Assembly: GCA_003094555.1 (NCBI GenBank)
Contig: NATW01000133.1
Span: 1 to 42,723 of the forward strand
DNA: 42,723 nt
Source: a gamma proteobacterium symbiont of Ctena orbiculata
GTDB lineage: Bacteria; Pseudomonadota; Gammaproteobacteria; Chromatiales; Chromatiaceae
Reading direction: 5' to 3'
In this document: positions 1 to 42,723 of the stretch, one piece after another
Numbering within the stretch: the first letter of the stretch is position 1
How the letters are laid out: every line of letters begins with the position of its first letter
Position numbers and translations under genes: made by a program
Notes under the pieces: generated by a model
Databases searched by the model: none
Told to the model about the DNA's origin: nothing
Seen by the model: the letters and a program-made list of their open reading frames with translations, nothing else

Positions 1-787
1 GGTACATGAACAACCACTCCCTGTCCCTGGATGGGCAGCGGAGATAGTAGCCATTTTGATTGATAAGATGACTTTGACTGTCTGTCAGTACGTCATGGAT
101 ATCGATCTCATTCATTATGTTGAGAGCAAGATAGTTAAGAATGAGCAGTCCAATCTTATTTCCTTTGTCATTGGTCACTGGGAGGCCTATGCGCAGCATT
201 GGTTTCAGGGGCTGCTCTATCCGGTTGTTTTCAACATTCAGATCTAGGGGAGAAAGATAGATCTCTCCAGGAAGAAGTGTCATGGCTTCCTTAAAATAGT
301 AGCGGTCGGATTTGTCTTGTAAATGTTGTTGCGGAACCAGGCTTGCCCCATCGGTGTTCAAGTTGATGCGTAGTACCTCCCGACCCTGAAGATCCAACAG
401 CCGGAGTTGGTCGTAGATGCGCTTTTGCGCGGAAAAAACTATCCATTGTTCACTGAGCCGTTGTGCATCGCTTCCCCCCGGATTATTCATGACCTTTACC
501 AGCAAGGGGTTGCTCGCCAACAGTCTGATATCGCCTTTTATATTGCGCAGGATCTGTTGCAGTGTCAGATAGAGGTCATGGTTGGCAAGTTCGTTCATCT
601 TGCGTGCATGTTCTTCAACCGCCGATGCCTGCTGGTTGAAATAGCTCACAATGGCAATGCCGAAAATAGCTAAGAAGGGTAAGGCCAGAAGGAGTGTTTT
701 CCGCAGCAGCAGGGTACGCGGTATAGGGGTCGATACCGTTTCATCAATTGCTATATTACGGAGATGGGTGAGTCCCGGTGTTTCCAT
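1..787 (-). CDS. Cache-domain membrane sensor, N-terminal part (gene runs off the window)
   Basis: I translated the minus strand from the ATG at 787; it stays open to the window edge, giving about 262 residues with no stop. A GGAAGG ribosome site lies about 6 bases before the ATG. After about 30 cytoplasmic residues there is one hydrophobic segment (about residues 31-50, ending in IAIVSYF). An extracytoplasmic region follows, containing LDLQGREVLRIN, SDRYYFKEA and GLPVTNDKGNKIGLLILNY, which is the pattern of a double-Cache ligand-binding domain. Such domains normally precede a second membrane segment and a histidine kinase, GGDEF or chemoreceptor output; that part lies outside the window, so the output is unknown. 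It lies 207 bp beyond the REC-PAS-GAF gene on the same strand and may be a separate unit. Confidence 0.8.
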   Translation of the reverse strand, partial: METPGLTHLRNIAIDETVSTPIPRTLLLRKTLLLALPFLAIFGIAIVSYFNQQASAVEEHARKMNELANHDLYLTLQQILRNIKGDIRLLASNPLLVKVMNNPGGSDAQRLSEQWIVFSAQKRIYDQLRLLDLQGREVLRINLNTDGASLVPQQHLQDKSDRYYFKEAMTLLPGEIYLSPLDLNVENNRIEQPLKPMLRIGLPVTNDKGNKIGLLILNYLALNIMNEIDIHDVLTDSQSHLINQNGYYLRCPSRDREWLFMY

Positions 788-994
788 TGTCCGCCTTCCG
801 CTGGCTATATGAGCAAGCATAGACGTTTATATGGAATTGACCACTTTGCCGCACAGTGAAAGGCATGGGCCAATGTAGCCTGGATTGCAGGGGCTGCACG
901 AGGAATCAATTGTGTATTTGGCTGCCAGATTGTCCGCTCAAATACTTACCTAGCTACGGGTTGACGCAAAGCAGAAGATCACTAAAACAATGGT

Positions 995-2452
995 TTAGCT
1001 CAATTCTGTACGCTTGCGTTCGATCAGACGCCACATACCTTCCACCAGCAGCCTAAGCTGTTGTACATCACCTTCATTGTAATCCTCCTCTTTATTTCCA
1101 ACGCCGGCCACCAGCACGATTTTATCGTCGATGATTACGGGTAGATTCATGTGGCGAATCAATTTGACATGACCTTTCGGTGTGCTCTTCTTCCACGGAT
1201 TGGGTGCGTTATAATCGTTGGTGATGATCGGTCGGCGTTGACGTACGGCTTCCCCCCACAGCCCTGCGCTTTGCAGTGGAAAGAGATGCGGTTTGCCTGC
1301 TACGGTGCACTCGGCCATTGCCTCCGGTGACCAATATTTTATATCGAGGGTGGTTTGGTCTTCACTCATCAGTCCCAGATATCCCAGCTTGCTACGGGTC
1401 AGTCGGATCGCCGATTCGTAGGCGAAACGCATAAGCTCATCCTCGTTTGCATGATTCATCTCGTACAATTGCAGCAGGGCCTCCATGCGTTCAGTGTTGA
1501 GTGTCAGCAACTCCTGTGCTTTTCGCTGTTCGGTAATATCGACGATGATGCCATCGAGGCAGGCTATTTTGCCATCGGAGGTGAACACGGCCAGGCCGTG
1601 TTTGTGCACCCAGCGGAGTCTGCCATCTGCTGCCACTAGGCGAAAATCCATCGCATAGCGACCATCTTTTGCCAGGCCACTTGCCACCCCATCGGCAACG
1701 CTCTGGCGGTCATCTGGGTGAATAATGCTGGCGAAAGAGCGCACCTGGTTATGCAGGAAATCCTCGCTCGGAAAGCCGGTGATCTGGGTGATGGCGGCGC
1801 TGATGAATTCCATACTCCAATGTTCATCATTGGCGCAACGATAGATGGCGCCCGGGCTGTTGAAGACAATGTTGCCCAAGCGCTGTCGGCTTTCGCGTAA
1901 TGCCTCCTCAACCTCTTTGCGGTGAATGATCTCCTCCTTAAGTTGATTGTTGGTAAGGCTGAGTTTGAGGGTGCGTGTGTTAACCTCATGTTCCAGTCCT
2001 TCGGAGAGTTCTCGCAGGCGTAGCTGGTTGCCAACCCTGGCCAGCAGCTCCTCCGGTTGGAATGGCTTGGTGATATAGTCCACACCACCTGCCTGAAAGC
2101 CTTTCACTTTGTCGTGTTCATCTTCCAGGGCACTGAGGAAAATGATGGGGATGGAATTAGTCGTTTGATTGGTTTTGAGCTGTTGGCAAACATCATAGCC
2201 GTCAAGCCCGGGCATCTTGATGTCCAGTAGGATGAGATCTGGTAGCATCGCTTTGACGAACTCCAATGCGAGTTCGCCGTTGATGGCGGGATAGACGGTA
2301 TAACCCTCCTTGGTCAATAGCTCAATTAACAACTTGAGATTGGAGGCGTTGTCGTCAACAACCAATACTTTGTTGTATTGAGAAGTGCTCATAGGTTTTC
2401 TCGCGTTTGGTTTTACCATATCTCCGTTGTCAGGTGTTGTTTCTATTCTCAT
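995..2452 (-). CDS. Response regulator with PAS and GAF domains and no output domain
   Basis: This 485-residue protein begins with a receiver domain: acidic pair D33-D34, phosphoacceptor D77 in LILLDIKMPG, and K129 in DYITKPF. A coiled linker follows at about 140-185, then a PAS domain at about 190-312 ending in DITEQRKAQE, and a GAF-type domain at about 320-480 with RRPIITNDY and VAGVGNKEEDYNE. The protein stops at the helix after the GAF domain (IERKRTELS), where relatives normally continue into a kinase or GGDEF. So it has an input and a phospho-switch but no recognisable enzyme. The GAF domain closely resembles the second GAF of the hybrid kinase at 14347-21258. It is the third gene after the giant GGDEF-EAL protein and the hemerythrin, 22 bp from the latter. 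The start is uncertain: ATG at 2392 (M21) with GAGAAAA upstream would remove 20 residues that lie outside the receiver fold. Confidence 0.85.
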   Translation of the reverse strand: MRIETTPDNGDMVKPNARKPMSTSQYNKVLVVDDNASNLKLLIELLTKEGYTVYPAINGELALEFVKAMLPDLILLDIKMPGLDGYDVCQQLKTNQTTNSIPIIFLSALEDEHDKVKGFQAGGVDYITKPFQPEELLARVGNQLRLRELSEGLEHEVNTRTLKLSLTNNQLKEEIIHRKEVEEALRESRQRLGNIVFNSPGAIYRCANDEHWSMEFISAAITQITGFPSEDFLHNQVRSFASIIHPDDRQSVADGVASGLAKDGRYAMDFRLVAADGRLRWVHKHGLAVFTSDGKIACLDGIIVDITEQRKAQELLTLNTERMEALLQLYEMNHANEDELMRFAYESAIRLTRSKLGYLGLMSEDQTTLDIKYWSPEAMAECTVAGKPHLFPLQSAGLWGEAVRQRRPIITNDYNAPNPWKKSTPKGHVKLIRHMNLPVIIDDKIVLVAGVGNKEEDYNEGDVQQLRLLVEGMWRLIERKRTELS

Positions 2453-2474
2453 GTGGTAATGGCACCAAATTATC

Positions 2475-2912
2475 TTATCTCATTTTCTCTCGCAAAAATC
2501 TGCCCAGTGACTGGTCGATACCAAGTACATGGTCGCGCAGCCAATGATTAAGAAATCGCAGTATCTCTACGCGCGAAACCTTTTGTCCTTCACGCAGTTG
2601 GTCGCGTACAGTCACAACCTGGTGCGAGAAATCGCGATGCTGAGCGATATGGGCCTGTGCCTCCTCGGGACAGGCCGTGGCGTAGTCATAGCGTTGCATC
2701 AGTGCCTCTTCGGTTTCAAAATGCATGAGGGCATAGCCGAGCAGATCTTTGACCACATGGCTCAGCAATATCTCACTGTCATCGTCAAGTAATTTTGTGT
2801 TCATCTCCTGCAGGGTCTCGACGAGATAGTGGTGCTGCTTATCGATTGAGTCAATGCCGGTGGCCATTGACTCCTCCCACTCGATTGCTTGGAAATGTTC
2901 TATTTGCGGCAT
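2475..2912 (-). CDS. Bacteriohemerythrin
   Basis: This 145-residue protein is a full-length single-domain hemerythrin, a four-helix bundle that binds O2 at a non-haem di-iron centre. The ligand set is complete: H27 in DKQH, H64 and E68 in HFETEE, H88 and H92 in HIAQH, and H128 and D133 in WLRDHVLGID. There is no signal peptide, so it acts in the cytoplasm. Its ATG lies inside the end of the giant kinase/GGDEF/EAL gene (13 bp overlap), which implies translational coupling and a shared transcript. Hemerythrins are often found near or fused to cyclic-di-GMP enzymes and chemoreceptors as oxygen sensors. A role in giving the neighbouring GGDEF-EAL protein an oxygen or redox input is my inference; oxygen storage or delivery is the alternative. 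Confidence 0.93.
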   Translation of the reverse strand: MPQIEHFQAIEWEESMATGIDSIDKQHHYLVETLQEMNTKLLDDDSEILLSHVVKDLLGYALMHFETEEALMQRYDYATACPEEAQAHIAQHRDFSHQVVTVRDQLREGQKVSRVEILRFLNHWLRDHVLGIDQSLGRFLREKMR

Positions 2913-5900
2913 ACGTTCAACTCCATAGCGTTAAATGCTGCATACCATTTCTCTAAGGTATGGGCAGGCATGGGCCGTCCCATCCCGTAACCCTGGACGA
3001 TGTGACAACCAATATCTACCAGATACTGAGCCTGTTCGGTGGTCTCCACGCCCTCGGCGACCACCTGCAGTCCGAAGGCCTGGCCAAGTCTGATCACGCC
3101 GACGACGATAGCCTCGTCCTCTGGGTCTTCGAGCATGTCACGCACGAAGGACTGATCGATCTTCAACTCTTGGATGCTCAGGCGGCGCAGATAGACCAGC
3201 GAGGAGTAGCCGGTGCCGAAGTCGTCCAGGGAGAAGCCGATTCCCATCCCCAAGCACTGCTTGATCACCTGTTCGATGGGTTCCAGCTCCTCTAAGTCGT
3301 TGGTCTCGACAATCTCTATCACCAGTTGATTTCGCGGCATCTGCGGCCAGATCGATGCGATGGTACTGCGCAGGTCATCGACAAAGGTGCGGTTCTTGAG
3401 ATGGCGCGGGAAGACATTGATGCTGATCGGCAGGGTAATCCCCTTTTCGTACCAGATCCTCGCCTGTTGTATAGCCTGCTCCATCACCCAGCGCCCCATG
3501 CGGAACGCTAGGATGTCGTTTTCGATCAGTGAGATAAACTCCTTGGGTCCCACCAGCCCGAGTACCGGATCATTCCAGCGCAGCAGCGCCTCTGCACCAA
3601 CCGTTTCACAGGTTGTATAGTCCACTTTTGGCTGGTAGTAGAGTTCAAACTGACCCCGCTCCAGCCCACGGCTTATCTTTTCCATCAGCTCGACCTGTGC
3701 GGATATCTGCCGTTCCAGTCGTGCGTCGAAGATCTGGTAGCGGTTCTTGCCGAGTTGTTTCGCCATGTACATGGCGTGGTCGGCATGGCGCAGCAGGCTG
3801 TCGGCATCCACATTATCGTCCGGATAGAGGGTCACGCCGATGCTGGCTGAGACCGACGCCATTTGATTATCCAGCAGCATGGGTTCGGCAACCTTGTTCA
3901 GCACCCGTTCCAGAGCATTGGCGCAATCGGTTTCGCTGCCAATGTCACTCCATAGCAACACGAACTCATCCCCCCCCAGGCGGGAGACGGTATCCTCGGC
4001 GCGCGACATCGTCTCCAGGCGGTGGGCGATCTCGATCAACATGCGATCCCCACCCTCGTGGCCGAACTGGTCATTGATTGGTTTGAAACCATCGAGATCG
4101 AGGTAGCAGACGGCAAGATTTTTTTCGTGACGCCGGGCATGGGCAATGGCCTGCTCCAGACGGTCACCGAGCAGACGCCGGTTGGGTACCGAGGTGAGCA
4201 TGTCGTAGTGGGCGATGCGGTCCAGGTCGGCTTCATGCTGTTTGATCATGCTGATATCCGTAAATGCGCCTACATAGTGTTGCAGGCGTCCCTGGTCGTC
4301 CTTGATAGCGACGATGGAGAGCAGCTCGGGAAAGATCTCTCCTGATTTACGTTGGTTCCAGATCTCTCCCTGCCACTCACCCGTGCTGTGGATCGATTGC
4401 CACATTTCGGCATAGAAAGTGGGGTTCTGTCGTCCGGCACTGAGGAAGCTTGGGTTTTGTCCGAGTGTCTCTTCGCGGCTGTAGCCGGTGAGGCGGGTGA
4501 AGGCTGGATTGATATCGATAATGCGGTTGTCGGCATCGCTGATGAGGATCCCTTCCTGACTGGTGGAGAAGACGCTGGCTGCCAAGCGCAGGTTCTCTTC
4601 GTCCACTTTACGTTGCGTGATGTCGAACATGGAAACAAAGACTTTGCTGAGCTTGTCTTCATAGCCGGGACAGACGGAAAAAGAGATGCTGACGTCACGG
4701 CGTTTTCCGCTCAGAGTTTGCACCACGCCATCGAGTATCAGCTCTGTCTCGCCTTTAGCGATGGCCATCAGTTCTTTACGAAAGGCATCATAGGATTCCG
4801 GGATGAAGGTCTTCGGCAGCCCATCGAAGAGCTCCGCCTTGCTGTCTGCTTCATGGAGTTCCAGGGTGGCGTTGTTGACATTGACGATGCGTACCAGTGC
4901 GGCGCACTCTTTTACACTCTCCGGATGTGCCAAGAGGTAGTCCTCGAGGTCATCGCCATAGTTCATTGTAAACTCGTCGAGGCGGGACTTGACGGCTGAA
5001 AAGTCCTCTTCCCGGACAGATACCGGCGAGTTTTCATATACCAGGCGAAAGCGCTCCTCGCTCTCGCGCAGGTCCCTTGTAATCAGCAGGTTGTTGAGGC
5101 CATCCGAAAAGCGATGGGCGATCTCCTGGAACAGCCTGGACTCCTGGTCGGTCCAGATACGATCGTGACTACACTGGTGGATACCAAAATGCCAGGGGCG
5201 GTCCACCTTGGGGCGTAGCGCTATCGCCAGTAGCGAGCGAACCCCCAGATTTTCTGTGATCTCTGCTGGAATAGGATGATCGGTTTCGGGTCCAAGACGT
5301 ATCGGTGTGTCTCTGTCGCGCATGGCGCGCAGGGTCTCTTCGATATGGGGGTGATAGGGCAGACGTCCGCCGGGTGCTAGGGTCGAGGGATACTCTGGCT
5401 TGCAGCGCTCCATGGGCATCCACCACTCGGCACTGGCATCGGGGTCACAGGGATATTGAAGATAGGTGCGGTCGCAGTCGAAGATATCCAGCACCTCATC
5501 CAGGGTGCGTTTCAATATCTCCTCTATGCTGCCTTCTGACTGCAGGACTTTATTGATCCGATCCAGACTCTTGAGAAAGTGTAAATGTTCTTGCCGCTCC
5601 TGTTCCGCTTGTTTTATCTCGGAGATGTCAACCAGGGAGACCAATACTCGGCCAAGACTCTGCTCATAACCGGAACAGACCGAGATGAAGATGTCGATGG
5701 GGTGTCGCTGTCCGGTCAGCGTCCTGATCTCCGATTCCACGCGTAAGTGGGTCTCACCACGCATCAGGGAAACGAGTATTTGGCGATAGGCTGGCACGGT
5801 TTCCGGTATGAAGATCTGTGGCAGATCTCTGAGAAACTCCTCCTTGGTGCCGGCCTGGTGAAGCCGCAGTGCGGCTTGATTGATATCGATGATGCGCACC

Positions 5901-8900
5901 AGCGCTGCACACTCGTGCGCCACTTGCGGGTGATCGACCAGGTAAGTGGCAAGGTCGTCTCCATACTCGGGGCGCAGCGATTCCAGATGTGCTTTGACGG
6001 CTGAGTAGTCCTCTTCCTGTATCGATACAGGGGAGCTCTCGAACACCAGGCGGAAACGCGCCTCGCTCTGGCGCATGTCGCGTGTGCTCAGTAGGCTGTT
6101 GAGGCCGTCGGAGAGGCGGTGTCCGATCTCCTCGAACAGACGCACCTCCTGGTCGCTCCAGCTACGTTCATGGGAACACTGCTGGAGACCGAACTGCCAG
6201 GGCTTGTCCGCTTTGGGGCGTAAAATGGTGGCCAGAACGGCGCGGGTGTTGTACTTCTCTCTGGCCAGCGGGGTTATGGGATAGTCCCCCTCCGGCCCGA
6301 TCCGCAGCGGGCGCTCCTTCTCAAGCAGGGCGCGCATCACGGCGGCCATCTCCTCTTCCATGGGCTGGGGGCCATGGGGACCGGCACCGGGGAACGCCGG
6401 TCGAGTACTCTCCAGGGGTACGGACCAGGTCTCGGCATCCGGGTCGCAGGGGTAGATCAGACAAGCGCGGTCACAATCGAAGATATCGAGCACCTCACTT
6501 AAGGCTGTGCTCATGGTTTTTTCGAAAGTGCCCTGTGTTTGCAGCACTCGATTGATCCGGTCAAGGCTCTCGAGAAAATGCATGTGATCCAGGCGTTCTA
6601 TCTCGGCCTGTTTTTGCTCGGTTATATCGTTGGAGATAACCAGTACGGACTGGACTTTACCATCGGTATTGAGTTCAGGGGCGAAACGGGAGTTGGCCCA
6701 ATGGACCTGCCCCTGTGCTGTACGGAAAGCGATCTCATCGGAAATCTCGAGCCCGCTATCAATCACCTGTTGCAGGTTGGCCATATAGGCTTTAGGGTCG
6801 AGTAGGGGTGAGTCCGTCTTGCTGGTTTTCTGCAGTACCTGATTCAAGGGTGCGGTGAACAGTTTTTGCAAGGCTGGATTGAGATAGACGCGGCGCAGAT
6901 TCAGGTCATAGCGTGCAATGTGATCCGGGGAGTTTTCCACCAGGGTACGGAACAGCTGTTCGCTGGCGGTCAGCTGTTGTTCGGCCCTTTTACGCTCCGA
7001 GATATCGGAGAAACTGACGATGACATGGGTGATGCCGCCCGTTTCATTAAACAGTGGTGCGGCGTTTACCAGGGCCCATAAGATCTCTATCCGGTCAGGA
7101 CGATCTATGCCGATAACAGTGTTTTGCAGCGCATGTTTTGACGCCAGTACCCGATTGACCGGGAACTCTTCCGGCGGCAGCAGGCTCTCATCCTCTCGCA
7201 GAAAGTGCCAGTCGGGATCGATGGCGGTCTTGCCCAACAACTGTGCTTCGCTCAGGCCGAGTAAATCCTGGGCCATGGTGTTGGCAGTGAGGATCTGTGT
7301 GTCAGTGCCGTGTACCACCACGGCGGCCTGGACCTTTTGCAGCAAGGCGCGGAACTTTTCCTCGCTCTCTCTACGGGTGTCGTAGAGATGGGAATTCTCC
7401 AGAGAGATCGCCGCCTGGGTAGCCAGGACATCCAGTACAGCCAGCCGGTTCTGGTTGAATACACCAGGGGTTTGGGAGTTTTCGAGGTATAAAACACCCG
7501 CCAGATTGCCGTGCCTTATGAGGGGCAGGCAAAGTATCGATTTCGCCTTTCCCTGGCGTAAGTAGGGGTCGTCAGCCATGGACTCGGGATGTGAGCTGTC
7601 ATCGATAATGATGCTCTTCAGGGTATGTGTGGTTGTATTGATGATGGAGTGAGCGCAATCTATGTCGGTTATTGGGGTGCGTACGGGTGTCACGAGAATG
7701 CCATTTTCTCCGGCCCTGGCCTCTGCCTCCACCTCCATCCCATCACTACCGGGAGTGGCCAACAGCCCCCTGTCCGCGCCGGCATTTTCAACTGCATTGA
7801 TCATCAGTGTTTGAATGAGTTTCGCCAGTTCGATTTCACTCGACACCGCTTGGGACGCCTTTACCATGGTGATTGCGTCGAGTCTGCCGTCCAGGCCAGT
7901 CTCAGCCTTATCGTCAGCGCCCTCAGGCATCAGCCAGTGGGGAAACTGCGCCGCTAAGTCACGAACCTTTGCCGCAGCCCCCCATTGCGCGTAAAGCGCA
8001 CTGGCCTGGAGCAGCTGAAGTCGGGATGACTCCTGCATGTCATGGCCGAGGTAACATTTGGCCGTCAATTCGTAGGCCAAGGCGGCTTCGTGAATGAACC
8101 CGTTATCCAGAGCGCCGGCGATCGCTTTTTCATAACCTTTCATGGCCTCGAGAATCCGACCCTCAACCCGAGCCTCCTCGGCCAGTATCAGGTCGTATTT
8201 GTGGCGGAAGTTTTCCCTGGCATGATCGGCCAAGTGGGAGAGTCGCGTCTTGCTCTCTTTCAGAACGGCTTTATCGGATCCTGGCAGGGATTTGTCGGCT
8301 CCCCGGCAGCGGCCCAGTACAGCCAGGCTGTGATAGAAAACCAGCTCACCCACCGCGATAAGACCCAGGGAGCTCTTTTCATGAGGTTTTGCCTTTTCAG
8401 CAAACTGGGTGGCTTCTTCACAGCGGCCGAACAGAACATTCAAAACGGTCTTTGCCGTATAGAACCAGAACAGCAGGGTATAGTTGTTGTTCTCGATGAG
8501 CGTGGGCAACAACTCATCTTCCTTGACATAGTCGCCATTGAGAGAGCCAGGGGTGCTCGAAGGCGATACAAGATTGTGCGTCGTTTGGCGGGTGATATTC
8601 AAGAATCCAACGGCATACCACTGCCGCAGTTTCTTCACCAGAGCGAGATGATAATCCACCGTGCTCTCCACCTGCTCCAGGGCAGTGCCGGAGAACAACA
8701 GGTTGTTGCAATAGTGGTTGGCGCAGTAGGCGACGTTTTCGATATCGCCATAAGCCAATCCGACTTCGACACCTTTCGCCATGTCGGGCAAAGCGCTGTT
8801 CAGCGGCTCTTTCCAGTGTCGGATACAGCTGTTGAACATATTCAAGGCCATGCTCTGCATTTCTGGCGCCTTGAGATCGGTGCAGAGAGTAAGGCCAGCC

Positions 8901-11731
8901 TTGCCGAACTGGTAGGCCTGTTCGACTTTTCCCTGATCGACCAACAGGACGCCAAACAGGCCATAGGCATAAATCGACGGCGCTGAGTTACCGAACTTTC
9001 TGCTCATTTCAACCATTGTGTAGGTTAAATTGCAGAGGGTTTTGGGATCGACGATGTAAGCTGAACCGATCAGCGTAATCATGATTTCCATGGCCATTAA
9101 CTGGACCGGGTCCGTCATCGGAGGAAGTTTATCAATCTCTGCGAGATCCACCGCTTCAGGGGGGGTGTCAGTAAGACTTATTCCCAATGCCTTGAGCTCG
9201 GACAGGCCGGTTTCGATCGACCGCCGGTAGTCGGGTATCTGCGTGTAAATCAGGACCTTGAGTCGACCCAGCTTGGCCCGGTCAAGGGGGGTGCGCGCAT
9301 GTGCCATGGCGTCGTCTGCCATAGCCAACGCGGCTTCGTATTGGGTCTTTAAATACTCCCCTTCAATCGCCTCGGCATACAGTGACAGGGCGAGGTCGTA
9401 ATCCATCGACCAGGGATCGGCCCCAAGGATCTTGAGCCCCTTGTTGAAATAGTCGGCAGCGGTGATAAAGGCTGCGGAGGCCTTTGCCTTTAGCCCGGCA
9501 CGCAGATTGAGGCGCACCAACCCTAGCCGTTTCTCCTTAAGGTCGATCAAATCAGCAGCGAGGTTGAGATGGTTTACAACGTCGAACAGATGCTCAGTCA
9601 GTTCAGTTGCAGAGAACAGTTCGAGTAACTGGTTACCGATGTGTAAATGAACACGGGGGCGCTCTTGTTCGAATACCAGTGAATAGGCGGCCTCCCGCAC
9701 TTTGTCGTGGAGGAAGCGATAGCCCTCTTTCTGGTGGAGCACCAGGCCAAGCTGCAGCGCTGCCCAGAGGGAGTCCTGCAGCGTCTCTTCCGATACGCCG
9801 TAAACCCTGGCCAGGGTGCTGGTCTTCAAGGTCATGCCAAGACAGGCGAACTGTTTAAGGGCCTTCTGGGTCTGATCGGGTAAGCTGTCCAGTTTGCCAA
9901 CCATTAGATCGATGACGTTGTCCGAGTAGCCCTTCAACTTGATACTGTCCAGATCCCAGCGCCACTCGGTTGTCAGCGGATTGAGGGTGAGCAGATTCTC
10001 ATCTGCCAGTGTGCTCAGAAGCTGCGTGATGAAAAAGGGATTGCCGCCAGTCTTCTCCTGTACCAGCTGCGCAAGGGGAAGAATATCTGCTCGCTTTGTG
10101 TGCAGCGTGTCGGCGATGAGTTGACATAGATCCTCTTCGACAAGTGGTTTTAACTCGATCTGTGAGAGCCGTACTCCGCTGTTGCGAATCGTCTCGATGC
10201 TGCGTCTCAGGGGATGGCTGGGGCCCACCTCGTTGTCCCGATAGGCCCCTAGCAGCAGCAGATGTGTGGTGCCGGGATTGGTCAGCAGATACTCAAGCAG
10301 CTGCAGGCTGGCGGCATCCAGCCACTGCAGATCATCCAGAAATAGGACTAGGGGATGTTCGGGCTGTGCAAAGACATTGATGATCTGTTGAATGACCCGG
10401 TTAAAGCGGTTTTGTGCGTCTTGGGGCGGCACTTCGGCAACCGGTGGCTGTTCACCGATAAGCGTGACCAGCTCAGGTACCAGGTCGATGACGAGCGAGG
10501 CGTTGGGCTCCAAGGCCTGGATTAACACATCCCGCCATTGGGCTAACTCCTCCTCCCCACTGCCCAGAATATGCCTAACAAGGCCCTGCAGCGCCTGGGC
10601 AAGGGTTGCGTAGGGGGTGTCGCGCTTGTATTGATCGAATTTACCTTCGGCATAGAGGGCGTTGGGTGTGACCAGGGAGCGATGCATCTCGTTGATCAAC
10701 GCCGATTTACCGATCCCGGCATAGCCCGATACCAGCACCATTTCCACGTTACCATTGCTGACGACCCGATCTACACTGCTGAGCAGTCTTTTCACTTCAT
10801 TGCTTCGCCCGTAGAGTTTTTCCGGGATCACCAGGTGGTTGGAGATGTCCTGCTTGCCCAGCTCGAAGGGCTCGATGGATTTTCCTTCGAGCCACTCATC
10901 CTGACAGCGTTGCAGATCAATCTTCAGCCCTTCGGCGGTCTGGTAACGCTCTTCCGCGGCCTTTGCCAGGAGTTTCATGACAAGCTTCGAGAGCGGGGCC
11001 GGGATTGTCGACCGCTGTTGCTGCGGGGGCTTAGGCTGGATGGCGATGTGGCTGTGCACATACTCCATGGCATCGCTGGCATCGAAAGGCAGTCGGCCGG
11101 TGAGCATTTGGTAGAAAACAACCCCCAGGGCATAGAGGTCGCTACGGGTATCTATGGAACGGTTCATACGGCCGGTCTGCTCCGGCGCCATATAGGCAAG
11201 TGTGCCGGCTATCTCCTGGGGATCCGCGAGTGCCTGCCGTTCCCGGGAGAGCCTAGAGGCGATCCCGAATCCGCTAAGTCTGATCCCGCCGTCGGCAGTC
11301 ACAAAGATGTTTGCCGGGGTAATATCCTTATGCACCAACCCACAGCGATGGATCTCCGCCAATGCCGAGGTGATGCCCACGGCGAGGGTCAGGAAGTGAT
11401 CAATTTCCAAGGGCGCCTTCAGCAACGTTGAAAGCGGTTGGCAGGCACAGTCCTCCAGGATCAGTGCGGTCAGGCTTGTGCTGCGTTCTATTTTACACGG
11501 TCTTACCACATATTCCGTATTCAGATCGGATGCGATACCGAATTCGTGTTCGAGTTGATGGATGAGTTTCGCTGATGGGTTAGAGGAAACAGGGGCCTTG
11601 ATCAGAACGGCCTGTTTGTCATGCGTGCATGCACGAATGATACGAAACGCATCTGTCTCGCTGAGCAGAGATAGGTCCGTGTATCCCAGGGTTGCGAGTT
11701 CATTTTGCACAAGATGTAATAAACAGTGCAT
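2900..11731 (-). CDS. Giant Ser/Thr kinase-like, AAA ATPase, GAF/PAS, GGDEF-EAL protein
   Basis: This is one uninterrupted 2943-residue reading frame. Domains in order: protein kinase fold (about 20-275; K45, HKD at 134-136, N141); AAA/ORC-type ATPase (about 300-600; Walker A G336-S343, Walker B LFLDD at 463-467, YRDNEV at 497-502); helical TPR-like region (about 680-1265); GAF (about 1290-1446); PAS (about 1455-1582); PAS (about 1588-1708); two tandem GAF-like plus PAS-like units (about 1716-2048 and 2049-2381); PAS (about 2385-2500); GGDEF (2503-2670; GGDEF at 2586-2590, inhibitory RxxD at 2577-2580); EAL (about 2680-2935; E2714-A-L, DDFGTG at 2836-2841, VAEGVE). Both cyclic-di-GMP enzymes look intact. 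The kinase DFG is GFG (G154), so metal binding and kinase activity are doubtful. Kinase-ATPase-GAF proteins of this type usually end in a histidine kinase; this one ends in GGDEF-EAL. No signal peptide or clear membrane segment. It heads the run with hemerythrin and REC-PAS-GAF. GAGAAG precedes the ATG by 6 bases. Confidence 0.93.
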   Translation of the reverse strand: MHCLLHLVQNELATLGYTDLSLLSETDAFRIIRACTHDKQAVLIKAPVSSNPSAKLIHQLEHEFGIASDLNTEYVVRPCKIERSTSLTALILEDCACQPLSTLLKAPLEIDHFLTLAVGITSALAEIHRCGLVHKDITPANIFVTADGGIRLSGFGIASRLSRERQALADPQEIAGTLAYMAPEQTGRMNRSIDTRSDLYALGVVFYQMLTGRLPFDASDAMEYVHSHIAIQPKPPQQQRSTIPAPLSKLVMKLLAKAAEERYQTAEGLKIDLQRCQDEWLEGKSIEPFELGKQDISNHLVIPEKLYGRSNEVKRLLSSVDRVVSNGNVEMVLVSGYAGIGKSALINEMHRSLVTPNALYAEGKFDQYKRDTPYATLAQALQGLVRHILGSGEEELAQWRDVLIQALEPNASLVIDLVPELVTLIGEQPPVAEVPPQDAQNRFNRVIQQIINVFAQPEHPLVLFLDDLQWLDAASLQLLEYLLTNPGTTHLLLLGAYRDNEVGPSHPLRRSIETIRNSGVRLSQIELKPLVEEDLCQLIADTLHTKRADILPLAQLVQEKTGGNPFFITQLLSTLADENLLTLNPLTTEWRWDLDSIKLKGYSDNVIDLMVGKLDSLPDQTQKALKQFACLGMTLKTSTLARVYGVSEETLQDSLWAALQLGLVLHQKEGYRFLHDKVREAAYSLVFEQERPRVHLHIGNQLLELFSATELTEHLFDVVNHLNLAADLIDLKEKRLGLVRLNLRAGLKAKASAAFITAADYFNKGLKILGADPWSMDYDLALSLYAEAIEGEYLKTQYEAALAMADDAMAHARTPLDRAKLGRLKVLIYTQIPDYRRSIETGLSELKALGISLTDTPPEAVDLAEIDKLPPMTDPVQLMAMEIMITLIGSAYIVDPKTLCNLTYTMVEMSRKFGNSAPSIYAYGLFGVLLVDQGKVEQAYQFGKAGLTLCTDLKAPEMQSMALNMFNSCIRHWKEPLNSALPDMAKGVEVGLAYGDIENVAYCANHYCNNLLFSGTALEQVESTVDYHLALVKKLRQWYAVGFLNITRQTTHNLVSPSSTPGSLNGDYVKEDELLPTLIENNNYTLLFWFYTAKTVLNVLFGRCEEATQFAEKAKPHEKSSLGLIAVGELVFYHSLAVLGRCRGADKSLPGSDKAVLKESKTRLSHLADHARENFRHKYDLILAEEARVEGRILEAMKGYEKAIAGALDNGFIHEAALAYELTAKCYLGHDMQESSRLQLLQASALYAQWGAAAKVRDLAAQFPHWLMPEGADDKAETGLDGRLDAITMVKASQAVSSEIELAKLIQTLMINAVENAGADRGLLATPGSDGMEVEAEARAGENGILVTPVRTPITDIDCAHSIINTTTHTLKSIIIDDSSHPESMADDPYLRQGKAKSILCLPLIRHGNLAGVLYLENSQTPGVFNQNRLAVLDVLATQAAISLENSHLYDTRRESEEKFRALLQKVQAAVVVHGTDTQILTANTMAQDLLGLSEAQLLGKTAIDPDWHFLREDESLLPPEEFPVNRVLASKHALQNTVIGIDRPDRIEILWALVNAAPLFNETGGITHVIVSFSDISERKRAEQQLTASEQLFRTLVENSPDHIARYDLNLRRVYLNPALQKLFTAPLNQVLQKTSKTDSPLLDPKAYMANLQQVIDSGLEISDEIAFRTAQGQVHWANSRFAPELNTDGKVQSVLVISNDITEQKQAEIERLDHMHFLESLDRINRVLQTQGTFEKTMSTALSEVLDIFDCDRACLIYPCDPDAETWSVPLESTRPAFPGAGPHGPQPMEEEMAAVMRALLEKERPLRIGPEGDYPITPLAREKYNTRAVLATILRPKADKPWQFGLQQCSHERSWSDQEVRLFEEIGHRLSDGLNSLLSTRDMRQSEARFRLVFESSPVSIQEEDYSAVKAHLESLRPEYGDDLATYLVDHPQVAHECAALVRIIDINQAALRLHQAGTKEEFLRDLPQIFIPETVPAYRQILVSLMRGETHLRVESEIRTLTGQRHPIDIFISVCSGYEQSLGRVLVSLVDISEIKQAEQERQEHLHFLKSLDRINKVLQSEGSIEEILKRTLDEVLDIFDCDRTYLQYPCDPDASAEWWMPMERCKPEYPSTLAPGGRLPYHPHIEETLRAMRDRDTPIRLGPETDHPIPAEITENLGVRSLLAIALRPKVDRPWHFGIHQCSHDRIWTDQESRLFQEIAHRFSDGLNNLLITRDLRESEERFRLVYENSPVSVREEDFSAVKSRLDEFTMNYGDDLEDYLLAHPESVKECAALVRIVNVNNATLELHEADSKAELFDGLPKTFIPESYDAFRKELMAIAKGETELILDGVVQTLSGKRRDVSISFSVCPGYEDKLSKVFVSMFDITQRKVDEENLRLAASVFSTSQEGILISDADNRIIDINPAFTRLTGYSREETLGQNPSFLSAGRQNPTFYAEMWQSIHSTGEWQGEIWNQRKSGEIFPELLSIVAIKDDQGRLQHYVGAFTDISMIKQHEADLDRIAHYDMLTSVPNRRLLGDRLEQAIAHARRHEKNLAVCYLDLDGFKPINDQFGHEGGDRMLIEIAHRLETMSRAEDTVSRLGGDEFVLLWSDIGSETDCANALERVLNKVAEPMLLDNQMASVSASIGVTLYPDDNVDADSLLRHADHAMYMAKQLGKNRYQIFDARLERQISAQVELMEKISRGLERGQFELYYQPKVDYTTCETVGAEALLRWNDPVLGLVGPKEFISLIENDILAFRMGRWVMEQAIQQARIWYEKGITLPISINVFPRHLKNRTFVDDLRSTIASIWPQMPRNQLVIEIVETNDLEELEPIEQVIKQCLGMGIGFSLDDFGTGYSSLVYLRRLSIQELKIDQSFVRDMLEDPEDEAIVVGVIRLGQAFGLQVVAEGVETTEQAQYLVDIGCHIVQGYGMGRPMPAHTLEKWYAAFNAMELNVCRK
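4589..6586 (-). repeat. In-frame tandem duplication of a GAF-PAS unit within the giant gene
   Basis: Residues about 1716-2048 and 2049-2381 of the giant protein are two copies of one unit of about 333 residues (about 1 kb each, boundary near 5587/5588). Shared landmarks at a constant offset of 333-335 residues include HFLxSLDRINxVLQ, EVLDIFDCDR, YPCDPDA, LRPKxDxPWxFGxxQCSH, RLVxExSPVSxxEED and ECAALVRI. The first half is GAF-like and the second PAS-like. The copies have diverged at many positions, so this is an old fixed duplication and not an assembly artefact. Confidence 0.88.
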
Positions 11732-12370
11732 CTGCTGCTTCTCAACCTGGTAATTATGTTGTCATTGCTTCGTATGCAGGGTGGTAAGCCAACCATTACC
11801 CTTACAATCCGTTGCGTCATGTAATCCTATCAACGACTCCTTACTTTATTTATAGACGTTACGCTTAAAATAGGAACAACTTATAATGCGTATATCGTAG
11901 CGTACAGCTGCCTCCTGTCCTAAAACTACCAGGCGGCCGCAGATTATGAGAGCATAAAAAATGAGGCACAAATGGTGTGGCAGGGCTAATGGGTTTGCTT
12001 ACCCTTGTCCTTGCTGCGGAATCCTGCCTATCGCTGCAGCATATCCTTATATTCTAGCTGCACTTTTTCCAATCACAAACGTATAGTTCTTAGGTTATTG
12101 ACGAACCTAAATCCTTATAGATTTTTTTTATCAATAGATAGTTATTCCTGATTTACATCGAATTATTTCTGTCTCTGATTAGGGAAAATGTGTGGCATAA
12201 GTTGCTAATTCCACCCTTAATCTAGTAAAAGGTGATCGGTTACACGTCCCCTTTAAGTCACTTTTAAAAAACTTTTGCTTAACTTGATCGGGTAGACTGT
12301 GAACCAATTTCCGACGGAATCGTAGAGTGAGAATTATAGGCAATGCGGTTATGCATGGAGTGAATAAAGA
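11732..12370. other. 639-bp divergent intergenic region
   Basis: This AT-rich region separates the start of the giant kinase/GGDEF gene (minus) from the start of the DsrL-like gene (plus), so it must hold both promoters. I see no credible gene in it; the short frames lack ribosome sites and family motifs. A TATAAT lies at 11882-11887 on the plus strand without a good -35. An inverted repeat lies at 12090-12110, followed by a T8 run near 12123. GGAGTG precedes the ATG at 12371 by 8 bases. Confidence 0.6.
12090..12110. repeat. Perfect 7-bp inverted repeat, possible operator
   Basis: TTAGGTT (12090-12096) and AACCTAA (12104-12110) are perfect inverted arms around a 7-base spacer, about 260 bp before the DsrL-like gene. 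The geometry (centres 14 bp apart) fits a dimeric regulator site. A T-rich stretch 13 bases later also allows a weak terminator. Nothing in the sequence decides between these. Confidence 0.35.
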
Positions 12371-14302
12371 ATGAGTGATACCGACCCAACATATCGACGT
12401 TATGCGGATGGCGACGACCAACCTTACGACTGGAATAGGGATGTCGTAAGCCAGGGGGAGTCTTACATCTGTCCGACCTATATCCAGCGCACGCCGCCAT
12501 GTCAAAATGCCTGCCCTTCAGGGCACGATATTCGTGGTTGGTTATCCATCGTGCGCGGACTGGACAAACCCGAGGGCGACAAGCCCTGGCAGCAGTACGC
12601 CTTCGAGCGTATGACATTGGCCAATCCCTTCCCGGCGATCATGGGGCGCGTATGTCCGGCACCCTGCCAGGAGGGTTGTAACCGTAACAGCCTGGACGGT
12701 AGTGTCGGCATCAACTCCATCGAGCAATATATTGGGGATTGGGCGCGCCAGAATAATCTTGCCTTCAGCAAGCCGGAAGCCGACTCCGGAAAGCGGGTGG
12801 CGATTATCGGCGGTGGTCCCGCCGGCCTGGCAGCGGCGTTGTTTCTGCGTCGTCTCGGTCACCGGTCCACCATCTTTGAGGAACACAACGCCCTGGGGGG
12901 GCAGATGGTATTCGGTATTCCCGGCTACCGTATTCCCCGGGATGTGCTGGAACATGAGATCCAGCGAATCCTCGATGTGGGTGGTATCGATGTGAAACTG
13001 AATACCCGTGTGGGGCGGGAGGTTAAGGTCGAAGCCCTGGACAAAGAATACCACGCCATCTTCTGGAGCGTCGGCACCGTGGTGGGCAAGCCGCTGCGCG
13101 TCGAAGGCGGCGAGGCCCCCAACTGCGTGGATGGGATGACCTTCCTGAAGGCCTTCAACGATGGTTCTCTGAAATATCTCGATGGTCGTATCCTGGTGAT
13201 TGGTGGTGGCGACACCGCTATGGATGTGGCAGCAGTGGCCAAGCGTATCGGGGAAGTGGCCGAACTGGATGCCGCGGAGTGCCCACAGGCTGTGTTTGAC
13301 GGATCCGGCAGCCAGCGCGATGAGCAGATAACCAAGCGCAGCGATTCCGATTGCTGGTTGGTCTATCGACGTCCCATCACCAAGGCCCCCTGCACCAAGC
13401 ATGAACTGGAGGCCTGTATCGCCGAAGGAGTGGAGGTCCATGACAGCCTGGCCCCCCTCCAGGTCATGCTGGATGACCAGGGCCATGCCTGTGCCTTGAA
13501 AGTGCAACCGGTTGACTGGTCCTCCGGCAAGATGGAAGCCAATGGCGAGCCCTTCGAAATCGAGTGCAGATTGATTGTCGCGGCAACAGGACAGACCGGT
13601 GACTACGAAGGTATCGATGGTATTGCCAACGACTGGAACCTGATCGATGCCGATCGAAGCATGCAAGTCAAAGGAAAGAGCGGCCATTTCGTAGGCGGCG
13701 ATGCTGTTAATCCGCACCTATTGACAACCGCCATCGGCCAAGCCTCCATTGCCGTGCAGGGCATACACAGCTTTCTGCTTGGCGAAGCGGTCGGCGACCG
13801 CCCGAAAGTGGAAGGTCACCACTTCGATCTTCTCCAGGAGCTGGCGCAGAAAGATCTATCGCCGGAAGAGTACAATCATGGTGAGACCTGGGGCACCAAC
13901 AGCGCCAACTGGTCTGTTCACAACTTCGAGAATCGCGCCGATGCAGACGTGGTGAAGACGAATGCCATGTTCACGGGGCACTTTGCATACCAGCCGTTGA
14001 ATGCCCGGGATGAGCTGGATGTGAATGTATCCAATGTGTTAGGCAGCATGATCGAGCGCTTCAACGGCCTCAACGAGGAGACGGCGGTCACCGAGTCGAA
14101 ACGCTGCATGAGTTGCGGCTTCTGCTTCGAGTGCGACAACTGCGTCATCTACTGTCCGCAGGATGCCGTTACCCGCGTTAAAAAGGGTGAACGCGTGATG
14201 GGCCGCTATGTGGAGACCGACTACGGTAAGTGTGTCGGCTGTCATATCTGCAAAGAGGTCTGTCCCACCGGCTATATCGAGATGGGGTTGGGGCAGTACT
14301 GA
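12371..14302 (+). CDS. DsrL-like iron-sulfur flavoprotein, NAD(P)H:acceptor oxidoreductase
   Basis: This 643-residue protein belongs to the glutamate synthase small-subunit family and has the extra C-terminal ferredoxin module seen in DsrL. Seen: an N-terminal Fe-S helical domain with C34, C44, C48 and C95, C99, C103; an FAD-binding GGGPAG at about 147-152; a second dinucleotide fold with VIGGGDTAMD; and a C-terminal ferredoxin with clusters of cysteines at 579-595 and at 621, 624, 627, 631 (CVGCHICKEVCP). DsrL in sulfur oxidisers passes electrons between the siroheam sulfite reductase DsrAB and NAD(P). Here no other dsr gene is in view and the gene stands alone between two giant sensor genes on the other strand. 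It may therefore be the main DsrL encoded apart, a second copy, or a related oxidoreductase with another partner. GGAG lies upstream of the ATG. The end converges with the next gene, 44 bp away. Confidence 0.75.
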   Translation: MSDTDPTYRRYADGDDQPYDWNRDVVSQGESYICPTYIQRTPPCQNACPSGHDIRGWLSIVRGLDKPEGDKPWQQYAFERMTLANPFPAIMGRVCPAPCQEGCNRNSLDGSVGINSIEQYIGDWARQNNLAFSKPEADSGKRVAIIGGGPAGLAAALFLRRLGHRSTIFEEHNALGGQMVFGIPGYRIPRDVLEHEIQRILDVGGIDVKLNTRVGREVKVEALDKEYHAIFWSVGTVVGKPLRVEGGEAPNCVDGMTFLKAFNDGSLKYLDGRILVIGGGDTAMDVAAVAKRIGEVAELDAAECPQAVFDGSGSQRDEQITKRSDSDCWLVYRRPITKAPCTKHELEACIAEGVEVHDSLAPLQVMLDDQGHACALKVQPVDWSSGKMEANGEPFEIECRLIVAATGQTGDYEGIDGIANDWNLIDADRSMQVKGKSGHFVGGDAVNPHLLTTAIGQASIAVQGIHSFLLGEAVGDRPKVEGHHFDLLQELAQKDLSPEEYNHGETWGTNSANWSVHNFENRADADVVKTNAMFTGHFAYQPLNARDELDVNVSNVLGSMIERFNGLNEETAVTESKRCMSCGFCFECDNCVIYCPQDAVTRVKKGERVMGRYVETDYGKCVGCHICKEVCPTGYIEMGLGQY

Positions 14303-14346
14303 ATAGATCTGTTGAAACAGGCTTGGGTGTTTGGGTGACTACACCT

Positions 14347-17300
14347 TCACTGCTCCCCAGCGTCACGGGGTGAAGATCCAGGCTGGTGGTTGGGCTGGTG
14401 TTCGACATCCGTGTGGATCAACTGCAGAATCTTGCCGAACTGGAAATCCCTGGCCGCGGAGAACAGAGCCTGCGCCACCGAGGGAGCGCGGGGGCGTATT
14501 TCGTCGATGACCCGGTTTACCGCATCGCTGTCGAGCCGGACCAGCGCCTGTTCCAAATTGTTCAGCAGTTCGTTGGGCAGATCGGCCAAGGCGGCCTCAT
14601 CCAATTGCACCTCGGCGGTGGAAGCCGCCTCCTTCACCGGTTCTTCCGAGTAGATGAAGCGAACGTCCAGATGGCGCACCAGGGCATCCAATAGATCGGT
14701 CTCCGTATAGGGCTTACGGATGAAGTCGTCACACCCTGCCGCAAGGATCTCCCTGCGCTCCTCCTCCAACGCATGGGCGGTGATGGCGACAATGCAGGGT
14801 TGTGCGCCCGCATCGCTGGCCTTGATCCGCCGGGTCGCCTCCAGTCCGTCCATGACCGGCATACGGATATCCATGAAGATCAGCTGGGGATGCCATTGAT
14901 CGAATTGGGCAACCGCCTCCTCTCCGTTGACCGCCTCATGCAATTCAAAGCCTAGCGGTTCGAGCAGTCTGTGCAGAAGTAGACGGTTCTCCGGCTGATC
15001 TTCGACATTAAGAATGCGATAGGTCGGTTGCCCCGGCTCCAATCCGACGACACGCAGCTGCTTTTCTTCAGCCAGGTCTGGTGCTTTGGCCTTATGGGCC
15101 TCTTGCATGGGTAGTTCGACGCGGAAGCGTGTTCCCTTGCCTGGTCTGCTCTTTACCGAGATCTTGCCGTCCATCAGTTGCACAAACTGATGCACGATGG
15201 TTAGTCCCAGACCGGTGCCGCCTTTGTTACTCCCCGTAGGAAGTTGTACAAAGGGTTTGAACAGACTTTTCTGATCCACTTCACTGATACCGGGGCCGGT
15301 GTCTTCGACCTCTATGAACAGGTGGTGTGTAGATTTCAGTGTGTGCAGACGGACGGTAACGCTGCCTTTATCAGTGAACTTCACCGCGTTACTCACCAGG
15401 TTGACCAGAATCTGCCGCATGCGTGCCTCGTCGCCGCTGACGTAGCGAGGGAGATCCAATGCCTGATCCAGGGTTAGTTGCAGTTCCTTCTGTTGCGCCC
15501 GCAGCAGCATCATTTCCACCACCTCGCGCACCAGTTCATGCAGGTCGAAAGTGGCGATCTTCAGCTGCAGCTTGCCCGCCTCAATCTTGGCGATCTCCAG
15601 CACATCGTTGATCAGTTTGAGCAGGTATTTGCCGCTGTTGTTGATGATCTCCAGGTTATCGCGCTGGCTGGAATTCAAGGCCTTGTCCCTGCGCATCAGC
15701 TGGGAGAAGCCGAGAATCGCGTTGAGCGGAGTGCGCAGCTCATGGCTCATATTCGTGAGAAAGGTGCTCTTAGCCTTATTCGCATCTTCTGCGGCGTCCC
15801 GCGCCAGTAACAACTCTTCTGTCCGTTGCTGCACCGTCTCTTCCAAATGATCCTTGTATTGCCGCATCTCTTGTTCCGACAGTTTGCGTTCGGTGATATC
15901 GATATTGGTGCCAATCATGCGCAGTGGCTTGCCGTCATCGTCCATGATTGTCTTCGAGTCCGCTTTGATATGGCGGATGGAACCATCAGGTCTGAGAATA
16001 CGGAATTCAGGTGCGTATTCGTGTTCACCGCGCAACGCGGCTTGAATCTCTCCTTCCGCATAGCTTTTATCCTCGGGATGGAGGGTACGCGCCCATGCGT
16101 CATAGGCGCCGCCGAAGTCTTCCTTCCGAATGCCGTACAGTTTATACATCGAATCATCCATTTTCAGTTCGTTTTTGACCACATCCCAGTCCCATACGCC
16201 AACTCCCGCGGCGCGTGTGGCGAGTTGCAGTCGTTCCGATGTAAGACGCAGTTCATCCGTGGCACGCTTGCGTTCAGTCATGCGCCACATGCTCTCCATC
16301 ATCAGTGTGAGTTGTTGGACATCGGTTTCGTTATACGCCGTCTCCTTGTTACCGATGCCAGCCAGCAGCACTAGATTCCCGCTGATGAAGACAGGCAGAT
16401 TGATATGACGGGTGAGGCGGAAATGACCTTCCGGTGTGTCATTATTCCACTGACTGGCAGGCTTGTGGTCGTTGCTGATGATGGGACGGCGCTGGCTGAT
16501 AGCCTCCCGCCACAGGCTGTACGCTGTCAGTGGATAATGCAGCGGTGCCCGGGAAATGGTGTATTTTGGTTTGGCCCTATTGGACCATATCCGAACACTC
16601 ATGGAGGTCTCATCTTCGTTTACAAACCCCAGGTAGCCTAGCCTGCTACCGGTGAGGCGAATGGCTTCGTCAAGGGTATACGCCATGATTTCCTGGATGG
16701 TCTCCTCAGACATCTGGTTGATTCTCAACAGGGCGACAGTACCTTCCATGCGCTCTTTGAGGCCTTCATAGAGGTGGGCGTTTTCAATGGAAATGGCTGC
16801 CTGAGAGGACAAAATATTGAGTAATTCTATGCGATCTGAGGTAAAGGCCCCGGCACTGAGATTATTTTCCAAATAGATGATGCCGATGAGGCGCCCTTGG
16901 TTGTGTATGGGGCTGCACAAAACAGATTTTATTCTGTTATTTTGAATATAGCGATCTGTAGTGTAATCCCCGTCAAGGGTTGCATCGTTGAGTATCACAC
17001 TTTTTCCTGTTCTGTTGACATAGGTCACGATGCCTACACATAGATTCTTGAGTTGATCCAGTTTCAGAGAATCGACTTTTGATATCGTGTGTGGTTTGAC
17101 GGATGCTATTATCTCGACACTAAGGTCACCCTCTCTGTTTAAGATAAAGAAACCTCGCTGAGCCCCTGCATTTTCAATGATAATGGCCATTAACTTTTCC
17201 AGCAGTTGTGACAAAACAACTTCACTGGATAGAGTCTGTGTGGATTTGATGATGGATTCGTAGTCAAGGGCGAACTTCGCTGACGGTATGGTAGCGGAAG

Positions 17301-20300
17301 TGGTTGAGCTTTCGTCTGTAATCGATATTTCTTCTTCTATCCGCTTTCTGGAAAATTGTGGATATTTCTGCTCCAGATGGGTGACTTTTGCCAGGGCTCC
17401 CCATTTGTAATAAAAATGTTGTGCTTCCTTGAAATATATTTTAGCGATTTTATCTTTTTGATTGGCCAGATAAAACTTCCCGGCCAGTTCATTGGCAAGA
17501 GCTACGTTATTTATATATCTATTCTCCATAGCCGATTCTATGGCTTTGTCATAAAGGTCCATCGCTTGTGTAATATTACGATCGATTCGGGCTTGTTCGG
17601 CTTGAATCAGGAGGAACTTATGCTCAAAATTTTCTGGACATTGCTTAGCCCAAAGGGAGAATTTTTTAGTGTTTTCTTTTATCGTTTCTAGCACTCCCTG
17701 TTTCTTTTTTTTATCACATTCATTAACAATGGCAAATGCTGATAGAGTGTGATAGAACAAACAAACGGTTTCTTCAAAAAGCGTTGCGATAAATTGCAAC
17801 CACTCTTGCCGTTCTGATCCGACAGTATAGGCTTCCTCGTATTCTTCGAACAAAAAGCAGATTTGTGATTTATAAGAGACGTAATAGCCCAGGCCGTGTC
17901 CGAAAGAAGCTTGCTGCCATTTTTCGAGATATTCGCTTTCAGTGAACTCCGCGCAATCGAAATTTGTTTTAAACTCTTTCGTGTTGCTAAGGTTATTTAG
18001 GAATTCCCTAAAGAATTTTTCTTCGTCTGCAAAAATTGAATTGGTTTTGTTTAAAAATTCAAGGCTGCGTTCATTTTCCTCGCTGGCCTTGGCAATTTGA
18101 TCGCCGACAGCCAGGATTGTCTTAGGAATCATGACTCTTGCATATCCGGAATATGTATACTCGCCATTTTCGATACCGGCCTTGAATGCCTGGTGCAATA
18201 TCTTGAGTACCTCCTTGCTGTGAAACATCCAATGTATGGTAAATATCGAAGCGATAAAGGTCGTCAGTGATTTAATTTGTTGATTGTCATAACGCTCATT
18301 CAAGGCCAGGCTCAACTGCCCTGACTCATACCCTAAGTTATAGTCTTGCAGAACCAAGGTCGTTATTACTGGAAACCAACAGAATCCAACTGCGGAGAAA
18401 TTATTGTATCCATATTCTATGGAGTTATTGACGATATCAAAAATTACGTAAGGGAACATTGGTGGTAGGGAGATGTAGGTGGCATCGCTTAAGTTTGAAA
18501 GAATTCTGATCAAATAACTCTTGTCTTTGTCCTGGGTATCAGGCAGATCATACAAGTCAGAGAATTTTCTGTTTTTCATCAAATGATGAAATCTCTTGAC
18601 CGCGAGGTCCATTGCCAGCTGACTCTTTTCTGGTGTGCTGATGTCCGGTAATGTATAATTGAACAATTGCAGACACTCCAAACCAAGATCAAAGCTCTTT
18701 TTATAATCACCAAGCTGGGCGAATTGAATAATTATTATCAAGTAAGCTTCAGCTTTGTCATATCGATCAGCTGCTTTCTCAAGCAGGAAATGTATATCTT
18801 TTTCCGATTGTTCAATGTTTCCGCTTAAAAACTGCGCTTGTGCTCTGTGTTTGTATAATTCTAGGGCAAGAGAATAGTGGTTTTCCCAGGCATCGACAGG
18901 TAATAAACGAGTTCCGTGGTTGAGAAAGTCAGCTGATTGGTGATAGGCGGATGATTTTTTCGCTTTTATGCCGGCCCTCAAGTTCAATTTGGCCAGGTCA
19001 ATTTTCTCTCTTTTTAACTGAATAAGGTCGCTGCCCTGATTGAGGTGGCCGACAATATCAAATAGATTATTTTCAATATCCTGTTTTTGAGTATTCAGTA
19101 AGATATGTTTTCCGATCAGGTAATGGATTGAATTTCTGTTTTCTTTTGGAATAAGCGAATATGCTGCTTGTTGTATGCGGTCATGCTGGAATCTGTAGGT
19201 TATATGTTCTTTGATTGACGATTCAATTTGTTCGTTTGTCATACTCTCGGCGACCACCTTGTAAGCATCGCTGGTCGGGTAAATCAATCCGTCACGGATT
19301 GGGGAATCGAGTTCACTGGCGATAGTTGCTTGTTGTGCGCTTGTGACGATTGAAAGGGTTTTCAGATCAAAATTGTTGCCAATGCTTGCGGCAAATTTAA
19401 GTGTCTGCTGAACATTCTTTGGATACTTTCTGATACTGTTTGCCAACAACTCAACGACATTTTCCGTAAGCCCCTGTTTTTTGATTTCGTCTATATCCCA
19501 TTGCCACTTTTGGTCGTTCTGATTGAAATAGACTAATTTTTCACTGTGAAGCGTTTTTAAAAACTGAATGACAAAAAAAGGATTTCCGTTCGTCTTGCTG
19601 TTCAACAATTTAACCAATGAGGCGGCGGATCTTGGATGGCAATGAAATGTGTCCGTTGTTAATTGCAGGATGTCTCTCCTTGATAATGGATTTAGAACGA
19701 TTTTCTCGATTGCGGTGCCGGCCTTTTCAATTTCTTCAAGTGTAATAATCAAGGAGTGAGAGGCGCCGACCTCGTTATCGCGATATGCTCCAAGTATCAG
19801 GAAATGATGTAACTCAGTGCTTGTGAGCAGTAATTTCAGCAGATTAAAAGAGGCCATGTCTCCCCACTGCAGGTCATCCAGAAAGATAACAAGGGGGTGG
19901 TCCTCTTTTGCAAACACATTGATAAATTTGGAGAATAGCTGATTGAATCTGTTTTGCGATTCGATTGGTGGCAGTGAGGGTATGGCCGGTTGTCTATCTA
20001 TAATGAGTTCCAGTTCGGGGATGACGTCGATGATTACCTTGCCGTAAGGATCAAGGGCCTCTAATAACTGAAATTTCCAACTATTGAGTTTGCTTGAGCT
20101 CTCTGTGAGAATTTGGTTTATCAGGTTCTGGAAAGCTTCTATGATGGCGCTATAAGGTACGTCGCGATTTAACTGATCAAATTTACCCGATATAAAATAG
20201 CCTCGTTCCTGAACCAGTGGTTTATGTATTTCATTGACAAGTACGGATTTTCCGATCCCGGGATGGCCGGAAACCGTCATTAGCATCTTATCTTTGTTGC

Positions 20301-21258
20301 CGCGGCTAACCGCGGTAAATCCTTTCATTAATGTTTCAATCTCATTCTCCCTTCCGTATAACTTTTCCGGAATCTGAAATCTCATCAAAACATCACTTTT
20401 TCCAATCTCAAAGGATTGAATGCGGCCGGTTTCTTTTAGTTGAGTTAAAGCAATCTCCAGGTCGGTTTTCAATCCATACGCACTTTGATAGCGATCCTCA
20501 GAAGCCTTTGAGAGTAGTTTGTCTACAATCCTTGAGAGCACTTCCGGTATTGTCGGATTGACCTTGCTCAAAGGTTCCGGTTGTTGAGCGATATGGCAAT
20601 GTATCAGCTCCATGGGATCGGAACTCTGAAAGGGAGGCCTGCCGGATAGTATGCTATAGATAACAACACCCAGGGAGTAAAGGTCGGTTCTATAATCGAT
20701 TTTGCGGTTCATGCGACCTGTCTGTTCTGGAGATATATACTCAAGCGCTCCTTCAATTTTTTCAGGATGTCTGATTTTCTGAGTCTCGTGGAGTAGTTTT
20801 GTTGAAGTTGCAAAATCGATGAGGTTGACAACCCTGGTTTCGGGATTGATTACTATATTTGCAGGATCGATATTCTTATGGATGACGTCCTGGCTGTGAA
20901 GAGATCCGAGGATTTCCGCAAGGGTGATCGCCAGCTCAAGCGATTCAGCAAGCTTCAGGGGTGATTGCACAAGCAAGCGGTCAAGGGATGTGCCGCCGAC
21001 ATCCTCCATCACCATCATAAGCCCGCCATTTTCTTCTTCCAATCCAATGGTCTTGACAACGCCGGGGATGTTCAAAGCGGATGTGATCTCAAACTCGTGC
21101 CTGAAGCGGGAAGCAACTTCCGCCGTGTTTGCTTCCGGCTTCAGGATTTTGAGAATAACCGGCCCCTCGTGTTCGAGCTGGCGCCCGCGGCAGACCTCTG
21201 TGAATCTGGTTTCAGCGAGCTTCTCTGTGATTTCTATTTTTTTTATAATGTCGCCCAT
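14347..21258 (-). CDS. Giant Ser/Thr kinase-like, AAA ATPase, GAF hybrid histidine kinase
   Basis: This 2303-residue protein is a paralogue of the one at 2900-11731 through its first ~1500 residues. Order: kinase fold (about 8-270; K37, N134); AAA/ORC-type ATPase (about 295-600; Walker A G331-S338, Walker B IFLDD at 458-462); TPR-like region (about 690-1300); GAF (about 1340-1497); second GAF (about 1505-1665; RRPIISND); PAS (about 1672-1792); histidine kinase (H1839 in MSHELRTPLN, N1957, DTGPG at 1986-1990, GGTGLGL); receiver (E2086-D2087, phosphoacceptor D2130, K2182); C-terminal helical tail (about 2215-2285) with no Hpt-type histidine. The kinase catalytic loop reads HKN (N129 for Asp) and DFG is DFA (148-150), so phosphotransfer by this domain is doubtful. 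The histidine kinase and receiver look intact. The middle of the gene is much more AT-rich than its ends. It is transcribed away from the sigma-54 regulator and converges on the DsrL-like gene. Confidence 0.93.
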   Translation of the reverse strand: MGDIIKKIEITEKLAETRFTEVCRGRQLEHEGPVILKILKPEANTAEVASRFRHEFEITSALNIPGVVKTIGLEEENGGLMMVMEDVGGTSLDRLLVQSPLKLAESLELAITLAEILGSLHSQDVIHKNIDPANIVINPETRVVNLIDFATSTKLLHETQKIRHPEKIEGALEYISPEQTGRMNRKIDYRTDLYSLGVVIYSILSGRPPFQSSDPMELIHCHIAQQPEPLSKVNPTIPEVLSRIVDKLLSKASEDRYQSAYGLKTDLEIALTQLKETGRIQSFEIGKSDVLMRFQIPEKLYGRENEIETLMKGFTAVSRGNKDKMLMTVSGHPGIGKSVLVNEIHKPLVQERGYFISGKFDQLNRDVPYSAIIEAFQNLINQILTESSSKLNSWKFQLLEALDPYGKVIIDVIPELELIIDRQPAIPSLPPIESQNRFNQLFSKFINVFAKEDHPLVIFLDDLQWGDMASFNLLKLLLTSTELHHFLILGAYRDNEVGASHSLIITLEEIEKAGTAIEKIVLNPLSRRDILQLTTDTFHCHPRSAASLVKLLNSKTNGNPFFVIQFLKTLHSEKLVYFNQNDQKWQWDIDEIKKQGLTENVVELLANSIRKYPKNVQQTLKFAASIGNNFDLKTLSIVTSAQQATIASELDSPIRDGLIYPTSDAYKVVAESMTNEQIESSIKEHITYRFQHDRIQQAAYSLIPKENRNSIHYLIGKHILLNTQKQDIENNLFDIVGHLNQGSDLIQLKREKIDLAKLNLRAGIKAKKSSAYHQSADFLNHGTRLLPVDAWENHYSLALELYKHRAQAQFLSGNIEQSEKDIHFLLEKAADRYDKAEAYLIIIIQFAQLGDYKKSFDLGLECLQLFNYTLPDISTPEKSQLAMDLAVKRFHHLMKNRKFSDLYDLPDTQDKDKSYLIRILSNLSDATYISLPPMFPYVIFDIVNNSIEYGYNNFSAVGFCWFPVITTLVLQDYNLGYESGQLSLALNERYDNQQIKSLTTFIASIFTIHWMFHSKEVLKILHQAFKAGIENGEYTYSGYARVMIPKTILAVGDQIAKASEENERSLEFLNKTNSIFADEEKFFREFLNNLSNTKEFKTNFDCAEFTESEYLEKWQQASFGHGLGYYVSYKSQICFLFEEYEEAYTVGSERQEWLQFIATLFEETVCLFYHTLSAFAIVNECDKKKKQGVLETIKENTKKFSLWAKQCPENFEHKFLLIQAEQARIDRNITQAMDLYDKAIESAMENRYINNVALANELAGKFYLANQKDKIAKIYFKEAQHFYYKWGALAKVTHLEQKYPQFSRKRIEEEISITDESSTTSATIPSAKFALDYESIIKSTQTLSSEVVLSQLLEKLMAIIIENAGAQRGFFILNREGDLSVEIIASVKPHTISKVDSLKLDQLKNLCVGIVTYVNRTGKSVILNDATLDGDYTTDRYIQNNRIKSVLCSPIHNQGRLIGIIYLENNLSAGAFTSDRIELLNILSSQAAISIENAHLYEGLKERMEGTVALLRINQMSEETIQEIMAYTLDEAIRLTGSRLGYLGFVNEDETSMSVRIWSNRAKPKYTISRAPLHYPLTAYSLWREAISQRRPIISNDHKPASQWNNDTPEGHFRLTRHINLPVFISGNLVLLAGIGNKETAYNETDVQQLTLMMESMWRMTERKRATDELRLTSERLQLATRAAGVGVWDWDVVKNELKMDDSMYKLYGIRKEDFGGAYDAWARTLHPEDKSYAEGEIQAALRGEHEYAPEFRILRPDGSIRHIKADSKTIMDDDGKPLRMIGTNIDITERKLSEQEMRQYKDHLEETVQQRTEELLLARDAAEDANKAKSTFLTNMSHELRTPLNAILGFSQLMRRDKALNSSQRDNLEIINNSGKYLLKLINDVLEIAKIEAGKLQLKIATFDLHELVREVVEMMLLRAQQKELQLTLDQALDLPRYVSGDEARMRQILVNLVSNAVKFTDKGSVTVRLHTLKSTHHLFIEVEDTGPGISEVDQKSLFKPFVQLPTGSNKGGTGLGLTIVHQFVQLMDGKISVKSRPGKGTRFRVELPMQEAHKAKAPDLAEEKQLRVVGLEPGQPTYRILNVEDQPENRLLLHRLLEPLGFELHEAVNGEEAVAQFDQWHPQLIFMDIRMPVMDGLEATRRIKASDAGAQPCIVAITAHALEEERREILAAGCDDFIRKPYTETDLLDALVRHLDVRFIYSEEPVKEAASTAEVQLDEAALADLPNELLNNLEQALVRLDSDAVNRVIDEIRPRAPSVAQALFSAARDFQFGKILQLIHTDVEHQPNHQPGSSPRDAGEQ

Positions 21259-21782
21259 TAGACCCCACCAGCTGCGTCGCTTAATTCTATTTGCAAGTAA
21301 CCAGGTTCAGCGTCATGGTATTCAGGAGCAGAGGGGGGCAGCGATAACATGTTGTGTGTGGTGACCGGCAGCGTCACCAGCAGAGGGTTCACAAAAGGTT
21401 GTATCTGTTTCATCATTCACCTCAAACCGATCTGAGACATGGCAAGCGCTAGGAATCCATCCCGCAGGCAGGTCGCCAGGTGAATCGTGTCTATTGGTAT
21501 TGTTTGATATTGGAGTCGTGCATACATGTATCCGATTGGTTATACGGGAGAGATTTGACCTCTGTGATCACTTCGGTCGCATCGATAACAGGGCCGTTGT
21601 CGAACAGTTTCGCGGTCCTGGAGTGGCTACTCCATTTCAGGCGATTGATTCAACAACAATTACCGGATAACTGCGACGGGAGGGAAGTTTATCAGCTGTC
21701 TCCTCTTTCTTATTTGAAGCATAGCTCATACTCAATGGTCTGGCCATCGCATCGGAGGATTCGAAGGCGCAGGTATCCCTTA
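21259..21782. other. 524-bp intergenic region without a convincing gene
   Basis: The region lies between two minus-strand genes: downstream of the sigma-54 regulator and upstream of the giant hybrid kinase, whose promoter it should contain. A plus-strand frame at 21480-21788 (102 codons) has no ribosome site, no family motif and runs into the 3' end of the regulator gene; I do not count it. I see no clear terminator, RNA gene or repeat. Confidence 0.5.
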
Positions 21783-23771
21783 CTATGATAACGGTCTGCC
21801 AGGACTCCGCTGTTTCGGTTTCTTGATACCCAGTCGTTTCATACGCGAAGCCAGGGTGGTGGGTTTAACGCCTAACAGTTGCGCAGCACCGCCTTCGCCG
21901 AACACCTTGCCATCGCTCTGATCCAGGGCCTTTAAAATCATCATCCGATCCCGAGCCACACGTTCGCTTTCGGTGATCAGTGCCTGGCTTTCCACTGCAA
22001 CCAGTACAGGGGATGTGGATGGTGTGTTTGGCGACTCCTCCGGATCAGGTAGATCGAGGCGTAAACGGCCTGTCTGGGTGACGATTACCGCCCGCTCGAT
22101 GATGTTCTCCAACTCACGCACATTGCCGGGCCAGTGGTAGTTCATGAGACAGTGAATATCGCTTTGGCTGAGATGGATGTTCCGCTTGTTGAATTTGCGG
22201 CACATGGTCTGCAAAAAGTGGCTGGCCAGCAGGGAGATATCCTCCGGTCGCTCGCGCAGGGGGGGCAAGTGGATGGGGAACACCTGCAGGCGGAAGTAGA
22301 GATCCTCGCGAAAGCGTTTTGCAACCACCTCGGTGGCGAGATCCTGGTTGGTTGCAGCGATGATGCGCACGTCCACATTGCGGGTCTTCTCCTCGCCGAT
22401 GCGTTCGTACTGACCTTCCTGCAGTACCCGGAGCAGCTTGCCCTGGAGCTCCAGTGGTATTTCACCCACCTCGTCCAGGAACAAGGTGCCACCATCGGCC
22501 AGCTCGAAGCGGCCTGCCCGGTCCCGGGTGGCGCCGGTGAAGGCGCCGCGTACATGGCCGAAGAATTCACTCTCGAACAGGTCACGGGGGATGGCCGCGC
22601 AGTTGACCCGGATCAGCGGCCGGTCGCTGCGCTCGCTGTTGACATGCATGGCCCTGGCGATCAGCTCCTTGCCGGTACCGGACTCACCGGTGATCAGGGT
22701 GGTGGAAGTGGTCGGCGCCACCTGCTGAATCTTCTGGATGACCTGGCGAATGGCGGCACTGCTGCCGATGATCTCATGGTAGTTGTATTCGGTACGGATC
22801 TCTTCCTGCAGATAGGCGTTCTCCTCTTCCAGCCGTCGCTGCAGTGACTTTACCTGTTCCAGGGCCTGACGCAGGTTGTCCTCGGCCTGCTTGCGGTCAC
22901 TGATATCGCGAAAGATGATCACCGCGCCAATCAGCATGCCGTGCTCGACAATGGGGGTGCTGGTGTACTCAACCGGAAACACGCTGCCATCCTTGCGCCA
23001 GAATACCTCATCGTCCACATGATGGACTGCACCGTCATTGAAGGCGGCATAGATGGGGCAGTGCTTGACCGGGTAGTGGGATCCATCGGGGTGTCTGCAG
23101 TGCACCAAATTGTGCATGTTCTTACCCACCAGTTCCTCGGCCCCATAGCCAAGCAGGCGTTCAGCCGCGGGATTGACAAAGGTGGTGATGCCATCCGCGT
23201 TGACCCCATAGATACCGTCGCCGGCGGCCTGCAGAAGCAGTTGGTTACCCTGCTCGATCTCCTGGAACAGCTGTTCGAACTTGCGCCACTCGGAGAGGCC
23301 TCGGCGTACATAGTCGTTGGCCTCTGCCTGCTTGCGCAGACCCTCCACGGCCTCCCTGTCCTGTAGAGTAACGGCCAGAACCAGACGACCCTCCAGTTCC
23401 ACGGCACGGGCGTTGCACTCCACCGGCATCTCTTTCCCGCTGCGGGTTTTGCAACTCAGCTCGTTGGTCCAGCAATAACCCTGCACCATCACCGATTGGG
23501 TGAACACGATCAGGGCAGACAGTCCCCCGTGGAACAGCCAACTGGGCTTACTCTGCAGCAGGATCTCCATTGGGAATCCCAGCAAGTCCACGGCTGCGTT
23601 GTTGGCCTCGATCATGCGGTTCTCGACCGGGTCAAAAACCAGGGTTGCCGTAGGGTGCTGATCAAAGTAGGTGTGAAACATCCGTTGTTCACTATCGCCG
23701 AAAGGCACTCCATCCTGGAGATCAGGGGTGTTTAGGTGTGTCTCCGATAGATTCATCTGAACAGGTCTCAC
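21783..23771 (-). CDS. PAS-domain sigma-54-dependent transcriptional activator (Fis-type)
   Basis: This 662-residue enhancer-binding protein has two PAS domains (about 30-140 and 175-293; the second carries [18 protein letters not shown]), a coiled coil at about 295-328, and an AAA+ activator domain at about 333-560. Seen in it: Walker A GESGTGKE at 362-369, sigma-54 contact loop GAFTGA at 409-414, Walker B TLFLDE at 429-434, and [11 protein letters not shown]-terminal helix-turn-helix follows at about 610-650 ([23 protein letters not shown]). It has no receiver domain, so its PAS domains are the likely sensor. It is divergent from the ABC transporter/cyanase operon, whose promoter region holds a sigma-54 site and two palindromes, so it most likely activates that operon. 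The frame opens with GTG at 23771; an ATG five codons later (23756) is an equally good start, and neither has a strong ribosome site. Confidence 0.93.
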
Positions 23772-23785
23772 TCTGGTTACAGAAG

Positions 23786-23801
23786 CTACGAATTCTCGTA
23801 G
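23786..23801. promoter_or_regulatory. Palindromic upstream activator site 1 (predicted)
   Basis: CTACGA-ATTC-TCGTAG is a perfect 6-bp inverted repeat with a 4-bp spacer, about 110 bp upstream of the sigma-54 promoter. A near copy (12 of 16 bases identical) starts exactly 40 bp further on, close to four helical turns. This is the usual layout for paired enhancer-binding sites of a sigma-54 activator, and the activator gene starts 15 bp away. That the activator at 21783-23771 binds here is inference. Binding could also repress the regulator's own transcription. Confidence 0.6.
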
Positions 23802-23825
23802 TTGGCGACTCCAAGATTTCGTGAT

Positions 23826-23841
23826 TTACGCATATTCGTAG
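23826..23841. promoter_or_regulatory. Palindromic upstream activator site 2 (predicted)
   Basis: TTACGCATATTCGTAG matches site 1 at 12 of 16 positions and keeps the TACG-N6-CGTA core as an inverted repeat. It lies 40 bp from site 1 (start to start) and 70 bp before the -24 element. Confidence 0.55.
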
Positions 23842-23910
23842 TTTCGCAAGTTGCCTCTATATTTTACATATACCTATATATTTCAATATGTTATGGCCGG
23901 TTACGTTGCT

Positions 23911-23926
23911 TGGCATGATAGCTGCA
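23911..23926 (+). promoter_or_regulatory. Sigma-54 promoter for the ABC transporter/cyanase operon
   Basis: TGGCATGATAGCTGCA, preceded by T at 23910, matches the sigma-54 consensus (YTGGCACG-N4-TTGCA) with the two invariant dinucleotides GG (23912-23913) and GC (23924-23925) separated by exactly 10 bases. Transcription would start near 23937, leaving a leader of about 230 bases before the substrate-binding protein gene. A sigma-54 activator is encoded divergently next to it, which strongly supports the call. Confidence 0.75.
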
Positions 23927-23936
23927 ATCACTCCTG

Positions 23937-24166
23937 GTAAGACGGGTTGCTCTTCAAACTATACGCAGTAGCCGGCCCGTCGCCGGTTCGCACAATTTTT
24001 GTGCGGAATTAGTAGAGGTTGTGCGTCCCTGCACCAGTATCGTCCCTGTTTTGCGTTCAACAACGGGTTTGATACCCGCCTATCGATTAGAGCAGGAACC
24101 GTGCCACGCAGGTGGCTGACCGCATTGCCGACGTTTGAATCGAATCTAGTTACAAGGGGTTAAAAC
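23937..24166 (+). promoter_or_regulatory. Long 5' leader with a strong hairpin
   Basis: If the sigma-54 promoter is used, the transcript carries about 230 untranslated bases. They include a 7-bp perfect stem with a 3-base loop (CGCACAA 23989-23995, TTGTGCG 23999-24005), just after a smaller GC hairpin around 23972-23986. I recognise no known riboswitch. AAGGGG lies 7 bases before the ATG at 24167. Confidence 0.4.
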
Positions 24167-25693
24167 ATGGCAAACAAGAGTCTCGGCAATCCGTATGATG
24201 CGGATACCGATCTTCAGCACGGTCCCGCGTGCAACTGCCCCATCTGTGTTTTTCAGAAGGAGCAGATCCAGAGTAATTACGAGTGCAGCGAAACCGAGTT
24301 GACCGAGCGTTTGGAGCGAGCGGTCTTCGAGGGCACTACCTCATCGGAGATGCATGAGCTGGTGGGTTCGGAACAGGCTGATTTCATTAGCGACGATATG
24401 CAGCAGACGCTAGCGGAGGATCCGAATCCGCTCGAGAGCTCCGAAGATATCATGGACCGGGTCATCGAAAGTGCCGTGGTCCGCGGGATCTTCGGTCACG
24501 ACGATATGGGCCGCAGGGATTTCATGCGTATGGTGGGCGGTGGCACCTTCGCTGCCATGCTCGGCAGCATGCTGCCCATGGACGATCTGAAGGCGGCGAT
24601 CAAGGACAACCTGGGTAAGCCGGAGAAGAGCAAGCTCAAGGTGGGCTTTGTGCCGATCACCTGCGCCACACCCATCATCATGGCCCACCCCATGGGTTTC
24701 TATGCCAAGTACGGGCTGGATGTGGACGTGATCAAGACCGCCGGTTGGGCGGTGGCCCGGGACAAGTCCCTGGCCAAGGAGTACGATGCCAGCCATATGC
24801 TGACCCCGATGCCCCTGGCTATCACCATGGGTTCGGGTTCCACAGAAGTGCCCTTCCGTATGCCGGCGGTGGAGAACATCAATGGTCAGGCCATCGTACT
24901 GCACATGAAACACAAGGATAAGCGTGACCCGAAAGATTGGAAGGGGTTCAAGTTCGGCGTACCTTTCGACTACTCCATGCACAACTTCCTGTTGCGCTAC
25001 TACGTGGCGGAACATGGCATCGATCCGGACAAGGATATCCAGATCCGGGTGGTGCCGCCACCGGAGATGGTGGCCAACCTGCGTGCCGGCAACCTTGACG
25101 GTTATCTGTCGCCGGATCCGTTCAACCAGCGGGCGGTATGGGAAAAGGTGGGTTTCATTCACACCCTGACCAAGGATATCTGGCCGGGTCATCCCTGCTG
25201 CGCCTTCGCCTGCTCCGAGGAGTTCGCCACTACCCTGCCGAATACCTATGCGGCGCTACTCAAGTCCATCGTGGACGCCACCGCCTACTCGTCCAAGCAC
25301 GAGAACCGCAAGGAGATCTCCAAGGCCATTGCGCCGAAGAACTATCTCAATCAGCCGGTACCCGTTATCGAGCAGGTGTTGACCGGTAAGTACGCCGATG
25401 GACTGGGCAAGGTACACAACGTGCCCGACCGGATCGACTTCGATCCCTTCCCCTGGCACTCCATGGCGGTCTGGATCCTGACCCAGATGAAGCGTTGGGG
25501 TTATGTGAAGGGCGATGTGGACTACAAGAAGATCGCCGAAGAGGTCTACCTGGCCTCCGACGCGGGACGCATGATGAAGGAGCTGGGTTATGCGGTTCCG
25601 GATCATACCTATGAGTCCTATGAAATCATGGGTAAGGCATTCGATCCGGACACACCCGAAGCATACGTCCAGAGCTTCGCCATTAAACGTTAG
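24167..25693 (+). CDS. NrtA/CmpA/CynA-family ABC transporter substrate-binding protein with an N-terminal Cys extension
   Basis: This 508-residue protein carries the nitrate/bicarbonate/cyanate-type binding fold from about residue 155 (KLKVGFVPITCATPIIMA, GFYAKYGLDVDV, LRAGNLDGYLSPDPF). A twin-arginine export motif with hydrophobic stretch lies unusually far in, at about 115-136 (GRRDFMRMVGGGTFAAMLG). The 113 residues before it are acidic and polar and hold a CNCPIC motif (C22, C24, C27) and C40. The ATG at 24167 has a strong AAGGGG ribosome site, so the extension is real. If Tat export removes the N-terminus, the extension stays outside the mature protein. First gene of the operon; the cyanase downstream suggests cyanate as ligand, but nitrate, bicarbonate or another small anion or nitrile cannot be excluded from sequence. 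Confidence 0.88.
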   Translation: MANKSLGNPYDADTDLQHGPACNCPICVFQKEQIQSNYECSETELTERLERAVFEGTTSSEMHELVGSEQADFISDDMQQTLAEDPNPLESSEDIMDRVIESAVVRGIFGHDDMGRRDFMRMVGGGTFAAMLGSMLPMDDLKAAIKDNLGKPEKSKLKVGFVPITCATPIIMAHPMGFYAKYGLDVDVIKTAGWAVARDKSLAKEYDASHMLTPMPLAITMGSGSTEVPFRMPAVENINGQAIVLHMKHKDKRDPKDWKGFKFGVPFDYSMHNFLLRYYVAEHGIDPDKDIQIRVVPPPEMVANLRAGNLDGYLSPDPFNQRAVWEKVGFIHTLTKDIWPGHPCCAFACSEEFATTLPNTYAALLKSIVDATAYSSKHENRKEISKAIAPKNYLNQPVPVIEQVLTGKYADGLGKVHNVPDRIDFDPFPWHSMAVWILTQMKRWGYVKGDVDYKKIAEEVYLASDAGRMMKELGYAVPDHTYESYEIMGKAFDPDTPEAYVQSFAIKR

Positions 25694-25703
25694 ACCATGA
25701 AGC

Positions 25704-25733
25704 GGGGTCGGGTGGTCACTTCCGCCCGGCCCC
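25704..25733 (+). promoter_or_regulatory. Intercistronic mRNA hairpin after the binding-protein gene
   Basis: Bases 25704-25715 pair with 25722-25733 in a 12-bp GC-rich stem (two G-U pairs) with a 6-base loop, between the stop of the binding-protein gene and the permease. There is no U-run after it. Such hairpins between binding-protein and permease genes commonly protect the upstream mRNA from 3' decay, so that more binding protein is made; that role here is inferred. Confidence 0.6.
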
Positions 25734-25760
25734 TTAACGAAACAGACGGAAACCGAAGTT

Positions 25761-26591
25761 ATGCTGCACTCCCTTAACATGCGAGCCACTGTTCTGGCGG
25801 TCTCTTTCCTGGTCGTTGTGCTCGGTATCTGGGAAATGGCCAACCAGGCACCGAAAGCAAAAGAGGCGTTGACCGAGTATGAGATCCTCATGGGCGGCGC
25901 CGATCAGGAGGCGCGCGTGCCGCCGCCATCCAAGGTCATTCGCCTGGCCGTGGAGGAGTTGTCCCATCCTTTCTACGACAAGGGTCCCAACGACAAGGGC
26001 ATAGGTATCCAGCTCGGTTACTCCGTATATCGGGTATTATCCGGTTATTTCATGGCGGCGATCATCGCAATCCCCATCGGTTTTCTGATCGGAATGTCGC
26101 CGCTGATGCAAAAAGCAATGAATCCCTTCATCCAGGTGTTGCGGCCCATCTCACCGCTGGCCTGGATGCCGCTGGCCCTTTTTATCATCAAGGATTCGGA
26201 GGCCAGCTCCATCTTCGTCATCTTCATCTGTTCCATCTGGCCGATGTTGATCAATACCGCTTTCGGCGTGGCCAACGTGCGCAAGGATTGGCTGAATGTG
26301 GCACGTACTCATGAGTTGTCACCTATGCGCACCGCCTTTACGGTGATCCTGCCGGCCGCGGCCCCCACCATTCTCACCGGCATGCGTATCTCCATCGGTA
26401 TCGCCTGGCTGGTAATCGTCGCTGCAGAGATGCTGGTGGGAGGCACCGGTATTGGTTACTACGTCTGGAATGAGTGGAACAACCTGGACCTGACTAGCGT
26501 AATTTTCTCCATCCTGATGATCGGTCTCGTCGGTATGTTGCTGGATATGGCTTTGTCCGGCGCTACCCGTCTGGTCACCTATAAGGAATAA
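25761..26591 (+). CDS. NrtB-family ABC transporter permease
   Basis: This 276-residue protein of the nitrate/taurine/cyanate permease family has an N-terminal membrane segment (about 8-26), a periplasmic stretch with PPPSKVI, then about five more membrane segments. The ATPase-contact loop lies at about 180-205 (NVARTHELSPMRTAFTVILPAAAPTILTG split over helix and loop). It follows the binding protein by 67 bp, across the intercistronic hairpin, and precedes the ATPase by 8 bp. It should form the importer's membrane channel as a homodimer. The ATG at 25761 has no strong ribosome site; M7 at 25779 is possible. Confidence 0.9.
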   Translation: MLHSLNMRATVLAVSFLVVVLGIWEMANQAPKAKEALTEYEILMGGADQEARVPPPSKVIRLAVEELSHPFYDKGPNDKGIGIQLGYSVYRVLSGYFMAAIIAIPIGFLIGMSPLMQKAMNPFIQVLRPISPLAWMPLALFIIKDSEASSIFVIFICSIWPMLINTAFGVANVRKDWLNVARTHELSPMRTAFTVILPAAAPTILTGMRISIGIAWLVIVAAEMLVGGTGIGYYVWNEWNNLDLTSVIFSILMIGLVGMLLDMALSGATRLVTYKE

Positions 26592-26599
26592 ACATACCC

Positions 26600-27538
26600 A
26601 TGACAGCAGTACACTATTTTGTCGAGGCGGAAAACCTCAGCAAGCGTTTCAAGACCAAGGATGGAGAGTTGACGGTATTCGAGAACGCCAATTTCGGTAT
26701 CAACAAAGGGGAGTTTGTCTGCATCATCGGCCACTCCGGCTGCGGCAAGTCCACCATCATGAATATTCTGGCCGGTCTCGATGGCGCTACCGAAGGGGCA
26801 TTGTTCATGGATAGCAAGGAGGTGGCCGGCCCGGCCCTGGAGCGGGGCGTGGTGTTCCAGAACTACAGCCTGCTGCCCTGGTTGAGCGCCATCAAGAATG
26901 TCATGTTCGGGGTGCGCGCCCGCTGGCCCCATTGGAGCCGTGAGAAGGTGCGCGATCACGCCTATAAATATCTGCAAATGGTGGGCCTCGGGGATGGTTC
27001 GGAGGAGCGCAAGCCCTATGAACTCTCCGGTGGTATGCGCCAGCGGGTCTCCATTGCCCGTGCCTTCGCCATCGAACCCAAGCTGTTGCTGCTGGATGAG
27101 CCCTTCGGCGCCCTGGATGCGCTGACCCGGGGCAACATCCAGGACGAGCTGCTGAAGATCTGGAACGAGACCCATCAGACGGTATTCATGATTACTCACG
27201 ACGTGGACGAGTCGATCCTGCTGGCCGACCGGGTATTGTTGATGACCAACGGCCCCTATGCGCGCATCGCCGAGTCGGTGAAGGTGGACATTCCCAGACC
27301 CCGGGATCGTACCACCATCATCCACGACCCCGGCTACTACCCGATCCGCAACCACCTGGTGGATTTCCTGGTGATGCGCTCCAAGGAGCTGGCTGGCGGT
27401 CCCGGGGCTGAGCAGCCGGGCAAGGCTGAAAATGGTAAGCCTGATGGTTATGTCAGGGTGTTTCCAGAGGATGTCAATCCGGCCCGGGATAGCGCTGCGT
27501 TGCCGAGTAGAGAGGCAGCGCAGGCAGCAAACCAGTAA
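26600..27538 (+). CDS. NrtD-family ABC transporter ATPase
   Basis: This 312-residue ATPase has all ABC motifs: Walker A GHSGCGKS (44-51), Q87, signature LSGGM (142-146), Walker B LLLLDE (162-167), D-loop ALDA and switch H200. It belongs to the nitrate/sulfonate/bicarbonate importer group and powers uptake with the two genes before it. It is about 45 residues longer than usual; the extra C-terminal tail is rich in Gly, Pro, Ala and charged residues (from about 268) and resembles no domain I know. Confidence 0.93.
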   Translation: MTAVHYFVEAENLSKRFKTKDGELTVFENANFGINKGEFVCIIGHSGCGKSTIMNILAGLDGATEGALFMDSKEVAGPALERGVVFQNYSLLPWLSAIKNVMFGVRARWPHWSREKVRDHAYKYLQMVGLGDGSEERKPYELSGGMRQRVSIARAFAIEPKLLLLDEPFGALDALTRGNIQDELLKIWNETHQTVFMITHDVDESILLADRVLLMTNGPYARIAESVKVDIPRPRDRTTIIHDPGYYPIRNHLVDFLVMRSKELAGGPGAEQPGKAENGKPDGYVRVFPEDVNPARDSAALPSREAAQAANQ

Positions 27539-27561
27539 ACCACTAACGAGAGAGATAGGGT

Positions 27562-28953
27562 ATGACGGCTTGTCTTCAGAAAACCTGCAGCGATCAAAAC
27601 AGCAGTGAAGAGAGAGTACCGGACGATGGGCGGGTGCCGGTGACGGTACTGACCGGATTTCTCGGTGCCGGAAAGACAACCCTGTTGAACCGGATCCTCA
27701 CCGAACAGCACGGCAAGCGCATTGCGGTGATCGAAAACGAGTATGGCGAAATCGGCATCGATCATGAGCTGGTGGTGCAGTCCGACGAAGAGATCTTCGA
27801 GATGAACAACGGCTGTATCTGCTGCACGGTGCGGGGTGACCTGATCCGCATCCTGGGCCGCCTGATGCGCCGTAAGCACAAGTTCGATCATATTCTTATC
27901 GAAACCACAGGTATGGCCGATCCCGGCCCCGTGGCCCAGACCTTCTTCATGGACGAGGAGATGAAGGAGAAGCTGCGCCTGGATGCCATCGTCACCCTGG
28001 TGGATGCCAAGCATGTGGTGCAGCACCTGGGCGAGTCGGATGAGTGCGAGGCCCAATTGGCGTTCGCGGATGTGGTCCTGCTCAACAAGACAGACCTGGT
28101 GGACAGCAAGGAACTGCATGAACTCTCTGCCGCCATAAAGGGACGCAACCGCCTGGCGCGTATCCATCAAACCCAACATGGCGGCATCGATCTGGATCAG
28201 ATATTGGGTATCCGCGCCTTTGATCTGGAGGCCAAGGTTGAGGAGATACCCTCTTTCCTGCAGGAAGAGCTGCCCTTCGAATGGTCTGGGATTTTTTCTC
28301 TGCAGGCAGGCAGCTATGAATTGAATTTTGAACCAGGGCCCGATCCCAGCATCGATGTTGTGTTGGGTGCGATCGAAGAGGATCAGAGTTTCGAGGATTG
28401 GAAAAGCGAAGGCATCCTGCTCTATTCCGGTGAAGCGGCACCCCTGGCCGAAACCGGACTCACCCCTGGGAAAGCACTCTACCGTCTGCCGGTGGATGCA
28501 ACAGACGGGGGTCGTTACCGGGTGGTGATACCCAGGTCCGGCCATTATGTGCTGTTGACTCAGCACTTGCCGGAAGAGTTCTCCATGACCCTGGCCCTGA
28601 ATGGCCAGCCAGTCTCCGCCGAGAGCCGGCAAGAGTATGCCAGCCCCCACAGCCACGATGAAACAGTGGGTTCTGTGGGCCTGCACCTGGCAGGGGATCT
28701 GGATCAGGAGAAGTTCGAGAGTTGGGTGGTCTCCCTGCTGCGAACCAAGGGCCCCGACATCTTTCGCTTCAAAGGGATTCTGGCCCTGGCGGGCAAGAGC
28801 GAACGTTTCGTTTTTCAGGGGGTTCACATGCTGTTCGACGGGAAATTCGGGCGCGCCTGGAACGGCGAGGTACGACACAACCAGTTGGTTTTCATCGGAC
28901 GGGCGCTGGATCGCGCGGAACTTGAGCGTGGACTGGCCTCATGCAGGGCTTGA
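27562..28953 (+). CDS. CobW/COG0523-family GTPase with an inserted beta-rich domain
   Basis: This 463-residue G3E GTPase has Walker [10 protein letters not shown] (32-40), metal-binding CxCC (C85, C87, C88 in GCICC), a Glu-rich switch ([10 protein letters not shown]) and NKTD (175-178). The CobW C-terminal domain lies at about 372-460. Between the two, at about 240-355, is an extra segment of roughly 110 residues with alternating beta-type pattern ([29 protein letters not shown]). Members without it are nearer 320-380 residues. SPHSHDE (361-367) may add metal ligands. COG0523 proteins use GTP to load zinc, cobalt or other metals into client enzymes; relatives activate nitrile and thiocyanate hydrolases. 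It is 23 bp after the importer ATPase, so in the operon. The client and metal are unknown. Confidence 0.9.
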
Positions 28954-28955
28954 GC

Positions 28956-29981
28956 ATGGCAGCCCCTGTGGCGAATAGCGCGGAGCTTGCCTGGGCGACG
29001 GCCCTGGGAGAGAGCATTACCACTATCGCCTGGTTGCCCTCCGGTGACCTGTTGCTTAGCGGTACCGCGGATGGTGAATTGTGCGCCTACCAGACAGATG
29101 CAGAGTGGAAATACCGTATCCAGGCCCACCAAAGGGGCATCACCCGGGTCTCTCCCGATCCCACCGGCAAGTGTGTCGCTACCTCTGGGGAGGATGGGGG
29201 TCTTATGTTGTGGCAGGCGGATACGGGTGAACCCCAGGAGACCCTTGCACGGGATCACGATTGGGCCGAACACCTTTCCTGGTCCAGTGACGGCAAGATG
29301 CTGGCCGGTGCCGCCGGTTCCCGGCTCTATCTTCGCGATAGGCAAGGCCATACCAGTGAATGGGATGGACACCCGGGCAGTGTGGCCGCCCTGGCCTGGG
29401 CGCCCAAGGGGCGACAGCTTGCCAGCGCCACCAACAAGGGGGTCTATCTGTGGAATCTGGGCAGCTGGCAACCGACTCAGGTATTGAGTTTCCCCGGTGC
29501 CGCTGTCTCCCTTGCCTGGAGCCACAATGGACGCGCCCTGGCGGCGGGCACCCAGGATGGCTTTCTCTACATCCGTCTGCAACTGCCCGGGTCCTCACCC
29601 CGCCAACTCAGCATGAGTGGTTATCCAGGCAAGGTGACAGCGCTGAGCTGGCATCCCAAGCGACTGCGTATCGCCACCTGTGGTGGCAGTGATGTGGTGC
29701 TCTGGGAGTTGGATGCCAAAAAGGGTAACCGTAGTGCTACCCCGTTACGCCGTCACAGCCATACCCTGACCACCCTGGCTTATTCCCATGACGGGAGTTT
29801 GCTGGCTAGTGCAGATCGCCATGGCCGGGTCTGTATCTGGGATGCGCAGGGCCAGGTGGCCTTCGAGATGGAACTGGGTCATGAGATCACCGCCCTGGCT
29901 TGGCAGCCCGGGGCTAAGCGTTTGGCCGTGGGCAGCGTCGACGGCATGTTGCGCCTGTTTATTCTGGGGGAGAAGAGCTGA
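28956..29981 (+). CDS. WD40-repeat beta-propeller protein
   Basis: This 341-residue protein is made of about seven WD40 repeats, with blade signatures such as LLLSGTADGELCAYQ, CVATSGEDGGLMLWQ, LASATNKGVYLWN, LASADRHGRVCIWD and LAVGSVDGMLRLF. It has no signal peptide and should be a cytoplasmic seven-bladed propeller acting as a binding scaffold. I chose ATG 28956, two bases after the CobW stop, because AGGG lies 7 bases before it; an ATG at 28941 would overlap CobW by 13 bp and has no ribosome site. Tight linkage to CobW suggests the two proteins act together, perhaps on the same client. That is inference. Confidence 0.88.
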   Translation: MAAPVANSAELAWATALGESITTIAWLPSGDLLLSGTADGELCAYQTDAEWKYRIQAHQRGITRVSPDPTGKCVATSGEDGGLMLWQADTGEPQETLARDHDWAEHLSWSSDGKMLAGAAGSRLYLRDRQGHTSEWDGHPGSVAALAWAPKGRQLASATNKGVYLWNLGSWQPTQVLSFPGAAVSLAWSHNGRALAAGTQDGFLYIRLQLPGSSPRQLSMSGYPGKVTALSWHPKRLRIATCGGSDVVLWELDAKKGNRSATPLRRHSHTLTTLAYSHDGSLLASADRHGRVCIWDAQGQVAFEMELGHEITALAWQPGAKRLAVGSVDGMLRLFILGEKS

Positions 29982-30021
29982 GCCCCCTCCCTATTAACTA
30001 ATCTAACGAAGAGGCAAGACC

Positions 30022-30462
30022 ATGAAAAAGATTGAGATGACGGAAGCTATCATGACCGCCAAGAGCGAGGCGGGACTTGGTTGGGAGGCGATTGCGGAGA
30101 AGGTGGGGCTGGACCCTGTGTTCGTCACCTCCGCCTGCCTGGGTATGAACACGCTGGAGGCGCCCTATGCCGAGAAGCTCTGTACTGCCCTGGGGCTTTC
30201 GGATGAGGTCTCCGCCACTCTGCAACAGTTTCCTACCAAGATTTGGGATCAGACAGTGCCGACCGATCCGGTCATCTACCGCTGGTACGAGATCGTCGGT
30301 GTCTATGGCGAGACCATCAAAGAGATCATCAATGAGAAGTTCGGCGACGGCATCATGTCGGCCATCGACTTCTCCATGAGTATCGACAAGGAGGAGAACC
30401 CGGCGGGGGATCGCGTGCTGGTCAGCATGAGCGGTAAGTTCCTGCCCTACAAGAGTTGGTGA
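30022..30462 (+). CDS. cynS: Cyanate hydratase (cyanase)
   Basis: This 146-residue enzyme decomposes cyanate with bicarbonate to ammonia and CO2 in the cytoplasm. The N-terminal helical domain is followed by the catalytic C-terminal domain with the active-site residues known from E. coli CynS conserved: R87 and E90 in YRWYE, and S113 in MSAIDF; VPTDPVIYR, EKFGDGI and SGKFLPYKSW are also typical. GAGG lies 8 bases before the ATG, and the gene follows the WD40 protein by 40 bp. It gives the cluster its most secure function: releasing nitrogen from cyanate imported by the upstream ABC transporter or produced inside the cell. E. coli cyanase needs no metal, so the CobW and CbiM neighbours are unexplained. 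Confidence 0.96.
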   Translation: MKKIEMTEAIMTAKSEAGLGWEAIAEKVGLDPVFVTSACLGMNTLEAPYAEKLCTALGLSDEVSATLQQFPTKIWDQTVPTDPVIYRWYEIVGVYGETIKEIINEKFGDGIMSAIDFSMSIDKEENPAGDRVLVSMSGKFLPYKSW

Positions 30463-30533
30463 GGATTGCATTTAGAAACGTCGCCGAACTTTGTTGGGTG
30501 ACCCCTGTGAGACATGACTAAGAGGTAATAGAT

Positions 30534-31208
30534 ATGCACATAGAACCAGGCGTCGTAGCCGGCGCAAAAATGGCACTTGGCTATGCGACGGCCGCAGGGG
30601 TTTTCCTGTATGCGGCAAAGCTTTCCCTGAAAACGATGAACAAGGATGGTCTTGCGGCACTTGGGGTCAGGACCCTCCTGACAACATTGCTGGTGTTCAG
30701 CTTTTTTCAAATACTGCCACACTATCCGGTAGGCGTCTCCGAGGTGCATTTCATCCTTGGTTCGACCCTGTTCCTGATGTTTGGCGCTGCCCCGGCCGCC
30801 ATCGGACTGGCCGTGGGTCTGCTGGCCCAGGGGATCCTGTTCGCCCCTGCCGACCTGCCCCAGTACGCCATGAATGTCACCACCCTGCTGGTACCCCTGT
30901 TCATGATCGATGCCCTGGCGCGGCGCATCATTCCGGCGCAGACCGCCTATAAGGATGTGAAGTACTCCCAGGCCTTAAAGCTATCCACGGTCTATCAGGC
31001 CGGTGTCGTGGTCTGGGTGGGATTCTGGGCCACCTATGGTCAAGGCATTGGGGCGGAGAATATGACCCAGATCGCATCCTTCAGCGCTGCCTATATGCTG
31101 GTCGTTCTGGTTGAACCCGTGCTGGATCTGGCGGTGCTTGCCGCTGCCAAGTCCCTGCATCAATTCAAGCACAGCATGATCTTTCATTCGCGCCTCTATC
31201 AGGCCTGA
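30534..31208 (+). CDS. CbiM/NikM-like membrane protein
   Basis: This 224-residue membrane protein begins MHIEPGVV. CbiM/NikM, the substrate-binding subunit of cobalt/nickel ECF transporters, also begin MHI, and there the N-terminal Met and His bind the metal. About six hydrophobic segments follow (for example FILGSTLFLMFGAAPAAIGLAVGLL and ASFSAAYMLVVLVEPVLDL in part). GAGG lies 8 bases before the ATG. No CbiN, CbiQ or CbiO partner is next to it, so it may work alone, share an ATPase encoded elsewhere, or differ in function. It is 71 bp after cynS and appears to end the operon, since two strong hairpins follow. Confidence 0.75.
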   Translation: MHIEPGVVAGAKMALGYATAAGVFLYAAKLSLKTMNKDGLAALGVRTLLTTLLVFSFFQILPHYPVGVSEVHFILGSTLFLMFGAAPAAIGLAVGLLAQGILFAPADLPQYAMNVTTLLVPLFMIDALARRIIPAQTAYKDVKYSQALKLSTVYQAGVVVWVGFWATYGQGIGAENMTQIASFSAAYMLVVLVEPVLDLAVLAAAKSLHQFKHSMIFHSRLYQA

Positions 31209-31215
31209 TCCCTCC

Positions 31216-31253
31216 CCTACAGGCGGCGACAGTGAGTATTCACCGCCTGTAGG
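31216..31253 (+). terminator. Hairpin at the end of the cyanase operon
   Basis: An 11-bp perfect stem (31216-31226 with 31243-31253, arm CCTACAGGCGG) lies 7 bp after the CbiM-like stop codon. The loop is 16 bases and there is no U-run, so it is a transcript-end or stabilising hairpin and not a textbook intrinsic terminator. Confidence 0.5.
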
Positions 31254-31264
31254 CCGACCCTAAT

Positions 31265-31293
31265 GAGTGATTGCCTGATCCAGGCAATCACTC
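31265..31293 (+). terminator. Second strong hairpin after the cyanase operon
   Basis: GAGTGATTGCCTG (31265-31277) pairs perfectly with CAGGCAATCACTC (31281-31293) across a 3-base loop, a 13-bp stem. No U-run follows. Together with the hairpin just before it, it should separate the cyanase operon from the toxin-antitoxin genes. Confidence 0.55.
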
Positions 31294-31390
31294 TCCGACT
31301 CCTCTGTAAAATCCCTCCAGTGTCCACGGCCCATATGCCGGTCTGGCTATATTTGGCGCTCGTTTCATGGCTGTTAGAGACGATGTTTTG

Positions 31391-31419
31391 TTGCAAAAGC
31401 CACAATATGACGCTATATA
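31391..31419 (+). promoter_or_regulatory. Promoter of the toxin-antitoxin operon
   Basis: TTGCAA (31391-31396) and TATATA (31414-31419) are separated by 17 bp, a good sigma-70 match. Transcription would begin near 31426, which rules out the ATG at 31426 and supports the ATG at 31447 as the antitoxin start. Confidence 0.6.
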
Positions 31420-31427
31420 CGGTATAT
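31415..31427. promoter_or_regulatory. Operator overlapping the toxin-antitoxin -10
   Basis: ATATAC-G-GTATAT is a perfect inverted repeat with a single central base, lying across the -10 element and start point. Xre-type antitoxins repress their own operon through such sites, so this is the likely autoregulatory operator. Confidence 0.5.
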
Positions 31428-31446
31428 GCATCACTTGGAGAGAGGC

Positions 31447-31806
31447 ATGTACGCCCATAGCATTAAGAAACCTGATGAATCCGCCACTCTTACCAAGGCG
31501 CTGCTTAATGCCGGCCGGGCATTGGGCCTGACCCAGGATGATCTGGGTAAAGTGGTCGGTAGGGATCGCACGGTCTTTCACCGGGCCGGTGTGGATCCCC
31601 GCAGCAAGTCGGGAGAACTGGCCCTGTTACTGGTCCGCCTATACCGCAGTCTCTACGCCCTGGTGGGGGGCAAGGAGGGGGATTTGAAACACTGGATGAG
31701 GACTGCGAACCGCCATACAGGGGGGGTTCCTGTGGATCAGATCAAATCGGTATCGGGTCTGATCCGGGTGGTTGAATACCTGGATGCGATGCGCGGCAAG
31801 AACTGA
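31447..31806 (+). CDS. Xre/MbcA/ParS-type antitoxin (DUF2384)
   Basis: This 119-residue protein has an N-terminal helix-turn-helix-like region (LTQDDLGKVVGRDRTVF) and the C-terminal DUF2384 toxin-binding domain (LKHWMRTANRHTGGVP, SGLIRVVEYLDAMRG). It should neutralise the RES toxin that follows and repress the operon. I start it at ATG 31447, which has GGAGAG 6 bases upstream; the upstream ATG at 31426 coincides with the predicted transcription start. Its TGA overlaps the toxin ATG, giving translational coupling. Confidence 0.88.
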   Translation: MYAHSIKKPDESATLTKALLNAGRALGLTQDDLGKVVGRDRTVFHRAGVDPRSKSGELALLLVRLYRSLYALVGGKEGDLKHWMRTANRHTGGVPVDQIKSVSGLIRVVEYLDAMRGKN

Positions 31807-32555
31807 TGGATGTCTGGGCAGCCTGCAGGGAGGCGGTTGTCCCGGTTCCACTCTCAGGGGAACTGGTGCGCATGGTGGAGAACCTGTCTCAGACCGCTAC
31901 CCGGGCGCTGGTCGATGATCTGCAGGAGCACGCCCTGCTGGAGGAGATGCTCGATAGCAGCAAGCCTGTCATGCGGCCGGGTACGGAGTCCCTGCACTAT
32001 CTCCTCGCCACGCCTTTTCGCTATCCCCCCCTGGCCTATGGTTCCCGCTTCGGCAGTCGCTTTGAGCCCAGCCTCTTTTACGCCGGTCTGGATATGGCCC
32101 CTGCCCTGGCCGAGACCGCCTACTATCGCCTGGTATTCCTGAGCGGCATGGCGACTGCGCCACCGGATGGCAGGTTGGAGACAGCCCATACCCTGTTTAC
32201 AGCCGCTTATTCCAGCGGCCAGGGGCTGCGTCTGAACCAGGCGCCATTCGATGCGTATCGGGAGGTGCTGACCGATCCCGAACATTATAGGGACACCCAA
32301 CTGCTGGGGCGTCAGATGCGTGAGGCGGGCATCGAGATGTTTATCTATCGTTCCGCACGGGACCCTGAGGGGGGAGAGAATGTGGCTCTGTTTGAGCCCG
32401 GGGCATTGGTTGGGCCCGCACCTTTATGGAAGAGCGCCTGGCTGTGTGACACCCGCGAGGATGGGGTGACCTTGTATAACAAAACCGAAGGCACAAGGGC
32501 TTACCATCGGTCACAGTTTCTGGTGCATGGCAGACTGCCGTTTCCACCAAACTAG
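31806..32555 (+). CDS. RES-domain toxin
   Basis: This 249-residue RES-family protein has the Arg-Glu-Ser set that names the family: R81 in GSRFGSRF, E103 in LAETAYYR, and S183 in YRSARDPEGG. Studied RES toxins (MbcT, ParT and relatives) break down NAD or modify proteins with it, and stop growth when unopposed. The start overlaps the antitoxin stop (TGATG). It is at the long end for the family, with about 50 N-terminal residues before the conserved core. A 9-bp hairpin follows. Confidence 0.9.
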   Translation: MDVWAACREAVVPVPLSGELVRMVENLSQTATRALVDDLQEHALLEEMLDSSKPVMRPGTESLHYLLATPFRYPPLAYGSRFGSRFEPSLFYAGLDMAPALAETAYYRLVFLSGMATAPPDGRLETAHTLFTAAYSSGQGLRLNQAPFDAYREVLTDPEHYRDTQLLGRQMREAGIEMFIYRSARDPEGGENVALFEPGALVGPAPLWKSAWLCDTREDGVTLYNKTEGTRAYHRSQFLVHGRLPFPPN

Positions 32556-32624
32556 TAGAAAAAAAATGTCACTGAGACATGTGATGTTTAGTTATCGGAA
32601 ATTTCTGTAAAGCGATAGATTGGA

Positions 32625-32645
32625 GGGTGCGGCATGGCCGCACCC
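32625..32645. terminator. Bidirectional hairpin between convergent genes
   Basis: GGGTGCGGC (32625-32633) and GCCGCACCC (32637-32645) form a perfect 9-bp stem with a 3-base loop between the convergent RES toxin and OmpA-type lipoprotein genes. It lacks a clear U-run on either side. Confidence 0.6.
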
Positions 32646-32710
32646 CGAATCAGAAAAGAATACTTGGATAGAGTGATTTCACCGTTTGACGATGATCGGT
32701 AATCTATCGA

Positions 32711-33544
32711 TCAATCGCGTATCACAATCTCCACCCGGCGATTCTTCAGTCGCCCCGCACTGGTACTGTTGTCGGTGATGGGATGGGTCTCGCCAAGCCC
32801 CATGGTATCGATGCGTGATCCGTCGACTCCGGCCTGCATCAAGGCGTTCTTCACCGAGAGTGCGCGCCGCTCGGACAGGTTCTGGTTGTACTCATCCGTG
32901 CCCACATTGTCGGTGTGTCCCTCCACCAGCAGGGTCTTGTCCGGATATTCGGCAAGAAAAGAGGCGAGTTTGTCGATGGTGGTCATAGCACCCGGCAGGA
33001 GTTCGGTCTTGCCGGTGGAGAAGAGCACGTCGCCCAGGGTCAGGACGATACCGCGCTCGGTCTTCATGGCCTGCAGATCTTCAAGCTCCTTGCGCAGCGC
33101 TTCCGCTTTGGCCAGGGCGTTCTCCCGCTCCATGAGGGCGGCCTCCTTCTCCCGAAGCGCCTCGGTCTTTGCCTGCTGTTCGAGTTGAATCTCGATCTCC
33201 CTTGCCCGTAACCGCTCCTTGTCTTTGATTTCACCCAGCTCGGTGAGTCTTGCGGAAGCGGCCTTGCGCGCGGCAACCGATTTGGCGATGTCGATGCGGG
33301 TCTTGCCCACATAGGCCAGTGAGGTCATATCCTCTTCGTTTTCCGCTGCCGCTGCCCGGGTAAGGGCCTGATTGGCCCGCTCCAATTCGGCGGGGGCATA
33401 GCGCAGCAGATGCTCCTTCTGCTTGGCGTCTGCATAGCTCTGCTCGGCATCGAGCAGGGCCTGGTTTTTCGGCAGGGTGCCGCAGGCGGTAAAGAGTAGT
33501 GCCAGAGATGTGGCGGTGAACAAGTTGATCATTGTTCGAGACAT
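32711..33544 (-). CDS. OmpA-family lipoprotein with DUF4398 region
   Basis: This 277-residue envelope protein has a signal peptide ending in the lipobox LFTAC (C21 lipidated), a DUF4398-type helical region (about 28-105), a charged coiled coil rich in Glu, Ala and Arg (about 100-165), and a C-terminal OmpA peptidoglycan-binding domain (about 168-277). That domain has GHTDNVG at 209-215, LSERRA at 223-228 and RLKNRRVEI. It should anchor in the outer membrane and hold peptidoglycan. It lies 36 bp after the smaller DUF4398 lipoprotein, on one transcript. Similar pairs are common in gammaproteobacteria; their physiological role is not settled. Confidence 0.92.
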   Translation of the reverse strand: MSRTMINLFTATSLALLFTACGTLPKNQALLDAEQSYADAKQKEHLLRYAPAELERANQALTRAAAAENEEDMTSLAYVGKTRIDIAKSVAARKAASARLTELGEIKDKERLRAREIEIQLEQQAKTEALREKEAALMERENALAKAEALRKELEDLQAMKTERGIVLTLGDVLFSTGKTELLPGAMTTIDKLASFLAEYPDKTLLVEGHTDNVGTDEYNQNLSERRALSVKNALMQAGVDGSRIDTMGLGETHPITDNSTSAGRLKNRRVEIVIRD

Positions 33545-33580
33545 TGTAGATCTCCCCTAATCATTGGGTTTGCTTATGGT

Positions 33581-33976
33581 TTACCGGCTCCTGGCCCGCA
33601 TGATCTCTTCACGCAACACCTGAATGCTGTTTTCCAGCTCTTTGACGGCCTTTTCCGCCTCACTCTTTGCCGCGACTGCCTGGGCCAGCTCTGCGTCGGC
33701 CTGGGCCTCCTCAGCCAGTCGTTTTGCCTCTTCGTACTCCTCCTTGGCAATCGCGGTTTCGGCACGCTTCAACTTCTGTTTGGCCCGATCGATAGCAACC
33801 GGGGCGTGCCTCGTGGTCTCTTCATTTTCTGCCGCTACCAGGGATGTCTTGGCGGCCGCCATCTCCGCAACAGGCTCGGGGGTTGAACTGCAGCCAATGA
33901 GCGCGGTGAAGATGAGTGCGCTGAAAATGGGTAGTGTCGGTGTACGCCAAAGTCGGGAGGTGTGATCGATCATCAT
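33581..33976 (-). CDS. DUF4398 lipoprotein
   Basis: This 131-residue protein has a signal peptide with lipobox ALIGC (C29 lipidated) and a DUF4398 helical domain, followed by a coiled coil rich in Ala, Glu and Lys (about 60-128). It resembles the N-terminal half of the OmpA-type lipoprotein that follows, so the two may have come from duplication and may interact. AAGGA lies about 8 bases before the ATG at 33976; the next codon is also ATG. Confidence 0.85.
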   Translation of the reverse strand: MMIDHTSRLWRTPTLPIFSALIFTALIGCSSTPEPVAEMAAAKTSLVAAENEETTRHAPVAIDRAKQKLKRAETAIAKEEYEEAKRLAEEAQADAELAQAVAAKSEAEKAVKELENSIQVLREEIMRARSR

Positions 33977-34312
33977 GACAATGTTCCTTTATTGGTATAT
34001 GTGGCAGTCCAGCGTGCGAATATACATGTTGGATAGGGATGATTATTAAAGTGAATGGCCGCTTCGTCAACCTATCTTGTGCGTGGCAGTGAGGGATGTG
34101 TCTTGGATCGATATCAGTTGTCTGTTTTGGCCATAGGGGCTGACTGTGTAATAAGTCAGCGGGATAGTGGTTTTTTGGCTCTCTCGCCGAGAAGCCGGTT
34201 GGCCTTTTTGGTTTAAAGATTTAACGAATATTAACGATGCGCTGGTGGAATAACCACGATGTCAGGGCGCCTATCAGGAGCCCTGACACGGGGTATGTAC
34301 AATTCTAACCTG
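33977..34312. other. 336-bp intergenic region with a direct repeat
   Basis: It lies upstream of the two DUF4398 lipoproteins and downstream of the DUF3501 gene. It contains TTAACGA twice (34221-34227 and 34231-34237), in phase at 10 bp, and a 9-bp hairpin at 34260-34288. I found no gene and no confident promoter. Confidence 0.5.
34260..34288 (-). terminator. Hairpin after the rubrerythrin operon
   Basis: TGTCAGGGC (34260-34268) pairs with GCCCTGACA (34280-34288) across an 11-base loop, 24 bp past the DUF3501 stop. There is no U-run after it in the minus direction. Confidence 0.5.
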
Positions 34313-34897
34313 TCAATGAAGATCGTTTATCAACGACTCCCGGATATTGGCTTCAATGGTGTCGACCGAATAGTTGTAGTTGGGATGATCGATACCTGCG
34401 GCTAGGGCTGAACCGCTCTTCAGGGCATTGATCATAGGCTGGGTCAGTTCAAAGCGGAGAAAATGCACTGCTGATGTTTTGTCTTCAGTGCTGCGTTCCA
34501 GGTCCTCGTTGGCGATGGGCCTGACTTTGCCAAAATCGGCGACCTGCACCCAGATGGCCTGCTCGATACCGATCAGCTTGGCCAGTGCCTCCTTGCGTTC
34601 GTCCACATCGTGATACTCCATCATGAAAGTCGCTTTCCAGTTCATACCGTCCGGAATCAATGGGTTGTAGACGTCGAGCTCATCCTGGATGCCTTGCTGT
34701 TCAAATATCCGCTCGATCCGCAACATCTCCTGAATCTGATACTGCATGGTCAGTTCATCCTCGAAATAGAGGGCGGCATTCGGACCGATGGCAAGGCGGC
34801 GATTCTTCTTATGATCTATCACCTTGGCCCTGAATTCCTGGCGAATCCGTGCGTACTCCTCGAGGCTGTAGAGGTCGCTGTGTGAAAGGTGGGTCAT
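34313..34897 (-). CDS. DUF3501 family protein
   Basis: This 194-residue cytoplasmic protein is recognisable as DUF3501 (SLEEYARIRQEFRAKVI, LGPNAALYFEDELTMQYQ-like stretch, MLRIERIFEQQGI, WKATFMMEY, VRPIANEDLERSTEDKTSAV). No catalytic motif is evident. It often travels with rubrerythrin and an HdrD/GlpC-like Fe-S protein, as here, which suggests a role in the same peroxide/iron function. AGGAGAG lies 4 bases before the ATG. It is last in the minus-strand operon. Confidence 0.85.
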   Translation of the reverse strand: MTHLSHSDLYSLEEYARIRQEFRAKVIDHKKNRRLAIGPNAALYFEDELTMQYQIQEMLRIERIFEQQGIQDELDVYNPLIPDGMNWKATFMMEYHDVDERKEALAKLIGIEQAIWVQVADFGKVRPIANEDLERSTEDKTSAVHFLRFELTQPMINALKSGSALAAGIDHPNYNYSVDTIEANIRESLINDLH

Positions 34898-34975
34898 TGA
34901 TCTCTCCTAATATAATTCTCAATATCGCAACTGGCCATATTTCCAACGCTGGCGGGCTTTGATCGGTCTTTTCCC

Positions 34976-35263
34976 TTATTCGTGAGCAATGGGCTTGTCA
35001 GTGAAGAGGTAGTCTTTCAACTCTTTGTCGAAGCTGGGGTCTTTGCGTCTGATCCACTCCAGTACCATGGCAGCGTGCTCTTTCTCCTCATCTCTGTTAT
35101 GGGCGAGGATGGCCCGAAGATTTGCATCGCTACAGGCATCCACCCGTTGGTTATACCAGTCGACCGCCTCGAGTTCCTCCATCAGTGAAACAATCGCCCG
35201 ATGCATGTCACGGGTATCGTCGCTCAGTTGTTCAATGGGTTCATGGTAGCCTTCGTTCGACAT
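34976..35263 (-). CDS. Encapsulated-ferritin (EncFtn) family protein without a cargo tag
   Basis: This 95-residue two-helix protein strongly resembles EncFtn (MHRAIVSLMEELEAVDWYNQR, split by D35; AILAHNRDEEKEHAAMVLEW). The ferroxidase residues are in helix 1 (E30, E32) and the ExxH pair E60/H63 in helix 2. Family members form ring decamers that oxidise Fe(II) at subunit interfaces and are normally packed into encapsulin shells by a C-terminal targeting peptide. Here the chain ends soon after helix 2 (LFTDKPIAHE) with no such peptide, and no encapsulin gene is in the window. AAGGAG lies 6 bases before the ATG. It sits 20 bp after the Fe-S protein gene in the rubrerythrin operon. Confidence 0.88.
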   Translation of the reverse strand: MSNEGYHEPIEQLSDDTRDMHRAIVSLMEELEAVDWYNQRVDACSDANLRAILAHNRDEEKEHAAMVLEWIRRKDPSFDKELKDYLFTDKPIAHE

Positions 35264-35283
35264 GTTCTGCTCCTTCTCAGTTT

Positions 35284-36627
35284 TTAAAGACCGTATGCGA
35301 GGCGCAACAGACTGATCGGATGTTCCGGAACACTACCGTCACGCAGGCCGTTTTCGATATGGTGGCCCGCCATCGGGCAGTCACTGCCGTAGTGGTCGGC
35401 CTCTGCCTGTTTGACCCGGTTGACCACCGGTTTGCCGATCTTCATCGCATGTTGATGAAATTCGCTCTTGACCGCATAGGTACCATCGTGGCCTGAACAG
35501 CGCTCGATGGCGCTGACCTGCGTATCCGGGATCAGACTGAGCAGCTCCTTGGTCTTTGCGCCGATATTCTGTACCCGCTGATGGCAGGCGGCATGATAGG
35601 CGACCTTGCCCAGCCCCTGACTGAAGTCGGTCTTCAGGAGGCCGTTTTTATGCCGGATCATCAGATATTCGAAGATATCGAAGATGGCATCCGCCACCTT
35701 TTTCACCGCCGGATCATCCGGGAACAGCAATGGCAGCTCCTGTTTGAACATCAATGCGCATGAGGGGACGGGCGCCACGATATCCCATCCGGCATCGACC
35801 AGTTTGGCCAGGACCGGGATATTGGCGTCTTTGGCTGCCTCCACGGCATCGAGATTACCCAGCTCCAGCTTTGGCATGCCGCAGCACTGCTCCTTTTCGG
35901 CAATGGTGACGGGGATGTCGTTGTGTTCGAAGACGGCAACCAGGTCCTCACCGACGTGGGGCTCGTTATAGTTGCCGTAGCAGGTGCTGAACAGGGCTAC
36001 CTTGCCTTTGGTGGCGCCGGCAGGTGTTCCCTCTGCAGCGCTGTTGATTCTCTCGGCCAGACGCTTGCGTAGCGGCTTGGCATGAAATTCGGGTAATTTC
36101 GCTTCGGGATGAACACCCAGCGAGTGATCGAGTATCTCGCGAAAATTCTTTGCCTGGTTAAAACGGTTCACAACCCCGGCAACCACAGGGATGCCTGCCA
36201 GTTTACCCAGGTTGTCGGTGCTGGTGAGGAGCCGGTCGCGAAGCTTCACATCACCTTTCTTATATTTGACGGCCTTGCCGCGCAGCATCAGGTGAGGAAA
36301 GTCGATGTTCCACTCATGGGGCGGCACGTAGGGGCACTTGGTCATGTAGCAGAGGTCGCAGAGATAGCAGTGATCGACTACCTGCCAATAGTCGTTTTTA
36401 TCGACCCCATCGACCTCCATGGTCTCCGACTCGTCCACCAGATCGAACAGGGTTGGAAAGCTTTGGCAGAGACTGACGCAGCGTCTGCACCCATGGCACA
36501 GATCAAATATCCGCTCCAGCTCAGCCATGAGCATCTCTTCGTTGTAATAGTCTGGGTTCTTCCAGTCGATTGGATGCCGTGTCGGGGCTTCCAGATTACC
36601 TTCTCTCTGGTTGCTGGGTGCTGCCAT
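35284..36627 (-). CDS. HdrD/GlpC-like iron-sulfur oxidoreductase
   Basis: This 447-residue protein carries an N-terminal pair of ferredoxin clusters (CHGCRRCVSLC near residues 44-54; CYLCDLCYMTKC near 87-98) and a C-terminal cysteine-rich CCG-type region (QCCGMPKLE, HAACHQRVQ, ERCSGHDG). This is the plan of heterodisulfide reductase subunit D and GlpC. It has no membrane segment, so it is likely a soluble electron carrier or reductase. With rubrerythrin upstream and EncFtn and DUF3501 downstream, it may feed electrons to rubrerythrin for peroxide reduction; this is inferred from context. I start at ATG 36627, which has AGGAG 8 bases upstream. A GTG at 36634-36636 overlaps that ribosome site and is unlikely. 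Confidence 0.9.
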   Translation of the reverse strand: MAAPSNQREGNLEAPTRHPIDWKNPDYYNEEMLMAELERIFDLCHGCRRCVSLCQSFPTLFDLVDESETMEVDGVDKNDYWQVVDHCYLCDLCYMTKCPYVPPHEWNIDFPHLMLRGKAVKYKKGDVKLRDRLLTSTDNLGKLAGIPVVAGVVNRFNQAKNFREILDHSLGVHPEAKLPEFHAKPLRKRLAERINSAAEGTPAGATKGKVALFSTCYGNYNEPHVGEDLVAVFEHNDIPVTIAEKEQCCGMPKLELGNLDAVEAAKDANIPVLAKLVDAGWDIVAPVPSCALMFKQELPLLFPDDPAVKKVADAIFDIFEYLMIRHKNGLLKTDFSQGLGKVAYHAACHQRVQNIGAKTKELLSLIPDTQVSAIERCSGHDGTYAVKSEFHQHAMKIGKPVVNRVKQAEADHYGSDCPMAGHHIENGLRDGSVPEHPISLLRLAYGL

Positions 36628-36714
36628 TAGATTCACTCCTGATGGTGGCGTTGGGCGGCCCAGAGGCCGCCCATGGGTCTTCCTGAACCCTGGGCTCAGG
36701 TCTCTGGCTGGACA

Positions 36715-37131
36715 TCAATCCATTTCGTCCAATGCCTTTTGGTAACGGTTTGCATGGGAGCGTTCCGCCTTTGCCAGGGTCTCGAACCAGTCAGCAACCT
36801 CGTCGAATCCCTCGTCGCGGGCGGTCTTGGCCATACCGGGATACATATCGGTGTACTCATGGGTCTCCCCGGCGACGGCGGCCTTCAGGTTGTCACCGGT
36901 TGGGCCGATGGGCATGCCAGTGGCGGGATCGCCACACTGCTCCAGATATTCCAGATGTCCATGAGCGTGGCCGGTTTCACCTTCCGCGGTGGAGCGGAAC
37001 AGGGCGGCGACGTCGTTATAGCCCTCCACGTCGGCCTTGGAGGCGAAATAGAGATAGCGGCGATTAGCTTGGGATTCTCCGGCGAAAGCGTCTTTTAAAT
37101 TTTGCTCAGTCTGACTACCTTTGAGTTCCAT
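36715..37131 (-). CDS. Rubrerythrin (di-iron, without rubredoxin domain)
   Basis: This 138-residue ferritin-like protein has the di-iron ligand pattern of rubrerythrin: E19, E52 and H55 (EGETGH), E89 and E92 (GETHEY), E123 and H126 (AERSH). The usual C-terminal rubredoxin domain with two CxxC motifs is absent, so an external electron donor is needed; the HdrD/GlpC-like protein next in the operon is a candidate. Rubrerythrins reduce hydrogen peroxide to water in the cytoplasm. It is the first gene of the minus-strand operon, with GGAG upstream of the ATG and a regulatory palindrome 68 bp upstream. Confidence 0.92.
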
Positions 37132-37198
37132 ATCTGGTTCTCCAAAATGATGGTTTATTGTGGAAAGAAACGTCGAGCCGCGGGGCCCTTCGCAGTTG

Positions 37199-37215
37199 TT
37201 TAGAATAATTATAAA
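37199..37215. promoter_or_regulatory. Irr/PerR-type box before the rubrerythrin operon
   Basis: TTTAGAATAATTATAAA differs from a perfect palindrome by one base in one arm, and from the box at 38037-38053 only at that base and the centre. A TATAAT on the minus strand falls inside it, so a bound repressor would block the rubrerythrin promoter. The Fur-family regulator encoded just beyond is the likely binder. Confidence 0.65.
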
Positions 37216-37443
37216 ATTAATTGGAATCGAGCGGTCTTTTCAATGATGTTGATAGGCGTTGCCTAAGAATCACAGAGTTGGTATCCGGGTGTGATTCTGG
37301 TGGCCTCAAAATTGATTCCCCAGCCGTTAGCCCCCTATATATGCAAGCCGAGCGTACCTATTGGTAAGTAACGTGCCTGTTTAACTGACATTTATTGGAT
37401 TTTGGGCTTGGCAAGATAGAGGGTGTATACATATACTCTAGCG

Positions 37444-37881
37444 ATGAGCGCAAACTTCACCAGCCCGTCAAAGAACCGAGACCCTATCAAACAGCGTCTC
37501 ATCGATAGCGGCATCAATCTGACCAGGCAGCGGGGAATCATCGCCAACACCCTGTTTGCACGCAATCAACACGTGACGGCCGAGCAGTTGTACGAAATGC
37601 TGAATCAGACTGGTGCCAGGGTTTCCAAAGCCACGGTCTACAATACCCTGGGGCTGTTTGTCAGGAAAGGGCTGGTACGCGAGATCTTCATCGATGCGAG
37701 CCGCACCTTCTACGACTCCAATAACAGCCATCACCACCATTTCTACAATGTGGACACCGGGGATCTTATCGACGTCAAAGATCGTCTGGCACACCACTTC
37801 GTCGATCAGGAACTCCCCGAGGGTACGGCCATGGATGTGGTCGATCTGGTGATTCGGGTAAAGAACAACACCTCTGCTTAG
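37444..37881 (+). CDS. Fur-family regulator, Irr/PerR-like
   Basis: This 145-residue Fur-family repressor has a winged helix (LTRQRGIIANTLF, VTAEQLYEML, VSKATVYNTLGLFV) and a dimerisation domain with four consecutive histidines (96-99) in HHHHFYNVDTGDLIDV. That run resembles Irr, the haem- and iron-responsive branch. It contains no cysteine at all, so the structural Cys4 zinc site of Fur and PerR is missing. It is divergent from the rubrerythrin operon and upstream of cytochrome c peroxidase, both preceded by the same palindrome. I start at ATG 37444; a GTG at 37423 would add 7 residues. A short inverted repeat GTATA-CA-TATAC (37425-37436) just before the ATG may serve autoregulation. Confidence 0.9.
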   Translation: MSANFTSPSKNRDPIKQRLIDSGINLTRQRGIIANTLFARNQHVTAEQLYEMLNQTGARVSKATVYNTLGLFVRKGLVREIFIDASRTFYDSNNSHHHHFYNVDTGDLIDVKDRLAHHFVDQELPEGTAMDVVDLVIRVKNNTSA

Positions 37882-38240
37882 GTCCTTAACCGGATACTTC
37901 ACTATTATTCCGCCCTATCCCGGGCTACCAGCCCGCACACGCTAAACTGCCTCGCCACTCACCGGGGTTTAAGCTGACAGACCGGCCGCAACAATTTTCT
38001 TTTCTCCATTGAGTGGATGTTGATCCACGTCAATGTTTTAGAATTATTCTAAATCTAATATAAACCCGACTCGAATCAGGGTATTTGGTCTGGCCCGGGA
38101 TATCTGGGTGCAGAGTGAGAGTTGATAAAACCGAATCGATACCCTATCGAGTGGCCTCATTCTCGCACATACAACAGGCGTGGGGTGTCGCCACGTAAGA
38201 GGATGGCTTTACCAGTGCTTCAACTATTGGGTAACAGGAC
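37882..38240. other. 359-bp intergenic region upstream of cytochrome c peroxidase
   Basis: It has no convincing gene. It holds the palindromic box at 38037-38053 and, just after it, a TATAAA (38059-38064) that could be a -10 for the peroxidase gene, leaving a leader of about 170 bases. A minus-strand frame at 38144-38347 lacks support. Confidence 0.5.
38037..38053. promoter_or_regulatory. Irr/PerR-type box before cytochrome c peroxidase
   Basis: TTTAGAATTATTCTAAA is a perfect inverted repeat with 8-bp arms around one central base. It matches the Irr-type iron control element TTTAGAA-N3-TTCTAAA as I recall it, and matches the box before rubrerythrin at 15 of 17 positions. It lies just upstream of a TATAAA and would control the peroxidase gene. 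Confidence 0.7.
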
Positions 38241-39230
38241 ATGATACGTAAACAAATTGCTACATTTTCACTCATGCTGGGACTATCAACCGCGCTTTTC
38301 GCTATGGATGAGCCCATAAAGCCGATCAAGCCGGTACAGAATATCAACCTGGGTCAGGTCGAACTGGGCAAGAAGCTCTACTTCGATCCCCGTCTGTCCA
38401 AGTCTGGATTCATCTCCTGCAACTCCTGCCACAATCTCAGCATGGGCGGTACCGACAACCTGAAAACCTCTATCGGCCACAACTGGCAGCAGGGTCCCAT
38501 CAATGCGCCGACGGTGCTCAATTCCAGTCTCAATGTCGCCCAGTTTTGGGATGGCAGGGCGGCCGATCTCAAGGCGCAGGCGGGTGGGCCTATTGCCAAT
38601 CCTGGTGAGATGGCATTTACCCATACCCTGGCTATCGATGTGCTGACCTCGATACCTGAGTATGTAATGGAGTTCAAGCAGGTCTTCGGTACCGATAAGA
38701 TCACCATCGACGAGGTCACCCAGGCCATCGCCGAGTTTGAGAAGACCCTGGTAACGCCAAACTCGCGCTTTGATAAATGGCTGCTAGGGGATAAACAGGC
38801 CCTCACACAGGATGAGATGGCCGGTTACAAGCTGTTCAAAGAGAGCGGCTGTGTGAGCTGTCACAATGGTGAGGCGGTTGGCGGTAACTCGTTCCAGAAG
38901 ATGGGTGTAGTGGAACCCTACAAGGCCAAGAGTCCGGCAGAGGGTTTGAGCGCCGTAACCGGTAAGGATGCGGATCGCTTCAAGTTCAAGGTGCCAACCC
39001 TGCGCAACGTTGAGATGACCTATCCCTATTTCCACGACGGCGAGGCGGAAACATTGACCGAGGCAGTGGATGTCATGGGCAGGTTGCAGCTGGGTAAGAA
39101 GTTCTCTGACCAGGAGAATGCCCAGATCGTCGCCTTCCTGAAGAGCCTGACCGGTGATCAGCCAGCGTTCCTGATGCCGATCCTGCCGCCCTCCACCGAC
39201 AAGACACCGGTACCCAAACCCTTCGATTGA
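38241..39230 (+). CDS. ccpA: Di-haem cytochrome c peroxidase
   Basis: This 329-residue periplasmic enzyme has a signal peptide (about 1-21), then two c-type haem sites: C60-N-S-C63-H64 (peroxidatic domain) and C204-V-S-C207-H208 (electron-transfer domain). Typical stretches are LGKKLYFDPRLS, SCNSCHNL, PTVLNSS, FWDGRA, FKVPTLRNVEMTYPYFHDG. It reduces hydrogen peroxide to water with electrons from cytochrome c. The preceding palindromic box and the nearby Irr-like regulator point to peroxide or iron control shared with the rubrerythrin operon. AGGA lies close before the ATG. Its end faces glucokinase across a GC-rich hairpin. Confidence 0.95.
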   Translation: MIRKQIATFSLMLGLSTALFAMDEPIKPIKPVQNINLGQVELGKKLYFDPRLSKSGFISCNSCHNLSMGGTDNLKTSIGHNWQQGPINAPTVLNSSLNVAQFWDGRAADLKAQAGGPIANPGEMAFTHTLAIDVLTSIPEYVMEFKQVFGTDKITIDEVTQAIAEFEKTLVTPNSRFDKWLLGDKQALTQDEMAGYKLFKESGCVSCHNGEAVGGNSFQKMGVVEPYKAKSPAEGLSAVTGKDADRFKFKVPTLRNVEMTYPYFHDGEAETLTEAVDVMGRLQLGKKFSDQENAQIVAFLKSLTGDQPAFLMPILPPSTDKTPVPKPFD

Positions 39231-39288
39231 TCAGACAGATCTCGCCATGGTTGTGAGCATGGTTTTGAGAGATGACTGTTTCACCTGC

Positions 39289-39310
39289 CACCCCCCTTCT
39301 CGGGGGGGTG
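39289..39310. terminator. GC-rich hairpin between convergent genes
   Basis: CACCCCCC (39289-39296) pairs with GGGGGGTG (39303-39310) around a 6-base loop, between the convergent peroxidase and glucokinase genes. No U-run is present on either side. Confidence 0.55.
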
Positions 39311-39385
39311 AACTGGTTTCTGCGCACTATCCCATTCAATGTGCCTGCATAGGCGTACCCAGTCTCTACCCCTGCCCGATATGGA

Positions 39386-40369
39386 CTACCCCAGCATGGC
39401 GTAGTTCGCTGCTCCATAGAGGGCGGCTTTGTCATTGAGGATGACCTGCACCGGCATGCTCAGCATGATTTTCCGCATCGGCCCCTTGGCGAGGAAAGCC
39501 TGCATGAAGATGCCCTCTTGCAGAATAGGCAGGATTTGCGGGGCGATGCCACCGCCCAGATAGACACCGCCCGTGGCCATGATCTTCAGGGCATGGTTTC
39601 CCGCTTCCCTGGCGTAAAGCCGGGTGAACAGCTCGAGGGACTCCCGGCACAGGGGGTCCCTCGATTCGAGGCCTGTGCTGGAGATGGCCTGGGCCTTCCC
39701 AAGTTTGTCCATCTGCCCTTGCAGCCAGGCGGGTGTCACTCTATCCCGGTAGTTGCTCAGGTAGTCATAGATGGCCTCGAGACCTGGACCGGAGACCAGG
39801 TTTTCCCAGCTGACATGCCCATGTTGATTCTGCAAGGTCTGAAAGAGTCCGAATTCCAGGTCAGTGGCTGGACTGAAGTCGCTATGTCCCCCTTCCGAGG
39901 GAAAGGGGTGGTATCTCTCTCCGTCCCAGTAGAGACCCGCCTCTCCCAGGCCGGTGCCGGCCGCAATGATAGAGCGATTTCCCTCGGCCCTCTCGGCACC
40001 GGGGCTGAGGGTGAAAAAGTCCTTATCCTCAAGTAGCGGTATACCCCAGGCATTCGCTTCCAGGTCGTTGATCAGCCGGGTCTGCTGGAATCCGAACTGC
40101 TCATTGATCCGTCTTGCTGATACGCGCCAAGGTAGATTGGTGGTTTCGCAGACCTGATCGATAACCGGCCCGGCTATGCCGAAGCAGACACGCTCGATCA
40201 CCCGGGTGGAGGGGTGGGTCAAAAACCGATGCAACACCGCCTCGATAGAGTCGTAGGATTGACTGGGATAGGTCTCAGTCAGGAGCAGTTCGAGCTGTGA
40301 CTCAACGTTCGCTTGATAGAGTGCGAGTCGGGTGTTGGTGCCGCCGATATCACCGGCCAGTATCTGCAT
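39386..40369 (-). CDS. glk: Glucokinase
   Basis: This 327-residue enzyme phosphorylates glucose with ATP in the cytoplasm. It has the phosphate-binding DIGGTN (7-12), CFGIAGPV, catalytic D102 in LINDLEANAWG, AAGTGLGEAGL (136-145) and the glucose-contacting EGGH (159-162), and ends with ALYGAANYAM, all as in bacterial Glk. Length is normal for the family. GAGG precedes the ATG by about 6 bases. It is transcribed alone, divergent from the phospholipase gene. Confidence 0.95.
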   Translation of the reverse strand: MQILAGDIGGTNTRLALYQANVESQLELLLTETYPSQSYDSIEAVLHRFLTHPSTRVIERVCFGIAGPVIDQVCETTNLPWRVSARRINEQFGFQQTRLINDLEANAWGIPLLEDKDFFTLSPGAERAEGNRSIIAAGTGLGEAGLYWDGERYHPFPSEGGHSDFSPATDLEFGLFQTLQNQHGHVSWENLVSGPGLEAIYDYLSNYRDRVTPAWLQGQMDKLGKAQAISSTGLESRDPLCRESLELFTRLYAREAGNHALKIMATGGVYLGGGIAPQILPILQEGIFMQAFLAKGPMRKIMLSMPVQVILNDKAALYGAANYAMLG

Positions 40370-40591
40370 CTACTACCTCTTGATTGATTGGATGGTGACT
40401 GAAAAGTCCCTAATCCTGCATCAATTCTATATAAATTGGTAACAAATCGCCCCTGGTCGGTTGCCTGTTTCATGGATCTGTATATGCAGGGGGTTTATTC
40501 TTGTTGTTGACAAACTGGATCAATAATACTCGACCGGTTGTATCAGATGGCATGGATCTGGTGCATGAGGTGTACTCATGAAGAGTCAGGA

Positions 40592-42723
40592 ATGGGAATA
40601 AGACAGCTAGGGTTTAGCCTCATCTGCTCAGTGCTGATACTGAGCGCTTTGCTTCGTGCTGCCCTGGCAGCCGATACTGGCGTAACTGAATGGGCGGCAG
40701 AGAAACCCCGGCCAAAGATCGGCCTGGTCCTGAGTGGTGGCGGGGCGCGTGGCGCCGCGCATGTGGGTGTTCTCAAGGTGCTCGAAGAGTTGCGGATACC
40801 GATCGATTACATCGCTGGCACAAGCATGGGGGCGATCGTTGGAGGCCTGTATGCATCAGGTATGACCGCTGAAGCATTGGAACGGGTTGTTGGCCTGGCC
40901 GACTGGGGGAGGCTGCTTAGCGATCGACCCCCACGCTCCCAGCGATCTTTTCGCCGCAAGAGCGACGATGTAGGCTTTCTGGTCGATTTCGATGTGGGTT
41001 TAGACGAGTCTGGCTTGATCTTTCCCGGAGGGCTTGTGCAAGGACAAAACCTCGAAATGGAGATGAAACGCCTGACGCTCCCGGTGATAAAAATTGAAGA
41101 TTTCGACAAATTACCAATCCCGTTTCGTGCCATAGCCACAGACATAGTCAGTGGTGAGGAGGTGGTCCTAGGTTCTGGTGACCTGGCAACGGCAATGCGT
41201 GCCAGTATGTCGGCGCCGGGTATATTCAAACCGGTTAGAAGCCAGGGTCGACTATTGGTGGATGGTGGCATAGTCAACAATGTACCGATCGATGTGGTAC
41301 GTGAAATGGGAGCCGATATTCTGATCATCGTCGATGTGGGCTTCCCGCTGCTGGCGGAAACGCAACTCAATTCCGCCCTGGGTATCACAAAACAGATGTT
41401 GACGATTCTTATCAATGCCCGGGCGAAGGATCAAATCGCCCTGTTAACAACGGATGATCTCCTGATCTCCCCCGAGCTTGGTGATTTGGGATCGGAGGAG
41501 TTTCAGCGGATGAAGGAGGCGCAACAACTGGGCAAGGAGAAGGCAATGGAGTTGGCGCAAACCCTGGCGCAGCATTCTATCTCGAAGCAATCGTATTTGG
41601 CTTACAGAAGAGGTATCCAGGGTGTGCGGCAAGGTCTGCCACGGGTCGACAACGTCATTGTTGAAAATGAATCAAAACTCTCCCCCAAGGTTATCGCTGA
41701 GCGTTTGGCTGAGCAACAAGATGGTGCCCTGAATGTGGATCAGCTGGAATCGGATATTGCCGATATCTACGGCCTGGATACCTTCGAGACGGTCACCTAT
41801 GACATTACGGATGAAGGCGGAGAAACCAACCTGGCCGTACGTGCCAGGGAAAAGAGTTGGGGGCCTAACTACCTGCGATTCGGCATCAACTTGGAAGACG
41901 ATTTCGAAGGTGAGAGCAACTACAATTTTGCCGCACGATTCACGCGTACGGAAATCAACGAGAAGGGCGGGGAGTTTCGTGCAGAGCTCCAGATAGGAGA
42001 ATCGCCGCGCCTGTATGCAGAGCTCTATCAGCCACTTGACTACGCATCACGCTGGTTCATAAATCCTTATTTCGTCTATCAGAGAGAGAACTCTACCCTG
42101 TTCCAAGATGGATTGCGGATCGCCCAATTTCTATCAACTTCAACCACCTTCTCATTTGACGGAGGTCGCCAACTCGGTAATTGGGGAGAGATCCGGATCG
42201 GGTTAAGTCGCTCCCGCGTCGATGATGCATTGCGGGTGGGTCAGCCCGCTTTGCAAAATGGATCGACTGATATATATGGCGTATCCACGGGCTTTTCATA
42301 TGACACCATCGATAGAGTGGCGATACCCAGGTCGGGTTTGAACCTTTCCCTCGGCTGGTCGAGCATTCGTCAGAACTTCGGTTCGGATATCGCCTTTGAG
42401 GTTGCGGGACTGTTTTTTTTAAAACCCCAGACCTGGGGTGATCACACGCTTCTGCACTGGTGGGATATTAGCGGCACCACAAGAGATGAAACAGCTGGGG
42501 TGAAACCACTATCTCTTGGCGGCCTGTTTAACTTGTCGGGATATGCAGCGGGCGAGCTGGTGGGGAAACATTCCGCAATAGGACGCCTGCTCTATTATCA
42601 TCGGCTTGGAAAGCAGGCCATGCCTGTTTTCAGTACACCGGTCTATCTGGGAGGTTCCATTGAGGCAGGTAACGTATGGCAATCCAGGGATGAAATCTCT
42701 GCCGATAATACCCTGCTTGCCGG
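40592..42723 (+). CDS. Patatin-like phospholipase with outer-membrane barrel (PlpD-like, type Vd); 3' end cut
   Basis: I translated this frame from ATG 40592; it is open to the window end, about 710 residues. A signal peptide (about 1-27, LILSALLRAALAADTG) is followed by a patatin domain: oxyanion motif GGGARG at 49-54, nucleophile S78 in GTSMG, and D224 in VDGGIVNN. Then come a POTRA-like region (about 325-400; VIVENESKLSPKVIAERL, DTFETVTYDITDEG) and a 16-strand-type surface-antigen barrel with RFGINLEDDFEGES and FSYDTIDRVAIPRSG. This is the plan of P. aeruginosa PlpD (728 residues), which exports a lipase domain across the outer membrane, so only about 20 residues are likely missing. An in-frame ATG at 40565 is a weaker start. 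Confidence 0.9.
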   Translation, partial: MGIRQLGFSLICSVLILSALLRAALAADTGVTEWAAEKPRPKIGLVLSGGGARGAAHVGVLKVLEELRIPIDYIAGTSMGAIVGGLYASGMTAEALERVVGLADWGRLLSDRPPRSQRSFRRKSDDVGFLVDFDVGLDESGLIFPGGLVQGQNLEMEMKRLTLPVIKIEDFDKLPIPFRAIATDIVSGEEVVLGSGDLATAMRASMSAPGIFKPVRSQGRLLVDGGIVNNVPIDVVREMGADILIIVDVGFPLLAETQLNSALGITKQMLTILINARAKDQIALLTTDDLLISPELGDLGSEEFQRMKEAQQLGKEKAMELAQTLAQHSISKQSYLAYRRGIQGVRQGLPRVDNVIVENESKLSPKVIAERLAEQQDGALNVDQLESDIADIYGLDTFETVTYDITDEGGETNLAVRAREKSWGPNYLRFGINLEDDFEGESNYNFAARFTRTEINEKGGEFRAELQIGESPRLYAELYQPLDYASRWFINPYFVYQRENSTLFQDGLRIAQFLSTSTTFSFDGGRQLGNWGEIRIGLSRSRVDDALRVGQPALQNGSTDIYGVSTGFSYDTIDRVAIPRSGLNLSLGWSSIRQNFGSDIAFEVAGLFFLKPQTWGDHTLLHWWDISGTTRDETAGVKPLSLGGLFNLSGYAAGELVGKHSAIGRLLYYHRLGKQAMPVFSTPVYLGGSIEAGNVWQSRDEISADNTLLA

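Follow-up and report, generated by a model that had tools for sequence, protein, structure and literature searches.

Does a single bacterial protein place the turnover of cyclic-di-GMP (c-di-GMP) under an ATPase switch, and which end of such a chain has been exchanged in its history? The question is raised by P0001, a 2943-residue protein encoded on the minus strand at 2900..11731 of the window, which here means the whole 42,723-nucleotide stretch of DNA that was analysed. The gene was delimited from the open reading frame list, Pfam and a full-chain orthologue in the genome G401. Its frame starts with ATG and runs through 2943 codons with 0 internal stops, and the domain order is a kinase-like domain, a STAND-type ATPase, helical repeats, a GAF domain, a PAS/GAF array, GGDEF and EAL. 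As the assembly is a draft of 193 contigs, the merger of two genes by a sequencing or assembly error, earlier named as a possible refutation, had to be weighed. Its probability is negligible: the frame is unbroken, and the merger is ruled out by the G401 orthologue, a 2635-aa frame with the same kinase-to-EAL order that lies on a single 4.46-Mb contig and is followed by the same bacteriohemerythrin gene. Judging from the frame and the orthologue, P0001 is a real, intact and well-built protein. This agrees with the sequence-only reading, which had proposed a single 2943-residue chain and the coupling of a STAND ATPase front to GGDEF-EAL within it.

Architecture of the P0001 chain

The kinase-like domain (aa 37-269; 10925..11623) was identified by Pfam, motifs and alignment. 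The Pkinase match covers aa 37-269 (E 4.6e-32) and starts at profile position 22, presumably past the Gly-rich loop. The earlier description as a Ser/Thr kinase is not supported: Lys45 (VLIK), the HKD motif at 134 (His-Lys-Asp136) and Asn141 are kept, but the Asp of DFG is replaced by Gly154 (LSGFG at 152) in P0001, likewise in G401, and is absent in many relatives. GFG was found instead of DFG in 26 of the 81 family frames that are labelled as histidine kinases and have an HKD motif, 12 of these 81 falling outside the readable pattern. The loss therefore marks a portion of the family and does not go with the GGDEF-EAL output. On these motifs, the domain is a probable pseudokinase. Across the family, the Asp-to-Gly change occurs in many members with differing outputs, which outlines a pseudokinase branch. 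Plasmid records annotate P0001-like fronts as 'trifunctional serine/threonine-protein kinase/ATP-binding protein/sensor histidine kinase', and such 'trifunctional kinase' annotations may often conceal pseudokinases.

The STAND nucleotide-binding module (aa ~301-767; 9431..10831) was delimited by Pfam, motifs, alignment and a structure model. It contains an AAA_16 match (aa 305-493, E 9.1e-42), a Walker A motif GYAGIGKS at 336, a Walker B motif LVLFLDDLQW at 461 and GNPFF at 563, and the alignment positions G46, G49, G51, K52, D176, Q179 and W180 are invariant across 46 rows of the ATPase family. The nucleotide-binding, helical and winged-helix core is followed by a repeat superstructure, the arrangement by which STAND proteins are recognised, and the structure model shows a module folded like MalT and Apaf-1. 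The STAND claim thus gains from the follow-up. The accepted Pfam match is AAA_16; nSTAND1 (17.7 bits, cut-off 27.1) and nSTAND6 (16.7 bits, cut-off 27.7) were both sub-threshold. Of the 14 matches in the PDB profile search, the GAF part accounts for 13 and the ATPase for one (2qby, E 0.0044), and GAF-domain entries also occupy most rows of the structural alignment against Foldseek's list for the structure model, which covers the ATPase, the repeats and the first GAF.

The helical-repeat superstructure (aa ~741-1290; 7862..9511) was outlined from motif and identity comparison and the structure model. It had been described as TPR. Pfam gave no TPR match in P0001; the case for a helical repeat comes from the structure model and from a sub-threshold TPR_CHK1 match in the G401 orthologue (24 bits, cut-off 27), so that the repeat is best called TPR-like. 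The first GAF domain (aa 1302-1444; 7400..7828) was placed by Pfam and the structure model. Three windows at 1.7 on the hydropathy scan of the front are read as buried helices.

The sensory array (aa 1458-2494; 4250..7360) was resolved by Pfam and self-comparison into PAS, PAS, GAF, weak PAS, GAF, a segment with no Pfam match and PAS. Seven sensory segments were thus counted between the first GAF and GGDEF, instead of the eight proposed earlier. The fourth segment is below the Pfam cut-off and the sixth has no match. One GAF plus PAS-like unit occurs twice, as segments 3-4 and again as segments 5-6, the copies having 51% identity over 332 residues. DNA direct repeats were not found inside the gene at the settings used, though the protein repeat is clear.

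The output consists of a GGDEF domain (aa 2507-2664; 3740..4213) and an EAL domain (aa 2684-2920; 2972..3682), each identified by Pfam, motifs and PDB profile matches, with E-values of 5.3e-46 and 7.6e-63 in Pfam. The sequence RAEDTVSRLGGDEF at residue 2577 contains the GGDEF motif and an RxxD I-site five residues ahead of it. The EAL domain has EALLR at 2714, DDFGTGYSS at 2836, KIDQSF at 2857, AEGVE at 2892 and QGYG at 2913, and thus has the EAL, DDFGTGYSS loop, KID, AEGVE and QGY motifs that characterise EAL phosphodiesterases. The motif check confirmed that the key residues of both domains, including RxxD, are kept. HisKA and HATPase gave no match in P0001 in Pfam or profile searches. The nearest named NCBIfam model is the phosphodiesterase DibA (599.8 bits, cut-off 980, aa 2370-2927); as this lies far below the cut-off and names a phosphodiesterase, net c-di-GMP synthesis by P0001 is not implied. 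GGDEF-EAL tandems with both motif sets intact may contain one silent domain. The output of P0001 could accordingly be enzymatically silent or merely c-di-GMP-binding, with the protein acting as a scaffold or effector, and passages of PMC9239204 describe degenerate or silent GGDEF and EAL domains as common. We regard this as improbable for P0001, in which all checked GGDEF and EAL motif residues are intact and GGDEF, together with the last PAS, has the lowest dN/dS of the whole chain.

Outputs joined to the kinase-STAND front

The front was searched for at E 1e-60 and was present in 16 of 369 genomes of the window's class. In this survey at most two candidates were scored per genome and tails were typed individually. 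The 25 frames listed comprise 13 ending in a histidine kinase, 9 in GGDEF or GGDEF-EAL including P0001, 2 in an adenylate/guanylate cyclase and 1 cut by a contig end, which gives a GGDEF or GGDEF-EAL end in 9 of 24 classifiable frames. Within the genus, 7 of 22 genomes have the front, in 10 frames; seven end in GGDEF or GGDEF-EAL and three in a histidine kinase, one of these last on a contig that is probably a contaminant. In the phylum sample, 41 of 398 genomes have it. This sample offered 44 places apart from those in the window's own genome, and 40 had their tails typed, those left out having an internal stop, a 761-aa frame or a gene in two pieces; the typed tails gave 30 histidine kinases (24 called by custom profiles, some weak, and 6 more by Pfam), 5 cyclases, 3 GGDEF ends, all in the window's class, and 2 tails too short to type.

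The best 80 named loci, ranked by similarity to P0001, hold 86 frames, among which profiles found 63 histidine kinases (custom profiles, several weak), no GGDEF match and 23 unassigned ends. Pfam on six of these 23 gave a histidine kinase, a cyclase, SpoIIE, STAS and two AAA_35 domains. Individual loci with SpoIIE, STAS or AAA_35 ends behind kinase-STAND-GAF fronts are L125, L129, L123 and L132. The family thus usually ends in a histidine kinase, as had been claimed. The implied rarity of kinase-AAA-GAF-GGDEF-EAL chains does not hold, with c-di-GMP ends in 9 of 24 class and 7 of 10 genus frames. Great rarity, as suggested by the absence of GGDEF among the best 80 named loci, is wrong for the window's own class, and uniqueness is ruled out by the recurrence of kinase-AAA-TPR-GAF-GGDEF(-EAL) chains in genus and class. 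As far as the sampled genomes indicate, the kinase-STAND front serves as a general controller that mostly governs histidine kinases, with GGDEF outputs recurring in the window's class.

A quick tree of 122 fronts requires 16 changes among assigned outputs, or 10 when only c-di-GMP is distinguished from other outputs, long branches making the exact number of changes unsure. P0001 and its G401 orthologue fall inside a 42-row clade (support 99) made up of 33 histidine kinase-ended rows, 7 unassigned rows and this pair. A front nested in an otherwise histidine kinase-ended clade implies an output exchange or a front capture in its history. The grouping of P0001 and G401 with the GGDEF-EAL chains L204 and L208 as one clade was rejected (p-AU 1.5e-6), which points to a separate origin; this test held four GGDEF-EAL rows among 34 chosen, four long-branched c-di-GMP rows being left out.

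One small genome, G038, has at least five kinase-STAND-GAF chains (among them L201, L202, L203 and L204), four ending in an adenylate/guanylate cyclase and one in GGDEF-EAL.

Input and output ends at the locus

A second family member lies 2.6 kb from P0001. P0002 (14347..21258, also on the minus strand) is a kinase-STAND-GAF-GAF-PAS-HisKA-HATPase-REC protein by Pfam, so its claimed histidine kinase end is confirmed; by the tree it is a distant member. The pair had been taken to show an output swap side by side, and one could suppose that an HK-ended paralogue lost its tail and gained GGDEF-EAL while P0002 preserves the original. The nesting of the P0001 front among fronts that, wherever their ends could be assigned, are otherwise HK-ended, the end of P0002 and its closeness would suit this history. 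We consider it very unlikely, since the two fronts are only 41% identical and lie in different parts of the tree, P0002 is absent from the orthologous site in both G401 and G019, where other genes sit, and the P0001 front has more in common (up to 54% identity) with fronts from plasmid records of alpha- and betaproteobacteria. P0002 is therefore ruled out as sister or donor of P0001, and the pair is not a side-by-side output swap. The only other copy of P0002 is on a G020 contig (L175, G020:C110, 9772 bp), which matches window 12140-21911 at 99.87% over the whole contig. On C19, G020 has a separate 82% copy of the oxidoreductase that flanks the site, so L175 is probably a contaminant.

It is at the input end, between P0001 and G019, that a swap can be read side by side. 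G019 shares with the window the order of the flanking genes and of the hemerythrin gene, and the protein encoded there is 68% identical to P0001 from aa 1437 onward. In this protein the shared part is preceded by two predicted membrane segments and a HAMP domain, and a Peripla_BP_4 gene lies just upstream. As a relic, G019 retains a 161-bp stretch orthologous to the P0001 5' leader and first ~27 codons (11652..11812), with 79% identity and E 2e-33. The relic consists of the old leader and ~50 kinase N-lobe codons, and lies between the binding-protein gene and the shared upstream region. Its coding part aligns gap-free with P0001, with 25 of 50 residues identical, and is decaying (dN 0.37, dS 0.44; for comparison, the domains of the C-half have dN/dS of 0.07-0.21). 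The relic frame stays open into the binding-protein gene, so that the old leader may still serve that gene. The simplest account of this arrangement is an ancestor with a kinase front, whose place in G019 was taken by a membrane/HAMP sensor together with a periplasmic binding protein. With the STAND claim strengthened and the rarity claim fallen, the more interesting fact is this input exchange at a fixed c-di-GMP output.

The comparison with G401 adds a second layer of change. G401 is tagged 'same species' by genome comparison, yet its aligned flanks are 86-92% identical to the window. Measured against P0001, the kinase-like domain has 88% identity (dS 0.29) and the ATPase 63%; the repeat arm, where dS is saturated, drops to 26%, the first GAF stands at 53%, and the stretch running from the last PAS through EAL at 75-84%. 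Identity at third positions is 91-73% over aa 1-400, 42-49% over 401-700, 25-40% over 701-1400 and 41-63% thereafter. P0001 aa 1751-2000 have no aligned residues, one GAF-PAS unit being absent from the orthologue. Between the two proteins, the middle of the front is thus mosaic and one GAF-PAS unit differs in number.

Exchange of the helical arm is the likeliest cause of the low identity there. Rapid divergence of a ligand-binding arm, without exchange, is a less likely explanation that still deserves some weight: the drop in identity is graded over aa 400 to 1000 with no single sharp step, and a sister relation of the two arms was not quite rejected in the AU test of the TPR region (p-AU 0.059). 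What speaks for exchange is that synonymous sites are saturated in the arm while the gene's first 400 codons have a dS of 0.15-0.43, and that the P0001 and G401 arms have different family members as best matches. An origin of the P0001 arm in a far clade was suggested by best matches and a quick tree; the later AU tests (0.39 and 0.059) do not favour it. Placing P0001 with the clade containing G401 gave p-AU 0.39, whereas an earlier version with a differently drawn set gave 9e-35, and the TPR trees do not prove import of the arm.

Whether the front was captured by a pre-existing PAS-GGDEF-EAL/hemerythrin operon, or a histidine kinase tail was replaced behind it, is more evenly balanced, and capture is a serious contender. 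PAS-GGDEF-EAL chains are abundant in the genus, the C-half has a different front in G019, and the nearest kin of the P0001 front are in other classes, which fits an acquired piece. On the other hand, the relic shows that a kinase front preceded the binding-protein front in the G019 lineage, so G019 does not show the pre-capture state, and the middle of the C-half was found at E 1e-60 only in the window's genome, G401 and G019 among 22 genus genomes. A more far-reaching interpretation, tentative and given a little under even confidence, is that the locus is an input-exchange site. Its constant part would be PAS-GGDEF-EAL with bacteriohemerythrin. Whole fronts (the cytosolic pseudokinase-STAND front, or the periplasmic binding protein with the membrane/HAMP sensor) would be swapped at the linker after the first GAF, with the arm and the GAF-PAS copy number turning over. 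The kinase-STAND-GAF front would itself be a plug-in controller that lineages have combined with seven or more kinds of output, and with c-di-GMP on several independent occasions. One output behind two different fronts at a single site, and one front before many outputs, would amount to a natural experiment, and the kinase-STAND family makes it testable whether a GGDEF-EAL pair takes its sign and gain from the input modules.

In the window and its genome, several further genes were observed. The interval between the oxidoreductase and the sigma-54 activator (14303-21782) holds different genes here and in the same interval of L200 and L174: P0002 in the window, in G401 an ORF of 1049 aa that has WD40 repeats and, by eye, a TIR-like start, and in G019 several small ORFs, of which one has HTH_17. 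By this comparison of gene content, it is an insertion hot spot. A third kinase-STAND-GAF chain of the window's genome (L181, G000:C89 5296-11679, 2128 aa) has a histidine kinase-REC end.

A proposed switch and its known relatives

P0001 is most likely a cytosolic STAND-type receptor with a c-di-GMP output, a reading that we hold with modest confidence. By analogy, a partner or ligand would dock on the pseudokinase and the helical-repeat arm, and the MalT/Apaf-1-like module would pass, through nucleotide exchange, between an ADP-bound resting form and an ATP-bound self-assembling form. Assembly could then act through the GAF/PAS array on the dimer register of GGDEF and EAL, shifting the balance of synthesis and breakdown in either direction, with the I-site providing product feedback. 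The start of a bacteriohemerythrin gene (2475..2912, minus strand; ORF list, Pfam and NCBIfam) overlaps the end of P0001 by 13 bases. Its product matches NF033749 (104.4 bits, cut-off 84), and such a gene also follows the GGDEF-EAL gene in G401 and G019. This gene order in three genomes suggests a functional link, in which the PAS/GAF array and the bacteriohemerythrin would add a redox or oxygen input. The PAS-GGDEF-EAL half and hemerythrin would be the constant part of the locus, and the front exchangeable. If this is true, c-di-GMP turnover stands directly under a STAND switch in one polypeptide.

The closest known architecture is that of the kinase-STAND-TPR-GAF-histidine kinases, whose front is up to 54% identical to that of P0001 over 743 residues and has the same kinase-AAA_16-repeats-GAF order; P0001 differs in having GGDEF-EAL after seven more sensory segments and no HisKA/HATPase. 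Four chains of 1907-2041 aa (L180 in G007, L204 in G038, L208 in G215 and L191 in G172) have the front and both output domains. In L180, L204 and L208 the GGDEF follows almost directly after the first GAF, unlike in P0001, and L191 has a weaker EAL match (6e-30). MalT, Apaf-1 and the TPR-sensor STAND protein of 6mfv share a nucleotide-binding module followed by helical repeats, and to our knowledge none has a kinase-like domain in front or a c-di-GMP output. The GGDEF-EAL half is of the MorA/DosP type, matching 4rnh 'Motility regulator' (MorA) at 3.4e-93 and DosP at ~1e-62 in the PDB profile search, whereas the front ends of these proteins are unrelated to that of P0001.

The fungal CHK1 of Candida albicans has a similar front of S_Tkc, AAA-16 and GAF, as described in passages of PMC9069115, but is eukaryotic and has a histidine kinase-REC output. 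In these passages, removal of the kinase and AAA domains abolished function and additional removal of GAF partly restored it, which indicates that front and GAF modulate the CHK1 output. Control of a diguanylate cyclase by an NTPase is described for RdcA/RdcB-DgcE of E. coli in passages of PMC6510439; there the NTPase is a dynamin-like GTPase in a separate protein, whereas the STAND module of P0001 is in the same chain. In the open-access PMC literature, searched by title and abstract start, we found no description of a kinase-STAND front on GGDEF. The searched passages of a 2022 census of c-di-GMP sensors (PMC8846402) contain 'STAND', 'ATPase' and 'serine' 0 times and 'AAA' only in a DOI; a STAND input on c-di-GMP turnover is thus a type not named in them.

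Downstream of the hemerythrin gene, the window encodes a REC-PAS-GAF protein without an output domain (995-2452), which is absent at that place in G401 and whose GAF part resembles P0002. At 31426-32555, a 126-aa ORF is followed by a RES-domain protein with one base shared, and the pair looks like a RES/Xre-type toxin-antitoxin system with a putative antitoxin.
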